From Siphonodentalium dalli (taxonomy: Eukaryota > Mollusca > Scaphopoda > Gadilida > Siphonodentaliidae): a stretch of DNA of 64,000 nucleotides. Position 1 is the first letter of the stretch. Each line of letters opens with the position of its first letter. Positions 1 to 64,000 of this stretch are shown here, in pieces. The position numbers and the translations under genes are program-made. The stretch is from contig CP136063.1 in the NCBI GenBank assembly GCA_032622095.1, forward strand, positions 28,832,987 through 28,896,986. The letters are read 5' to 3'. A model generated the notes under the pieces. The model was not told the DNA's origin. It was given only the letters and a program-made list of their open reading frames with translations, and searched no databases.

Positions 1-2384
1 CTCCGCCAACTTATATCCTCTCACAAGGTGGTGAATCAATTTAAAGTCTCACTCACCTTGTGTTTATGCCGTGACACCTTTATATTGCAGTCGGCCACTT
101 TCATCGGCATACGTCCGTTCACCTTGAAGTCTCTTCAATCAGTCATCCAAGTCCATCATCCGGGCCCAGACCCACGTGACCCAACAGGGTTCAAATTGTC
201 AATGGGAGGAAATACCGTAATTATATGACCGTGACTACAGATTCAAGAATCACTATAGAGTGGAGTGTACAAATGGATTCTCCTCCAAAGACATCAATCG
301 AACTCTTGGAAAAACTCAAATAGTTTGGAATTTTTTTTTTCCAGCCATCTTTAATTTCCCCAACATGTCATTTTAGTATTATATGATGCAAATTCTTGAA
401 AAGCGTTGGTGCTTGTTGTAGATTTTGTCTTTACATTACAGGGAGCTTACAGGGTCACATAAGACATATTGGCTTTTTAGTTCCATTTAATCACTGCAGA
501 CACTGCTTGTGAATTCGAATTTTACACCTGTTCAAGGAAGTTGTCTGTAAGTCACTGTAAGTGTAACTGTCATCTTCCGCTTCATCGTCAACTTTTCCAA
601 CCTCTTGCTCCTTCTGCTTTCTTGATTTCATTCCAATTCTGGCTATGAGCTTTGTAATTCTTCTTGTCTCCTACTCTGATCTAAGGATAGTAAATAGATC
701 TTCCAGAAGAATGTCAGCTTCTTCAATGGTGGTGCTGTTTAGAATAGCAGCAAATGCACACAATGAGGAAGTCCTGACCTCCCTCACTCTTTTCCTTAAG
801 ATAAGGGAAGATACATTTTAATGGTCTTTAGGATACATATTAGTGTGGGACAACCTACATGTTTAGATAAAAAATAGGAAATACATGGTATATATGTCAT
901 ATACATGTGGCAAGTAACAGATTCATATATTGTAAAGATATAGAAATTAGAATATCAAATTGATTTATTACTGGACATTGTTCACCTGCTGAAGGGGGAG
1001 TTGTACCATGTGTTACATCAATACCACCGCAGTTGACCAATGCCCAGCTCAGCTCCTTCAACACTGTCCACCGAGATGCCATCTCCCAATATTCCTCCCA
1101 GGCAAGCTTGAGCAATACACACTCTCGAATCTGAGCAATGGCCCAAATATTGAGTGTCAGTTCGAAGCACAGTTTGGCTGTCCTCGAATCTAGGGCCTCT
1201 TCTGTTGCTTGGATCATAAGGCTCGTATGAGAAATACTGCCTAATCTGAGGCTGAATGCCTAAGCCGATTAGATGATTCTCATCTAGATTCCCATACATG
1301 TGCCTATTTAGAAGAATCAAATCCGCCCTTTTCACCCCAACTCTCGGACCATTCAATAATTCCCCATATGAACACAAGTTTATTTGAACAGACATGTCTG
1401 CCCTTCCAATATTGCCACTACTGAGATACTAAGCAAATAACCGAGCAATTATATACTGAACAAATATGCGAGACAGAAGAAAACTGTAGGCAACACTTCA
1501 CTTTGTAATATTGACAAAACTGTACTCTGAAACAATACTTGTCCTAATATTACAAAATATTTAACACCACAGAAGTACAAGTATTACTCTTAATGGGCTA
1601 TATTTCTAAGTTAACAGTAGCCATTTACTTCACCAGAATGTTGCATTCTGGCCGCACACATTGGCAAACACAAGAAATACTGATCAAAATAAACAAGTGT
1701 TACAGTTGGAACTATATTTATTTACCGGGCGAATCACCACTTCTTCCAGATGGCGGCAATTTTGAAAAATAGTACACCATTTTCATGACCAATAAACTCA
1801 AATGGAAATAAACACAATAAACTGAGTGAAAATTACGCAGATAAAGTTTTAAACTGCTCGCAGCGCCATTTTTATTACTTTGCCTATGAGTTCTGCGATG
1901 TGACAAAGTATAACTCATAATATTGCATTTATAACCAAACATGAAACACAAACGGAGCAGGAAAGGGGTAAAAAAAAAGCCTAATCTTCTCGTCTGTATT
2001 CCTTGTAGTCAGTTTTAGAGTTGTCGTAAATCTGGGGGCGAGTCCGTGGTTGTTTTCCTTGATGGCGTGATGAAATGAAGTGTATATGAATTGCTTGTTG
2101 GATATCGGCCAATGTCCTAAAACAGCTCAAAGTCCAGTGATTTGAATGAACTTCGCAGAATGCAACTTTCCAGTCACGATTGTCAGCACAAGAGATCGAT
2201 AGAGAGTTATATTTGTAAGTTTTGAAAATGTCAATCCGTGAGATTTTTGCGGGAGGTATGCCCAAAAATGTTCATGTTCCAAAAATAATTTTTATGATGA
2301 AGATTGCATAGTTTTTATGAGTTTCTATTTTATAAATATATAGACCTAAATAAAATGGCAATGAATATCTATTATAGAGATGGG
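1..2384. other. No supportable gene; unassigned AT-rich DNA
   Basis: I find no coding unit I can defend here. Two overlapping minus-strand reading frames (897-1217 and 1018-1395) and one at 1981-2265 are open for about 90-125 codons but match nothing I recognise and have no convincing splice partners. They could be single exons or decayed repeats. The rest is non-coding as far as I can see. Confidence 0.4.
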
Positions 2385-4384
2385 GAATTGACTGCTTTGG
2401 ACCAGTCCGTGGTCCAGGGGTGGACCGCGGTCAGGTCCAGACCGGGTGTCACTGGACCGGACCGCTTTTTGCCGCCGGTCCGGTACTCTCCGGTCCACTA
2501 TTTTACTTAAGTTATAATAAACTTATCGCGAATATGATTGCGTATTTGCCGTCATATCAATTGGTAAACTATGCATTGACGCATTCAAGTTGTTAATATC
2601 TATTAAACGTTTGATGCCACGAAAACAATGTATAGGTGTACTTTGTACATGATATGAATTTGGTCAGGTGCTAGAATACTCACTCTAACATCTTTAGTCT
2701 GAAATCTACAACATTGATAGGCGATATAAAATGTTATATATTTACCTGATGATGACTCGAGCGGTTTAGCATTAAACTCTATGTCCTCATGAAAAGCATC
2801 ATGTAGTAGATCGCTTTCACCGTTTCCACCACGTTCGACCCGATCTCTTGTTCTGTTTTATTATCCTTTCGTATTCAGTCTTTTGCTGTGCGATTTTGGA
2901 TCTAGATTTGAAATAATAGTATGCAAGTGAGCCGAATGCTTCCACTGGCGAGTGATTTGATTACATGGCGTTATAAACCGGGTGTCACTGGACCGGACCG
3001 GACCGCTTTTTGCCGCCCATCCAATACTCTCCGGTCCGGTCCACTATTTTACTTAAGTTATAATAAACTATCGCGAATATGATTGCGTATTTGCCGTCAT
3101 ATCAATTGGTAAACGATGCATTGACGCATTCAAGTTGTTAATATCTATTAAACGTTTGATACACGAAAACAATGTATAGGTGTACTTTGTAGTTACAATA
3201 ACAATAACATTACCGGAACATAATAGACTATGACATCACAATACATCTATTATAGTGATGCGATCTTGACTGCTTTGGACCGATCCGGTCCGTGGTCCAG
3301 GGGTGTACTTTGTACTTTGTACATGATATGAATTTGGTCAGGTGCTAGAATACTCACTCTAACATCTTTAGTCTGAAATCTACAACATTGATCGGCGATA
3401 TAAAATGTTATATATTTACCTGATGATGACTCTAGTCTGAAATCTACAATATTGATAGGCGATATAAAATGTTATATATTTACCTGATGATGACTCTAGT
3501 CTGAAATCTACAATATTGATAGGCGATATAAAATGTTATATATTTACCTGATGATGACTCTTAGTCTGAAATCTACAATATTGATAGGCGATATAAAATG
3601 TTATATATTTACCTGATGATGACTCGAGCGGTTTAGCATTAAACTCTATGTCCTCATGAAAAGCATCATGTAGTAGATCGCTTTCACCGTTTCCACCACG
3701 TTCGACCCGATCTCTTGTTCTGTTTTATTCTTTCGTATTCCGTCTTTTGCTGTGCGATTTCGGATCTAGATTTGAATTAATAGTGAGGTGAATGCTTCCA
3801 CTGGTGAGTGATTTGATTACATGGGGTTATAAACCGGGTGTCACTGGACCAGACCGCTTTTTGCCGCCCATCCAATACTCACCGGTCCATTATTTTACTT
3901 CAGTTATAAAACTATCGCGAATATGATTGCATATTTGCTGTCATATCAATTGGTAAACGATGCATTGACGCATTCAAGTTGTTAATATCTATTAAACATT
4001 TGATGCCACGAAAACAATGTATAGGTGTCCTTTGTACATGTCACTTTTCTTATAATGAAAGTGCCATTGCGGACGGCCGCCTGCTTTGATGTCACCGATT
4101 TCTGAATTTTGATAGATAGCGAATGGAGTATTCTATTGTTTTTCACATTAATAATAAACAAAGAAACATGCAAACCACATTACATAGTACCAGGGTACAC
4201 ACATGTTACACAGTCACATTAATCCAATAGTATTTTATCTTATTCTTATACTGGTTTGATGTTATAATGTGTATTAAATTTTAGCTATATCTTACATATG
4301 CGTTTTAAACTCCAAGAAAGGACTATGCACAATGTGACCTTTCACCTCACGATGTTGCTGCCTTGGCGACGTATCAACAAAAAC
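2385..4384 (+). repeat. GC-rich mosaic repeat, left copy
   Basis: Blocks rich in GGTCCGG and GGACCG alternate with AT-rich blocks such as TATCGCGAATATGATTGCG and TGATGACTC. The same block order recurs several times inside this stretch (from about 2385, 2960, 3240 and 3830). The whole stretch, including the tail ending near ACGATGTTGCTGCCTTGG, recurs in the same orientation at 59290-61565. Blocks are duplicated and shuffled, so this is either a satellite-like array or several nested copies of one non-autonomous element. No target duplication was identified. The short reading frames inside it are not genes. Confidence 0.75.
3369..3625 (+). repeat. Tandem array, four copies of a 64-bp unit
   Basis: Units begin TAGTCTGAAATCTACAA and end CCTGATGATGACTC, at 3369, 3433, 3497 and 3562. 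A single extra T precedes the last unit. The related array at 60519-60583 has only one unit, so the expansion is specific to this copy of the mosaic repeat. Confidence 0.9.
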
Positions 4385-5109
4385 TCTCACCTCAAAATTA
4401 GGTCACATTTACTCCATCATTTTGAATGGTTTAATCGCCCCATCCCTACCAGCCAGTTGGAATCATTCTATCCTGAATTATACAGTGACAAGTGTAACGG
4501 ATCCAGAGTTTGCCACAAGGCATCTGGAGAAAATAACAATTTTCACAACAGATATCATTATATTCATGCAGATATTGTTTTGTTATGCATTTATCAGCTA
4601 TTTCTCCCACATCTGAACTTCTTGGTGCATAATTCTCCATATTACAATGTGTCACTTGGTGCTTAATGAGAAGTTACATGATGCACAGACACATTCAGGG
4701 CCATGGGCGGCTTCCTTTCTGAAAGATTCAATTACATTGGTGATCAAAGAATTCTCAATCTGCTTTTGCAACTTCTTGTTATGGTATTTCTTCTTGTTTG
4801 CAACAATCAGTTATCTGTCTAACACTATAATGTGCTTGTATTTCCTCCTCTCTGCAATCAACAACTTTTTGCTGTAAACATTATTTCTAGCATATCTCTG
4901 TTTTCCACAATTTTCTGATGCCTGACTGGTTTGTTCTATATTTGTTATTTGTATGGTGGCCCATGATACATCAATATTCATTGAGGACATAATATGTTCT
5001 TGAATATTTTGAAATGCAGGACGTTACCATCGCTGGAACTTACCAGTATTCATCAGAAGGTGCTGAACGACAGCTTCTCTAACATTAGAATGGTGATCTT
5101 CAGTACCAG
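4385..5109. other. No gene seen
   Basis: Open frames on both strands (4298-4877) lack codon structure or homology I can recognise. No repeats are evident. Confidence 0.35.
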
Positions 5110-5113
5110 TTAA

Positions 5114-5324
5114 CCCTTTTAGTGCCAGGGGCCGATCTCATCGGCTCTAAACCTACAAAATAAGTCTGTTAAAGAATATAAGAATAAATTATTAAAATTG
5201 TAAAAAAAAAAAAAAAAAAAAATTGTTAGGCCAATGCATTCTCTTATATATTTGATATATATAAAAGAATGCATTGGCACAGGGTATATGGGTTGATACA
5301 AAAATCGACCTGGCACTCAAAGGG
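5114..5324. mobile_element. TTAA-flanked MITE with internal hairpin (211 bp)
   Basis: It is flanked by TTAA at 5110-5113 and 5325-5328. The ends are inverted repeats: CCCTTTTAGTGCCAGG on the left, and the complement of CCTGGCACTCAAAGGG on the right (one mismatch in 16). The inside contains a long A-run and a hairpin (about 5227-5281) whose arm is CCAATGCATTCTCTTATATA. CCCTTT ends with TTAA duplication are typical of piggyBac-like non-autonomous elements. It carries no coding sequence. Confidence 0.85.
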
Positions 5325-5969
5325 TTAAGGCATATGATACTGCTCGGAAAAAACAATTGCCATCTCCAGTAATTTTTTTTTTTAAAGTTGAAAGCTCTCT
5401 TTAATTTCATCACTGCCAATGTATTCAAGATGATTTTGGAAAGTCAATCCCAATTTAGTGGATGCATTTATCTGGCACTGTTTTGTCAGTGGAGCGAAGT
5501 GTATATGATCTTGTGATAGTTTTTAGTTACAACATGCCCCTAAGGTTTTATTCAGTTTGTTTTTAAATTCGCTATAGCATGCTTAGGCATACCGAAAAAA
5601 AAATCTAAAAAAAAACTTTATCTAAAAAAAATTTTAGGGCCGATTTTACAGACCGTAAATTAGGGCCAATGAGATCAGCCCCCATGCTTCCCATGTCATT
5701 ACATATTTTTGAAAAAGATGATGCCGTTAGCAGTACACTGAGCACCACAAACTTTGAACACTTTATCACCTTTGTCCACCAGCTGGGCGCGACCTCATAC
5801 CAGTGCATCGTCTGCTGATAACAACCAGGCTGGGTTACCTCCCCACAACATTCTGGTGTATAGAGTGTCTGCTAGTAACAAACAGGCTGGGTTAGCTCCC
5901 TTAATCTGCCTGTGGACGACACATACATCAGAGCCTTTTTCCGCAACCATACTGGGGTCTCTCCCTTAA
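5325..5969. other. Tandemly repeated target locus
   Basis: From about 5821 the sequence repeats a motif containing CAGGCTGGGTTA-CTCC and CTCCCTTAATCTGCCTGTGG. The last copy is interrupted at its TTAA (5966-5969) by the transposon at 5970. The continuation of that copy, TTAATCTGCCTATGG, is found at 11627 on the other side of two inserted elements. Confidence 0.6.
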
Positions 5970-8900
5970 AGGGATACTGTACCCAAAATGTTGTTGTTGG
6001 TTTCTATAGTCTCAGAGTCGGAGAATAAGGTAACAATTTTTCCATTATTTGAAAGTCTGTTGAGTACGAAGTAGTGTTACGGATGGCAAATTTACCGGAA
6101 TGCAAAAATACAAATTGTCGTTGTCGAGTAATTTTTGTACAGTTTTCAACCAAATGTATCAAATAAAAGTTATATTATATATGCATACTAGTCCCATATA
6201 CTCATTTATCGTCACTAGTCAGTGAGTGGCTTGAGTTTTCTCCCCGTATCATCATAATGTTTTAAACGATCGCGTGTGCCATCCGTTTACCAATCCAGTA
6301 TCCCTCAATTAATTTGATTACGTCTGGTACACGGAAATTCGTAATTTACATTACGCCATTTTATGGCTCCAGTCATAAATGAAATTTATATCAAATTATT
6401 AACTTTGATTTTAAGATAGCCTATTAACCTGAGCGTTTACAGAATACATCTTCGACTCAAATTAATTATGTTTCTATATATTATCGATATTAGGCCAAAA
6501 AAAAAAAGTGTTTTGGTTCTCGGGCAATTTTATTTTCGAATCAATGAGGGAGGGAGGGTTTTATTTTTATTTTTTATTTTTTTCAGCTGGTATAATAAGT
6601 ATGGTAATTGTGTATATTAACCTTGTTTCCCCATTCTGAGCTGATACTTAACAGTTGTTGGAAGTTCTGACTAAAAAACAATATATTTTCCTCACTTATT
6701 CTCCCTGTACTTTTATGCACATGTATATTTTCAGTAGGAACTTCCAACAAATGTGATGAATGAACCATATATCTGTTTAAATAGTAAATATGATGCCAAA
6801 TTGTAAAGTATAATAACACACAAGTTTGTTTTAGACATGGACACATCATGTCAGAGGTACATCGTATATCCTCAAATTGTGTCGTGACAAAACAAACATA
6901 TGCAACATTATCTTTACCTCATTCAGCATGGTTTGATATCCCACACTTCAGAGCAACTTTCCTATGACTCTGAAATGTCTCTTCTTCAAGCAATATATGG
7001 GATTGAGATTTATCCTTTCTCTGAATGTGAATTTAATGAATCATGATGTGCATGAACATAACTGTGAAAACAATTAACCAAATTATGGTTATTAAAACTG
7101 TTCAAAACCAAACAATATTAGTCTCCTTCACCATGTCTATCTAATGTGATGTACTAATATATTGAACGTTTGTATCGTTTAAATGTTCACATTAGGTTTT
7201 AGGTTTCTTAGAAGCCCGTTTGTTCTTCAACTTTGATTGTTTATCAGCATGGATGTTACGTTTACGGCAAAGTACTTTTTGAAAAAGCTCAATACATGAT
7301 TGGCACTGTGGGTAACTGCCATCATCCCTGTTCAGTTCATCTGTCCCTCCACATTTAATACATATATCTGGAAAACATTTGCTGCTATAATATGGTATTT
7401 CAATGTCATCGGAACATCTCAGGTTTTGACGAACAAACACCCCGTCTAAAACTTGATTGATAGTAGGAGCTTTTGGGTGTTTTAGATCCTGTAAGATTGC
7501 ACCACAAGAATAAGAGTACAACTCAAGAACACGGTTCAGTACTGACTGGTCATTAAGATTGAGTTTCCTGTCACAGTATATTACTCTTAGTTTGTCACAT
7601 TCAGTACACTTCATGTTCATCTTAAGTGTGTTTGCCGTTTGTGCAGATGGACTAAATGGGATCCCGTGGGCAGTTTTGGCTTTTGACAAAAGTGATGGTC
7701 TATGTTTTTCTGATGTATCAGTTCCATATAAATCAGCAAAAGCTTGGTAGTGTTCATCATTATCAGGTACGGGATCTGGCACTCGATGAAGCTGTCTAAA
7801 ATCCTCTGTTAGCAAACACAGGGGCTTGCATATGTCACAGTTGGGCTTTCCACATTTACTTATTGTGAACGAATAATGCCTGGACACACAACAGTGATCC
7901 ATGAAAGCTTTTAGCTCAAGCTTAGATTTCAGTAGTGCACTGGTATTCTGGTCAGCGCAGATTGTTTTGTCTATTTTTCGCAGTTCATCCCACAGGTGGT
8001 CAATCTTCTCATCAGAAGCTGCGTCAAATGTCTGGAAAGGGTGATCTTTGAGAGACAGTTTTTTTAATAGATTGTTCAGGAGTGATTTTACTGGAGATAT
8101 GCTCTCCAAAAATGCTTCCTTCAGACCAGGACATTTCTCAGCCTTTTGTCTTATGTCAGTCATGGAATTTGCTGATTTTATAGCGACTTCAAATTTTTCC
8201 TCCATGTTTTGTCTCATAAGTCCAACTGTGTTGAGGGCCAGATTAATTATCGACATGATCCTTTCTGGTGGATTCCTCCATGAACTATTTGGGGCTGTTC
8301 TACAAGCAACCAGCATGTCAAGGTTTAGTTTTCTGAAAATAGCCACCAACGAAGCTTGTACAGTGAGGTAAGTCAGTCGGTGATCAGGTCCACCATCACT
8401 GTAGAGGTAGAGCACAGGTTTTGAGACATCTCCATCAGAATTATCTTCAAGAATTTGTGAAAGCTCGGCCATATGCCGCATTGAATATGAGGCCTCAAAT
8501 ACATGATCCTTGACACCTACAAAGACCTTTCCTCTATAGAATGACCCTGTTATTTCATCTGGGATGTCAACAAGCATCACAACACTGGGGATAATGCTGG
8601 ACTTTGTGAAATCATGATCAGCAACTGCAAATTTCCTATCTGTGGTAACAATAACCTGCCTCCCACGATCAACTGCAGCAACAGGTAGGCCTGGTTCACC
8701 CACCTTGCAACAGTGCTTGTCATCAACGCATACAAAATTAACAATTTCTCTATGTTTCACAGCCATTTCACGTAGATACCTGAACATAGCAGCTGCATAG
8801 TGGTCATCCTCATGTTGTTTACGATAAATGCGTGCTTGCACCATGAATTTAACATTTAGTCTCCCAGTGAATTGGAGGGAAGCTTCAGTGAACGGATTTT

Positions 8901-11225
8901 TTGGTGCAAATTGTAAACGAAGCCACTGTTCGCTGGGTATCGGTATGTCGGGATCACAAAGAGCTGCAACTTCTTTTAACAGAGTCGGTACTGAAATCGC
9001 TGAAGCCAGATATGTTAATTCGTCTCCATGGCGCCTCTCCTGAACGACTTCCTCAACCACATTTTCTAAATATGTCTTACATTTATCGAAAAATATGTCA
9101 TATTTCGGAGGTCTCCCTTCATTGTGATGGCGCATATCGGTAACAATACTGGGATCCTCCATACTAAATGCTAACGCAACTCTCTGGTCCATCAACTGAG
9201 TTGCAGCTGTGCCTGCTGAAGAAGCATCACCTGTGAGGTCTCTGTATATAAACCTGAGGGCAGCAACATTGGTGCCACACATTCTACCACATTTCAAAAC
9301 AAACTTTTTGCGCATCGCACGGGTGTGAAACTTTGGCATATCCAGTCGTAATTTATTGCATATCTTGTTGTTTTCATTGATAATATTTTCCTCGGTATCG
9401 AATGCGGATGTTTTCCATATGAAGTGGTAGGTACCAAGACTGTTTCCAAATGAATGACGAAACATATAACATTTGAATGGGGTGGCTTGTGAAAGGTTTT
9501 CCAAATAATAGCGCCTTTTCCTGAGATCTTCAGGGGTGAAGTCATCAACGGGAAATGGTTCGTATGGTGCAGAGGCTAACAAAGTATCAATCAGTGGCTT
9601 GTATCTAGCAACGAAAGTGGGCTTGATTGGATTCTGAGTAGAAAACATAGTAAGAATTTCACTAGTATCGTCGCTTCGTATAATCGTTTCACATGATCGA
9701 TTGTCAGATACAGTTTTGCGTTTGTCCTCAAGATAGCCGACGTACTTATGAAGGCAGTCTGACATCTGGCATAGAGCACATTTTATAACTGCCCACATTT
9801 CAGCCTGTATCCATGGTTGATCGATGATGCGCTCCAATTTTGTGGCATGCAACAACAACTCCTCAGCGTCCACTTGAGGTAGTTTATGTTTATGTGAAGT
9901 TGGATTATTGTAACCGCAGAATACATCAAAAAGCTTTGGCAGGTGGAATCCCCTATCATCAAACCGACTTCTAAACTGATCTGTATACCAGATGGCTTGG
10001 GTAACATCCTTACAAAAATCACGTCCAATTGTTTCAACAGATGCCGGCATGAAGCCTAACTTTTGGTCCTTCAACCAGCTAACGAAATTGTTAAAAAGTT
10101 CATGGTTTTTCTTTATCACTGGAGACGGGAACTTGCCAGGCCATGATAATTTTCTACTACTCTCCATTAAAATGTTGAAAGCATTCTGTGTTTTTTTGGG
10201 GCTTTTTTCACAAGTGTTTTCAGCTGCAGCACAGGGTGATTGTTTTGCTTTTATTTCAAGTGTAAGATATCTACCAAAACATTCTACAGTATCTGCCACT
10301 GTTGCATTCAATGTTACTCGCTGGAAATCACTATGCTTGCCATTCCCAACGAACACAACACCGTAAAATGGACTTGTTTCTGTGGAATTGAAAGGGTTAA
10401 GCTCCACTGGGATTGGTCTCTCTTGATGCTGTTCATTGGCAATATCTCCATTAAAAATACCCTTCAAAAGCAGCAGAAGAGTATAATCAGAGTTCACTGG
10501 CACAATGCACCAGTCTCTCAGTGTTTTATTATTGTGTACGATTTGTAATGAAACCGGCATGATTCTATGCTCTAGTTACCACGTTTAAAAACAGTCAATT
10601 TTGGGGGAATCCCTGGGAATCCCCGGTTTATATATAAAAAATTAAACTGGGAAGCGGAACATTAATTCTAAAGAGGAACATTAGATCATCAACTACTGTA
10701 TTTTTGTTACTTTCAGTAGACTATCATCACTATATTGTCATATTAAGAAGTTATATTATGGTCAGTCCCCAGTTCTATAAATGGCTTAAAAGCTGCAAAG
10801 CCAGAAACTATTCAAGGTCAAGAAATGGTCCGGTATATTAAACTCCACATTCCGAAATTTTAATTTACCTGTGCCGTTGTATTGAGAAATATAAATTGGA
10901 AATCAAACAAACATGTGATTACAGACAATCGGGGATTTTGTGCTCACTATACCTGTCTCAAGGACCTGATAACAGAAAGGTTGTGGTTTGATCTATTTGT
11001 TAATAAAGCTCAATGAGAGTTTGACAGTATAGTACGTTCATGTTTCCTATTTTCACTTTGGCCTATATCAGTACACAATTCCCACCGGTGATATATCAAT
11101 AAAAACGATCTATGCGGCTATTTTTTTTCAATGCGGCGGTGCTTGAGAACCAAAACTCTTTTTTTTTTTGGCCTTAGATCGTTGTTATCACCTGAAATTT
11201 ATTGAAAATGGCGTACAGTACCCCT
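5970..11225 (-). mobile_element. Complete TTAA-targeting DNA transposon encoding a 1122-aa DDE-like protein
   Basis: The 5256-bp element is bounded by TTAA at 5966-5969 and 11226-11229. Its ends are inverted: left AGGGATACTGTACCC, right complement AGGGGTACTGTACGCC. A second inverted pair lies inward: GGCC, an A-run, then a stretch containing TTTTGGTTCTC at about 6492-6528, and its complement at about 11126-11172. That pair sits about 520 bp from the left end but only about 50 bp from the right end, so the termini are asymmetric. One long ORF (7192-10560, minus) fills the middle. TTAA duplication is known for piggyBac and Kolobok elements. The protein does not look like piggyBac, so I leave the superfamily open. 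Confidence 0.88.
7192..10560 (-). CDS. Large DDE-like transposase, single exon
   Basis: The frame is uninterrupted over 1122 residues and starts at an ATG. An acidic triad that fits an RNase H-fold transposase is visible: VDDK (D613/D614), SDGGPDH (D722), and E766 in a WRNPPE context, with 44 residues from D722 to E766. The NP-x-E setting resembles the third acidic residue of many DDE enzymes. The C-terminal third is cysteine-rich: a CGKPNCDIC cluster, then CTEC and CIKCGG...CQSC pairs, probably zinc-binding. The tail is strongly basic (KLKNKRASKKPK), suiting DNA binding or nuclear entry. The gene lies alone between TTAA-flanked inverted ends, so transposition of its own element is the likely role. 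I recall similar unnamed proteins in cnidarians and molluscs but cannot name the family. No frameshift or stop is seen, so it may be intact. Confidence 0.85.
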   Translation of the reverse strand: MPVSLQIVHNNKTLRDWCIVPVNSDYTLLLLLKGIFNGDIANEQHQERPIPVELNPFNSTETSPFYGVVFVGNGKHSDFQRVTLNATVADTVECFGRYLTLEIKAKQSPCAAAENTCEKSPKKTQNAFNILMESSRKLSWPGKFPSPVIKKNHELFNNFVSWLKDQKLGFMPASVETIGRDFCKDVTQAIWYTDQFRSRFDDRGFHLPKLFDVFCGYNNPTSHKHKLPQVDAEELLLHATKLERIIDQPWIQAEMWAVIKCALCQMSDCLHKYVGYLEDKRKTVSDNRSCETIIRSDDTSEILTMFSTQNPIKPTFVARYKPLIDTLLASAPYEPFPVDDFTPEDLRKRRYYLENLSQATPFKCYMFRHSFGNSLGTYHFIWKTSAFDTEENIINENNKICNKLRLDMPKFHTRAMRKKFVLKCGRMCGTNVAALRFIYRDLTGDASSAGTAATQLMDQRVALAFSMEDPSIVTDMRHHNEGRPPKYDIFFDKCKTYLENVVEEVVQERRHGDELTYLASAISVPTLLKEVAALCDPDIPIPSEQWLRLQFAPKNPFTEASLQFTGRLNVKFMVQARIYRKQHEDDHYAAAMFRYLREMAVKHREIVNFVCVDDKHCCKVGEPGLPVAAVDRGRQVIVTTDRKFAVADHDFTKSSIIPSVVMLVDIPDEITGSFYRGKVFVGVKDHVFEASYSMRHMAELSQILEDNSDGDVSKPVLYLYSDGGPDHRLTYLTVQASLVAIFRKLNLDMLVACRTAPNSSWRNPPERIMSIINLALNTVGLMRQNMEEKFEVAIKSANSMTDIRQKAEKCPGLKEAFLESISPVKSLLNNLLKKLSLKDHPFQTFDAASDEKIDHLWDELRKIDKTICADQNTSALLKSKLELKAFMDHCCVSRHYSFTISKCGKPNCDICKPLCLLTEDFRQLHRVPDPVPDNDEHYQAFADLYGTDTSEKHRPSLLSKAKTAHGIPFSPSAQTANTLKMNMKCTECDKLRVIYCDRKLNLNDQSVLNRVLELYSYSCGAILQDLKHPKAPTINQVLDGVFVRQNLRCSDDIEIPYYSSKCFPDICIKCGGTDELNRDDGSYPQCQSCIELFQKVLCRKRNIHADKQSKLKNKRASKKPKT

Positions 11226-11229
11226 TTAA

Positions 11230-11626
11230 CCCATTACCCAACAAACCGGCCAAAAACGCCCAAATAAAGCTTCAACAGCCTAAAATATCTTCGGTCTGTC
11301 TCAATAACACCATACAAATATGGATATCATCGGAACCGGTTCATTGACCACATTGTGATGGTTACAGTTATGCCCTGTGCCAATGCATTCTCTTATATAT
11401 GCGAGTCGACCATAGGTCGCCTTGCATATATAAGAGAATGCATTGGCCTAAAAAAATCTTATATTTTTTAACAATTTTTATAATATTTTTCTACATTCTT
11501 TGACAATTTTATCATTTTTAATATGTGTTAAGCCAATGCATTCTCTTATATATGCGAGGCGACCTATGGTCGACTCGCATATATAAGAGAATGCATTGGT
11601 ACAGGGCCGTTCTGTTGGGTAAAGGG
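11230..11626. mobile_element. TTAA-flanked MITE with two hairpins (397 bp)
   Basis: It shares its left TTAA (11226-11229) with the preceding transposon and has a right TTAA at 11627-11630. The ends read CCCATTACCCAACA and, inverted, CCCTTTACCCAACA. Inside are two hairpins (about 11375-11451 and 11531-11605) with the arm CCAATGCATTCTCTTATATA. It is the same family as 27905-28247, in the opposite orientation: the flank containing CCGGCCAAAAACGCCCAAAT is present in both. Non-coding, piggyBac-like ends. Confidence 0.88.
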
Positions 11627-11630
11627 TTAA

Positions 11631-13060
11631 TCTGCCTATGGTAGACATACATCTGCATCTTGGAGTAATATGCTGAATTACACTGAAATTTGGTTTATTT
11701 CCTCTGACACATCATAGGTATACTGTGTTACAAAAGGTGGTAAGGTTACCATTTCTCTCAAAATGCTGTAAAAGTACATTTATTCGTGGTGGTCCAATTT
11801 TCGTGGTTGTAGATAACCACGAAAATAAAAACCCCACAAAATAATGTTATCTTCGAAACTAATGCGGTTGCCATTTTGAGAATGTCATGCGGGAGTTACA
11901 TGTAAATCTATTGACCCAATGTGCACTCAAATCCTGGGGAGTTATGAGAAAGAGTGCCATTCACCTAGATATGTAGGTTTATGTAATACAATCCCGTTGT
12001 TGACAATTTCAATAGTCATCAACAAAGGCTTGAACACGCGACATGCTTACTAATTATACACTTACAGTATGGATGCCCAATTTCCGACGGATCGCCGAGG
12101 TTTCTGCACTTTTATTAGTTGGATATTTGGACTTGATTGTTATGATTGGAGGTTTTGAGGCGACAGTTAGTATCGGTGGTCCCACGAATTTATGAACCCA
12201 CGAAAAAGTCATAAATGGCTGAAACACGAAAATTGCTGTCAACAAATTTATAGCTGTTCACAGTGAGCAACTTATCAACAAGTGCAATGACAAGCATATA
12301 GGCTCATGAAGCTCAGTTCAGAGATTGGGCGTGGTATATGCCCCAATGTTCAGTTCAGAGATTGGGCGTGGTATATGCCCCAATACTCATTTTAGAGAGT
12401 GGGTGTGGCATAGCCCCAATACTCAATTTAGAGAGATGTTCAGTTTAGAGAGTGGGCAATACTTAATATTTGTATGTCAGAAAATTATTTTTATTTTCTA
12501 AATCATTATGGTCTCTGAGGACATCGTTGGGCCCTTATGTATAACATATATGTATCTAGGGAAATTTGAAAGGAATGACAAAAGCAAATTTAGCAGAGTC
12601 ATTGCTTTGAAGCTATCCAATCATTTGTTCATTCGCAAAAATGAGAGGGATGTGCACAATGATTTTTGTGAACTTGGTACTGTGGTATGGTTGAGAAAAT
12701 GACCCAGTGGGTAAATGATACGGGATTCTGGCGGGTAGATGATGCCGAATACATTTGCAACGCCAGCATCAAGAAACTACAATACAAATAATGTTATTCT
12801 CAAACCAAATATATACCACATGGTGCATTTGACACATTTTTTTGGAACGGTGAAACACTGGGAACTGAGTGTAATTAATAATAGCAACTCAAAGAATACA
12901 TATTAATCTACCGAAGGATGATCATATTGGTGAAACGCTTCAGTGACCTCGGGATCAATGTCATGGGATGATTGTGGGCCAAGGCTCTGCCATCGTGGAG
13001 GTTGGACAATAAAGTATCACTGTTCAAACTGAGATAAACACGCACATTTGACTGATTCAA
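11631..13060. other. No gene; minor repeats
   Basis: The stretch contains short inverted TTCGTGGT/ACCACGAA segments near 11785-11826 and 12180-12230. Between 12314 and about 12450 there are three to four copies of a 37-bp unit containing GATTGGGCGTGGTATATGCC. No coding sequence is supported. Confidence 0.5.
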
Positions 13061-13063
13061 TAA

Positions 13064-13069
13064 TTTATT
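13064..13069 (-). promoter_or_regulatory. Polyadenylation signal AATAAA
   Basis: On the minus strand AATAAA follows about 65 bases after the stop codon of the 13134-13915 exon, the usual position for a 3' UTR signal. Confidence 0.6.
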
Positions 13070-13133
13070 TTAGAAATCAGTACATATTCATAACTTCACA
13101 GTACATATACACAATTGTGATATCTATAACAAT

Positions 13134-13915
13134 TTACAAACGGCTGATGAATGTCTTCAATTCGACTCTGTAGTTGTCTCCAAATTCGCCGGCATTATAC
13201 TGCGATGTCCGGATGGCGACGGATAGCATGAAGTCCGCTGAAACTTTGGCTGTTATGCTGGTTACAAAACTGGCTCGGCCGGTGTCGCGCGTTTTGATGT
13301 CCCATCTTGATTTTAACATGGCAACATCGAGCATGTTGAGATTGTTATTCTTATAGCCGAACGTGGCTGCTTTGGCTATACTCAACCCAGGGAAGATGAC
13401 GCTGTCGACGTCGGCGTGGTAGATCCCGACGTTGAATGTCTTTGTGGCAACATTCTTCTCTAGAGCATGAGCCACCTCTCTGTGGAGTCGATGGAGGAGA
13501 ATCTGCTTCCTCACGGCTGATGAGTTATGGAACAGAGGCAGTGAGTCTACGGTTAAGTCTTTTGCGAACTGGTCGCTACATCTCTCCGAGCCATGCAGTC
13601 TAGACGCTTTGGTGGTGATGGTTATTTCTTGGTCGACCTCCCCATTGGTGACGATGTTGCCTGAAACTGTTCGCTCATCAACAATCTCTGACACAAGAAC
13701 GCTGAAACTCTCGACACCGATCGGCAGTCTGCTACAGCAGCCAACCCGGAGGAGGCTGTCGTCGTTGAACAACACGGGTAGAGTTGATGCCGTCTCTGGT
13801 GGCCCAATGGTGTCAGTGTGGATGTGGGCCCGAGTCTCGGTGTCTTGTGGAGTCGCAGCAGGCTGTCGTTGTTTTTTCCTGCGCTTAGTCACGGTGACGC
13901 CTGTGTTTGTAGATG
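13134..13915 (-). CDS. Terminal exon of the Tudor-like gene (long isoform), product unrecognised
   Basis: A minus-strand frame of about 260 codons is preceded by a clear acceptor (TTACAG then CATCTACA). The acceptor phase matches the donor at the end of the upstream Tudor-like exon (15216). Joining the two gives an in-frame protein of about 327 residues. The exon begins with a basic stretch (TKRRKKQRQ), followed by Ser/Thr-rich sequence and a C-terminal region I cannot assign to any family. A poly(A) signal lies just downstream. Because the first internal start is GTG, I treat it as a splice-joined exon rather than a separate gene. The alternative partner is the exon at 14563-14774, which has its own stop. 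Confidence 0.6.
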
Positions 13916-14562
13916 CTGTAACGAAATGAGCGTGCGCTGATTAAGCAACCATAATATGTATTAACCAAAATGAGCGTTTTGCAAAAGAATATTGGATCAC
14001 GTCAATTACCAACTATGTATTGGTCTCATATATGAACGAAAACAATTCATTAATGGTTCAATAAACAGACGATTATTGATTTCTAACACGATAACAATTT
14101 GAGAGATTTGCGAGGTAATTTCGTCCCGACTATATTATATTAATGGTAAAATAGAAATCAATATACTATAGATCGACCACTGCTATAACTTGAGAGAGCA
14201 TTCTAAAACCATCCAAACTATTTGTCACATATGTGTGGTTGTATTTATTCGTCGTATGTCCTATTGTTACACAATATATTATTGTTACATTATCAATTGT
14301 ATGAACAAACAACACCAAATAATGAAGAGCGTTCGATGTTCAAAGTGATTTGGTAAAATTTAAGAGCATTTATTTGTCTATATGAATTATGTGTATTAGC
14401 TGGACAAAATCGCTGTTTGTTAAAATATGATTTTGTTATCGTGTTACTTGTTTTATTCTGAGTCACTTTTCAGGTTTGCTTTTGTTTAAATAGTGGCTTT
14501 CACTATAGTTAAAGAGGGAATGCCTGACTTAATTAATGAACGATGAAAATCACAATATTATA

Positions 14563-14774
14563 CTAATGCTCAACGATATCGCAGAACTCTATCCGCTTAT
14601 CCATATCTCCAACTTTCACAATTATCTCCTTCATGAATTTGTCGACGACGAAGACAACTCCTTTTACGATGGTCTGCGATTCGTTGATAGCGAACGATAC
14701 ATCATCTCCGCGTACAAGCCTGCTGCACAGTGTGGGTCTAAGCTTTCTTTTGGTGCGTCTGGATGTCGAAATTC
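14563..14774 (-). CDS. Second exon, SH3-like barrel, short-isoform terminus
   Basis: The acceptor TTTTTTACAG precedes GAATTTCG. The phase joins exactly to the upstream exon ending at 15216, and the exon ends in TAG after the sequence DIVEH. The spliced short protein would be 137 residues. Residues such as RGDDVSFAI, GVVFVVDKFM and EIIVKVGDMDKRIEFCD alternate hydrophobic strands as in a second Tudor/Agenet barrel; this is a visual judgement. No in-phase donor is visible before the stop, so this exon and 13134-13915 look like alternative last exons. The 3' half is duplicated at 17167-17298. Confidence 0.6.
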
Positions 14775-15215
14775 CTGTAAAAAAACAAAACATGGTTAAA
14801 AAAAATCAAAACTATTTACAGAATTTAATTTACTGATGTTACGAAAATCTAAATTGCAACAAGATTCCGTGATTATCGTAAATAATATAGCATTCTCCAA
14901 GTATCAGTCCCTTTCTCCGAACAATCCAATAATTTGCTTTAAACAACATATTTAACCATACAATATTTTTATATTACAATGATAGCATGCTGTTTACGCG
15001 ATGGTCATGGTATATATGAACGAAACTGCATGTATGGGTTTTAATGTTTTTCTATTTTACGGTGATTGGAACAAATCTTAATATTTTCGACAACTAAGGC
15101 CTCCCATGCCTTTAATTTGGTTGGGAAATCTGTAAACCAAATAATAATATTAAAATTTTGAATTATATAAGCGGGCCCTTGTAAAGTGGTTGCATATACA
15201 GATAAATATACTTAC

Positions 15216-15417
15216 TGTCTATAGAAGATTGGACTGGATCAAACAGGTTTCTGATTTCGTTGTTGTCTACTTCTCCGTCACATTCGTCGCCATAGCCGGT
15301 GAAGTGAACAAGGTAGCTATGGTTGTCAGATATACTAACAACGCGACCTGGTTCCCAACGACCAAGTTCGTCTATGGCGTGAACCTTAGAACCAACAGAA
15401 AAGGACATTGTGTGCGA
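15216..15417 (-). CDS. First coding exon, Tudor/Agenet-like domain
   Basis: It starts at an ATG (MSFSVGSKVHAID). The sequence then follows the strand pattern of a Tudor or Agenet barrel: VGSKVHAID, GRWEPGRVVSI, YLVHFTGYGDECDGEVDNNEIR. These domains bind methylated histone or other protein tails, usually in the nucleus. The exon closes with a strong donor (ACA then GTAAGTATA) in phase 1. The open frame upstream of the ATG reaches 15564 but has no domain character, so I chose the internal ATG. This is probably a host gene. It may be transposon-associated, since its locus is duplicated nearby with the exon deleted. Confidence 0.65.
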
Positions 15418-15786
15418 GTTGGGTTGTAACCAAAAGGTTGATGATGAGAAATGACACTGTCGAATGCTTATATACGAATTAGGGACAACATGAGTCAGTA
15501 CATCAAATAACCTGAGTTTTTGATGGCATATGCCTATGCAAACAAATTCATTGTGGACCTGCATGACACCGCCATTGTCTTACTCCGGAACTGTGAACAT
15601 TTGTTGCAATTAGCGGCGCTGGGATGCTATTATTTGAAAACAGTCTTAGAAAGCGCACCGACTCTAGGTCGAACACCATATGGTCAATAAGCGGCGGCCT
15701 TTTGAACAATGCAGACATGGATGTGACTGTATCAAGGTCACGGTGATGATACATTATCCATGAATGCTTTGTTATATAAATATATA

Positions 15787-16869
15787 TATCTATCTCTCTC
15801 TCTCTCTCTCTCTCTCTTACCGTGCTTTGGTGGTTTGTGTGCCAACCCTCCGCCTACCGGCGTTGCGGGGACAGTGCTTTCCCGTGAGGTTACCATCAAG
15901 CACCTTCCCAAAAAGTGGTCAACGCCTGGTCGAAGGGAGTTAACTGCATTAAAAAACGTTACTCTCTCGTTACTTTCCGAGAAACAAAGACATTTTTAAA
16001 ATGACCAGAGAGCAGTTTATGTGGAACACATGTTTTATGAGAGCAGTTTGCGTCACTAAAAGAGAGATATTTTAAGCGGACATTTTTGCAAGAGAGTAGT
16101 TAACAGGTTTATGGGGACATATAAATAGCTATATATGGGTCTTAAATTTCAACACCGCAGTTTTGATTGGAAGGCTTATGCTTATATAGGACCTGATGGG
16201 CCAGGTGGGCTGGGAAAGTGGCAAATTTGGACTTAGAGCCATACATTGCCTTGTCATTTTAGTCCACTAATACTCCACTCAATTCATAGAATATTTGCGG
16301 CATCGCATTACCTTTACGACGTATTATAGGCCCTCATTTACACAAAACATGGTGACGTGGGTCCAAAATGGCCATTGAAATTGTATTTCAGTGCAAGCGA
16401 TACAATAGAATTTTCAACCTCACTGTCATGCTGACCACGAAATAATAGCTAAATAAGCCGAAATCTGCGTCCTTGCGTAACCAGCATGTCTTATTTAGAG
16501 TTACCAAATTTGTACATGACTACCAACGTGTATGTTCGATTGTGAATCCGGCCGTACTTCAAGTTAGGGGTTAACCATTTCATTTCTGCTCGAGCTACCG
16601 ACTTGTGGAATGGACTACCGACTTGTGGAATGGAACTGTGGTTCCTACCGGACTCTCCTACATAATAATGCACAAACCACCTCTTTCTGACGTACATGAG
16701 TAATCTTTCTGACGTACATGAGTAATCGAGATAGTCGTAGTCAGTACCATGCAGTATCACACAGTTATATGAGGTCCCTCGATTCCCATCCCCGGAGCGC
16801 CAATTGGTCCACATCGAGCTGCCGTCCGTATTGATACCCTCTGCTCATATGTTATGGGTATCACAAAAC
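15787..16869. repeat. CT microsatellite and unassigned DNA
   Basis: A (CT)n run lies at about 15795-15818. Between 16594 and 16726 two short segments are each present twice in tandem (CTACCGACTTGTGGAATGGA and CTTTCTGACGTACATGAGTA). The segment ending TTATGGGTATCACAAAAC at 16852-16869 recurs at 44392-44409. No coding sequence is supported. Confidence 0.5.
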
Positions 16870-17525
16870 TTGTATTTATTTGTCGTATGTCCTATTGTTA
16901 CACAATATATTATTGTTACATTATCAATTTGTATGAACAAACAACACCAAATAATGAAGAGCGTTCGATGTTCAAAGTGATTTGGTAAAATTTAAGAGCA
17001 TTTATTTGTCTATATGAATTATATGTATTAGCTGGACAAAATCGCTGTTTGTTAAAATATGATTTTGTTATCGTGTTACTTGTTTTATTCCGAGTCACTT
17101 TTCAGGGTTGCTTTTATTTTAAATAGTGGCTTTCACTATAGTTAGAGGGAATGCCTGACTTAATTAATGAACGATGAAAATCACAATATTATACTAACGC
17201 TCAACGATATCGCAGAACTCTATCCGCTTATCCGTATCTCCAACTTTCACGATTATCTCCTTCATGAATTTGTCGACGACGAAGACAACTCCTTTTACTC
17301 CTGCATGACACCGCCATTGTCTTACTCCGGAACTGTGAACATTTGTTGCAATTAGCGGCGCTGGGATGCTATTATTTGAAAACAGTCTTAGAAAGCGCAC
17401 CGACTCTAGGTCGAACACCATATGGTCAATAAGCGGCGGGCCTTTTGAACAATGCAGACATGGATGTGACTGTATCAAGGTCACGGTGATGATACATTAT
17501 CCGTGAATGCTTTGTTATATATATA
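16870..17525 (-). pseudogene. Internally deleted duplicate of the Tudor-like locus
   Basis: The left part matches 14239-14667 and the right part 15558-15790. At the junction near 17298 the 890 bp with the start codon, the first exon and half of the second exon are missing. The remaining open frame, ending DIVER, is only the fused tail. It lacks its start and partner exon, so I call it a pseudogene fragment. Confidence 0.75.
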
Positions 17526-19049
17526 TATATCTCTCTCCCTCTCTCTCGTCCTCTGTCTCTTTCTCGTTCACAATCTCAGTCCCTGCATCTCACGACATCA
17601 TCTTTGCTATAATTATGATATTTTCATTCCTTCCCGTCGGACCCTCTTTACACTTAATGAAGAGCGGGCGCGCAACTAAAGGGGAGCAAACTTAATCAAA
17701 GTCCTTGGGCTTGTTGTTTAATCCCTTTCCAATCAATCGAATATTTATATTATTCTATACTCCTGTAAAATGTCTGTCAAATGTTTACATATGCTATTAT
17801 TTTGATTGGAATAAAATCTGCTTACACTAACTTTAAAATTATATATTTTGTATTTATTGTTTGTAATTCTGTTCTGTATTAGTTGGTGTAAACAATATTT
17901 ATTTCAAAAAATCAAACATATGACATAAACATAATATACATGTAGAAATATATAGATTTATGAAGAGGATTGGACAACAAGCAAAATGCTTTTTTAAAGT
18001 CCTCTCCTCGTGGAATAAATGTTACCTCAAGTGACAAAAATATCACTTGGGGGTAAAGCAGACGGAATATATAATTTTGATTGATTGGAATATTATTTAA
18101 GATTGAGATACGGTATTACATTGTAATACGGAAGTTAAGGGAATGAAAGAGAATGAGAGAGAGGGGAGAGTGTGAAAGAGAGAGAGAGGTTTGACATAAC
18201 ATACATTCGATACAAAATAACACAAAAAACATCCGTTCAGTGGGGAAATCACTTGCACGAATTTGTATTAGTTCAAATAAAAGGCATGAGAGCGCACCAT
18301 ATCGGATTGTTAATGGGACATTAAACACTCGTGTATCACAATCGCCCTAAAGAGCTGCAAATTCTGCACATTTTATTTTTATTTTGGATGACCCTGAAAT
18401 GACGAGAAACAAATAAAGTATAAAATCGAGGGACTCAACTCCACTTTTCGAAATGAATTAAAACTCGTGAAAAACAGCAACAGATATCAGACAGGATTTG
18501 TTCATTTCGGCATCCATGAAAGAATTTATGACTGGCCTGAAATTTCTTGATGGCAGTTTGTTTGATAATAGCTTATAACTACTCGCTTGTCTCGCCTGTT
18601 GAAATTGTCCGATCGCGCGCAGGCAACTAATGCTATCAATGATTGGTGTGACCATGTAAAATACATGGATTTTACATATAGAAATTACATGCATGTGTGT
18701 ATCCACCCTAATGACAGCTACTAATGAGTACAAGGAATAAATCGTATCTAAGTTTTGTATTCCCCCAAATGTATTACAAAAATCATAGCTAGCGGCTTCA
18801 ACTTTACAAATACGGTGCATGTGTGATGTAAGATCAAAGTCGGCAATAATAATGTCAATTAATATCAAATGATAATTTACGCCTGTAAGCATTATATTGG
18901 GCAGTATGCGAATAATATGTCGGAGTCATCATGCATAAAACTGTAATGCGGGATGTCTATAAAAGACCATAATTGTGGCGTTATAATTTTTTAATATTCG
19001 GTACAAAAAAAACAATATTAAATTCGTTACAAAAAAATGTGACATCTGT
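17526..19049. other. No gene seen
   Basis: AT-rich sequence with a CT-rich run near 17530 and an AG-rich run near 18140-18190. Minus-strand open frames at 18116-18328 and 18458-18892 show no recognisable domain or splice context. Confidence 0.35.
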
Positions 19050-19213
19050 TTTTATCCCACATGGTCATATGATAACAACGAAAGGTTTGCCTGAATGACT
19101 ACCTTTAATGATGAATGAAAGGAAATTAGAACAGGTAGCCGAAACATATTGGTCTAAACTTTAGGATTTCATCTAATCCAAATTTACGCCCTTTTTTGGT
19201 CCCACAAGCGCCA
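19050..19213 (-). repeat. Split direct repeat B2 (3' end of retroelement)
   Basis: This 164-bp copy begins TTTTATCCCACATGG on the plus strand and matches 19760-19923 across its length. Confidence 0.93.
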
Positions 19214-19367
19214 CGTCACAGAATAAAGAAGCTATCCGCAACAGAGTGGAGTCCTAAAGCATGGGAACAACCTGGAAATAACTAGCTGAACATATGGGTT
19301 AAGTAACGTCTCTGAAAGGAAATTTAAATGTCAAAGGTCGAATTGCACCTCAAGGGTGGGAGGGCGG

Positions 19368-19763
19368 GAGCAAAGTAAACAGACTTATATATGAATTCGG
19401 AGCTAACAAAAAGGCCGTGACCTTGTACTTTCCATATTAAGCCGCTTCCGAAATATAGGTCCGTTATCACTGGCCCAAGGGCCTTCATTTAATGATTGAA
19501 TAGTACATGGATAACCTAAACAAGAATTGAGAAGAAAGTAAAACCCAGTACTGTTGAGAATTTGTATTCGTGATTAGGGAAATTAACATTCATGTATCAC
19601 TGAGCGCACTTTAGTTTAGTGAAAGCGCTTGCCCGTGTTAATGACATATGATCTTGCATCGGTTCTATTTTTAGTTATATAAACACTGGGGTGCACCTGT
19701 TCAATTACGGATCAGTGTGGCATGACTCTGAGGGATAAATGTGTCGCTGTGCAACTCTGTTTT
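19368..19763 (-). repeat. Split direct repeat A2
   Basis: This 396-bp copy of 26861-27256 differs at two positions that I noticed (near 19473 and 19648). It abuts and overlaps B1 by TTTT. Confidence 0.93.
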
Positions 19764-19923
19764 ATCCCACATGGTCATATGATAACAACGAAAGGTTTGC
19801 CTGAATGACTACCTTTAATGATGAATGAAAGGAAATTAGAACAGGTAGCCGAAACATATTGGTCTAAACTTTAGGATTTCATCTAATCCAAATTTACGCC
19901 CTTTTTTGGTCCCACAAGCGCCA
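19760..19923 (-). repeat. Split direct repeat B1
   Basis: This 164-bp copy of B2 lies inside the 3' region next to A2. The B1-A2 junction is the expected product of joining the two element ends. Confidence 0.93.
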
Positions 19924-20545
19924 TAGTCGAAGTGCATGCGATAACAAGCATTTCGACCCCCGCCAAAAAAGCTAACCGGGGAACGCATCCACTCTGGCAA
20001 ATGATCAGAACTTTCACCCCCCCCCCCCCCCCCCCCCAATTTATCCACCCAGAAATTTTCTAAAAATTATAATTCATGGGACAAAATCTCCCCGCTACCT
20101 GCTGAATAAAAGCAGAGGCATGAAACATATATACATGTACATCACACAACATCCGGATGATATAACTATATTCACCCGGCATAGTAACAATGGCATAACA
20201 TTGGAAAAATGTAACGGTATAACATTTGAATGATATATCTCTATTTATACACATCCTAGACTAGAGACACAGACCCACTTTAATCAGTGCCATAATTCGA
20301 GCAAACTACCTATATACACAGAAAGAGTATGCTATGAATAAATTGCACATCTCGCTCAAACGAAGATATGCCACCCCTGACCACCTCATGAAATTAACAT
20401 GAATACAATGACTTCTTATCATATATCTATGTATATTATTATTAGTAAACCAAAGGCTGACCTTGCACAAGCAAAGGGCAGGTGCTATTGAGACTACAAT
20501 GTACTACACTCGCTCAAACGAAGTGCAGCAAAAAAATTAACTATA

Positions 20546-21494
20546 TCAGTCCCTAATGTAGGTGAGAAAAGCGTTTGATTTCCATCTGCCCATAAGTCTG
20601 ATTTGGGCATCCGAATATCCCCTCTTAGCCGCCCAGCATGCTCCACCGATACGAAAACTATGAGGTGTAATCAGAATGTGATCTAATGCACAAAAATTAA
20701 GGCATGTTTTAAGAACAGACTCAAATTGGGCATATAATACTGAATACCCCGCTTGGCAATCCGAACAGTGGACCAGGGTGGTCTCCCCTGCAGTGTAAGT
20801 ATGTCCTCATCGCCCTGATGGCACAAATAGGGCTGTTTTGTCCATCAATGTGAATGTTATGTGGTCTTGCCCCGATGTTATGTTTGAAGTGGCTGAATAT
20901 TAAAGTCATTCGGTGTTTACCCCTTGAAATACTAACATCCCCAAATTGGATAACTTTATTTTTACCGCTTAATGTTGTCGGACAGAACTCACCAATCCTC
21001 GCAAAGGCAAAAAATGCAGATGTGAATGCTGCCCGGTACAGGGCTCGAGCATATTGTGTGTTTACTACTACATCCAAAGAATCCAGAAGTTTCCTAAGGA
21101 TATTTGGAGTAATTGGCTTGCGGCGATCTGGGCATGAACGGAACCTCTTGGTACCCACCAACATCTTCTGTATCTTAAAGTCTGATACCGGGTCTGGGAA
21201 GTTCTGCAATTTATGAAAATAGGTGATGGCTGATAACATAGACCGAATTGTGCTATAGGCCAGGCCTTTCCTGTATAGATAAGCTGTGAATAGAGAAATT
21301 GTCTCGGTGGTAGCTGGGAAAGGCTGAGAGGCGATATTCGTACAAAATGATATGTAGTTACTGCGCACCCTGGCATACGTTGCATGAGTACGGGGTGCTA
21401 GGCCATTGTAAAGCAGGAAATTCACAGTTTCAGTAAGTTCTCCAACTTTAGCTCTGCAGGTACCGGAACAGGATTTGGTTGTGCTCCCGGGCAT
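20546..21494 (-). CDS. Tyrosine recombinase (one frameshift)
   Basis: This is the integration enzyme of the retroelement. The first 257 codons (21494-20721) carry an N-terminal SAM-like region (YNGLAPRTHATYARVRS, LYRKGLAYSTIRSMLSAI) and the first catalytic arginine in FARIGEF (about residue 166). The frame then shifts by one base near 20740. In the next frame the rest is present down to a TGA at 20546: HSFRIGG (the H-x-x-R pair), GRWKSNAF (tryptophan/histidine position) and the nucleophile in TYIRD. All catalytic residues are therefore still encoded, across two frames. The break may be a recent mutation or an assembly indel. It overlaps the end of the RNase H frame. Confidence 0.88.
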
Positions 21495-23034
21495 AGCCTC
21501 CGGAATGCCTGAAATTGAAACCTACTAACCAGATCAGCCTGAATATTTTCAACACCCGGTATATACATTGCCCTAAACTGTATATTATGGACTAAACAAG
21601 ACAAAACCAAAATTCTCAGAAGCTCCAAGAGCTTAGTATCTCGTGTTGTTTGTTAACTATACTAACTACTGATTGGTTGTCGGAGTGAAAAAGTATTCGT
21701 CTATTACTAAGTTCATGCCCCCAAATTTTGATTGCTAACATAATTGGATAAAATTCAAGAATTGCAATATTCAACTTCTTCTCCTCTGGCTGCCAAGGAA
21801 CTACTAACCATTTTGAGCCCAAAATTGCCCCACAACCATTTGCACCTGAAGCATCAGTCCAGAGGTGTATTGCTTGGTTAGTTTCCCAAGGTTTGTTGAA
21901 GAAAAATGACTTCCCATTAAAGGACTGAAGAAATGATAACCATATCCTGAGATCAGCTTTAACGATGTGAGTTACTCGAATTTTGTGATGTGCTTTTTTG
22001 ACACCAACTGTTAAATTAATCAGCCGCCGTAGAAATGCTCGCCCTGGTATTATCACAGAGCTTGTAAAACTGAGAAGGCCAATCAATGACTGGAACTCTC
22101 TGAGCGTAGCTTTCCTCCGTTGGAGAAACATTTCGATGAAATTTTTACACTTGGCTAACTTTTCCATCGGGAGACGTGCAGACATTGTTGCTATGTCCAA
22201 CTCAATGCCAAGAAATGTTATGGTCTGCGCTGGTAAAACCGTTTTTTCCTCTGCTAATGGGACCCCCAAATAATCACGAACATCTAACGCGGTCTTCAGA
22301 CTATTCTCGCAAGCCCTATGACCCCTCTCCAGAACCAGGAAATCATCTAACACATGCACCATTCGCCCTACGCCAACGCTTAGGAAAATCCAGGACAAAG
22401 CTGTACTAAAACGCTCAAAAATGAAGCAGCTTGACCGACCCCCCATTGGGAGACATCTGTCAAAGTAATAATTTTTTTCAAAATGGATCCCGAGCTGGGG
22501 GTAGTTCAATGGGTGTACTGCGAGTTGTCTGAATGAATTTCTGATATCAAATTTTGCCAAAAAGCATGAAGGGCCGATATCTGTAATAATTGAGATTGCA
22601 TCTTGGATGGTTTCATAGGAAACTGATGAAATTTCCTCGGGTATCCCATCATTTACTGAGAATCCATGTGGAAATGAAAGGTGATGAATTAGGCGATAAG
22701 TGCCCGGGGTTGATTTTTCAACAAGACCAATAGGTGAGATAATTAAATTGTCAAAAGGAGGCTGGTAAAATGGCCCGGCAATTCTGCCTGCTAATACCTC
22801 TTTATTCAACTTCTCTGCTACTATGTCTGGATTTTCCAAAGCAGATTTAAGGTTTCCTGCATGGCCTGAAGTTGCAGTTTGGGAACCCATGTCAAAACCA
22901 ATTTCAAAACCTTTTATCACAAATTCCCCCAAAGTTTTGTCATAGCCATCAAGCATTTCGCGCAGTCTATTTACTCTGATTGGCGTTGGGAGCTGACAGA
23001 CTTCTGCGTTGTTTTGCACCTGCGGACGACACAA
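21422..23034 (-). CDS. Reverse transcriptase-RNase H polyprotein (one frameshift)
   Basis: The 472-codon frame (23034-21616) contains RT motifs in order: LVEKSTPGTYRLIHHLS, AKFDIRNSF (residues 160-168, first catalytic Asp), LPMGGRSSCFIF, and VLDDF (229-232, the catalytic Asp pair). RNase H follows: WTDASG (about 394), LEFYP (about 427) and SDNQS (452). The frame breaks near 21640 in an A-rich stretch. The last RNase H segment continues in the next frame to 21422 (LLELLRILVL, YIPGVENIQADLVSR), which supplies the last catalytic Asp. Motif order and the GVENIQADLVSR ending are typical of DIRS/Ngaro-type RT-RH. The start overlaps the zinc-knuckle ORF by about 70 bases in another frame, so translation may rely on frameshifting. 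Confidence 0.9.
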
Positions 23035-23772
23035 ATCCAGCTCCCTTGCCTCGAAAGGTTGAATTTGGCTGAGAAGTCCCTTTAGAACAATTTATAGCTT
23101 TATGCAGAGATCCACATTTGAAACATTTGTGGTTACAACTGCATTGGCTAAAGGAACAAAACACCCCCCCATGGTACCTCTTACAAAATCCAACAGGTAC
23201 ATGGTTATCAGAGCCAAACTGTAATTTTACTCTTGGATCTAAACCTGACCGAACATGTGAACTTCTTTTTTGTTTTACAACTGTATAACTTTCTTCAGAA
23301 CTGTCGCTATCGTTATCATTGTCTGTGTCCCCAAATTGATCGAATTGGAAATACTGCCTTAATTGTTCTTCCGCTTGTTTCTTGGAATGTTTATCTTTTC
23401 TAAGTTCTTTAGTACTTATATTACCTTTATCCTTGTGGGTTTCCAGCCGTTTCAGTTTTCTCTTTTCTTCTTCTATCTGTTGTTGTAAGTTATTTCTCTG
23501 ACTCAGTTTGAGAAAACAAAAGGAAAAAGAACAAATTGTTCATACTCTTTCTCAAGATTTGGCATAGATTTTTCGAGGTCGACTATGGAGTTTGAAGTAT
23601 TCACCATTTCATGATCAATGTCAAATGGTAATTTTACGTCGGTTTCGCTGTCAATATAATTATCGTCGGCGTCCGGTACCGGCGGTGGGGTACTCAAACC
23701 GTGCGAATGCATTTTTCTGTAATCGATTCTCTCCCGATTTCTTGAGGATCGGTGTTCGTTTGCCTGTTCCAT
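22967..23772 (-). CDS. Gag-like ORF with coiled coil and zinc knuckle (one frameshift)
   Basis: It begins MEQANEHRSS. The first frame ends near 23503 in a T-rich run. The neighbouring frame stays open to 22967 and encodes a charged helical segment (QQQIEEEKRKLKRLE), an acidic SD/DN-rich linker, and a cysteine-rich tail with CxxC(x4)H(x4)C in KCFKCGSLHKAINC, preceded by more cysteines. Zinc knuckles of this kind lie just before RT in DIRS/Ngaro gag proteins and bind template RNA. The promoter-like AT-rich region upstream (23780-24080) separates it from a second gag-like ORF. Confidence 0.75.
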
Positions 23773-24089
23773 TTCAATTATAAAAAACTTTCAAAATGGC
23801 GGAGCCAGAGTTGATCATATCAAATCAAATCAAATAAAAAGAGAGCTATTCACGCTCAAAGTCAAAATTCGAATAATGAATATTTTCAGAAATTAACGCG
23901 GAAGTGAACCTAAACAAATTTGACCAATCAAATCGCTAGTACTAACGGGTTGTCACCCTTAGCGACCTATCATGATTGGATAAAACTATATGCGTTGGAC
24001 CAATGAAACAAAGCGAAACATTATTCCTTGAGGAAGAAAAACAAAATGTCGACGCGGAGTTCAAAGCTTTTCCGAGAAGATTAATCATT

Positions 24090-24956
24090 TTAAGATGGTA
24101 TCATAAAAGTAACCAATGATCTATCATAAAATACCCAATCTGCTCTTATGGATGCCAAATGTCTAATGTTCGACTGATATTTTATCATTGGAATAGCAGA
24201 CTGGGGGAACTTTTCCAAATAAACAGACATGTAGATCTCGTAGGCATCCAGCCACCTCTCAATGGTAGAAATAACTTTAGGTTCAGCTGGTGCTGATGAC
24301 AAGACCTTCCCAACAGGGGTGTCAATCCACCGGGCCTGTACAGGGGATCGGGTGGGAGCTGCTGGCAGTAATGTTGAAAATTCAATATATTCATCACCCT
24401 ATATTTTACCCTTAACTTTACTAGAAATTGAAGCACTCAATGGTATAGAAATTGATTGAAATTGACTGGTTGACGGGGATACTCCTGCATCCCGCTCAAG
24501 CGAGGAAGCAGAAGCACCCAGAACAGGTTTGACTGGAGACATAAATGAATATATAGGGTCTTCAGAAACATCGGAATCTGTCATGGAGTGACTTGAAGAA
24601 TGACTAGGTGAACTACCTGGCAAAGACTGCTGTCTGGAACGCTTACGACCCCGTTTCGGGGGTGATGCACATGGCCTCGATCCGCGTGCCCGAGAATGTG
24701 AACTTGACTGTTCACGTCTTTGATTAGTCTGAAAGACAGTACGCCCATGGGGAGTCTGCCTTGTTGTATCCGAACTAACACTAGTAGATGTTTGAGCATG
24801 TCCACGATTTGATTGACGGGTACGACCCCGTTGCTGCGGCCCCGAAGCCTGATTACAGGAGCTCATGGGCTCTGATCGCGACTGCCTTCTATTAGCAAGA
24901 GCAGTGGCACGGCGTGTAGCTACCACTCTCTCCCTTGGACGACCACGACCTGGCAT
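24090..24956 (-). CDS. Second gag-like ORF (basic N-terminus, capsid-like segment), one in-frame stop
   Basis: It begins MPGRGRPRERV, an AT-hook-like basic start, followed by a long Ser/Arg-rich low-complexity region. A TAG at 24399-24401 interrupts the frame after KVKGKI. The frame continues with GDEYIEFSTLLP and then RWLDAYEIYMSVYLEKFPQ, which resembles the capsid-like segment of YR-retroelement gag proteins. The position of the stop would fit a mutated tryptophan codon. The frame ends at 24090, where the usual continuation into the zinc knuckle is missing. Confidence 0.65.
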
Positions 24957-25232
24957 CTCTAATTACACTGGTAAGTCACAACAGCAGAAGTGGATCTGGT
25001 AGAAATTATACCTGGTGTGAATATTAAAGAATATTCATTATTCAAGATGAAAAGTATACATGGATAGTGTGACAATTGATGAGTAACTTGACAGGAAAAT
25101 GTCTTTGCTGGTTGTAAATCAACATGGTAAGATTAATTATCCCACAGCTTGAATAATGACTCATGCTTGCCCAAATCATAGACTAAACCCCAAAAATATG
25201 TACTGATACGCCTTACTTTGAATTTGTTACAA

Positions 25233-25915
25233 GACTTGACCTAGGCGTATAAGAACAAGCATACCAGTATTACACGGCACTGCTGAAAGTTTACGCGTCC
25301 TGCTGTAGATGTGCAATTTGTTTGTGTAACTTGTCCGAAGCGTCGGAGGAGCAAGTCAAACCTACCAAAAGTTTACGCGCACTATAGGTGTACTGATTTT
25401 TTCATGACTTGTCCGAAGCGTCGGAGAAGCAAGTCAGGCTTGACCTATGCGTAGGAGAACAAGCCATACCAAAAGTTTACGCGTCCTGTACATGTGCCAT
25501 TTGTTTGCATGACCTGTCCGAAGCGTCGGAGGAGCAAGTCAAACCTACTGAAAGTGGAGGGGAAAGTCAAACCTACTGAAAGTTTACACACACAACATAT
25601 GTATAAATTTATATATGACTTGTCCGAAGCGTCGGAGAAGCAAGTCAGGCTTGACCTAGTATAACAAGCCATGTTTAATGTGCGATTTGATATATGACTT
25701 GTCCGATGCGTCGGAGAAACAAGTCAATATTATAGTAGTGAATAGCTGTAAATTACTACATTTGCTGTACAATTTATCAGATGACATGTCCAAAGCGTTG
25801 GAGAAGCAAGCCATATATATAAAACCATGTTATGGTATACAAAGTTTACGCACATCGTTGAAATGTACAAGTTGTTAAATTGACTTGCCAAAAGAGTTGG
25901 ATAAGCAAGTAGAAC
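25233..25915 (-). repeat. Array of spaced hairpin motifs in the retroelement leader
   Basis: A motif of the form ACTTG-TCCGA-AGCG-TCGGA-(3-4 nt)-CAAGT recurs near 25328, 25406, 25501, 25617, 25697, 25784 and 25881, spaced about 80-115 bp. Both the inner (TCCGA/TCGGA) and outer (ACTTG/CAAGT) arms are complementary, so each copy can fold. Related but weaker CTTG...CAAG copies lie between them. Spacer sequences containing AAAGTTTACGCG are partly shared. The array sits between the SGNH and gag ORFs. Role unknown. Confidence 0.8.
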
Positions 25916-26173
25916 ACGCCATACATATATAAATTATATATTAGTCTTATACAAGTAACCTCTAAAGCTACTGGCAATAGGCCGTAATCTAGACGTCACG
26001 ACTAAGAGAGTTTGAGGCTTCAAGAAAATGAAAAGCAATATGGAACATAAATATCACAATATAATCATTTTAAAGTTGAAAAACTTTCAACATTCAAACC
26101 GAATAGTTGAATGTATGTATTATTACCACTCACATATGAAGTTATAAACAAACTGGAACCAGGGATCAGCAGA

Positions 26174-26827
26174 CTAATGGTGATTAAGATAATAGAGCAA
26201 GGCTCCCCGGATTCCCCAGTAATATTTCTGTGTTCCCTTTCGGTTAAAGTGGACACCATCACTGAGGAAATGTCTCACCGCCCGCTCTAACCTAGTCTGG
26301 TTCCATAACAGACACCCAGCCCGATCCTCCAAGTAGACCCCGAGCATACGGTTTGTGAGATCTATTCTATCATTCAGAGCCTCCAAAGTCAGCCCAGGGG
26401 ATTTAAATCTTGTAGAAAGCTCTGTTCTTTTGAATAATCGGTTAACAAATACTGCGGACACCCCAAAATGCTCCTGCAGCTCTGACACATAAGACTCTAT
26501 ATCGCTTGAAACTACCTCTGGGCCTTTTGAGCATAAATCATTTGCCCCAACTTGAAGCACCACCAAGTATGGTCGAAACCGCTGCAGAGTTTTTTGCACC
26601 GCGGAATCTGCCCGGAGTTTATTTACCGTGGCCCCAGAACGACCCACCAATCGAACGCACACCTGCCTCGTTCTGATTTTCCCTGCCGCACGCTGTCTGT
26701 GGCTTTTAAGATTAAACTCTCTGGCAAAATTATGCCATAGAGGAAATTTCCGACACCCTGTACCCCCATATAGATGCGCCCCAAAACGTGTTACGAACGA
26801 ATGCCCTAAAACGAGAAGGCGAACCAT
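26174..26827 (-). CDS. SGNH/GDSL-type hydrolase ORF of the retroelement
   Basis: This 217-residue frame starts at the first ATG (MVRLLVLGHSFV). The SGNH blocks are visible: nucleophile serine in LGHSF (block I), a glycine in VRLVGRSGATV (block II), GANDL with the block III asparagine, and SDGVHFN with the Asp-x-x-His pair of block V. Such esterase-like ORFs are known from Ngaro and some CR1 elements; their substrate is not established. The open frame extends about 25 codons upstream into repeat A1 without an ATG. It is the first ORF after A1, ahead of gag. Confidence 0.85.
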   Translation of the reverse strand: MVRLLVLGHSFVTRFGAHLYGGTGCRKFPLWHNFAREFNLKSHRQRAAGKIRTRQVCVRLVGRSGATVNKLRADSAVQKTLQRFRPYLVVLQVGANDLCSKGPEVVSSDIESYVSELQEHFGVSAVFVNRLFKRTELSTRFKSPGLTLEALNDRIDLTNRMLGVYLEDRAGCLLWNQTRLERAVRHFLSDGVHFNRKGTQKYYWGIRGALLYYLNHH

Positions 26828-26860
26828 TGCGTGACTGGCAGCAAAAAATATAAAAACTAC

Positions 26861-27256
26861 GAGCAAAGTAAACAGACTTATATATGAATTCGGAGCTAAC
26901 AAAAAGGCCGTGACCTTGTACTTTCCATATTAAGCCGCTTCCGAAATATAGGTCCGTTATCACTGGCACAAGGGCCTTCATTTAATGATTGAATAGTACA
27001 TGGATAACCTAAACAAGAATTGAGAAGAAAGTAAAACCCAGTACTGTTGAGAATTTGTATTCGTGATTAGGGAAATTAACATTCATGTATCACTGAGCGC
27101 ACTTTAGTTTAGTGAAAGCGCTTGCCCGTGTTAATGACGTATGATCTTGCATCGGTTCTATTTTTAGTTATATAAACACTGGGGTGCACCTGTTCAATTA
27201 CGGATCAGTGTGGCATGACTCTGAGGGATAAATGTGTCGCTGTGCAACTCTGTTTT
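26861..27256 (-). repeat. Split direct repeat A1 (5' end of retroelement)
   Basis: This 396-bp copy of 19368-19763 lies at the 5' terminus of the element on the minus strand. It probably holds the promoter, since the first ORF starts 34 bases inside of it. Confidence 0.9.
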
Positions 27257-27900
27257 CATGTCATTTGCTATTCAAAACTCAGCTAACTTATCAATCCGCA
27301 GAATGGGATCTGTTGCCGGGCGGCAAAAGTAGCCTTTGATCGCACAGGCTATTTTCTGATTAGTTGACGATGTCAGATGGCCTGCTTTCATTTTTCTAAT
27401 TGGTCAAGCAAAATTTGACATAAAAGTACTCAGGCATTATTTCATGTCGTGCATTTAATTTAATTGTTATATATATATATCACAATTAAATTAAATGCAC
27501 GGCATGAAATAATGCCTGAGTACAAACTGCACACTTCGTGGCAGATCTGACCCTTGATGGGACAATCATCTTGCCTCCCTTTGAGGTTTCTATTAGGGGC
27601 AGAATTGGAGGCAACTGAACTAAAACTATAACTGTTGCTATAACAATTATTGAAAGTTCTCCAACAAAAAAATGCCGCACAATAAAATTATTGTTATGTA
27701 AACAGAACTGTTACAGTGATTTGTCAACAAATAGTGAAATAAGTTTGATTACTTTAGTCGAAAATATTATTAGAATATTTCTCAATGCTTTGAGCTTTTC
27801 CAATGCCATTTGTTTGGTATCTTATTGGATTAATTTAATTTACTCAGTAATGCCATTCTGACTGTAACAGTAATGTTCACATAACAATGGTTTTGTGAAG
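27257..27900. other. Intergenic DNA with a hairpin
   Basis: Nothing coding is supported. A nearly perfect palindrome (27426-27523) is listed separately. Confidence 0.4.
27426..27523. repeat. 98-bp near-perfect palindrome
   Basis: Arms begin GTACTCAGGCATTATTTCAT on both strands and meet at a TA-repeat loop. There is one mismatch in each arm. This looks like a foldback MITE. No target duplication was identified. Confidence 0.85.
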
Positions 27901-27904
27901 TTAA

Positions 27905-28247
27905 CCCTTTACCCAACAGAAGGGCCCTGTGCCAATGCATTCTCATTGGCTTAACACATTAAAAATTATAAAATTGTTAAAGAATGTAAGAAAAAATGGT
28001 AAAAAGTGTTAAAAAAAAGTTTTTTTTAGGCCAATGCATTCTCTTATATATGCGAGGCGACCTATGGTCGACTCGCATATATAAGAGAATGCATTGGCAC
28101 AGGGCATAACTGTAACCATCACAATGTGGTCAATGAGACGGTTCCAATGATACCCATATGTGTATGGTTCTATTGAGACAGACCGAAGATATTTTAGGCT
28201 GTTGAAGCTTTATTTGGGCGTTTTTGGCCGGTTTGTTGGGTAAAGGG
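27905..28247. mobile_element. TTAA-flanked hairpin MITE (343 bp)
   Basis: TTAA lies at 27901-27904 and 28248-28251. Both ends are CCCTTTACCCAACA when read inward. It has one full hairpin (about 28026-28102) and a truncated half-hairpin near 27934, with the arm CCAATGCATTCTCTTATATA. It is the same family as 11230-11626, inverted. Confidence 0.88.
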
Positions 28248-28264
28248 TTAAATCTCGTCATTGG

Positions 28265-29506
28265 TAGTGCTGGGACGGTTGTCCGGATAACCGGTTACGG
28301 TTCGGTTATGCGTGTCAACCGGTTGGAGGAGGCCACAGCCGGATAACCGTAATATTGATAACGATCGTACTATCAACGTAGTAGCCGCTTATAGAAGCGA
28401 TTTGGACAGTTGATTGTGTATTCATATACCCCACAACTCATGCCTGTTTGATCACCGGTGTCTTTCTAGATGTGAAACCAACAACACTCTTATCTGTGTC
28501 AGTCTGTGAATCACTTGCTACACATTCGATGCCAATTTCCTTTGGCGGCATTACATGACGTTCCGGCTGCACGCGCACCGCGGCATACATCAAAGCAATC
28601 AAGTCTAGACTTTTACTAAGTCATCAATATTATGTCTGTTTTCTTGAAACTGCCCCCCCCTTGTCATTACCATTAGTTTGTCTCAAAGCGATGACAGAAG
28701 ACCTACACAAACGGAAATCAAACGTTTGGGGAGATTTAGTCATATAATTGAAGATGACGAAGAAAAAAAGGAAGAAGAAATTGGCGGTATGCAAGGCCTG
28801 CCGAAGGCGATTCGTTTATTCTGGATCAACATCCAATATGAAGTCGCACATCCAGAAAAAACACAGGCCTACTGGGAGTGGGAAATAAGAGTATATCTAG
28901 TGATGCGTTCGATAACGTTAATTCCTAAACACTGGCTGGGGCTTGAGTAATGAATCACAACGATTTAATTTTGTATGAATTTGTTTATTAAATAATTGAA
29001 GTAACATCGTGTAGCCACTGTGATTAATACATACCTGCCTATAAGCTATACCCAAACACTTAACATTACTAAACAACAGTATGCCTATCTTCAGTACATT
29101 GTTTGGGCTAATCGTGCCCTGGGGCCCCGGGATACACACAAGGGGGGGACTATATTTCGTCGCTGAAGGTTTTGCAAGCAAGCGTTATGCAGTGCGAAAC
29201 TCCCGTAAACATCGATATACTAGCGCACCACTAATCTATATTATATTTTAGTTTGTATGGGCTCAAAACTGAATTAATTTATACACATTTACAACTATTT
29301 GATCGCCGTAACGGGAACGCATTGTATGTCCAAGACATCGTTTGTGATTGCATGTATATCAACATTTCCGGGACGCGTAATAAACATTTGTTTTGCCGAT
29401 ATTCAATCTCGTACTGAGGGTAATACTGGTCACGGTTAACCGGTTATGGTTAGGTTAATGCCCGTGGTTAACCGGTTAGGAAAAAACCCCAACCGTCCCA
29501 GCACTA
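28265..29506 (+). mobile_element. hAT-family deletion derivative (1242 bp)
   Basis: It is flanked by the 8-bp duplication GTCATTGG (28257-28264 and 29507-29514). The inverted ends start TAGTGCTGGGACGGTT. An 8-bp target duplication and a TAG-N-G start are hallmarks of hAT. Subterminal AACCGGTTA motifs are repeated at both ends. Only a short remnant ORF remains inside. Confidence 0.9.
28678..28950 (+). pseudogene. Remnant of hAT transposase
   Basis: A 90-codon frame contains an acidic stretch (EDDEEKKEEE) and a segment EKTQAYWEWEI that vaguely recalls the region before the C-terminal dimerisation domain of hAT transposases. The assignment rests mainly on its position inside a hAT element. The frame opens without an ATG in the expected place (the first codon is TTG) and lacks the catalytic core. 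Confidence 0.4.
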
Positions 29507-29576
29507 GTCATTGGACAGTTGTTCAAGTTAATAATGACAATTAGAACATTGCAGAAAGTGAACACCATCCATACTT

Positions 29577-30420
29577 TTTAGCTCACCTGAGACGAAGTCT
29601 CCGGTGGAGCTATAGTCATCACTCCTCGTCCGTCGTCCGTCCGTCTGTCTGTCTGTCTGTCCGTCTGTCCGTCCGTCAACTTTTTTAAAAACATCTTCTC
29701 CTCTGAAACCATCATACCAAATTGGTTCATATTTGGTGTGGATGTTCCCTAGGTGACTCTCATTCATATTTGTTCAAATGAGGTCACTGGGTCAAATAGT
29801 TGCCAAACCAGGGTCATAACTCTATTCCTCCACAGTAATTCTTACAACAACTTCTTGTCCATAACCATTGTGCCGATTTAGCTAATATTTGGTATGGAGG
29901 GTCCTTGGGTGACTGGTGTTCAGATTTGTTCAAATGAGGTCACCCGGTCAATTAGTTGAGAAACCAGGGCCATAACTCATAGTAATTCTTACAATGACTT
30001 CATCTACAAAAATATTCGGCCGATTTAGCTTATATTTGGTACTGAGGGACCTTGGGTGACTGGGAATCAGATTTGTTCAAATTGGATCACTGGGTCATTA
30101 GGGGCAGAGCCAGGGACATAACTCTAAAAACCAAAAAATTACATTTTTGTATTTTGATCATATTTGGTGTGGATGTTCCCAAGGTGACTGTCATTCAGAT
30201 TTGTTCAAATGAGGTCACTGTGTCAAACAGTTGCGAAACCAGGGCCATAACTATATTCCTCCTTGGTAATTCTTATAACGACTTCTTGTCTATAACCATT
30301 GTGCCGATTTAGTTTATATTTGGTAATTGGGGTCATTGAATGACTGGGGTTCAGATTTGTTCAAATGGGGTCACTGGGTCAAATTCGGGTGCAGGCAGGG
30401 CCATAATTCCCCAAAAAATA
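29577..30420 (+). repeat. Interspersed repeat with GTCCGTC start
   Basis: It begins AGCTCACCTGAGACGAAG and runs through a CCGTCCGTCTGTCTG tract. It then holds four imperfect units with TTCAGATTTGTTCAAATG and GGTCACTGGGTCA. Related units occur at 52480-52790 and 56970-57640, and similar Gxx-GTCCGTCCG repeats at 49100-49600. I recall comparable dispersed repeats in bivalve genomes. Non-coding. Confidence 0.7.
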
Positions 30421-31439
30421 ATAAAAAATTCAGGAACTCCTTTATCAATTTAACATACAAAAAAAATTATCACCCTCCCCCCACATGACCCAGAACCCCA
30501 CCCTGCCCCCAACCAACAGCATTCCACCCTATCTCATTTCCTAACTCACAGGATCTCCCCCACCAGCATATTAAGTCAATTGTATTAGCTACAGACAGAG
30601 AGAGTTAATATAAATACACACACAGGCATCAATTGAGATGTTTATCAGGCTGACAGGTGTGAACTTAATGCACCAGACAGCACTCATGCCAATGTGTGTT
30701 ATTAAAATAAAAACAAATTATTGTTCTCTAACCTGAATTTAGTGTGTCTGGCATTTGCAGAATGAGGTTCCCAGAGGGTGAATTTAGTTATGCTACCCTG
30801 CACAGCAGTCTAGCATCACCAAATACACTAGCCAGGGTCCTCATTCTGCTTAAGCCTCATCTTCTGGGAAGTATATAGGCACTTAAATTGACATTTTTAC
30901 TTACTTTTTCCCTTCTATTTAGTTTCTATATCCCCTAATTTGTGAATATAAAATGCATAATTGAGGTGCCCAGTGGGTGCACATCACCAACTTTAACTGG
31001 AGAACTTCAATCTAATGCTATGTCTCCCATAGCAGTTGAGGCCTACACAGAATGAGGTCCTCAGAGGGTGAATTTGGTGATGCTAGCCCGCATTGCAGGA
31101 TTGTGTCATTAAATTCACCCTTATGGGACCTCATTGTGCAAATGTCAGACACTATGTTCAGGCTTGGCTGTTCGAATATTATGTTCTTAACCACCAGTAT
31201 CCAATTGAACTCATTATACCCTGAAAAGAAAACTTGGGGGGGGGGGGGTATATTGGATTGAATTTGTCAGTATCTAAGTCAGACTGTTTTCCCATCCATC
31301 CATCTGTCATGTCTCTATCCGTCCATCAATTGTTTTCTTCTCCAGATACATATTAAAGACCAAATGGGTTTAAATATTTAGGTGTGGATGTAAATCCTTG
31401 TTTTGAACACAGCTGTAGGAGTAACACAATACTAGTAGA
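30421..31439. other. No gene; short repeated blocks
   Basis: The block AGAATGAGGT...CAGAGGGTGAATTT occurs at about 30760 and 31047. Inverted forms (ACCTCATTCTGC-like) lie nearby, suggesting a decayed foldback repeat. There is a G-run at 31237-31247. Confidence 0.45.
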
Positions 31440-32740
31440 GCGGTTAAGAAAAAAATCATGCACTTTTGAGTAGAACCATGAAACTTCTCACATATCATTA
31501 TGGACATATATAGATCAATTTCTGATATGGACCTAATTTCAAAAATTCAAAATGGCCGCCAAATCCAAGATGGCCGCCAAAGGGGTCAAAACATTTCGCA
31601 GTGTCTAGTTATACACCGAATACAGAAAACATATTTGACATATGATGGTGTAGTTAATTGTTTGGTTTTCGCCGTACATATGCGTATATAATTAGACCAA
31701 CTTTATTAGCCATCACCCAAAATGGCCACCAAAATATCCCAAAATGGCCGCCAAAATTTAAAAAAAAATTCTATTTTTCTTAAATTCTTCACTTCTTTCT
31801 AAATTATCCCAGACATTTTACGGGTAATGTGGTAATTTCTTCTCGTAATATTGACAGTAGTCATTTCCTATCAATTTGGAGCTATCATATGGGTATTCTG
31901 GGTTACCACCGGGCGCCATGTATACACAGTTTTTTAAAATGACCATCAAATCACCCACATAGTACGTTAGTATTATTCCAACTACACTGTGTGCACTAAG
32001 AGCTCTGTAATGTATACAATAATTATCTTCTGGACATGAAAAATCGGTATCGCATTGTTGTTCATAAATTTATCTACTTTTACAAAAATTGCTGCCAAAA
32101 TGGCCGCCATAATGGAACAAATCTAGATTTTCGTTAAAATTTACTATTTTTGGGCTAATTTTGCGACATACATTGTAAGGCCCATAGGCATGCACTTTTG
32201 AGTAGAACTATCAGACTTTGCATATATATAGTAGGACCATAGCTGATCAATTTCTGATATGGACCTATTTTCAAAAATCCAAAATGGCCGTCAAATCCAA
32301 GATGGCGGCCAAAGGGGTGACCGAATGGCCATATCTCTAGTTATACACCGATTACAGAAAAAATATTTGACATATGGTGTTGTCGTTAATTGTTTGGTGT
32401 TCGCCATACATAAGTACATATAATGAAACCAATTTTGTCAGCCATCCCCACAAGATGGCCACCAAAATATCCCAAAATGGCAACCAAACGTAGATTTTTT
32501 TTCACTTCTTTCTAAATTACCCCAGAAATGTTAAGGAGTATATGGTAATTTTCTCTCGTAATATTGATATTAGTCATTTCCCATCACTTTGGAGCCATTT
32601 CCGTTATTATTGGTTACAGCCTGGTCGTGAAACAATAGTTTTAAAATAACGACCATCAAATCACCCAAGTAGTGCATTAGTGTTTAATATTCCATACACA
32701 CTATGTGCATTCAGAAAACTGTAATGCACACAAGAGAATA
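31440..32740 (+). repeat. ATGGCCGCC-rich dispersed repeat, two tandem copies
   Basis: Two imperfect copies (about 31440-32040 and 32180-32740) share CAAAATGGCCGCCAAATCCA, TAGTTATACACCGA-TACAGAAAA and TCTCGTAATATTGA blocks. An inverted copy is at about 55490-56570, on the far side of the giant element. Non-coding. Confidence 0.75.
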
Positions 32741-32934
32741 TTCCTTACAATTTATTGGGTTCATTTTGAGATAGAATTGAAACAGTACGATATATTTTAT
32801 GATTTTGGACGGTCGGATAAAATGGAACACTTTTTTTGTTCTCAAAACCAATAAAATGAAAGTGGGTATGCGGTTTGACATGGGGCGGGCGGGAAAGGGG
32901 AAACCCACATTATTTATTTTGGCCTTATATATCT

Positions 32935-33405
32935 AGTATAGTCTATACCGAACGTATTATATATAATGACCCCAATCGTGTGTAACAGATGAATTGTGAC
33001 ATGTGTGATGAGACTGTTGTAGTCTATACCGATCCTGTTGTCATATATAATGAGCCTGAATCTGATAGTGTGTAAACAGATGTAGTGATTAGTGTAGCAT
33101 GTATGATGACCCTGGTATAGTTTATGCTGGAACTGTTATGATATATAATTACCCTGGGGCTGACCGTGTGTATCATGTGCATTGTATGATGTATGGTGAG
33201 CCTGGTGTGGTTCATACTGAAGCTGTTATAAAATGTAATGATAATGATCGTGTGTAACATACAAAGTGTGGCAGTTATTATGCTATTGGTGTAGTCTATG
33301 CCGAACATGTTATCACAATGACGTGCATCGTGTGTAACATATGAATTATGACATGTATGATGAGCCTGGTGTAGTCTACATTGGACTTCTGTTATCATAT
33401 ACACT
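32935..33405 (+). repeat. Minisatellite-like repeat
   Basis: Units of roughly 85-100 bp repeat GTGTAGTCTATACCGAAC, TGTTATCATATATAATGA and GTGACATGTATGATGAGCCT with drift. Related units occur at about 54440-54620 and 55375-55500. The 33024-33404 reading frame is a by-product. Confidence 0.7.
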
Positions 33406-34140
33406 AGTCAAATTTTGCTAAGGATTACCCATAAATTGGTCGTATTTAGACAGTAATATGCAATTTTGCTCTTTCGTATCTGACTATGGTGTAGATGCGT
33501 GATCATTTGTTCTGTCTTAGGATGCTACAATTTGAAATACACCGTGGTGTGATCTGTCCAGTGAACAAGTGGGTCTCCACGTTTTTCGTGATTTTGTCCA
33601 CAATGTTTCTGTGTTCAAATCAGATTGTTATCACTTCTCCTTTTCTCTATCATTTGATAGGCCGAGAACCTGTCACGTGGCGGGCGGCAAATCACACTAA
33701 CTTGTTGCCCTGGCCGTAACGTCAGTCATAAGTTTACTGTGGATATTGACCAACGAATACTACATACACATGTAGCTATACCACACCACCTCCTCTACAA
33801 CATACTAAATATAACACTCCGCATATATACCTACATGTTTACACAATTTTACCAACCGTGGTGTGACCACATTGTTTGCATATAAATCGTGGAAATACGA
33901 CATTTAACTTTCCGTGCGAGGTAGTAGGTTATTCCCCTTTGCCTGTGATCAGTGTGTTGTCGTTTTCGTGTTTGACACGCTGTGTTGAGATGTCGCTGCT
34001 TTCGTTTGGCGTGTAGAGTGAAAGCTTGTAACTTTCGGCACCTGCACTAGCTAATACACATCCACTTATTGTTTGTGATCTAGCGTATTTACATGTAACT
34101 ATTGTTACAAATGGGTAGCTCAGAATTATGCTTTTTAACA
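33406..34140. other. No gene seen
   Basis: Unassigned sequence between the minisatellite and the Tc1 relic. Part may be the decayed 5' region of that relic, but I cannot align it by eye. Confidence 0.35.
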
Positions 34141-34503
34141 TTGCTATACTTTGGTTAAAAAAATGTCCGATGAATCTTGTCATGTTAAAACCCGTTGTCG
34201 GGAGGAGGCGATATGAGAGTTTCACTGATGCCACAGTGGTGGAAGATAACCGCTAAGATGGTGGTTCGGTTATGGTGTGGGGAGGGATGCATTTTGACGG
34301 TCGCACAGACATGTTTATCATCCAGAACGGCACCATTGATGCTTAAAGTTATAGGGTGGAATTCTAGACCTGTTTGTGCGACCGTTTGCAGGTACCGGTA
34401 CTATAGGTGCATATTCCTTTCTGGTAGAAGATACCACCAGACCACACTGAACCAGGCTTGGGAAACGTTGTCTCAAAGAGGAAGGAATCAAATGCATTGA
34501 TTT
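34141..34503 (+). pseudogene. Tc1/mariner-like transposase relic, 5' part
   Basis: In scattered frames the conserved Tc1 landmarks are readable: SDES (first catalytic Asp region), GGSVMVWGGMHFDGRTDMF, IIQNGTID, then a VEDTTRPH segment matching the second catalytic Asp region (usually QDNARPH), and EEGIKCID. Stops and frameshifts show it is dead. It stops abruptly at 34503, where the giant element begins, and resumes at 54268. Confidence 0.8.
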
Positions 34504-34800
34504 CCCAAGAGAAAATAAGACCAAAATTTCAGTGAAATTTCAGTGAAATTTCACTGAAATTCAGTGAAATTACCAAATTTTGGTGTTATTTCACCATCTC
34601 AGTGAATTTCACTGAAATTTCGGTGAAATTTCACTGAAATTTCACTGAAACTTATTTTAACTTTTCCAGTTAATTTCACTCAAATGATAAAATATTTTTA
34701 AGTGAGATTTTGAGTACTTTTCAGTTTTAAATATAAAATTTCACTAAAAAATGATAAAATAGTTTTCAGTGAGATTTTGAGTACTTTTCAGTTTTACTTC
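34504..34800 (+). repeat. Left terminus and subterminal repeats of the giant element
   Basis: After the 13-bp end, TTTCAGTGAAA and TTTCACTGAAA (mutual complements) recur about eight times to 34652. A second pair of blocks (GATAAAATA-TTTT-AGTGAGATTTTGAGTACTTTTCAG) follows to about 34795. Confidence 0.88.
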
Positions 34801-35178
34801 CAGTAAAGGGATATTGCATATGAAGGGATCATGCATATGAAATTTTTATTTATCAATGGGCTACATTTTCCATTATCGGTAAGATCGTGTCCATATTATC
34901 ACAATCAAAGACTATATATCTTGTGCGGATGACATTTTCAATTACTCAAATGAGAGGATTTGGTAAAATACAGGTAAAAATAGAGAGTGAATGTCAGCGG
35001 ATATTTGTTTATATTTTGGCTGTCCTTGTTTACATTTATGAAAATTATGAGCAGTTCAGACATCATGTTCCCCCATTTTCTAGAAGAAATAATAGTTACA
35101 TATAGCTCTTCCAGAAACGAATATCACTTCATTAGGACATTGAGGTGTCAATTTATGTTGCTGAAATATGATATGGCT

Positions 35179-38100
35179 TTAATTATGCTCCACCAGATTT
35201 GGTGGTACAGACACAAAGGTCAGGTTATTCCCTATTTCCATGTAGACACACTTCTTTACGATATAACTGACAGGCACAAGTAGAGTTTTTATGTTCTTTG
35301 ATGTCACTTCATGAATGTGAGAACACAGAGAATGTGATGTATTCACATAGGCACTGAACTCTGAAGGGATTGGTGTTCCAGGTTGAAACATATCAGCAAC
35401 CTGAATTGTTTCTACAACAGCAAACAGATTGTCCGAAAAACTAATAAAATATTTGATGAAAGCAAATGTGTTGTCTTCAAGCAGGACAGTATAGGAGTTT
35501 TCTTTTGTTCTTTTGTACTGCTGGCATGTACAGATTCCTATCTTTGTCCTCAAGCGGTGAAATTTGTAGATTTTCCCATGTGCATTATCGTATTTGCTCA
35601 ATACAACATCCATAAACACATGGTCATTACGGCTTGGTTTGAAAAGCTGCATTTTCCCAAGCGCAGATTCTGTTGTATCTTGATTTTTACTGAAATCGGA
35701 CATATATATAAATGCATTACTTTATAGTAAGAATCATAGAATTTCAAATTGTTTAGTGAATGCATGTCTATGTGGATTATTGTCAATCGAACGTCATTGA
35801 CAATGTAGTTTGTTACACTGTATTAAGCGTATTTGTGGATTATTGTCAATCGAACATCATTAACACTGCAGTTCGTTACACTGTATTAAGCATGTTTGGG
35901 GATTAATGTCCATCTATTGGATAAATGCCACGCAGGAGTTAGCCATCGGTAGAACCCGTCATTTTGACGGGTCATCCCCTAGGATGAGACTATAAAATTA
36001 AATGGTTCATCATTTAGGCATGGACTCATATTGGTCTCATTTCTATGTTGTTCAATGTTCCAAACATTGGTTCATTGTTAGAATAGTGATGTACAACAAT
36101 AAAAATCATTTGTTTAGTAAAATGAAACTCCCAACAAAAAAAAGAAACTCCCAACAAAAAAAGTTGATTTGATATGCTTGAAAAATGTTATTACCCAACA
36201 AAGCTCTTAGATAAACGCTCTGCCAAACGTTGAATGTCTGTTTCTGTTTCATCTTGAAATTTCTCTAACAATCTTGGAATGGCTTTTGCCATTGAGTAAG
36301 CAAAACTGACCTAAAAAGCCAAAATATGTAAATTTCAAGATATAAGCACTTCCTTCTTGTTATGGTAATTTGAATGATCTGTTTTCACAACTAGAGACTA
36401 ACCATTTTTGGCTATATACTGCACCATAACGGCTCAAATTCTTGGCTTTTTTTAATTTAAATATCCTTGTATCAAAATAAAGTAATAGTTTCAATTGGTT
36501 TTGAGGATCACTATAAATAATTCATGAGAAATTAGGCGACGTCAGGAAGAAATGAGTGTAGATAGTCCATGAGCCTCTTACCCAAATGTCTCTTGCATGA
36601 ATTTTTAACATAATCCTGGCCTGTGGTAAACAAATTATGATAAAGGTCATTCAAGAAGCAGAATATATCTGTCAATAGGCCAAATAAGAGATATTCATTC
36701 ACCAACAGATTTGCTCTTGTACATAACAGTAACATGTAATACTGACCTGGCTATTTATATAGCGAGTTCCATGCACCATCCGCTTCAAATATGAATTCAT
36801 TGATTCAAATCCGAAACAGGAAGTGGTGAAAAGTGGTCCATACATTTCCACAAACCGAGGTAAGTCTTGGAGTAGGTGAACGTTCATTGTTTCTTGATAG
36901 GGTCCTGTAAAAATTTGCAATGCTTCAGTTCGTATATAAAGGGTTATTATTTGGTATAAATATGTGTGACAAAAATAGGGTACATGTATGTGAGAATATT
37001 TAACATTGTTTTGAGTACGTCCTTCAAATTGGTAAATATTTTTGTTATTTTACCTTATGTTATATCAAGGAGTCAGAAATAAGAGGAAAGACCCAAATAT
37101 ATTTGAGAACTGAACAGTTCATAAAAGCTGCTTTTGTTTGTTATTCTGGGGCCCATCTTAATTTTGTTCTTGCCAATTATGATGAGTGTTATTAAATAGA
37201 TTGTTCATTAATTACTAGTATATTTAAAACCTCTATAATAAGACTATTACAATCATTGGAGTTAAATGTGTTAATTTAATTACATATTAAAGCTTGTAGT
37301 AGCATTGTATGCTAGTTATCATTTACTTTTTCTCAGAAGAACTACCTACAACTTGTGAGAACAGACCACTTGATAAATAATCAATTACTGAATACGTACC
37401 ATAATATTCTGAGAATAATTTGCTGAAGTGGATAAGAAGTTGTTGTGCATAAACAATATCACCACCGTGTATTTGTTCCTGATTGAGGAGAAATAGTGCA
37501 GTCACCAACATTCCATAATGACAGTAATGTGCAACTGGCAAAACATCTCTGAGAACTGGCATTGAGAAATGCAGAAGCCATTCCCGATACTCAGTTGCTG
37601 AAAAAAAAAAAGAATAATTATATTACCAATTAAATACATGGCACCAAATTTGACCTTTTTTTGGGAAAGCTAATAAATATGTTCTTGCCACAGATCTTAG
37701 CTGCTGACCGCAGTTAACCAGCTAATGAGGCCATCCGTAATAGATTTTGTGTTTGCCCTCTCCCTACCGTACATTTTCAGGGTGGGTACATGTAGTAGGT
37801 GGGTACATGTAGTAGGTGGGTACATGTAGTAGTTAGGTTAATTCTTTTATTTTTAAAATATAGATGAATAATTTAGATAAGACGTATGTACGTTAAAGCA
37901 GCACATTTTTTATTGATGAAATGTTACCTTTCCAGTGGCCATGGTCTTCAAGGGATCTCTGTTTGCGACATATGAAATCTGGTATCTTTATCTGGAGATA
38001 TCTTTTGTTTAAGAGGGATATCTAAAATATTATAGAAAACAGATAGTGATACGCATCTGCAAATCGACTGATATTTGTGAGTGTACTTGAAAGCTTTAAC

Positions 38101-41100
38101 TCAGTATTATTTCTCCCAAAAATATATTTGTTATTTAAAGTGATGTGAAACACTCTGTGGGGTGAGCAAATAGAAATGGAGAATAATCTTGTTCAAAGAA
38201 GTTATTTTTACAAATATTATATCTAAATTGACAACACACAGCCGTCATTCTTATATATTAATTAAATGCAGTGACTGCCGATGGCGAAATCTTTTTCGTA
38301 AGTTTAACGCCGATAAAAGCGTCCAGATTCGAGTGGTAAATATTTACAATTTAGCGTAATTTAGACAATGTTTTCTATGGAGTGGTACGGTCGATTTGCT
38401 TGAGATTCCCGGTGATGTTAGTAGAATGCTATATTCCTCCAGTTGGCATAGCACCCGAATACTAACTTATCAGTTTCACGCACCCAAAACAAGTACATAA
38501 TATGTCTTTAAGTCATTAAGATACATGTAAGTGTGCGGATAATCAACAAAAAGTTTTTCATAATAGGGCTGAAGGTAACTTAAGATATTATTATTACCTT
38601 ATTACCAATATAGAAAGCAGAATTTTTGTGTTTCTTTCCCAACCAAAGCTTTAGAAGACTCTTTGTTACTCCCAGGAGTACTCCGTGCATCCAGTCAATA
38701 GCAAATATTGTCGGTAGACGGATATAACTCAGCAGCACTAATGGTGATGCTCCTTTTATACCACGAACCTGAAAGAAGTTTAAACTAGGTTAATCTTCTA
38801 AGTCAAAATTCTCAATATCTCTCTAAATAACACATGGTTCAGATGTTCTCATAATGGTTCTGATGCATGCCAACTTGCCAAGTTTGAAAACAAATAAGGG
38901 AAATAAAGTTCCGGACCAAAAATTAAATGTAGCTGTAATACAGAATTTTGGAGAAAAAGTAAATAACTCAATCAAAATAAGTCAGATTGCCATTGGTTTC
39001 AATATCGTAGGTGCAGGGCTCCAAATAATTTATATAGTCATTAAATTCCACCCTGCACTATTATTTGGGTCAGGTCTGTATTTTTATTAAATTTGGCAAA
39101 AACTTCCCCCTACGTACACTTCTATTTTGGGTCTGAACTTTTATTTGGAGCCAAGAGTAGCATAGGCAATAACACTTACAGCATTTTTAGATTGTACAGC
39201 TTTCATTATATCACTGATCCAACCACTGTGTGTTCTTTGTTCATTCTTCGAATTGAATGGCCAATACCTGTGCAGACTGTTTCCAGGCCGCGTTTTCCCC
39301 CTCATGAAGACATATACTACATCCAAATTTTCCATTGAATTGTTTCATGTTTGATACCATAGCTCTTGCGGGAAGATCCATTGTCGTCGTCAGCAAATGG
39401 GCTCTCAGTAGACATACCCCGCTCTTGGTAGTAACTCGAATGCCTGCAAGATAATGGTGACTTTCCAAACTTTCATACACACTATTTAACACCCCGGGAA
39501 CCGGTATTTATTTTCTGGTACCGTATAGTACTGGTACGTTGGTGTGTCATCTTCTGTTTAGTTGCCCCCCCCCCCCCCCCCCCCCCCCCCAAAGAAAGAA
39601 ACTTGGTATGTGACTGAATTGACTCTCAATGCACATGACATGTAGTATGAATCTGGGCTCGGTTGTACGTCATATCAAATATAGGAAGTGTCATCCCGAT
39701 AAACCAAAATTTCATGAAAATGAGATTAGAAATACGGGCTGTAGCCAAAGCAAAGCCAAAATACTGGATGTAGCCAAAGCCAGACAGACGTCAAGTGACA
39801 ACACTACATGTACATTTGGTCTTCTAGACTTCTGTATTGAAAAGTGGCTTTTAGATCAACCTCTAACTACAAGTAGTTACCTTTTGCTAGAATGTTCAGC
39901 GTATCCATCAAAGGAGTCATGTATGTTTGCATATTTGGTTTCTCTGTATGACAATGTAGATGGGTAGCCAGTATGAATTTTTTGGAAAACCTGAAAAATA
40001 TATATATTTTTGGTAAACGAACAACAAATAAACACGTATGTCTTGTGTTGTTAGAATTAAGAGTTTGTGAACGTGTGACAATCTTCCTGCGCTTACCTGA
40101 CCTTTTATAATCAAAATTTATTGAATAATGGTGAAACGCAAATACATGTAATGTAATGCGGTGATAAAGTTTCGTACTATTACGGTCGAATAAGCAGAAT
40201 GCACTTATTTGGCTATTCAACCTTATACGGTCATCTAAGCAGATGCTCTTAATTGACGGTCGAATAGCCAATCCCAATATAATATAAAAACATATTTACA
40301 TACAACATGTATATACAAACCTTTTGACTATCGGAATCTCATTTATCGCAAGATATATGGGCCACAAGCTGCCTTTTTTTGATGAAGTGAACAGCGCAAC
40401 ACCATCTGAAAAAATAAAAGTAGAATTATTGTATTTTTATATAAACATTTTATATACATTCGATACTTCATTTAATATCGTCATACATGTATACATGCAC
40501 TTTCAATAGGATAAGATTGCCATCTCATTTTCGCTAAGTTAATATTCTGAATTTCATTCTTTTGTTATTAAAGTTAAAACATAAACAAGTTTTATGGAAA
40601 TATTATACATGTACCCTCCTCTCTTTGCATGCCATCGTTACCATCTTAAATTCATGTTCATACACATACATGTACAATATATCTGTTAATTTAAATGACA
40701 TTATGTTACATAGTCTAAGAAGGATTTACAGTTTACTATAAACATGTAATACATTAATACATACATATACCCAGTATGTGAGATGTACCGTACATGTATG
40801 AAATTATGAAGATGGGTCATGGAAGCACCCGAAGTATTTTAACATCATGTGTTAAAGTTTAGTTAAACACACAGTGTACATGTACCTGTATTTAACGTGA
40901 ATGTTAAATTGATGACATCTTCTTGTTCTGGCAATGAAATTCGCCTATACTCTGATCCATCAGTAATATCGGATATCAAAGAATCATCTCGATTATGATT
41001 TCTCTTTACTGCAGAATAAATTTCGTCATCTGCAAAAAAGATCAACCTTTGTACATGTGTAGCACTATATATGAATGGTTAACGGTACACTCGAAGTCGG

Positions 41101-42520
41101 AATACAAGCTGTACTTGTAATTAATTAATTAATACACCCCCCCCCCCCCCCCCAAAAGGAGAGCAGAATTATATGTGTGATATTCAGATTTTATTCAACT
41201 CGTTTGATAAATCTGCCAATAAACAATAGTGTGTGCAGCTTACTCCATGATCCAGCAGGAAACTATTGATTTGAATAGATTTTTTTTCGAATCGATACCA
41301 TCATCGCACTTGAGTTCAAATGTTTTTTGGATTTAACTTTTCTACATTTCAACACATTTGGACTTTAGTGTGAAGGAGCGGTTAGAAAGATGATTCACCA
41401 CAAGCCACACCTTATATTCCAATATACAAGTAACTCGTTAGAAAAAAATCACTCTCAGGAAAATAAATAATAGTGATGGCATTTTCGCTATTTGTTCCAC
41501 TGCCAAATAATAGTGCTCTGATCATATAGTCTGATGACTATTTTTTTTAAATTAATAATCTGCCTAACTATTATTAGGCAGACGAGAGTCCCAACATAAT
41601 TATAGATATATGTTACGTTCTATATTTAGAGTGTAAAAACATCTTACCTTGCAAAAGACCTTTCAGCTGTTCGATGATATTCAAGTCCATGAACTCATAT
41701 GTCTTTGCATCATTTTCCTGACAAACTGGCGATGAACAAATTCCTGTTTCATTATCAATCAATCCATTGCATAGTTCACAAACTTTATACCGCTTGGGTA
41801 TTGAGAAGGAAATTTCTTTTTTCAAGACTTCTTTCAATCTGTAAACTGATGACACATATCTATTCATAGTTTCAGCAGGTAAATGTGACCGGACTAAGAT
41901 GATAAGGTCTGAAAACTCTTCTTTGGAAATAGAATGTTTCATCGCAAACAGCATTAGCATGATATAGGACTGTGAATAAGTATATTGACATCCACTATAC
42001 AGAGGGTGATCCTTCTCGTTCTCTTCGGACTGAGCATCTTGGTATTCTCTAGCATCAAAAAAATCATCCTGACCTGATAAAATGTCATCTCCATCCTCGT
42101 CTGACGTGTCACTAATACTGCTACATCCACTTTCTGATGATGTGATAGTGCTACCGGTAGATGATTCATCGGAAATTGACATTTCCAAAGTTGAATCAGT
42201 TTCTGAGTCAGTATCAGAGGTACATGTAGTTGCTGAACGATTACTAGTATCATTCCCACCCATATCTGGCAAATAAGCCAAATTGGCATGCGGCAAATGT
42301 GGGTATTTCAAGTGCATCTTGCTTGTAATAGTTAGCAAGTCTTTTGTTTACTCCTGTATGGAGTGAACGTTTGTACCTTCGTTTTCTTGGTGTTGTATAA
42401 TTGTTAAATGCACATTCGTCACCCGAGGAAGAAACGGAATCGGTAGGACTCGGAGAAACACTATCACTTTCACTAGTTTCAGACTCTGTTTCACTTGAAG
42501 TTGAATATATTCCCGCCATG
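35179..42520 (-). CDS. DUF4218-type (CACTA/EnSpm-like) transposase, 11 exons
   Basis: Exons (minus): 42520-41648, 41029-40886, 40405-40321, 39990-39881, 39443-39180, 38768-38598, 38021-37928, 37597-37400, 36904-36747, 36310-36195, 35689-35179. Every junction is GT-AG and the reading phases agree, giving about 907 residues. The start is the ATG of MAGIYSTSSETES; an acidic Ser-rich N-terminus follows. Then come a zinc-ribbon-like CELC...CSSPVC, KPNMQTYMTPLMDTL, DLPARAMVSNMKQFNGKFGCSICLHEGE, AIDWMHGVLLGVTK, TMNVHLLQDLP and GPLFTTSCFGFESMN. These match the conserved landmarks of animal DUF4218/EnSpm transposases. Two offsetting one-base frame errors are needed, in exon 1 (near 42300) and exon 5 (near 39275). 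It is divergent from the BEN-like gene. Confidence 0.85.
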
Positions 42521-45500
42521 TTTTGTTCAAGTTGTTGTAATAATCCGGATTTGCGGTACAAAAAAGACGCACATCAACAATGTGACAGCTAACAGTTCAT
42601 ATTTATGGTTATGAATTATTAGTTAAGCTTTTATCTGGAAACTATTCAGCTTGTGGCGTTGATAACTAGTACTGCATCGTCGGGTATTGAGTCACTTAAC
42701 TCCGATGTGATGTCGCATTTTGTTTTGTTTTTGTAGCTGATAGGAAATCGAATCTGATTGGCTAATATCGGGTCACCCTAAAATATGTGCACCGAAGCCG
42801 TTTGAAGCGAGAAACGTTTACACGGAGATCGTCTTGTCTCCTAACCGGATTTTGAGGAGGCCATGCAGTAGGCCTAGCTATGAGACTTAATTGCTCCCAT
42901 TTTATTAGTAAAACGTACAAACAGAATAAATAGAACAGTTTCATAGAATCTGGTAGCCTAACAACTAAAGGCCCTAAATATGAGCCCCCCCCCCCCTTTT
43001 CGTACGCCGGATTCGACCCATTTTGGACCCGTAGGCCGGCCTACGCCGGATTCAAGACACAAATTAAGCTGGATTCCGGATTCATGTATTTATATAAACG
43101 GAATTCCATTTCGGGTGAAATATTGCGATTTGGTTCCTCATTTGGTCATAATAGATCATAATATCATGAATTGTATATGGGATCCAATATGATGCACACT
43201 CTTATAGGACTTATATAGTCCGTATATATTCGTTTGTATACGGTGCTCTTTATCTTTCCGGTCATTATTTGCGGCAACATATCTCAAAAATTGCCCCAAA
43301 GACATAGCAAAACAACTTGGATGATGGACTGCCAATTATATTTCCGTGAAAATGCGCTGTGGGCATAAACTTAACCCACAATTAAAAAATATGTAGGCCT
43401 ATATGTTATATTGGGCTACCATCAACATATAAACAACGGTAGGCCTACCTCCGATGGCTTGTTAAAACAATATAACCTTGCCAGGATAGTGTGTGGATTT
43501 CAACCATGCTATATGTAAAACTGTTTACTCTCCGACACTTAGCTATATCATCAAACACATTAATTCAAATGGCGTTTGTTTGGCGGTTTACATGCGATGT
43601 GTTAAGCATGATTGTTAATATTATTATCTGGGACCCAAGCGGCCATATACACGCATGCATATACATGGATGTGTATTGTTTGACTACCAGTGGATATATA
43701 CATATTATCGGGGGCTCCAACTCCCGTGCTACATGCATATATTTATATATCAAAATCAATATGTAATCATCGATTAATCCCCAATTTTCTAGTGGAGCGT
43801 GCGCATTATGTTATTGATCTGTCCGACCGTCTGTCCATCCATCATTCGGTAAATTGGTTTATATGTGTGGTGGCTTAAGATACGTATCAACTTTCTAAAC
43901 TTAATTTAGTATTTGGGTTTTCTAACACAGAGTGCAGGTCGAAACCACGTGTTCGATGACCGCCGGCCAATTTCCGCTATAGAATAGGGTCCCCTTTTTT
44001 TGGGATTTCCTTCCATGTGCGTCCCCATGTGAGGGCATTGGTAGGCCTAAGTCCAAACTTGTTTTACTGGGATTATACTGATCCGGTGCAGGTTGGGTTC
44101 GAGTTTGGAGTCCACCCGAGGGTTTTACATGTGTTATCACATCGGGGTATTAATTCTGGGTCAATATATCACGCCCATATAAAGAGCACTTAATTTATTA
44201 GTTTTTACACGGGAATGTGATAAAGATCGGTTAATCCAAGGAAGTCTAGACGCATATTCTATACCTTTGTTACTCTTATCCTAACATTTTGTAAACTATC
44301 GCAAGGTAGACTGCTCTGGACCTCATTGGTGAAGTTTCCACTACCGGGGTTCAAGACGGGGGTGCCTTTATATGTGGGACCTGCTCATAAATTATGGGTA
44401 TCACAAAACTAATCTATAATATCATGTAGGGGAGACCCGGGCAAAGCGGATCACGTAAGGGTTTCTTGAACAAAATGCAACCGGCAATCAGAATTATTAG
44501 CACTGTCAGTTTCTAATCATGATGGCATAACATTTGACGGATGATGCATTAAGATACATCTATTGGTTTGGTTGCTATGGTGATTTTTAATTTTGATCCG
44601 CTTTACCCGGCCGTTTGGGCAAATCGGATCACCACATCGGGCAAAGCGGATCAGCAAACGAATCCTTCTGAAAATGCAATAATTTTCAACTATTTATATG
44701 CTTTTTAGTTTTATTTATTACAATAATACATATTTATCCCAAAAAATTAATACCGCGTGTTTTCAAACGTTCAAGTTTATCAATTATGGTCATGCTCCGA
44801 CAAGGCACGAGTTTTGTCGATACATCGGACTAAAATTGTCCAAATTCACTTAATCTACGCATGTGTACCGGAAGTTAGTCATGTTATGAATGATCCGCTT
44901 TGCCCGATCCGCTTTGCCCGATCCGCTTTGCCCAGATCACACCTTTTTACAGTCCGGCGAATTACGCGCGTGTCCTATCAAATATAGGAAATTGACATAT
45001 TGTCTTATTCCACATATATATTGCCTAAGACACCGACAACATTTATTCGGGTAGATGGGTATGTGACCATCGATCTGCGCAATAGATATGCGCAAACGCA
45101 CAACAATTACATATTTGGTAAAATCGTAAAATGTCGACGAAAATGTTCTAATGGGCTACAAAATTTTAGTATACCTAGTTCTCTGTGGAAATGTATAAAA
45201 ACTAACCAAACATAAAACTATCTTATTCTAAAATACGGATAGAATCGGAATAATTTTCTAGTATTGAAATAATAAAGGTGATCGGCTTTGCCCGGGCGAT
45301 CCGCTTTGCCCGGGTCTCCCCTAGGCCTAAACTGGACGTGAAATCGGTATTTGTTTCTTAAACTGGATTCCGGATTCCAGGGTCAATTTGAAGCTGGATT
45401 CCGGATTCCAGCGTCATTTTAAAACTGGATTCCGGACTCAATGGGGGGAGGGGGAAGGGGCCCTCCTAAATTAGATTCTATCTGTCTTGCAAAAATGATA

Positions 45501-45850
45501 TTACCAATTATTAATAGGCCATAGACGAAAAATAAAGTGACACTGACTAAAACAGACAAAGAACGACTGCATGTCATAATTATGTGGTAGGCTACCAAGC
45601 GTCCACATTATTGAGGTACCACATTGTCCCGTGGATAACAATTAAACGTCCATGCATGCAGGTACCGGTACCATCGTCCAGAAACCATGCACAACTTTCG
45701 ATTCAGGGCATACACCTTTTCTATAAGCCGGCCTTCCGTACAACTTTTAGCGTGTCCCTCTTTTCGACCAATCAGAATCTTCCTGCAACTCACGAGGAAC
45801 TCTTGGAAATTTGGCGCATTTTTACTAATTCCAAAACAACAACAAAAACA
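42521..45850. other. Region between the two divergent genes of the giant element
   Basis: This should hold the two promoters. Most of it appears to be a nested non-autonomous insertion (about 42969-45466) with C-run/G-run ends and repeated CTGGATTCCGGATTC motifs near both ends, itself invaded by the MITE at 44429-45321. The segment TTATGGGTATCACAAAAC near 44392 also occurs at 16852. No gene is supported inside. Confidence 0.5.
44429..45321. mobile_element. TA-flanked MITE with GGGGAGACCCGGGCAAAGCG ends (893 bp)
   Basis: Both ends read GGGGAGACCCGGGCAAAGCG inward and are flanked by TA (44427-44428 and 45322-45323). Internal GATCCGCTTTGCCC copies are repeated in tandem near 44889-44935. TA duplication suggests a Tc1/mariner-type mobiliser. 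No coding sequence is supported. It is inserted in the intergenic region of the giant element. Confidence 0.85.
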
Positions 45851-48800
45851 ATGGCAGTGTTTATGAAATATGCGCTAATGTTATGGCATAAGGACACACC
45901 CATCGGCGGAAATATTGTAAAACTGTCCGATATAAAAGAACCTGATATCCCAAACAACGATTACAGTGTTGGTGATCGAGTTTTGGTGCCACTTCGTGGG
46001 TTTGGAGACTGCTTTGGTACCATTGGAAAACTTGCGGGTGAGTTTATTTACGCCATTCATATGATCCGATATGCATATTCTACGAGCAATTGCATCATTT
46101 TGTCATGACTAATGCCCTGATATATGAAATTATATTTCATAAAATGAAACGACCAAATATCCGATTGTCATTATTCAAATTTATTGTGTATTAAAACTGT
46201 ATTTATCGACGGACAGAGTAGGCTATTATTAATAATATAATGATAATCATGTCTATTAATTATATGAGGTCCAGTAGGTTGGGGAAACCTTAGGCCAACA
46301 AAAAACCAAGATACTATGTTTCCGTACATCGACCGACCCTAAAAATAACCCGCCGACCCAAAACTTTTTATTGATATTTTGAGAATTTTTTTTTTTTTCT
46401 TTCACTGTTTAAGTGTTTTAACCAGGGGGGGGGGGGGGGGGGGGGGGGGGTGAAAAATTTTCCGGCACGTATGCCGGGGTGGGTGGGTGGTCAAAGCCAC
46501 CAACAAGCAATTTTTTCCTCAACTAAAAAAAAAAAATTCTGCTTGTTTTTTAGTTAAAATTGGGCTTCAAAACCACTTTGAATGAGAGAAATAATGTAAT
46601 TCTAACTGTAAACTGACTGCAGGCAGATATCGTGTTGTATTTTGTTGCAAATTTTGAAATCCAAGATGGCCGCTGCCCGCTGGCAGCCATGTTTTTTTTG
46701 GCCCGAACGACCTCAAAATGACTCATTCCTATTTACATGTCCATGTTAACATCCATGATAAATAGTATATGCACAGAAATTCATATACATCTGTTTACAG
46801 TGAATTTCCACCCGCAAAAAAAAATGTGGTATGTGAATAATAAAAAACATACTTAAGCATGAAGTAAGTTTGATTCTTTATCAATCTTAATGTATATTTG
46901 GTCGAGGTAGTTCAATATTTCTGCAGCTGGATAAAAATTATCGAAATAAAAAAAAAAAAATTCCCTACCTACCTACCCTAATTTTTTCGCGCCGCTACCA
47001 GTAAATACCATCAATATCTGTCAATATCACAAGAAAAGGCTAAATTTTTGGTACTAATTTTAAAAAAAACGAAACAATTGTGATATTGTCCCTGAACATA
47101 CCATACGATAAAATCAATTGAAATGCAAAAGTTCTTTTGTAAATTTCTTGCAGAAGAGAAGGACAAAGAAGCTCTTCGTGCTATATTGAATACCAAGGAA
47201 TTCTCAAAGATTGTTGAGGCTATATGTATTGGCAGTAATGGCAGAGGCACAAATTCTCACCCAAATGTAAGTTGTAAATCATTGTGTCTTGTGTCCCTTT
47301 AATATTGTCTACTTTGGCTTATTTTGTTCCAGGTGCCTGTGGCTATTATCTACGCATTATTTGTTTCTAAAATGTTGAGTTATACTGTTAGACGTCTAAA
47401 AAATGTCTGTGTGCTATCTGGGGTCCTTATCTCTTTGCTAACACAAGTCGTCTATGTCATTTTAATGGAAAAAAAACAATTAAAATATATCAATTCTTGT
47501 TAATATTCCATATTTGTTTCTAGGATGAAGAGCCTGGCGTTCGCGATGATACAGCAGACAAAGTTGTCGTTAAGAAAACCATTCAAGAACCTGGCGTTCG
47601 CGATGATACAGCAGGCAAAGTTGTCGTTCAGAAAACCATTCAAGAGCCTGGCATTCGCGATGATACAGCAGACAAAGTTGTCGTTAAGAAAACCATTCAG
47701 CCTGGCGTTCGCGATGATACAGCAGACAAAGTTGTCGTTAAGAAAACCATTCAACCAGAAAATGTGTGTACATTTTAATTTACATTTACATGTTTGCCCA
47801 CTTTGCCGGGAATATATTTCTGAGAAGGGCAATCACCCTCTATTATGAAGGCCCTCATGCAGTTAATCTTAAAATATCCAAAGTTTCGGGGGAGGAGAAA
47901 TGCTCAATGTCTGCCTTCCCGTCATGCCATGGCAATTTCCCTCCTGGCACAAAATTAGGGAAGGTGGCTACTGCCCTCCTGCTATTTTTGAAAGGACATC
48001 CCAGGATTATGATTTTTGTAAACACAAGAAATGTATATACCGTATGTAATATATGCATGTAATAATTTAAAGAAACTTGTTTTATACATTTAATAGTTCT
48101 AGGAAAGAGACTATAATTACTGTGGCAAGGATTGTATTTTGTAGTCACAGAGAGTGGTGTGATGTCATTGCACACGACAATATGACACATGTCTTATTAT
48201 ACGCTCTGGGGAATTTAATGTGTTTCTTGTGACAAATGTAAATCAATTAGAATATATCCTGAAAATCAGAAATAGAGGTGTTAATTAATATAACTCATTT
48301 TTGCAGAGGCTTGCAAACCAGATGAAAACAAAAAAGACTGAAAAGAGAGCATTAACTGATGCCGAAAATACAGACCAAGAGGTATTTCCAATTATGATTC
48401 ATGAACCCATTTATGACTGAATGGACTTTCCTATTCAATTCTAAAGAGATGTTACATCAATATGTTCCAAATTTATACGGTACTGTATCAAACTTTTCAG
48501 GCAACACTAGTAATTTCCACAAAGACCTACATGTAAATGTGCCAAATATGTTGAACTTATATATCTCAGAAACTAAATTTTCGGTATACATGTACCGGTA
48601 TGCATGCCGGCATCAAATTGGACCGACGAGCACTACATGTATGTTAGGGTTGATAGTATCAACTTGATACAGATACGTATCACAATACAACGATACAATA
48701 CATATCACGGTATGCAAAAACCATGTTTTGCAAGAATTTTCTACCTAAATTTCGTGAAAAACATTAAAATATCCCGCTATTTGTAACGACATGATGTACG

Positions 48801-51800
48801 TGTATTCACATACCGGTACTTCTATTATCCAGTGTATAATATAGCACTGCATTAATTTACAGTTTCCATTATTGTATCTATAGGCAAAGAAGGCAAGGAA
48901 GGAAGATAATTGCCTAAAGGGGAAAAAGGAAAAAAGTAGAGAGCAGATGTGCAAAAAGTTATCAGAAACTTGGTTGGAGAAAACTGCTGCCAGGGTGAGT
49001 TAATTATTTGAATTTATTTAATAGTACATTAATGCGGCTCAAGATTTGTTGTCCAATAAGTTACAGGTACCGGTATGTAGATATACAGGGATTATTTTTA
49101 TACGCCCCTTTTGAAAAAAAGGTCGTATTATGGAAATGGGGTTGTCCGTCCGTATTTGGTTTCCAGATGATAACTTTAGATTAAATAAGAGTGAACTGAA
49201 CCAAATTTGGAATGTTAGTTTACCACACAAAAAATACAGATCAAGTTCGAATATGGGTTTCGTCCGCATGATTTTGACTAAGTTATGCCCCTTTTTCGAA
49301 TTACTGGATTTGCAGTTTACGGATGATAACTTTTAGATTGAATCAATTGAACTGAATCAAATTTGGTATGTTAGTTTACCACACCAAACACAGATCAAGT
49401 TCGAATATGGGTTTCGTCCGCATAATTTTGACTGAGTTATGCCCCTTTTTCGACTTAGATTTCACCTGATTTGCGGTTTCCAGATGATAACTTTAGATTG
49501 AATCGAGTGAACTGAACCAAGTTTCAAACAAATTAATTAAACCTTGCCCCACATTACTCCAGAAAGGGCGTATTGTCCTCACGCCCTGACGGCGTGCTCT
49601 TGTTTATTTTGCAATATACAACAAAAAAAATCATAATTTCACTATAGAATTTCACATTTTAAACTCGGACACTCCACTCCCTGTTGGTGGATACCAAAGT
49701 TGATGAGTCTTCATTTGGTGATGGTACACCTCAATTGTAATCCCAAGTTAAACTTCACAAAACTCATTGTAATCCCAAGTTAACAAAAATTTCTTTTAAA
49801 ACTTTGTAATCAGTTAAATATTTAAGATGGGAGAACAGGCTGTCAGTCTACTGATTTATTTTATAATTCATCATTTTCAAACCACAGGATGAAAAGCCTA
49901 AGCAGAAAGCCATACCAGAAAAAACTCAGACTTCTGCTACCCCACAGACGTCAGCAGAAAAGTCACCCCAGACTCAAGAATTAGTGAAACAGGTAAAATA
50001 ATTTTATTTTTTTTACTTGTCCCTAATAATTTGAGGAGAAATGTTAAATCAAGCTAGCTAGGTCATATGATATTTCACATTTCATATTAAAGTCATCTGA
50101 TCTAGACTGAATTCTGATTGCACTGACGTAGTAAATGGAATAAAATATTGGCGAGTTCAATTTTCCTCTTGACAATCAGGGACCCACCCCTAATTTATAA
50201 AATATTTGAAATATTTGGAAGTTTGTCGCAATTGAAAATTCGACAAAAGCTGTTCGATTTTCACTTTTTCATGAATCACATGGAAATCGGTTACATCTGC
50301 TTATATTAGTGATTATATTCTTAGTAGAAGTATCAATGGGGTTAAAATAGTGACCAGATAGCTGATATGTCCTTGTACCCTGGAAGTTTTTGCCAACCCC
50401 TCCCCCCCTTCCCCACTCCGAGTTTACAAGCATTTAAAGATGCAGTACAACTTTCAGTTTTGGTACAAATTAATGTGATGAATTTTGACATCAAGCTTTG
50501 ATATACATGTACCTCCTTACTGACAGACATGTTCAAATTCGTTTTGTTTTATATGTTTTTTATTTTTCAGCTTGGAAATATCGGCCATCTATTAGAGAAA
50601 ACGCTGGAGAAACAGGAGACAATAGACCGCAAGTTGGAGAAAACACTGGAGAAACAGGAGACAATAGAGCGCAAGTTGGAGAGCTTTACAGACTTGCTAA
50701 ATTGCCGCCAATGTTTGCGCTCTAGATATAAGGTATTGTACCCAGCGAACAACAATTTTAATAAAAAGAGTTCGGGATCAATCCACTGTTTTTAGTGTAA
50801 ACAAAGAACGCGCATTACAATAATGATACATGGAAATAATCTGAAAAAAGATATTTATGGTTATAGGATTTTTAAGAAGGTTATTTGGGGGATTTGAAAA
50901 CAAGCGGAATGGTTTTATTATGTCATCTCCCCTGTGATGAATATCCTGAGTGGTGTGGGAACGCAACGTTATAATAATAAGAAATCTGAGTAATATATAA
51001 CCACTCGGTTGTTTGTGTTCCAATTGTTTAGAACTTTAGATTCATTTATAGTTTGTATTTATTATACTCACAACCTCACATGAGAGTATGTAAATACTGG
51101 ATAATTACTCCACCATATTAGATCATGCGGCCTCGATAATTGTGTCATCGGCATCAATCATTTGTGACAGCTATTAACTCTAATATATGAAAAAAATTTC
51201 AATTTCAGAAATTGAATGTGAGGGACGTCATAAATGTGGCTTCAGGTGATGCCTTGCCATCATCTCCCTTGGCGTCACCCATATCTAAATATATGATGTC
51301 GCCTAAGACTCCTGTGTCTAATGGGACACTTCAGACTACTGTGTCTAATGGGACAGTTCAGACTCCTGTGTCTAATGGGACACTTCAGACTCCTGTGTCT
51401 ACAGAAAATTGCCCGTCTCCAGCTCACAATACTGTGTCTACTGAGAGTGACATATCAAATGGCGGTACAAATCCGAACGATTCACAACCGGTCCATGATA
51501 GTGGTGAGTGTAATTTTGATATAAAAAAAAAATTGGGGCTCCATGCAACAACCGGGTTTCAGAATCATGATGCTTATGACCTCTCCAGGGCAGAACCTCA
51601 TTTGAATCGAGTATGGTAAATATTTATTGTCCCCCGAATTTTTTTTTTGGGGGACTATCAAAATCAGCGGTGTCCGTGCATGCGTCCGGAAATGATTTCT
51701 GGATGATAACTTAGCCACCTTTTCGGGAGACACTGTGGTCGGCTGACCTTTTATTCAAATTAAGTCATCTGAGACCCGTATGGCAATGTAATGATTGTAT

Positions 51801-52943
51801 CAGAAAATGTGCCCTCTTTTCCTTCGAAAATGCATATAGGAAAAGCAGAACTATGATGGGGATATAATCAATTACAGGGCAAGTCCATATTTCTCCAACA
51901 GGACCTACTTTTAGTATTACACAATATTCTGGTCATAGAAAAAATTAACAATTTAATCTGTACAATACTACAATGTACATACAGCTACATGTGTGCACAA
52001 CTACACGTACATGTATTCAACGTTGTAGTATTGTGCTTTTGCTCTATTTGTAAATATGCACTTTCGTCCATTGAAGTATGAATATTCAAACAGATTTTTC
52101 TCCCTTACAGATCTAGTTAGCATTGGAGAAAGCATCCATGGAGTACGGATGAAAAGGGATGTTTTCGATCGTTGCCGTAACACAGCAAAAAATGCAACGA
52201 AATATGGCTTAAATTTATTGGAGAAGTTGGTTACGAAGGAGGAGTGCGGGCATTCAGAGAGGAGGATGACGATATATGGGGATGCCAAGGGAACATACCC
52301 TTTGGATACACATAAAAGAAGAGCTATTAGAAGTAAGTACCGGCATAATTATTTTCACTCCCCTACAAACTCCCTTTCATTTAAAGTGGCATTGTCAACT
52401 CTTTTAAAAAAAAAAACAATATTCCTCCAGTAAGTGGGTATTCTGTTAATTGCCAAACGAAAGTTAACACACTATAGTTGTGATAACGTCAACAATTCTA
52501 AAAAAAATCCAAAACCACTGGACCGATTTGACTGAAATTTGATATGAATTTTCCTTGGGTGACTTAAATTCATGCTTGAAAATTAGGGACTGCTCTGCCA
52601 ATAAGGGGCCAAATAAAAGGCACATAACTCTATTTCCATTCTCAACTCTAAAAAAAATCTTTTCACAGTTCTCATGCAGGACTGAAATTTGGATTTGGAT
52701 ATTCCTTGGGTGACCTATGTTCATTTAAACATGCTAATTGTGAATTGGTTAAGTGATTGGCGCATGCATGATGAATACAATAATATTTCATTTTGATCCA
52801 CTTTAATTTCAGGCCAAATATTTGCTGAATTCCATCAAGACGCCAGCAGTGTCCAACAGGAAGCCATTTGGAAGTCACTTCTGGGTCCCCTGAACAATAA
52901 AATTCGGGGTGTAAGAAATGGCAACTACAAAGATCTAAATTAA
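45851..52943 (+). CDS. Coiled-coil and BEN-like-domain protein of the giant element, 10 exons
   Basis: Exons (plus): 45851-46037, 47154-47266, 47524-47763, 48307-48381, 48884-48994, 49888-49992, 50571-50732, 51209-51503, 52111-52332, 52813-52943. All junctions are GT-AG and all phases agree, giving 546 residues with no internal stop. Domains in order: a possible small barrel (YSVGDRVLVPLRGFGDCFGTIG); four 19-residue repeats around EPGVRDDTADKVVVKKTIQ; Lys-rich segments; a coiled coil with LEKTLEKQETI duplicated; a Ser/Thr-rich linker with repeated QTPVSNGTL; and a C-terminal BEN-like domain (about 430-546: LVSIGESIHGVRMKRDVFDRC, LLEKLVTKEE, HKRRAIRSQIFAEF, IWKSLLGPLNNKIRGVR). BEN domains bind DNA. 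Inferred role: the partner that recognises the subterminal repeats, analogous to plant TnpA. An upstream frame from 45584 lacks domain character; I chose the ATG of MAVFMKYAL. Confidence 0.8.
46260..47000. repeat. Intronic low-complexity and dispersed repeat
   Basis: This lies in the first intron of the BEN-like gene. It contains a 26-base G-run near 46424-46450, GACCGACCC and CCTACCTACCCTA motifs near its two ends, and a GATGGCCGCTGCCCGCTGGC block. Probably a nested element. Confidence 0.5.
49090..49610 (+). repeat. Intronic repeat with GATGATAACTTTAGATT units
   Basis: Three imperfect units of TTTCCAGATGATAACTTTAG and AACTGAACCAAATTTGG lie between ACGCCCCTTTT (49103) and GGGCGTATTG (49566). 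The ends look weakly inverted. Non-coding. It interrupts the intron between exons 5 and 6. Confidence 0.6.
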
Positions 52944-52985
52944 TATTATAAATATGGAGCTTCCTGAAATCTTGCGAAAACCCAG

Positions 52986-53056
52986 TGCCAATGCAATCTC
53001 TTATATATGCGAGTCTCCCATAGAGAGACTTGCATATATAAGAGAATGCACTGGCA
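52986..53056. repeat. Hairpin with the shared CCAATGCA-TCTCTTATATA arm
   Basis: The arms TGCCAATGCAATCTCTTATA and its complement surround a short loop. The hairpin core is shared with the TTAA MITEs. A downstream GGGGTTAA at 53098 could be one end of such an element, but no matching left end was found. It lies just beyond the BEN-like gene stop codon. Confidence 0.75.
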
Positions 53057-53113
53057 ATGAACTTTAATGCTGCACCAGGGGAAACTCCCATCATAGAGGG
53101 GTTAAACCAGTCC

Positions 53114-53119
53114 AAATAA
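53114..53119 (+). promoter_or_regulatory. Candidate poly(A) signal AATAAA of the BEN-like gene
   Basis: AATAAA lies 171 bases after the stop codon, downstream of the hairpin. Confidence 0.4.
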
Positions 53120-53900
53120 AGGACTTATTATTCACATATTTTACCAAGCTTCTTCTAGAATTATAATATTAGATCGAAACACTGAGAAGCGCACAATATG
53201 CATGTAACAAGTTTTATATAATTCCCTAGGTATAAAATAATAAAAATGAATTAACCGATGACCACTGTCTGGAAACACTTCTATTAATTAACATTGATTT
53301 TATTTTGAATTTTCTGGTATAATAAACCTGCATGCTTATAATTAAACAATTGGATTATGGTAAAGTCAGATAAATTTCATCGTTTAGAAAGTTTCTGACA
53401 TTAATTCAGTTTATATGCACATGCATCTTTTAGAATTAATGTATTGTTAAACTTGTCCACAGTTTCATGGATATTTATAGAATTTGATTTGAACAAACTA
53501 GTAATGTTTACTGGTAATTATAACTGGTAATGCATGTAACTGGTAATTAATTTAATGAAACTTTTGATTCACATAAACCTGATCCAGTAATTTGCTTAAA
53601 ATGCTAATTATGTTGATCTATATATATATGCACATATCTTGCTTGAGCTGTCTTATTCATGTCAGTTCATTTCATTAAATATATTTACATTTCATATATC
53701 CTTGTTCCATCTCATTGACCAATGCGGGCCAGCATATACAAAGATCGACACGTTATACAGTAAAATCGAACTGGATTTCTCAGTTCTATATAGGGTTGAA
53801 AATTTGACATGTGATACAGAACAAGGGTATATATAGTACAAGAAATGATGGAACCATATTGTGGTATGGGTTTTATGTCTATTCTGACTGAACTTTTCAA
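53120..53900. other. No gene; right internal flank of the giant element
   Basis: AT-rich non-coding sequence between the BEN-like gene and the right subterminal repeat array. No features recognised. Confidence 0.4.
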
Positions 53901-53924
53901 TTGAAATAATTTATATTTCAGTAA

Positions 53925-54267
53925 AAATTTTGAGATTTCAGTAAAGTTTTGGAGATAATTTGACTCAAGTAGTGAAATTTCACTGAAATTTTGGTGAAAT
54001 TTCACTGAAATCTTGGTAAAATTTGACTAAATTTTTTACTGTTATTTTGGTGAATTTTTGGTGAAATTTCACTGAATTTTTGGTGAAATTTCACTGAAAT
54101 TTTGGTGAAATTTCACTGAAATTTTGGTGAAATTTCACTGAAATTTCGGTGAAATTTCACTGAAATTTTACTGAAATTTTGGTAAAATTTGACTAAATTT
54201 TTTACTGTTATTTCAGTGAAATCTCAGTGAAATTTCAGTGAAATTTTACTCAACATTTTCTCTTGGG
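53925..54267 (-). repeat. Right terminus and subterminal repeats of the giant element
   Basis: A dense array of TTTCACTGAAATTTTGGTGA-type units, about twenty copies or partial copies in both orientations, is followed by the inverted end ATTTTCTCTTGGG. The array is longer and more regular than the left one. Confidence 0.88.
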
Positions 54268-54430
54268 TTACCAGCGGTATCATACAATCTCAAACTCATA
54301 GAACATGACTGTGTGAGGTTGTAGACTGTGTGACAACTCGACACGTTCAACAGACATCTCTGCAAGAGTTGGACCAATCTCTGGTTGGGGAATGGATCTA
54401 ATCGTTTATACCAGATGCTTTCTCATTTTC
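54268..54430 (+). pseudogene. Tc1/mariner-like transposase relic, 3' part
   Basis: It begins LPAVSYNLKLIEHD, which aligns with the WPxxSPDLNPIEHVWD block carrying the third catalytic residue. It then shows a decayed C-terminus with QLDTFNRHLCKSW-like sequence and stops. It continues the relic that ends at 34503. Confidence 0.8.
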
Positions 54431-54439
54431 TGGCATACA

Positions 54440-55510
54440 CAATCAGTCTGGTGTAGTCTATATCGAACAGGTTTATAATAGTGCTGGTCGAGCACAACAG
54501 ATTCATTGTGGCAAGTGCGATGAGCCATGTTCCCCGGTCTGGTATAATCCGACCTGTATTATATATAAGAAACACCATCAAATGTAGCAGGTACATAATG
54601 ACATGTATGATGAGCCTGTGTAGTGCACATATGTGGAAGCTATTGTCATATAGTGACCATAATTTGATGCAACAAATGCATACCAAACATGTTGGCTAAT
54701 ATGAATCGATATAATGCCCCAAAAGTCAGTTTTAAGCTGGATTTGTTAAATTTCATGATCGTTTCTTATGTATTTCTAAACGTGTCCCTAAGTGCACCTC
54801 ACTAACAAAGTGGTAATCATCAGAGGTATGTTAGCAACTCATGGTCATATTGTCGAATTTGGAAGAAAATGCCTTGTTACATTTTCAACTCAAGTACGAT
54901 GATGTGGAGAAAATGTGCCATCTGACATGACACATTGTTCGAATTTAATGAAATAGAGCTATTCGACTGATCAACCATCTACAATTTGAATGGTTCTGCA
55001 AAAATGTAGTTAGTCTTGTAACAGAATAACACGGATGTTGTGTTATGAAGTACTCATTGCTTAAATAATTGGTTTTCACTTTCAATGACAACAGAGCTAT
55101 TTTAATCACATCCGACCGAAAACTGGCTGAACAAGGGCATGTAATCCTTGGTACATTCGAATTATACACATTCTATTGATCTATTATACATTAGACACAC
55201 CCTCTTAATTTGTTTCTGTCCATATTATAACGTTAAACTATTATGAAGGTAGTCACAGCAATGCAATGAACCGCTTATGGTGAAACTACTTCCAGTACAT
55301 ATGATAGTATATTTTTCATATATTTCTTATATAAGCATCCTGAGATTATCAAGCAGGAACATTGTGGCATGTAACATTAGCCTGGTGTAGCATATGCCAA
55401 TATGTTATCATGTACAAGAATCACAATATCATATAGCAGGTACAGAACAGCATAATCATGGAGCTGATTTAGTCAAATCGGACATGTTATCATATAACAA
55501 TCTTACTTAG
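54440..55510 (+). repeat. Minisatellite-related units, right flank
   Basis: Units with GTGTAGTCTATATCGAACA and GCGATGAGCC (54440-54620) and GCCTGGTGTAGCATATGCC (about 55378-55500) match the array at 32935-33405. The remainder is unassigned and non-coding. Confidence 0.6.
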
Positions 55511-56570
55511 CAGAGAGGTTCCACGGTTGTACTAAAACATTCCTATTATGGCGGTCATTTTGGCAGTTATCTTTATTTTAACTACCAGCACATAGTTTAA
55601 TATTGCCTATGTCACTATAGAGTGTACCACAATAATTATGACGGAGTCTTACAGAGTTGAAATATTTAACGTTTGTATGCAAAAATGACAATGGTGTAAA
55701 ATTTACGCTGTCATTTTGGCAGACATCTTGGATTTTTATAGACATCTTATGGACCACCCCTGAAATTCCTTGAATTAGTATGTCTCAGAGATATGCCTGT
55801 GAGTCTTACAACTTTTATATCCCAGAATTAACCCCCAAAAAAGTAAATTTGAACGAAAATTCAAGATTTGTTCCATTTTGATGGCTATTTTGGCAGTAAT
55901 TGTTGTATAACTATAGCAATTTTGGATAAACAATGTGATACTGTTTTTGCATGTCCAGACAATTATTATTGTGTACATTACAGAGCTCTTAACGGACATA
56001 GCGTGGTTGGAATAATACTAATGTACTATGTGGGTGATTTGATAGTCGTTTTTTTAAACGTATACATGGTCCGGCGGTAACCCAGAATACTCAACATGAC
56101 TCGAAATTGATAGTAAATGACTACTCTCAATATTCCGAGAAGAAATTCCCATATAGCCCATAAAATTTCTGGGATAATTTAGAAAGAAGTGTAGAATTTA
56201 AGAAAAATCAGCATTTTTTTTTTATTTTGGCGGCCATTTTGGGATATTTTGGGGGATGGCTAACAAAATGAGTTTAAATAAATGCGCATATGTATGGCGA
56301 ATACCTAACAATTAACTACACCATCATATGTCAAATATTTTTTCTGTTATCGCCGTATAACTAGAGATAGGGTCATAACCGGAAATTTAGTGACCCCATT
56401 GGGCGCCATCTTGGATTTGGCGGCCATTTTGAATTTTTTAAAATAGGTCCATATCAGAAATTGATCCATATATGTCCATAATGATATGTGAGAAGTTTCA
56501 TGCTTCTACTCAAAAGTGCATGATTCCAGATTTTATCTGCCTTAACCGCTCTACTATACATTGGTATCAC
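55490..56570 (-). repeat. ATGGCCGCC-rich dispersed repeat, inverted copy
   Basis: It is the inverted counterpart of 31440-32740. Blocks such as TTGGCGGCCATTTT, CATATGTCAAATATTTTTTC and TTTCTGGGATAATTTAG are complements of blocks there. Non-coding. Confidence 0.7.
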
Positions 56571-56732
56571 TGGGCAAATGTTTGTGCCATCATTAATTAT
56601 CTTCATGTCAACAGGTCTCCCAGACATTCTTGTTGCTGATAGTGGCTTTATGAATGGAATTTTATCCCATGTTTATCTCAGATACAAATTGCCTGTTTGA
56701 AAGATAAAGTTTATTTTTACTATTAATATTAA

Positions 56733-56850
56733 CCATTTCATGACCAGAGTTGTGCTGGTGAGACCCTGTGCTTGTGCATTCTCTTATATATGCTCCCATG
56801 GGAAGCCTCCCATATAAAAGAGAATGCACTGGCTTTCCAGGTCATGGTAA
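56733..56850. mobile_element. Possible short TTAA hairpin element
   Basis: The left TTAACCATTTCATGACC (from 56729) and the right GGTCATGGTAA (56840-56850) are imperfect inverted ends. They surround a hairpin with TGTGCATTCTCTTATATATG arms. Only the left side has a clean TTAA, so this is tentative. Confidence 0.5.
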
Positions 56851-56969
56851 TTTTGTTAAGGCAATAGGCATCCAAATAAATGATGTATGTCATATTCTTG
56901 CAGGGATGTCGCCACTGTGTTGGGGGGGGGGGGGGGGGGTGATTTACAGATTTGTTCAATGAAATGTAA

Positions 56970-57640
56970 TTTTTGAGCTCACATCTTCTCTAGACTGAAT
57001 GGGTTCATATTTGGTGTAGATGTTCCCTAGGTGACTTGCATTCATATTTGTTTAAATGAGGTCACTCTATCAAATGGTTATGAAGGCAGGGCCATAACTC
57101 TTGCTCTCCATAGTAATTCTTAAAAACTACCTCTTCTGCTGTACCATCAGGTTGAACGGGTTCATATTTGGTATGAACAGTCCTTGGGTGACCTGGAGTT
57201 CAGATTTTTTTTTCAAATGGGGTCATTGGTTTTAAATGGGGTCAACTTGTCAACTAGGGGTCAAGCAAAGGAAAGTTTTCCTCTTAATATGCTTCCTTCA
57301 CACAGACCATCAGGTCTATTTTATTGATATTTAGTATGAAGGGTTCTTTGGTATCTGGGATTCAAATTTATTCAGATGGGGTCACCAGATTAAATAGACT
57401 GGGACCAGGGACATAACTGTATGTCTCTATAGTAATACTTAAAAATGTCTTCTCAAGAGAGGTTGGACTATTTAGCTTACATATAGTATGGAGGATCCTT
57501 TAGTGACTGAGATTCAGATTTGTTAACATGAGGTCAACCTGTCAAGAAATGACGGGGCTATGGGGACTTCACTTAAAACATCTACCTTGGAACTACCTGA
57601 CTGATTAATCTTGACATATATATGTTGTTTTCGGGTTCAT
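56970..57640 (+). repeat. Interspersed repeat, copy of the 29577 family
   Basis: Units with GGTTCATATTTGGTGTAGAT, TGTTCCCTAGGTGAC and AGGGCCATAACTCT match 29577-30420. A G-run at 56922-56939 precedes it. Confidence 0.65.
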
Positions 57641-59289
57641 GGATAATTGGGCTTCAAACATGTCTAAATAGTTTATAAAACGGTGCTTGTGAGATTGGAA
57701 ATTTCGAACAATTGAGAAAGTTTGAGACGTCAGTTGTGAAATTCTAACCTAAGACTTCGGAATCTGGAGCCCGGTCAGGAGGGGATATGTTTAGCTGGAG
57801 GGGGATCTGTAGTGTTCCATTGGTAATTTAAAGGTAGATATTCGCTGATCGACATGAAGCCTCTCTAGCCACATATCCTGTGTAGATCCGCTTCTTTTAA
57901 AGTGATTATGAAAAGTTCTGACTGTTATGGTCTCAAGAGTCCCAGTCTTATCAGTCTTTGCAGTCTGGTGAGCGACCCCACAGTCTTTGACTGTCTTGTT
58001 ATATTTAAATCCTAATTTGTGAGATATAACCAATCTCATAAGTTTATGCTGACATCCATCTCGGCCTGGTGGCCAGTTTTACCAGAAATTTGTGTTATGC
58101 GCCAGAATACACACAACGTGAAACCTTAAAGAGCGTTTCAAAAGTTTTAACCGTAAATTATTAACGAAAATACGCCCCCACTGAACTCTATATTAACTGA
58201 TGATTATATCATTATAATAAATATATATTGTTGTCACTTCCCACAAACTGGGATAGAAATTTTACAATTACAAATTTAAATTAAATCCTGCTGAAATTGA
58301 ATACTTAATAAAGTCTCATAGAATTTTAAAAGGTCGGCTAGCTAAAGCTAAAAAATGTGTACGGTTAACCTTAAGTGTGTATAATTCGGGCAGAAATGTG
58401 AAAAAATACTGTAATATACATTAATTTGCAGCTGAAATACCATTCCAATTTGCCTGAATATTGAGCTTTCAAAACGTTGGGAGGGGCTGCAGCCCTCCAA
58501 GGCCCACTCCCGGCCCATGCGGCTATGATGCAATGCAGTTCACTTGTTCTGTCTTGCTTAACATTTTTCGACCGGCAGATCGATACTAGTATACGAATAT
58601 ATAATATTATTATAATTTGAGTGTTTACCGTCCGATTTTTGTAACTGAAGAGTCAAAACTATACAGAAATTGTTGTATATTTAACAATGCATAGTTGATT
58701 TAGAAGTTTGAGCGCACACTGAAAAGATAACATTTTAACTAGGAATTATACACCTGAGTCTTGTGTCATGTTACGCAATGTTTATTCAAATGACGGCCGA
58801 TACCAGCGAAGCCGTGACAGAAGGCTACTCAAGGGGAATAACTCTATCAGCTTATATGAGACTATATCGTAAAGCGGTAGGCTTACCAAGGGACAGTTGT
58901 GTAATGTGAAATTTGCTAATTTATTTAGAAACCAGTACATCTCAGATCACAGAATTGAACCTCCAATAGATAGTGCATGTGATGAACATGATGTAGATCC
59001 GAAGTATCCCTGAAAAATAGAAAATAAAACACTGTAATAAGTATACATGTACATGAAGATGTAACATACAGTCTCGCAAAAAGTTCATAACGAGTTGAAA
59101 TAACATACACCTCACAACACTTGGTATTGTGTCGTAGAGCACTGGGGTGGGTCCTGAGGAAAGCCATCCATTGCTACCACAAAGTATTTGTAATGGCTCT
59201 GAGTCTTATTAGGCAGGGTCTATGGAACAATAAGTCTACGTTTAGTCTTCTATGCATTTATTTTGTCCTCAACGATGCAAACGGAACAC
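57641..59289. other. No gene seen
   Basis: Short open frames on both strands show no recognisable domain. The minus-strand frame at 57791-58039 is the longest plausible one but has no support. Confidence 0.35.
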
Positions 59290-61565
59290 ATCAAACAATA
59301 ACATTACCGGAACATAATAGACTATGACATCACAATACATCTATTATAGTGATGCGAACTTGACTGCTTTGGACTGATCCGGTCCGTGGTCCAAGGGTGG
59401 ACCGCGGTCGGGTCCAGACCGGGTGTCACTGGACCGGCCCGCTTTTTGCCGCCGGTCCGGTACTCTCCGGTTCGGTCCACTATTTTACTTCAGTTATAAT
59501 AAACTTATCGCGAATATGATTGCGTATTTGCCGTCATTTCAATTGGTAAACAATGCATTGACGCATTCAAGTTGTTAATATCTATTAAACGTTTGATGCC
59601 ACGAAAACAATGTATAGGTGTTTAGCATTAAACTCTATGTCCTCATGAAAAGCATCATGTAGTAGATCGCTTTCACCGTTTCCACCACGTTCGACCCGAT
59701 CTCTTGTTCTGTTTTATCATCCTTTCGTATTCCGTCTTTTGCTGTGCGATTTTGGATCTAGATTTGAAATAATAGTATGCAAGTGAGCCGAATGCTTCCA
59801 CTCGCGAGTGATTTGATTACATGGCGTTATAAATCGGGTGTCACTGGACCGGACCGGACCGCTTTTTGCCGCCCGTCCAATACTCTCCAGTCCGTCCACT
59901 ATTTTACTTCAGTTATAATAAACTATCGCGAATATGATTGCGTATTTGCCGTCATATCAATTGGTAAACAATGCATTGACGCATTCAAGTTGTTAATATC
60001 TATTAAACGTTTGATGCCACGAAAACAATGTATAGGTGTTTATCATTAAACTCTATGTCCTCATGAAAAGCATCATGTAGTAGATCGCTTTCACCGTTTC
60101 CACCACGTTCGACCCGATCTCTTGTTCTGTTTTATCATCCTTTCGTATTCCGTCTTTTGCTGTGCGATTTTGGATCTAGATTTGAAATAATAGTATGCAA
60201 GTGAGCCGAATGCTTCCACTGGCGAGTGATTTGATTACATGGCGTTATAAATCGGGTGTCACTGGACCGGACCGGACCGCTTTTTGCCGCCCGTCCAATA
60301 CTCTCCGGTCCGTCCACTATTTTACTTCAGTTATAATAAACTATCGCGAATATGATTGCGTATTTGCCGTCATATCAATTGGTAAACAATGCATTGACGC
60401 ATTCAAGTTGTTAATATCTATTAAACGTTTGATGCCACGAAAACAATGTATAGGTGTCCTTTGTACTTTGTACATGATATGAATTTGGTCAGGTGCTAGA
60501 ATACTCACTCTAACATCTTTAGTCTGAAATCTACAATATTGATAGGCGATATAAAATGTTATATATTTACCTGATGATGACTCTAGCGGTTTAGCATTAA
60601 ACTCTATGTCCTCATGAAAAGCATCATGTAGTAGATCGCTTTCACCGTTTCCACCACGTTCGACCCGATCTCTTGTTCTGTTTTTTTATCTTTTCATATT
60701 CCGTCTTTTGCTGTGCGATTTTGGTTCTAGATTTGAATTAATAGTATGCAAGTGAGCTGTATGCTTCCACTGTCGAGTGATTTGATTACATGGCGTTATA
60801 AACCGGGTGTCACTGGACCGGACCGCTTTTTGCCGCCCGTCCAATACGCTCCGGTCCGGTCAACTATTTTACTTCAGTTATAATAAACTATAGTGATGCG
60901 AACTTGACTGCTTTGGACTGATCCGGTCCGTGGTCCAAGGGTGGACCGCGGTCGGGTCCAGACCGGGTGTCACTGGACCGGCCCGCTTTTTGCCGCCGGT
61001 CCGGTACTCTCCGGTTCGGTCCACTATTTTACTTCAGTTATAATAAACTTATCGCGAATATGATTACGTATTTGCCGTCAATTGGTAAACGATGCATTGA
61101 CGCATTCAAGTTGTTAATATCTATTAAACGTTTGATGCCACGAAAACAATGTATAGGTGTACTTTGTACATGTCACTTTCCTTATAATAAAAGTGCAATT
61201 GCGAACGGCCGCCTGCTTTGATTGCGCCGATTTCTGAATGAGTATGAAACTATTAGTTATAAACAGTGTACCATGGCATCAACTAATCAATTTTGATAGA
61301 TATCGAATGGAGTATTCTATTATTTTTCACATTAATAATTATCAAAGAAACATGCAAACCACATTACATAGTACCAGGGTACACACATGTTACACAGGAC
61401 AGTCACATTAATCCAATAGTATTTTATCTTATTATACCGGTTTGATGTTTTACTGTGTATTAAATTTTAGCTATATCTTACATATGTGTATTAAACTCCC
61501 AAGAAAGGACTATGCACAATGTGACCTTTCACCTCACGATGTTGCTGCCTTGGCGACGTATCAAT
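59290..61565 (+). repeat. GC-rich mosaic repeat, right copy
   Basis: Same family and orientation as 2385-4384. The core of GGTCCGG blocks plus CGCGAATATGATTGCGTATT recurs at about 59400, 59830, 60250, 60800 and 60960, with near-identical 418-bp units at about 59625-60038 and 60039-60456. The tail after 61160 matches 4036-4384 apart from an extra stretch near 61239-61288. Confidence 0.8.
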
Positions 61566-62340
61566 TTGTAAACGATGCATTGACGCATTCAAGTTGTTAA
61601 TATCTATTAAACGTTTGATGCCACGAAAACAGGTGTATCGTGACTCAATTTAAAGGGAGTGTATGGTTATTTTTCGCATGTTATAATTTCAACCGGAAAG
61701 TAAAACCCAAAGCAGTGAATCTAAGGTTAAGGGGTCAGGTGGATATTACTGGCTATGCAACCAAGTGTATTTATATCCAGGTGTATATTAGAATTTTTGG
61801 CTGGCTTCCAGACATCGCTAAGGTTAATGTATAGCTCCATTTCAGTTGGTGGCTACAGAGGGAACCTAATACAATTAATGTGTAAATGAGGTGGTGGGAT
61901 AACTTTAGGCCCAAAAGAGTGGGATACAAGACTGGGAATAATTTTTTCTCGAAAATGAGAACATTAAAAAATAAGCATACAATCCATTTAACCGATCGCT
62001 ATGTTATTTGCGTGTAATGCATTCGCCGACTGACAATTTGACAATAGTCCCACATAGGTAATCAGAATACATGTGCAAGTACGTGGGTATTAAACAAACT
62101 ATACATTTATATGAGTATCTTCTCAACAAAAGTCAAATTCTTAAAATTCAGCGAACGCGGAAACAACATTACTTGGGTTACAATGGCACTACGAAAATTC
62201 AACGAAATTCCAACCATAAATCATAAAATAAAAATAAATCTTGTTTTAATAATCTGATACGATAATCTCACTTGTATCGTCAGAAATTGTGACACAAAAT
62301 TATCTCAAATCAGTTCAATTGTGAACAACGCACTATATTG
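61566..62340. other. No gene seen
   Basis: A partial copy of the mosaic repeat (ACGATGCATTGACGCATTCA) lies at 61571-61632. The rest is AT-rich and unassigned. Confidence 0.4.
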
Positions 62341-64000
62341 TTATTCGTTTGGCAAAGCATCGTAAAATGCATGGTAATCAGCAGGAATAACCGCCTTCAG
62401 TTCTTGTAGATGTTTGTACTTAGATGCCTTTATAGGTAACGGCAATGCATGCAAAGGTACCACACGGTCCGTATCTTGGAGTGTTAACTGACGTGTCGCC
62501 CTTTTTGGTATCTCCTTTAACTCGTCTGAGAACTCTAGCTTATATTGGATCTTGCCGTCTGGTGTGTACTTCAAAGATCGCAGATCAACAACAACTGGGT
62601 CGCCTACGTTTAACCCGGGTGGGATCGACTTATATAAGGATTAACTGTCATGTGGACTGTTTTTATGGAGATGTAACGGTGAGGTAAGTGGACATAACTT
62701 GTGTAAAACCCGAAGGGTTTTACATACAAGTTATGTCCACTTACCTCACCGTTACATCTCCATAAAAATAGTCCACATGACAGTTAATCCTTATATTTAT
62801 ATACATTTAGCGAAAAAGCCACTTTTGTAAATATATTTAAATCGAACAGTGTATCGTGACAAGATCAGCCCAAAATACCCAATAGCACCCTTGGCAAAAG
62901 TTAATAGGAACAATTTCTCTTCATGTTGAAACCCGATGATGTATTAAGTCAATCCTGCGCGAGTCCAAATGTGCCCAAAACATTACGCGTTCGTCTTTCC
63001 AAACCTAATGACGTATCGATGGTGTTATTAGCTTGGTGTTATGAGGCGTTACGCATTCACCGAGAAATAACTGCAACTAGCCACGTGGGCGCCGACCAAT
63101 CAGAATGCTGGATTTAGTGATGACAACACTTAGTGTGTAAATATAATAGCTTAACACCTTATAGTTATTGAAGAAATCGTGAGTTAGATATTTTACAGTG
63201 TATGGTTGTTCCTGGCGGGCCTTTCTGATGATTTCAACGTAGTTGTAAGGCGAGTATATTGGCTTGTGACGCTTGCCCCTTTCTACGGCCGAGTTGACAG
63301 CGTCAAATTCCATCTGGGTGTGTCCACTTTCCAGGTATTTTTGGTAGCTAATAATATCGAGTTCTATAGACAATTTCAACAAAGCATTTAGAAAGCACAC
63401 AATTTCTATTCTGGGCGCCGCAGCCGTCAATATAGATGACAAGTTCTTTAACAGTACGGGGCAATCTGGAGATATAGTCACTGAGACACGAAGCGTAGTT
63501 ATCGGCATTTTAAGTCATCTTCTCCCTCGTGCCAGACATAGCAAGTTGCATCGCTTGAGTTTAAATCATATACTGTGTAGTTATGTGATGTCAGTTTCGG
63601 TTTATAATAAATGGCACTGGCATTGAGACATGGCGACAATAATGTTGACTCTACATCAACGGTCCATGCTGTACATCGGTAATCCAAGAGTACAAAGCCC
63701 TCTCTCCGATGACAAGGGTGTTTAAAAACATGCATTTACAGACAGATTTTAGTTGGTCATTTTTGCCCAGGTTGTACTTATATGCATTTTGTTTTCTCCC
63801 ACTCGTTTGTTTACATTAACTTTAAACACCAGTGCGGCCACATAGGTACGCTTTTCCGCCAAACTCATGTCCCAAAAGTCGCGGAATATCTCCTGCCGTT
63901 CCACCTCTTCGAAATGACTACACTCGTGGCTTTTCTTGCATAACGGTTTGCATCCAGACGCATGTAGCTTCCATTCAGGGCGGCCCTTGTCAAGTTTCCA
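62341..64000 (-). pseudogene. DUF7869-like transposase-type gene, partial, probably broken
   Basis: Read on the minus strand from the window edge: CKPLCKKSHECSHFEEVERQ and IFRDFWDMSLAEKRTYV (63999-63750); then LLSPCLNASAIYYKPKL, SHNYTVYDL and CYVWHEGEDDL (to about 63520); then ELVIYIDGCGAQNRN, NALLKLSIELDII, YLESGHTQMEFDAV and YTVKYLTHDFFNNYK (to 63158). An intron follows, and the last exon encodes SIPPGLNVGDPVVVDLRSLKYT and ends DYHAFYDALPNE (62628-62341). The IDGCGAQNRN and GHTQMEFD blocks are landmarks I associate with DUF7869-type RNase H-fold transposase proteins (from memory). Two one-base frameshifts are needed, near 63513 (A-run) and 63395. The 5' end lies outside the window. Confidence 0.72.
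62633..62795. repeat. 163-bp long palindrome
   Basis: Arms of about 78 bases begin TATAAGGATTAACTGTCATG on both strands and meet at ACCCGAAGGGT. Only a few mismatches are visible. It lies inside the candidate intron (62629-63157), and its outer edge almost touches the acceptor AG at 62629-62630. Probably a foldback MITE. Confidence 0.9.

Follow-up and report, generated by a model that had tools for sequence, protein, structure and literature searches.

The question raised by this locus in Siphonodentalium dalli is whether the 19,764 bp lying between two TT dinucleotides in the window (the whole 64,000-nucleotide stretch analysed here) are a single transposon and, if so, of what kind and with what machinery. 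A sequence-only reading of the window had described inverted ends and a TT duplication, and both are exactly where it placed them. The left terminal inverted repeat (TIR), CCCAAGAGAAAAT, occupies 34504–34516 on the plus strand and its reverse complement forms the right TIR at 54255–54267 on the minus strand; both recur genome-wide as paired ends. The TT copies at 34502–34503 and 54268–54269 are seen directly and are supported by paralogs of the empty site.

The insertion interrupts a Tc1-derived repeat whose left part lies at 34197–34503 and whose right part begins at 54268 (tested to 54560), both on the plus strand and both recognised from genome matches and paralogs, the left one also from a read-through alignment. 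With the insert and one TT removed, the flanks read ...GIKCIDLPAVSYNLKLIEHDC..., and the read-through of the relic (stops replaced by X, one frame switch chosen by hand) aligns with Sleeping Beauty without a gap at the junction (E 0.004), which bears out the earlier claim that two halves of a Tc1 relic are joined there; a Pfam search of the same read-through gave no match. We used the joined 694 bases as a query against the window's own genome (2.2 Gb, 9 contigs), scoring 40 of 90 candidates, so that the counts are lower bounds. At least 43 matches were recovered, 35 of which are single alignments spanning the junction (22 of these cover query positions 97–694 at 94–98%); two more correspond to the halves present in the window itself, and the other six fall entirely on one side. 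All five close paralogs show the joined sequence unchanged over ±20 bp (40/40) with a single TT, one of them having a deletion farther right, and a sixth, distant paralog matches at 26/40 positions with no gap beside the junction. The alignment to genomic copies proposed in the sequence-only reading thus finds paralogs that continue across the junction rather than stop at it. In the one paralog that was translated (L051), the in-frame stops fall at the same places as in the target. The insert thus seems to have hit a Tc1-derived repeat that was amplified and had already died, rather than a one-off pseudogene.

The exact 13-mer of the end has 188 matches in the genome, compared with 16 for a reversed pattern control. 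Among the first 100 of the 188 places we found at least 14 plus/minus pairs of ends within 25 kb, namely the window element, a pair at C1:111.46 Mb that lies inside a repeated array and is outside the flank count, and 12 that were fetched. Identical 2-bp flanks border 11 of the 12 fetched pairs (GG, AA, AA, TT, AT, TT, AT, TG, AT, AA, GA) and mismatched flanks (AT/AA) the remaining one; L020 has two right ends, and the comparison uses the outer one. Adding the window (TT) and a second full-length copy, C8 (GA), the flanks are identical at 13 of 14 elements, with a chance of ~1e-14 under a composition model. The duplications of the family are varied (TT, GG, AA, AT, TG, GA) and no fixed sequence is present among them. 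A search by the 13-bp ends, suggested beforehand as a check, thus recovers them as recurrent paired boundaries. Six of the first eight end-matching loci are outside the family or weakly array-like: L001–L003, L006 and L007 do not match family sequence at all, and L008 has a weak match to the array. L021 matched neither the short element L010 over 200 bases nor any protein, and L022 was examined by protein search alone.

Between the ends lie two divergent genes. Gene 1 (35179–42263, minus strand) encodes a transposase and was delimited with hand-spliced GT-AG models, Pfam and relatives. It has 11 or 12 exons, with all introns GT-AG and an uncertain start codon: 42263–41648, 41029–40886, 40405–40321, 39990–39881, 39443–39180, 38768–38598, 38021–37928, 37597–37400, 36904–36747, 36620–36582, 36310–36195 and 35689–35179. 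The 39-base exon 36620–36582 is doubtful, as it is missing from all 15 aligned relatives. A single frameshift interrupts the window copy, within exon five of this list, and by itself this copy may thus be non-autonomous; the C8 and L018 copies are in frame there, and an intron of 22 or 30 bases across the break was rejected because it would be too short and because of these two intact frames. Pfam assigns the product to Transposase_21 (E 1.6e-11, 44.2 bits for a cut-off of 28.6), with DUF1258 below its cut-off and no match to DUF4218 at E <= 1, so that the DUF4218-type transposase named earlier gives way to Transposase_21. The product has 27 relatives in the protein database, the best from Solemya velum (51% over the residues searched) and others from coral, amphioxus and Corticium; the named relatives are animal proteins.

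In the predicted model of the 51%-identical relative, a core with the RAG1/Transib fold is followed by a C-terminal tail with a BAH fold. The last exon of gene 1 (35179–35689, minus strand) aligns with this BAH-like domain, and judging from the model the window protein quite probably carries such a tail, although the Pfam BAH profile lists no match to the exon at E <= 10. That the tail reads chromatin is a tentative suggestion. In the window protein, NTDG, DLPARA, GCSIC and FGFE contain the two D positions, the C(2)C and the E of CMC/CMCT transposases, an assignment guided in part by RAG1 residues. It also follows the motif order in the available part of PMC12730594. The H(3–4)H motif is incomplete, as its second His is an Asp in the window, C8 and L018 copies (all three read); this residue is a His in all 25 aligned relatives and in a sister element described below, and replacement at so invariant a position suggests that transposase activity may be impaired. 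Gene 1 is found at window-level identity in three places (window, C8 and L018), and at least 49 further transposase matches, 29–38% identical and many of them single-exon open frames, occur in the genome, a lower bound from scoring 54 of 502 candidates.

Gene 2 (45851–52943, plus strand) is an open frame of 546 aa in 10 exons: 45851–46037, 47154–47266, 47524–47763, 48307–48381, 48884–48994, 49888–49992, 50571–50732, 51209–51503, 52111–52332 and 52813–52943. Its product has no recognised domain in Pfam or solved-structure searches and no relative at E <= 1 in two protein searches (75 and 3972 candidates). A BEN domain, proposed by eye, was rejected: the Pfam and solved-structure searches found none, and with a profile built on the solved BEN domains of Insensitive, Elba1 and BEND6, many of 2000 shuffled controls outscored the candidate domain. 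An AlphaFold model restricted to the greater part of exon 9 was unusable (pLDDT 45.6). A title-level literature search for a BEN domain with CACTA-type elements found none. Gene order, together with a change of subterminal array between families, makes it reasonably likely that gene 2 encodes a partner that binds the ends.

The second full-length copy, C8, measures 20,234 bp and has one mismatch in its left end. Its gene 1 is open over the listed exons and its gene 2, open in the window, is broken at exon 9; neither of the two full-length copies read (window and C8) has both genes open. Over aligned blocks the two differ at 68 of 15,307 non-coding bases and 7 of 4,146 exon bases (Fisher p 0.010), a low divergence that points to recent movement and, on few changes, to exons that look constrained. 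L018 is a 7,644-bp internal deletion derivative made up of element positions 1–4938 and 16967–19764 (98.5% and 96.7%), and eleven short derivatives of 1.58–2.07 kb keep both ends and match neither the gene 1 nor the gene 2 protein. For a copy on C4, nothing in the fetched 23 kb matches gene 1, and gene 2 exon 3 aligns in part; at C3:64.7 Mb and in L042–L045, gene 2 matches are partial only.

Both ends of the window element carry arrays of TTTCASTGAAA palindromes. Exact sites number 14 in the 64-kb window, with six at the left end, eight at the right end and none elsewhere; allowing up to one mismatch there are 29, distributed as 11, 13 and five. A motif scan places the left array at 34524–34650, with mostly 11-bp spacing (exact sites at offsets 23, 34, 45, 103, 125 and 136 from the left end), and the right array at 53972–54259, with 11/22-bp spacing (offsets 24, 46, 102, 124, 146, 168, 257 and 279 from the right end). 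The arrays had been called matching, which is correct as to their presence at similar offsets, but they are not perfectly mirrored. As 11 bp is about one helical turn, the sites would fall on one face of the DNA.

A search with gene 2 led to 14 further loci that are 38–41% identical over the C-terminal part. Three of these were read and are 89–99% common in long blocks, and two of the three terminate ...GATATTTTCTAAGGGG, the reverse complement of CCCCTTAGAAAATATC; these ends adjoin TCCC...GGGA palindromes arrayed with a period of 23 bp. The 16-mer, which gives this family CCC ends of its own, has 29 genome matches (control 0), and paired 16-mer ends bound nine spans of ~42.4 to 50.4 kb, with ten more matches unpaired; the span at C8:176.0 Mb has two candidate right ends, giving 47.7 or 51.5 kb. 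Every one of the nine paired spans contains one of these 14 gene 2 loci, ~3 kb from one end. The spans at C6:197.2 and C6:212.8 Mb have identical flanks and so look duplicated together with their surroundings, leaving eight independent sites, at seven of which the 2-bp flanks are identical (C8:176 counted with the nearer end). From the paired ends, the matching flanks and the parts read, we infer that each span is one element. A gene 1 relative was sought within one of the nine, the 43.1-kb span at C7:2.64 Mb, ~28 kb of which was read. Exons 30–56% identical to gene 1 residues 464–835 (the second half) run toward its left end and gene 2 toward its right end, a divergent arrangement like that of the window element, and here the His of H(3)H is kept. 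In the sister copy at C8:48.7 Mb, gene 1 has no match within the 30 kb that were read, a stretch that excludes the left 23 kb adjoining the TIR, and its gene 2 side is without the common end. There thus appears to be a sister family of up to ~50 kb with the same two-gene plan, and since it has both gene 2 relatives and that plan, gene 2 is probably a core gene of the lineage. Both families have palindromes in regular arrays near their ends, TTTCASTGAAA with an 11/22-bp period in one versus TCCC...GGGA with a 23-bp period in the other.

With Transposase_21, a TIR that starts with CCC and a 2-bp target duplication, the element is almost certainly a TRC-type transposon, the animal group related to CACTA. 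It departs from plant-type CACTA/EnSpm elements in having CCCAAG ends and a 2-bp TT duplication rather than CACTA ends and 3 bp. RAG1/RAG2, ProtoRAG and Transib resemble it in the RAG1-like core fold (seen in the relative's model) and in a chromatin-reader-like domain. The reader of RAG2 is a PHD and the duplications of RAG and Transib are 5 bp, whereas here the duplications are 2 bp, the ends are different and the reader-like domain is fused to the transposase. Mirage makes TA-only target duplications, and there is no TA among the 11 matching duplications of this family. The TA-only rule is also given for ESTA in the available part of PMC12730594.

In the available text of PMC1636069, TRC elements have CCC ends, 2-bp duplications (in 7 of 14 SmTRC1 copies), Transposase_21 and lengths of 4.5 to 9.2 kb. 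This pattern is also that of our element, so that the termini the sequence-only reading found atypical are atypical beside plant CACTA only. SmTRC1 and the Aedes and Tribolium elements further have spliced transcripts and a tandem-repeat region; those with described ends measure 4.5, 5.2 and 9.2 kb, compared with 19.8 kb in the window and ~42–50 kb in the sister family, and the window element is unlike the TRC elements described there in its two divergent intron-rich genes and its palindrome arrays at both ends. The plant CACTA/EnSpm elements covered in the accessible part of PMC2613891 (maize Spm/En, Antirrhinum Tam1, soybean) share with it a transposase of the tnp2 type, subterminal repeats and, if gene 2 has the role proposed here, a DNA-binding partner; they reach sizes up to 20.5 kb, the latter in a soybean element with CACTA ends and a 3-base duplication. 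TnpA binds the subterminal repeats and is required together with TnpD (reviewed in the same source), but the Spm and soybean partners are spliced from the same transcription unit, in contrast to the separate divergent gene of the window. A literature search on size found enlarged En/Spm families in a red alga, Chondrus crispus, which by their description in the available part of PMC6431247 are like our element in measuring 16–20 kb with more than one ORF and unlike it in having 4–5 ORFs. Given these precedents (PMC1636069, PMC2613891 and PMC6431247, as far as their available parts go), the kind of element, its ends and a 20-kb size are not new. What we judge to be new is the separate divergent second gene common to two families, the 42–50 kb spans and the RAG1-plus-BAH-like transposase; a title-level literature search for a BAH domain in a CACTA-type transposase found none. 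The element foreseen in the sequence-only reading, giant, recently mobile, animal, CACTA-like and with two genes, is supported in each respect.

Could the stretch be an artefact of assembly or segmental duplication instead of transposition? The two C6 sister copies with identical flanks do look jointly duplicated, but 5/5 close paralogs have the target uninterrupted to the base, with one TT, which already refutes an artefact for the window copy, and different flanks with matching 2-bp duplications surround 13 of 14 elements, which makes this explanation exceedingly improbable. A more serious rival concerns gene 2, which might be a passenger, an antisilencing or regulatory gene kept for its own expression outside the transposition machine. 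The want of a recognised domain or relative in the searches made would fit such a gene, as would the passenger genes, for example TET/JBP, that fungal relatives in the superfamily carry (PMC12730594, available part). Set against this are the sister element, where gene 2 keeps the same place and orientation with respect to the transposase despite ~40% C-terminal identity, and the subterminal motif, which differs between families while regular palindrome arrays are kept, as expected of a co-evolving binder; we consider a passenger possible but doubtful.

It is also unlikely, though conceivable, that the window family is dead, with the Asp in H(3)H inactivating its transposase and recent copies mobilised by another one. 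All three copies read have the Asp where His is otherwise invariant, and at least 49 further transposase matches exist elsewhere in the genome; yet the C8 copy has an open gene 1, the exons are less diverged than the rest of the element (on few changes), and use of window-family ends by transposases only 29–38% identical seems doubtful.

Taken as a whole, we are fairly confident in the explanation of the locus as a cut-and-paste animal CACTA-related (TRC) transposon with two genes, for which the observed basis is the paired ends, the varied 2-bp duplication, the transposase gene with its RAG1-like core in a relative's model, the second gene beside it in two families that differ greatly in sequence, and the deletion derivatives that keep both ends. 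The gene 1 product would cut at the CCC ends and join them to a staggered target, producing the 2-bp duplications. The gene 2 product would bind the palindromic subterminal sites, mostly 11 bp apart on one DNA face, and by analogy with TnpA and TnpD in maize Spm/En might help to unite the distant ends. Through its BAH-like tail the transposase may be guided to marked nucleosomes, and a copy in which either gene is broken may be complemented by another copy.

Our broader proposal, put forward as a speculation, is that giant transposons of 20 to 50 kb form an animal lineage combining a RAG1-fold transposase that bears a BAH-type chromatin reader with a fast-evolving partner, the DNA-binding specificity of which co-evolves with the palindromic subterminal arrays. 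If true, animals would have their own equivalent of TnpD/TnpA, one that parallels in structure the combination of RAG1 with the PHD reader of RAG2. The locus provides a base-exact, multi-copy animal CACTA-related system in which each gene is open in one copy or another and which includes deletion derivatives and a sister family of 42–50 kb spans. It makes testable how elements so large pair their ends, whether animal CACTA-type elements rely on a partner like TnpA and whether insertion is targeted by a BAH-like tail.

Elsewhere in the genome from which the window comes, many transposases related to that of the 19.8-kb element are encoded in single-exon open frames, of up to 926 aa among the matches listed (for example C6:151824825-151827233 and C4:118230604-118233075), whereas gene 1 of the element itself is intron-rich. 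The sister family of larger elements in this genome carries the TIR CCCCTTAGAAAATATC with 2-bp duplications at its sites; its members, found on C5, C6, C7, C8 and C9 (for example C7:2639767-2682879), span ~42–50 kb, their interiors having been read in minor part. Two 43-kb sister spans, at C6:197.24 and C6:212.81 Mb, have identical flanks, which points to a segmental or assembly duplication.

The 13-mer TIR of the window element also recurs evenly at two loci, every ~2.36 kb at C1:111455523-111471726 and every ~0.6 kb at C3:211554975-211556203, a regular spacing that resembles that of satellite-like arrays. Comparison of part of the C1 locus with the short derivative L010 gave no long match. 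Within gene 2, exon 3 is a coding minisatellite of four copies of a 57-bp unit (window 47524-47763), and an intron contains a 154-bp tandem repeat (49159-49524).

Two further regions of the window, both on the minus strand, were classified by eye. The first (20724-26929), in which a GDSL hydrolase frame accompanies frames of the reverse transcriptase, RNase H-like and phage-integrase types, looks like a DIRS/Ngaro-type retroelement with hydrolase cargo. One uninterrupted open frame of 1127 residues (7195-10575), for which a Pfam search returned no match, appears to be a DDE-like transposase.
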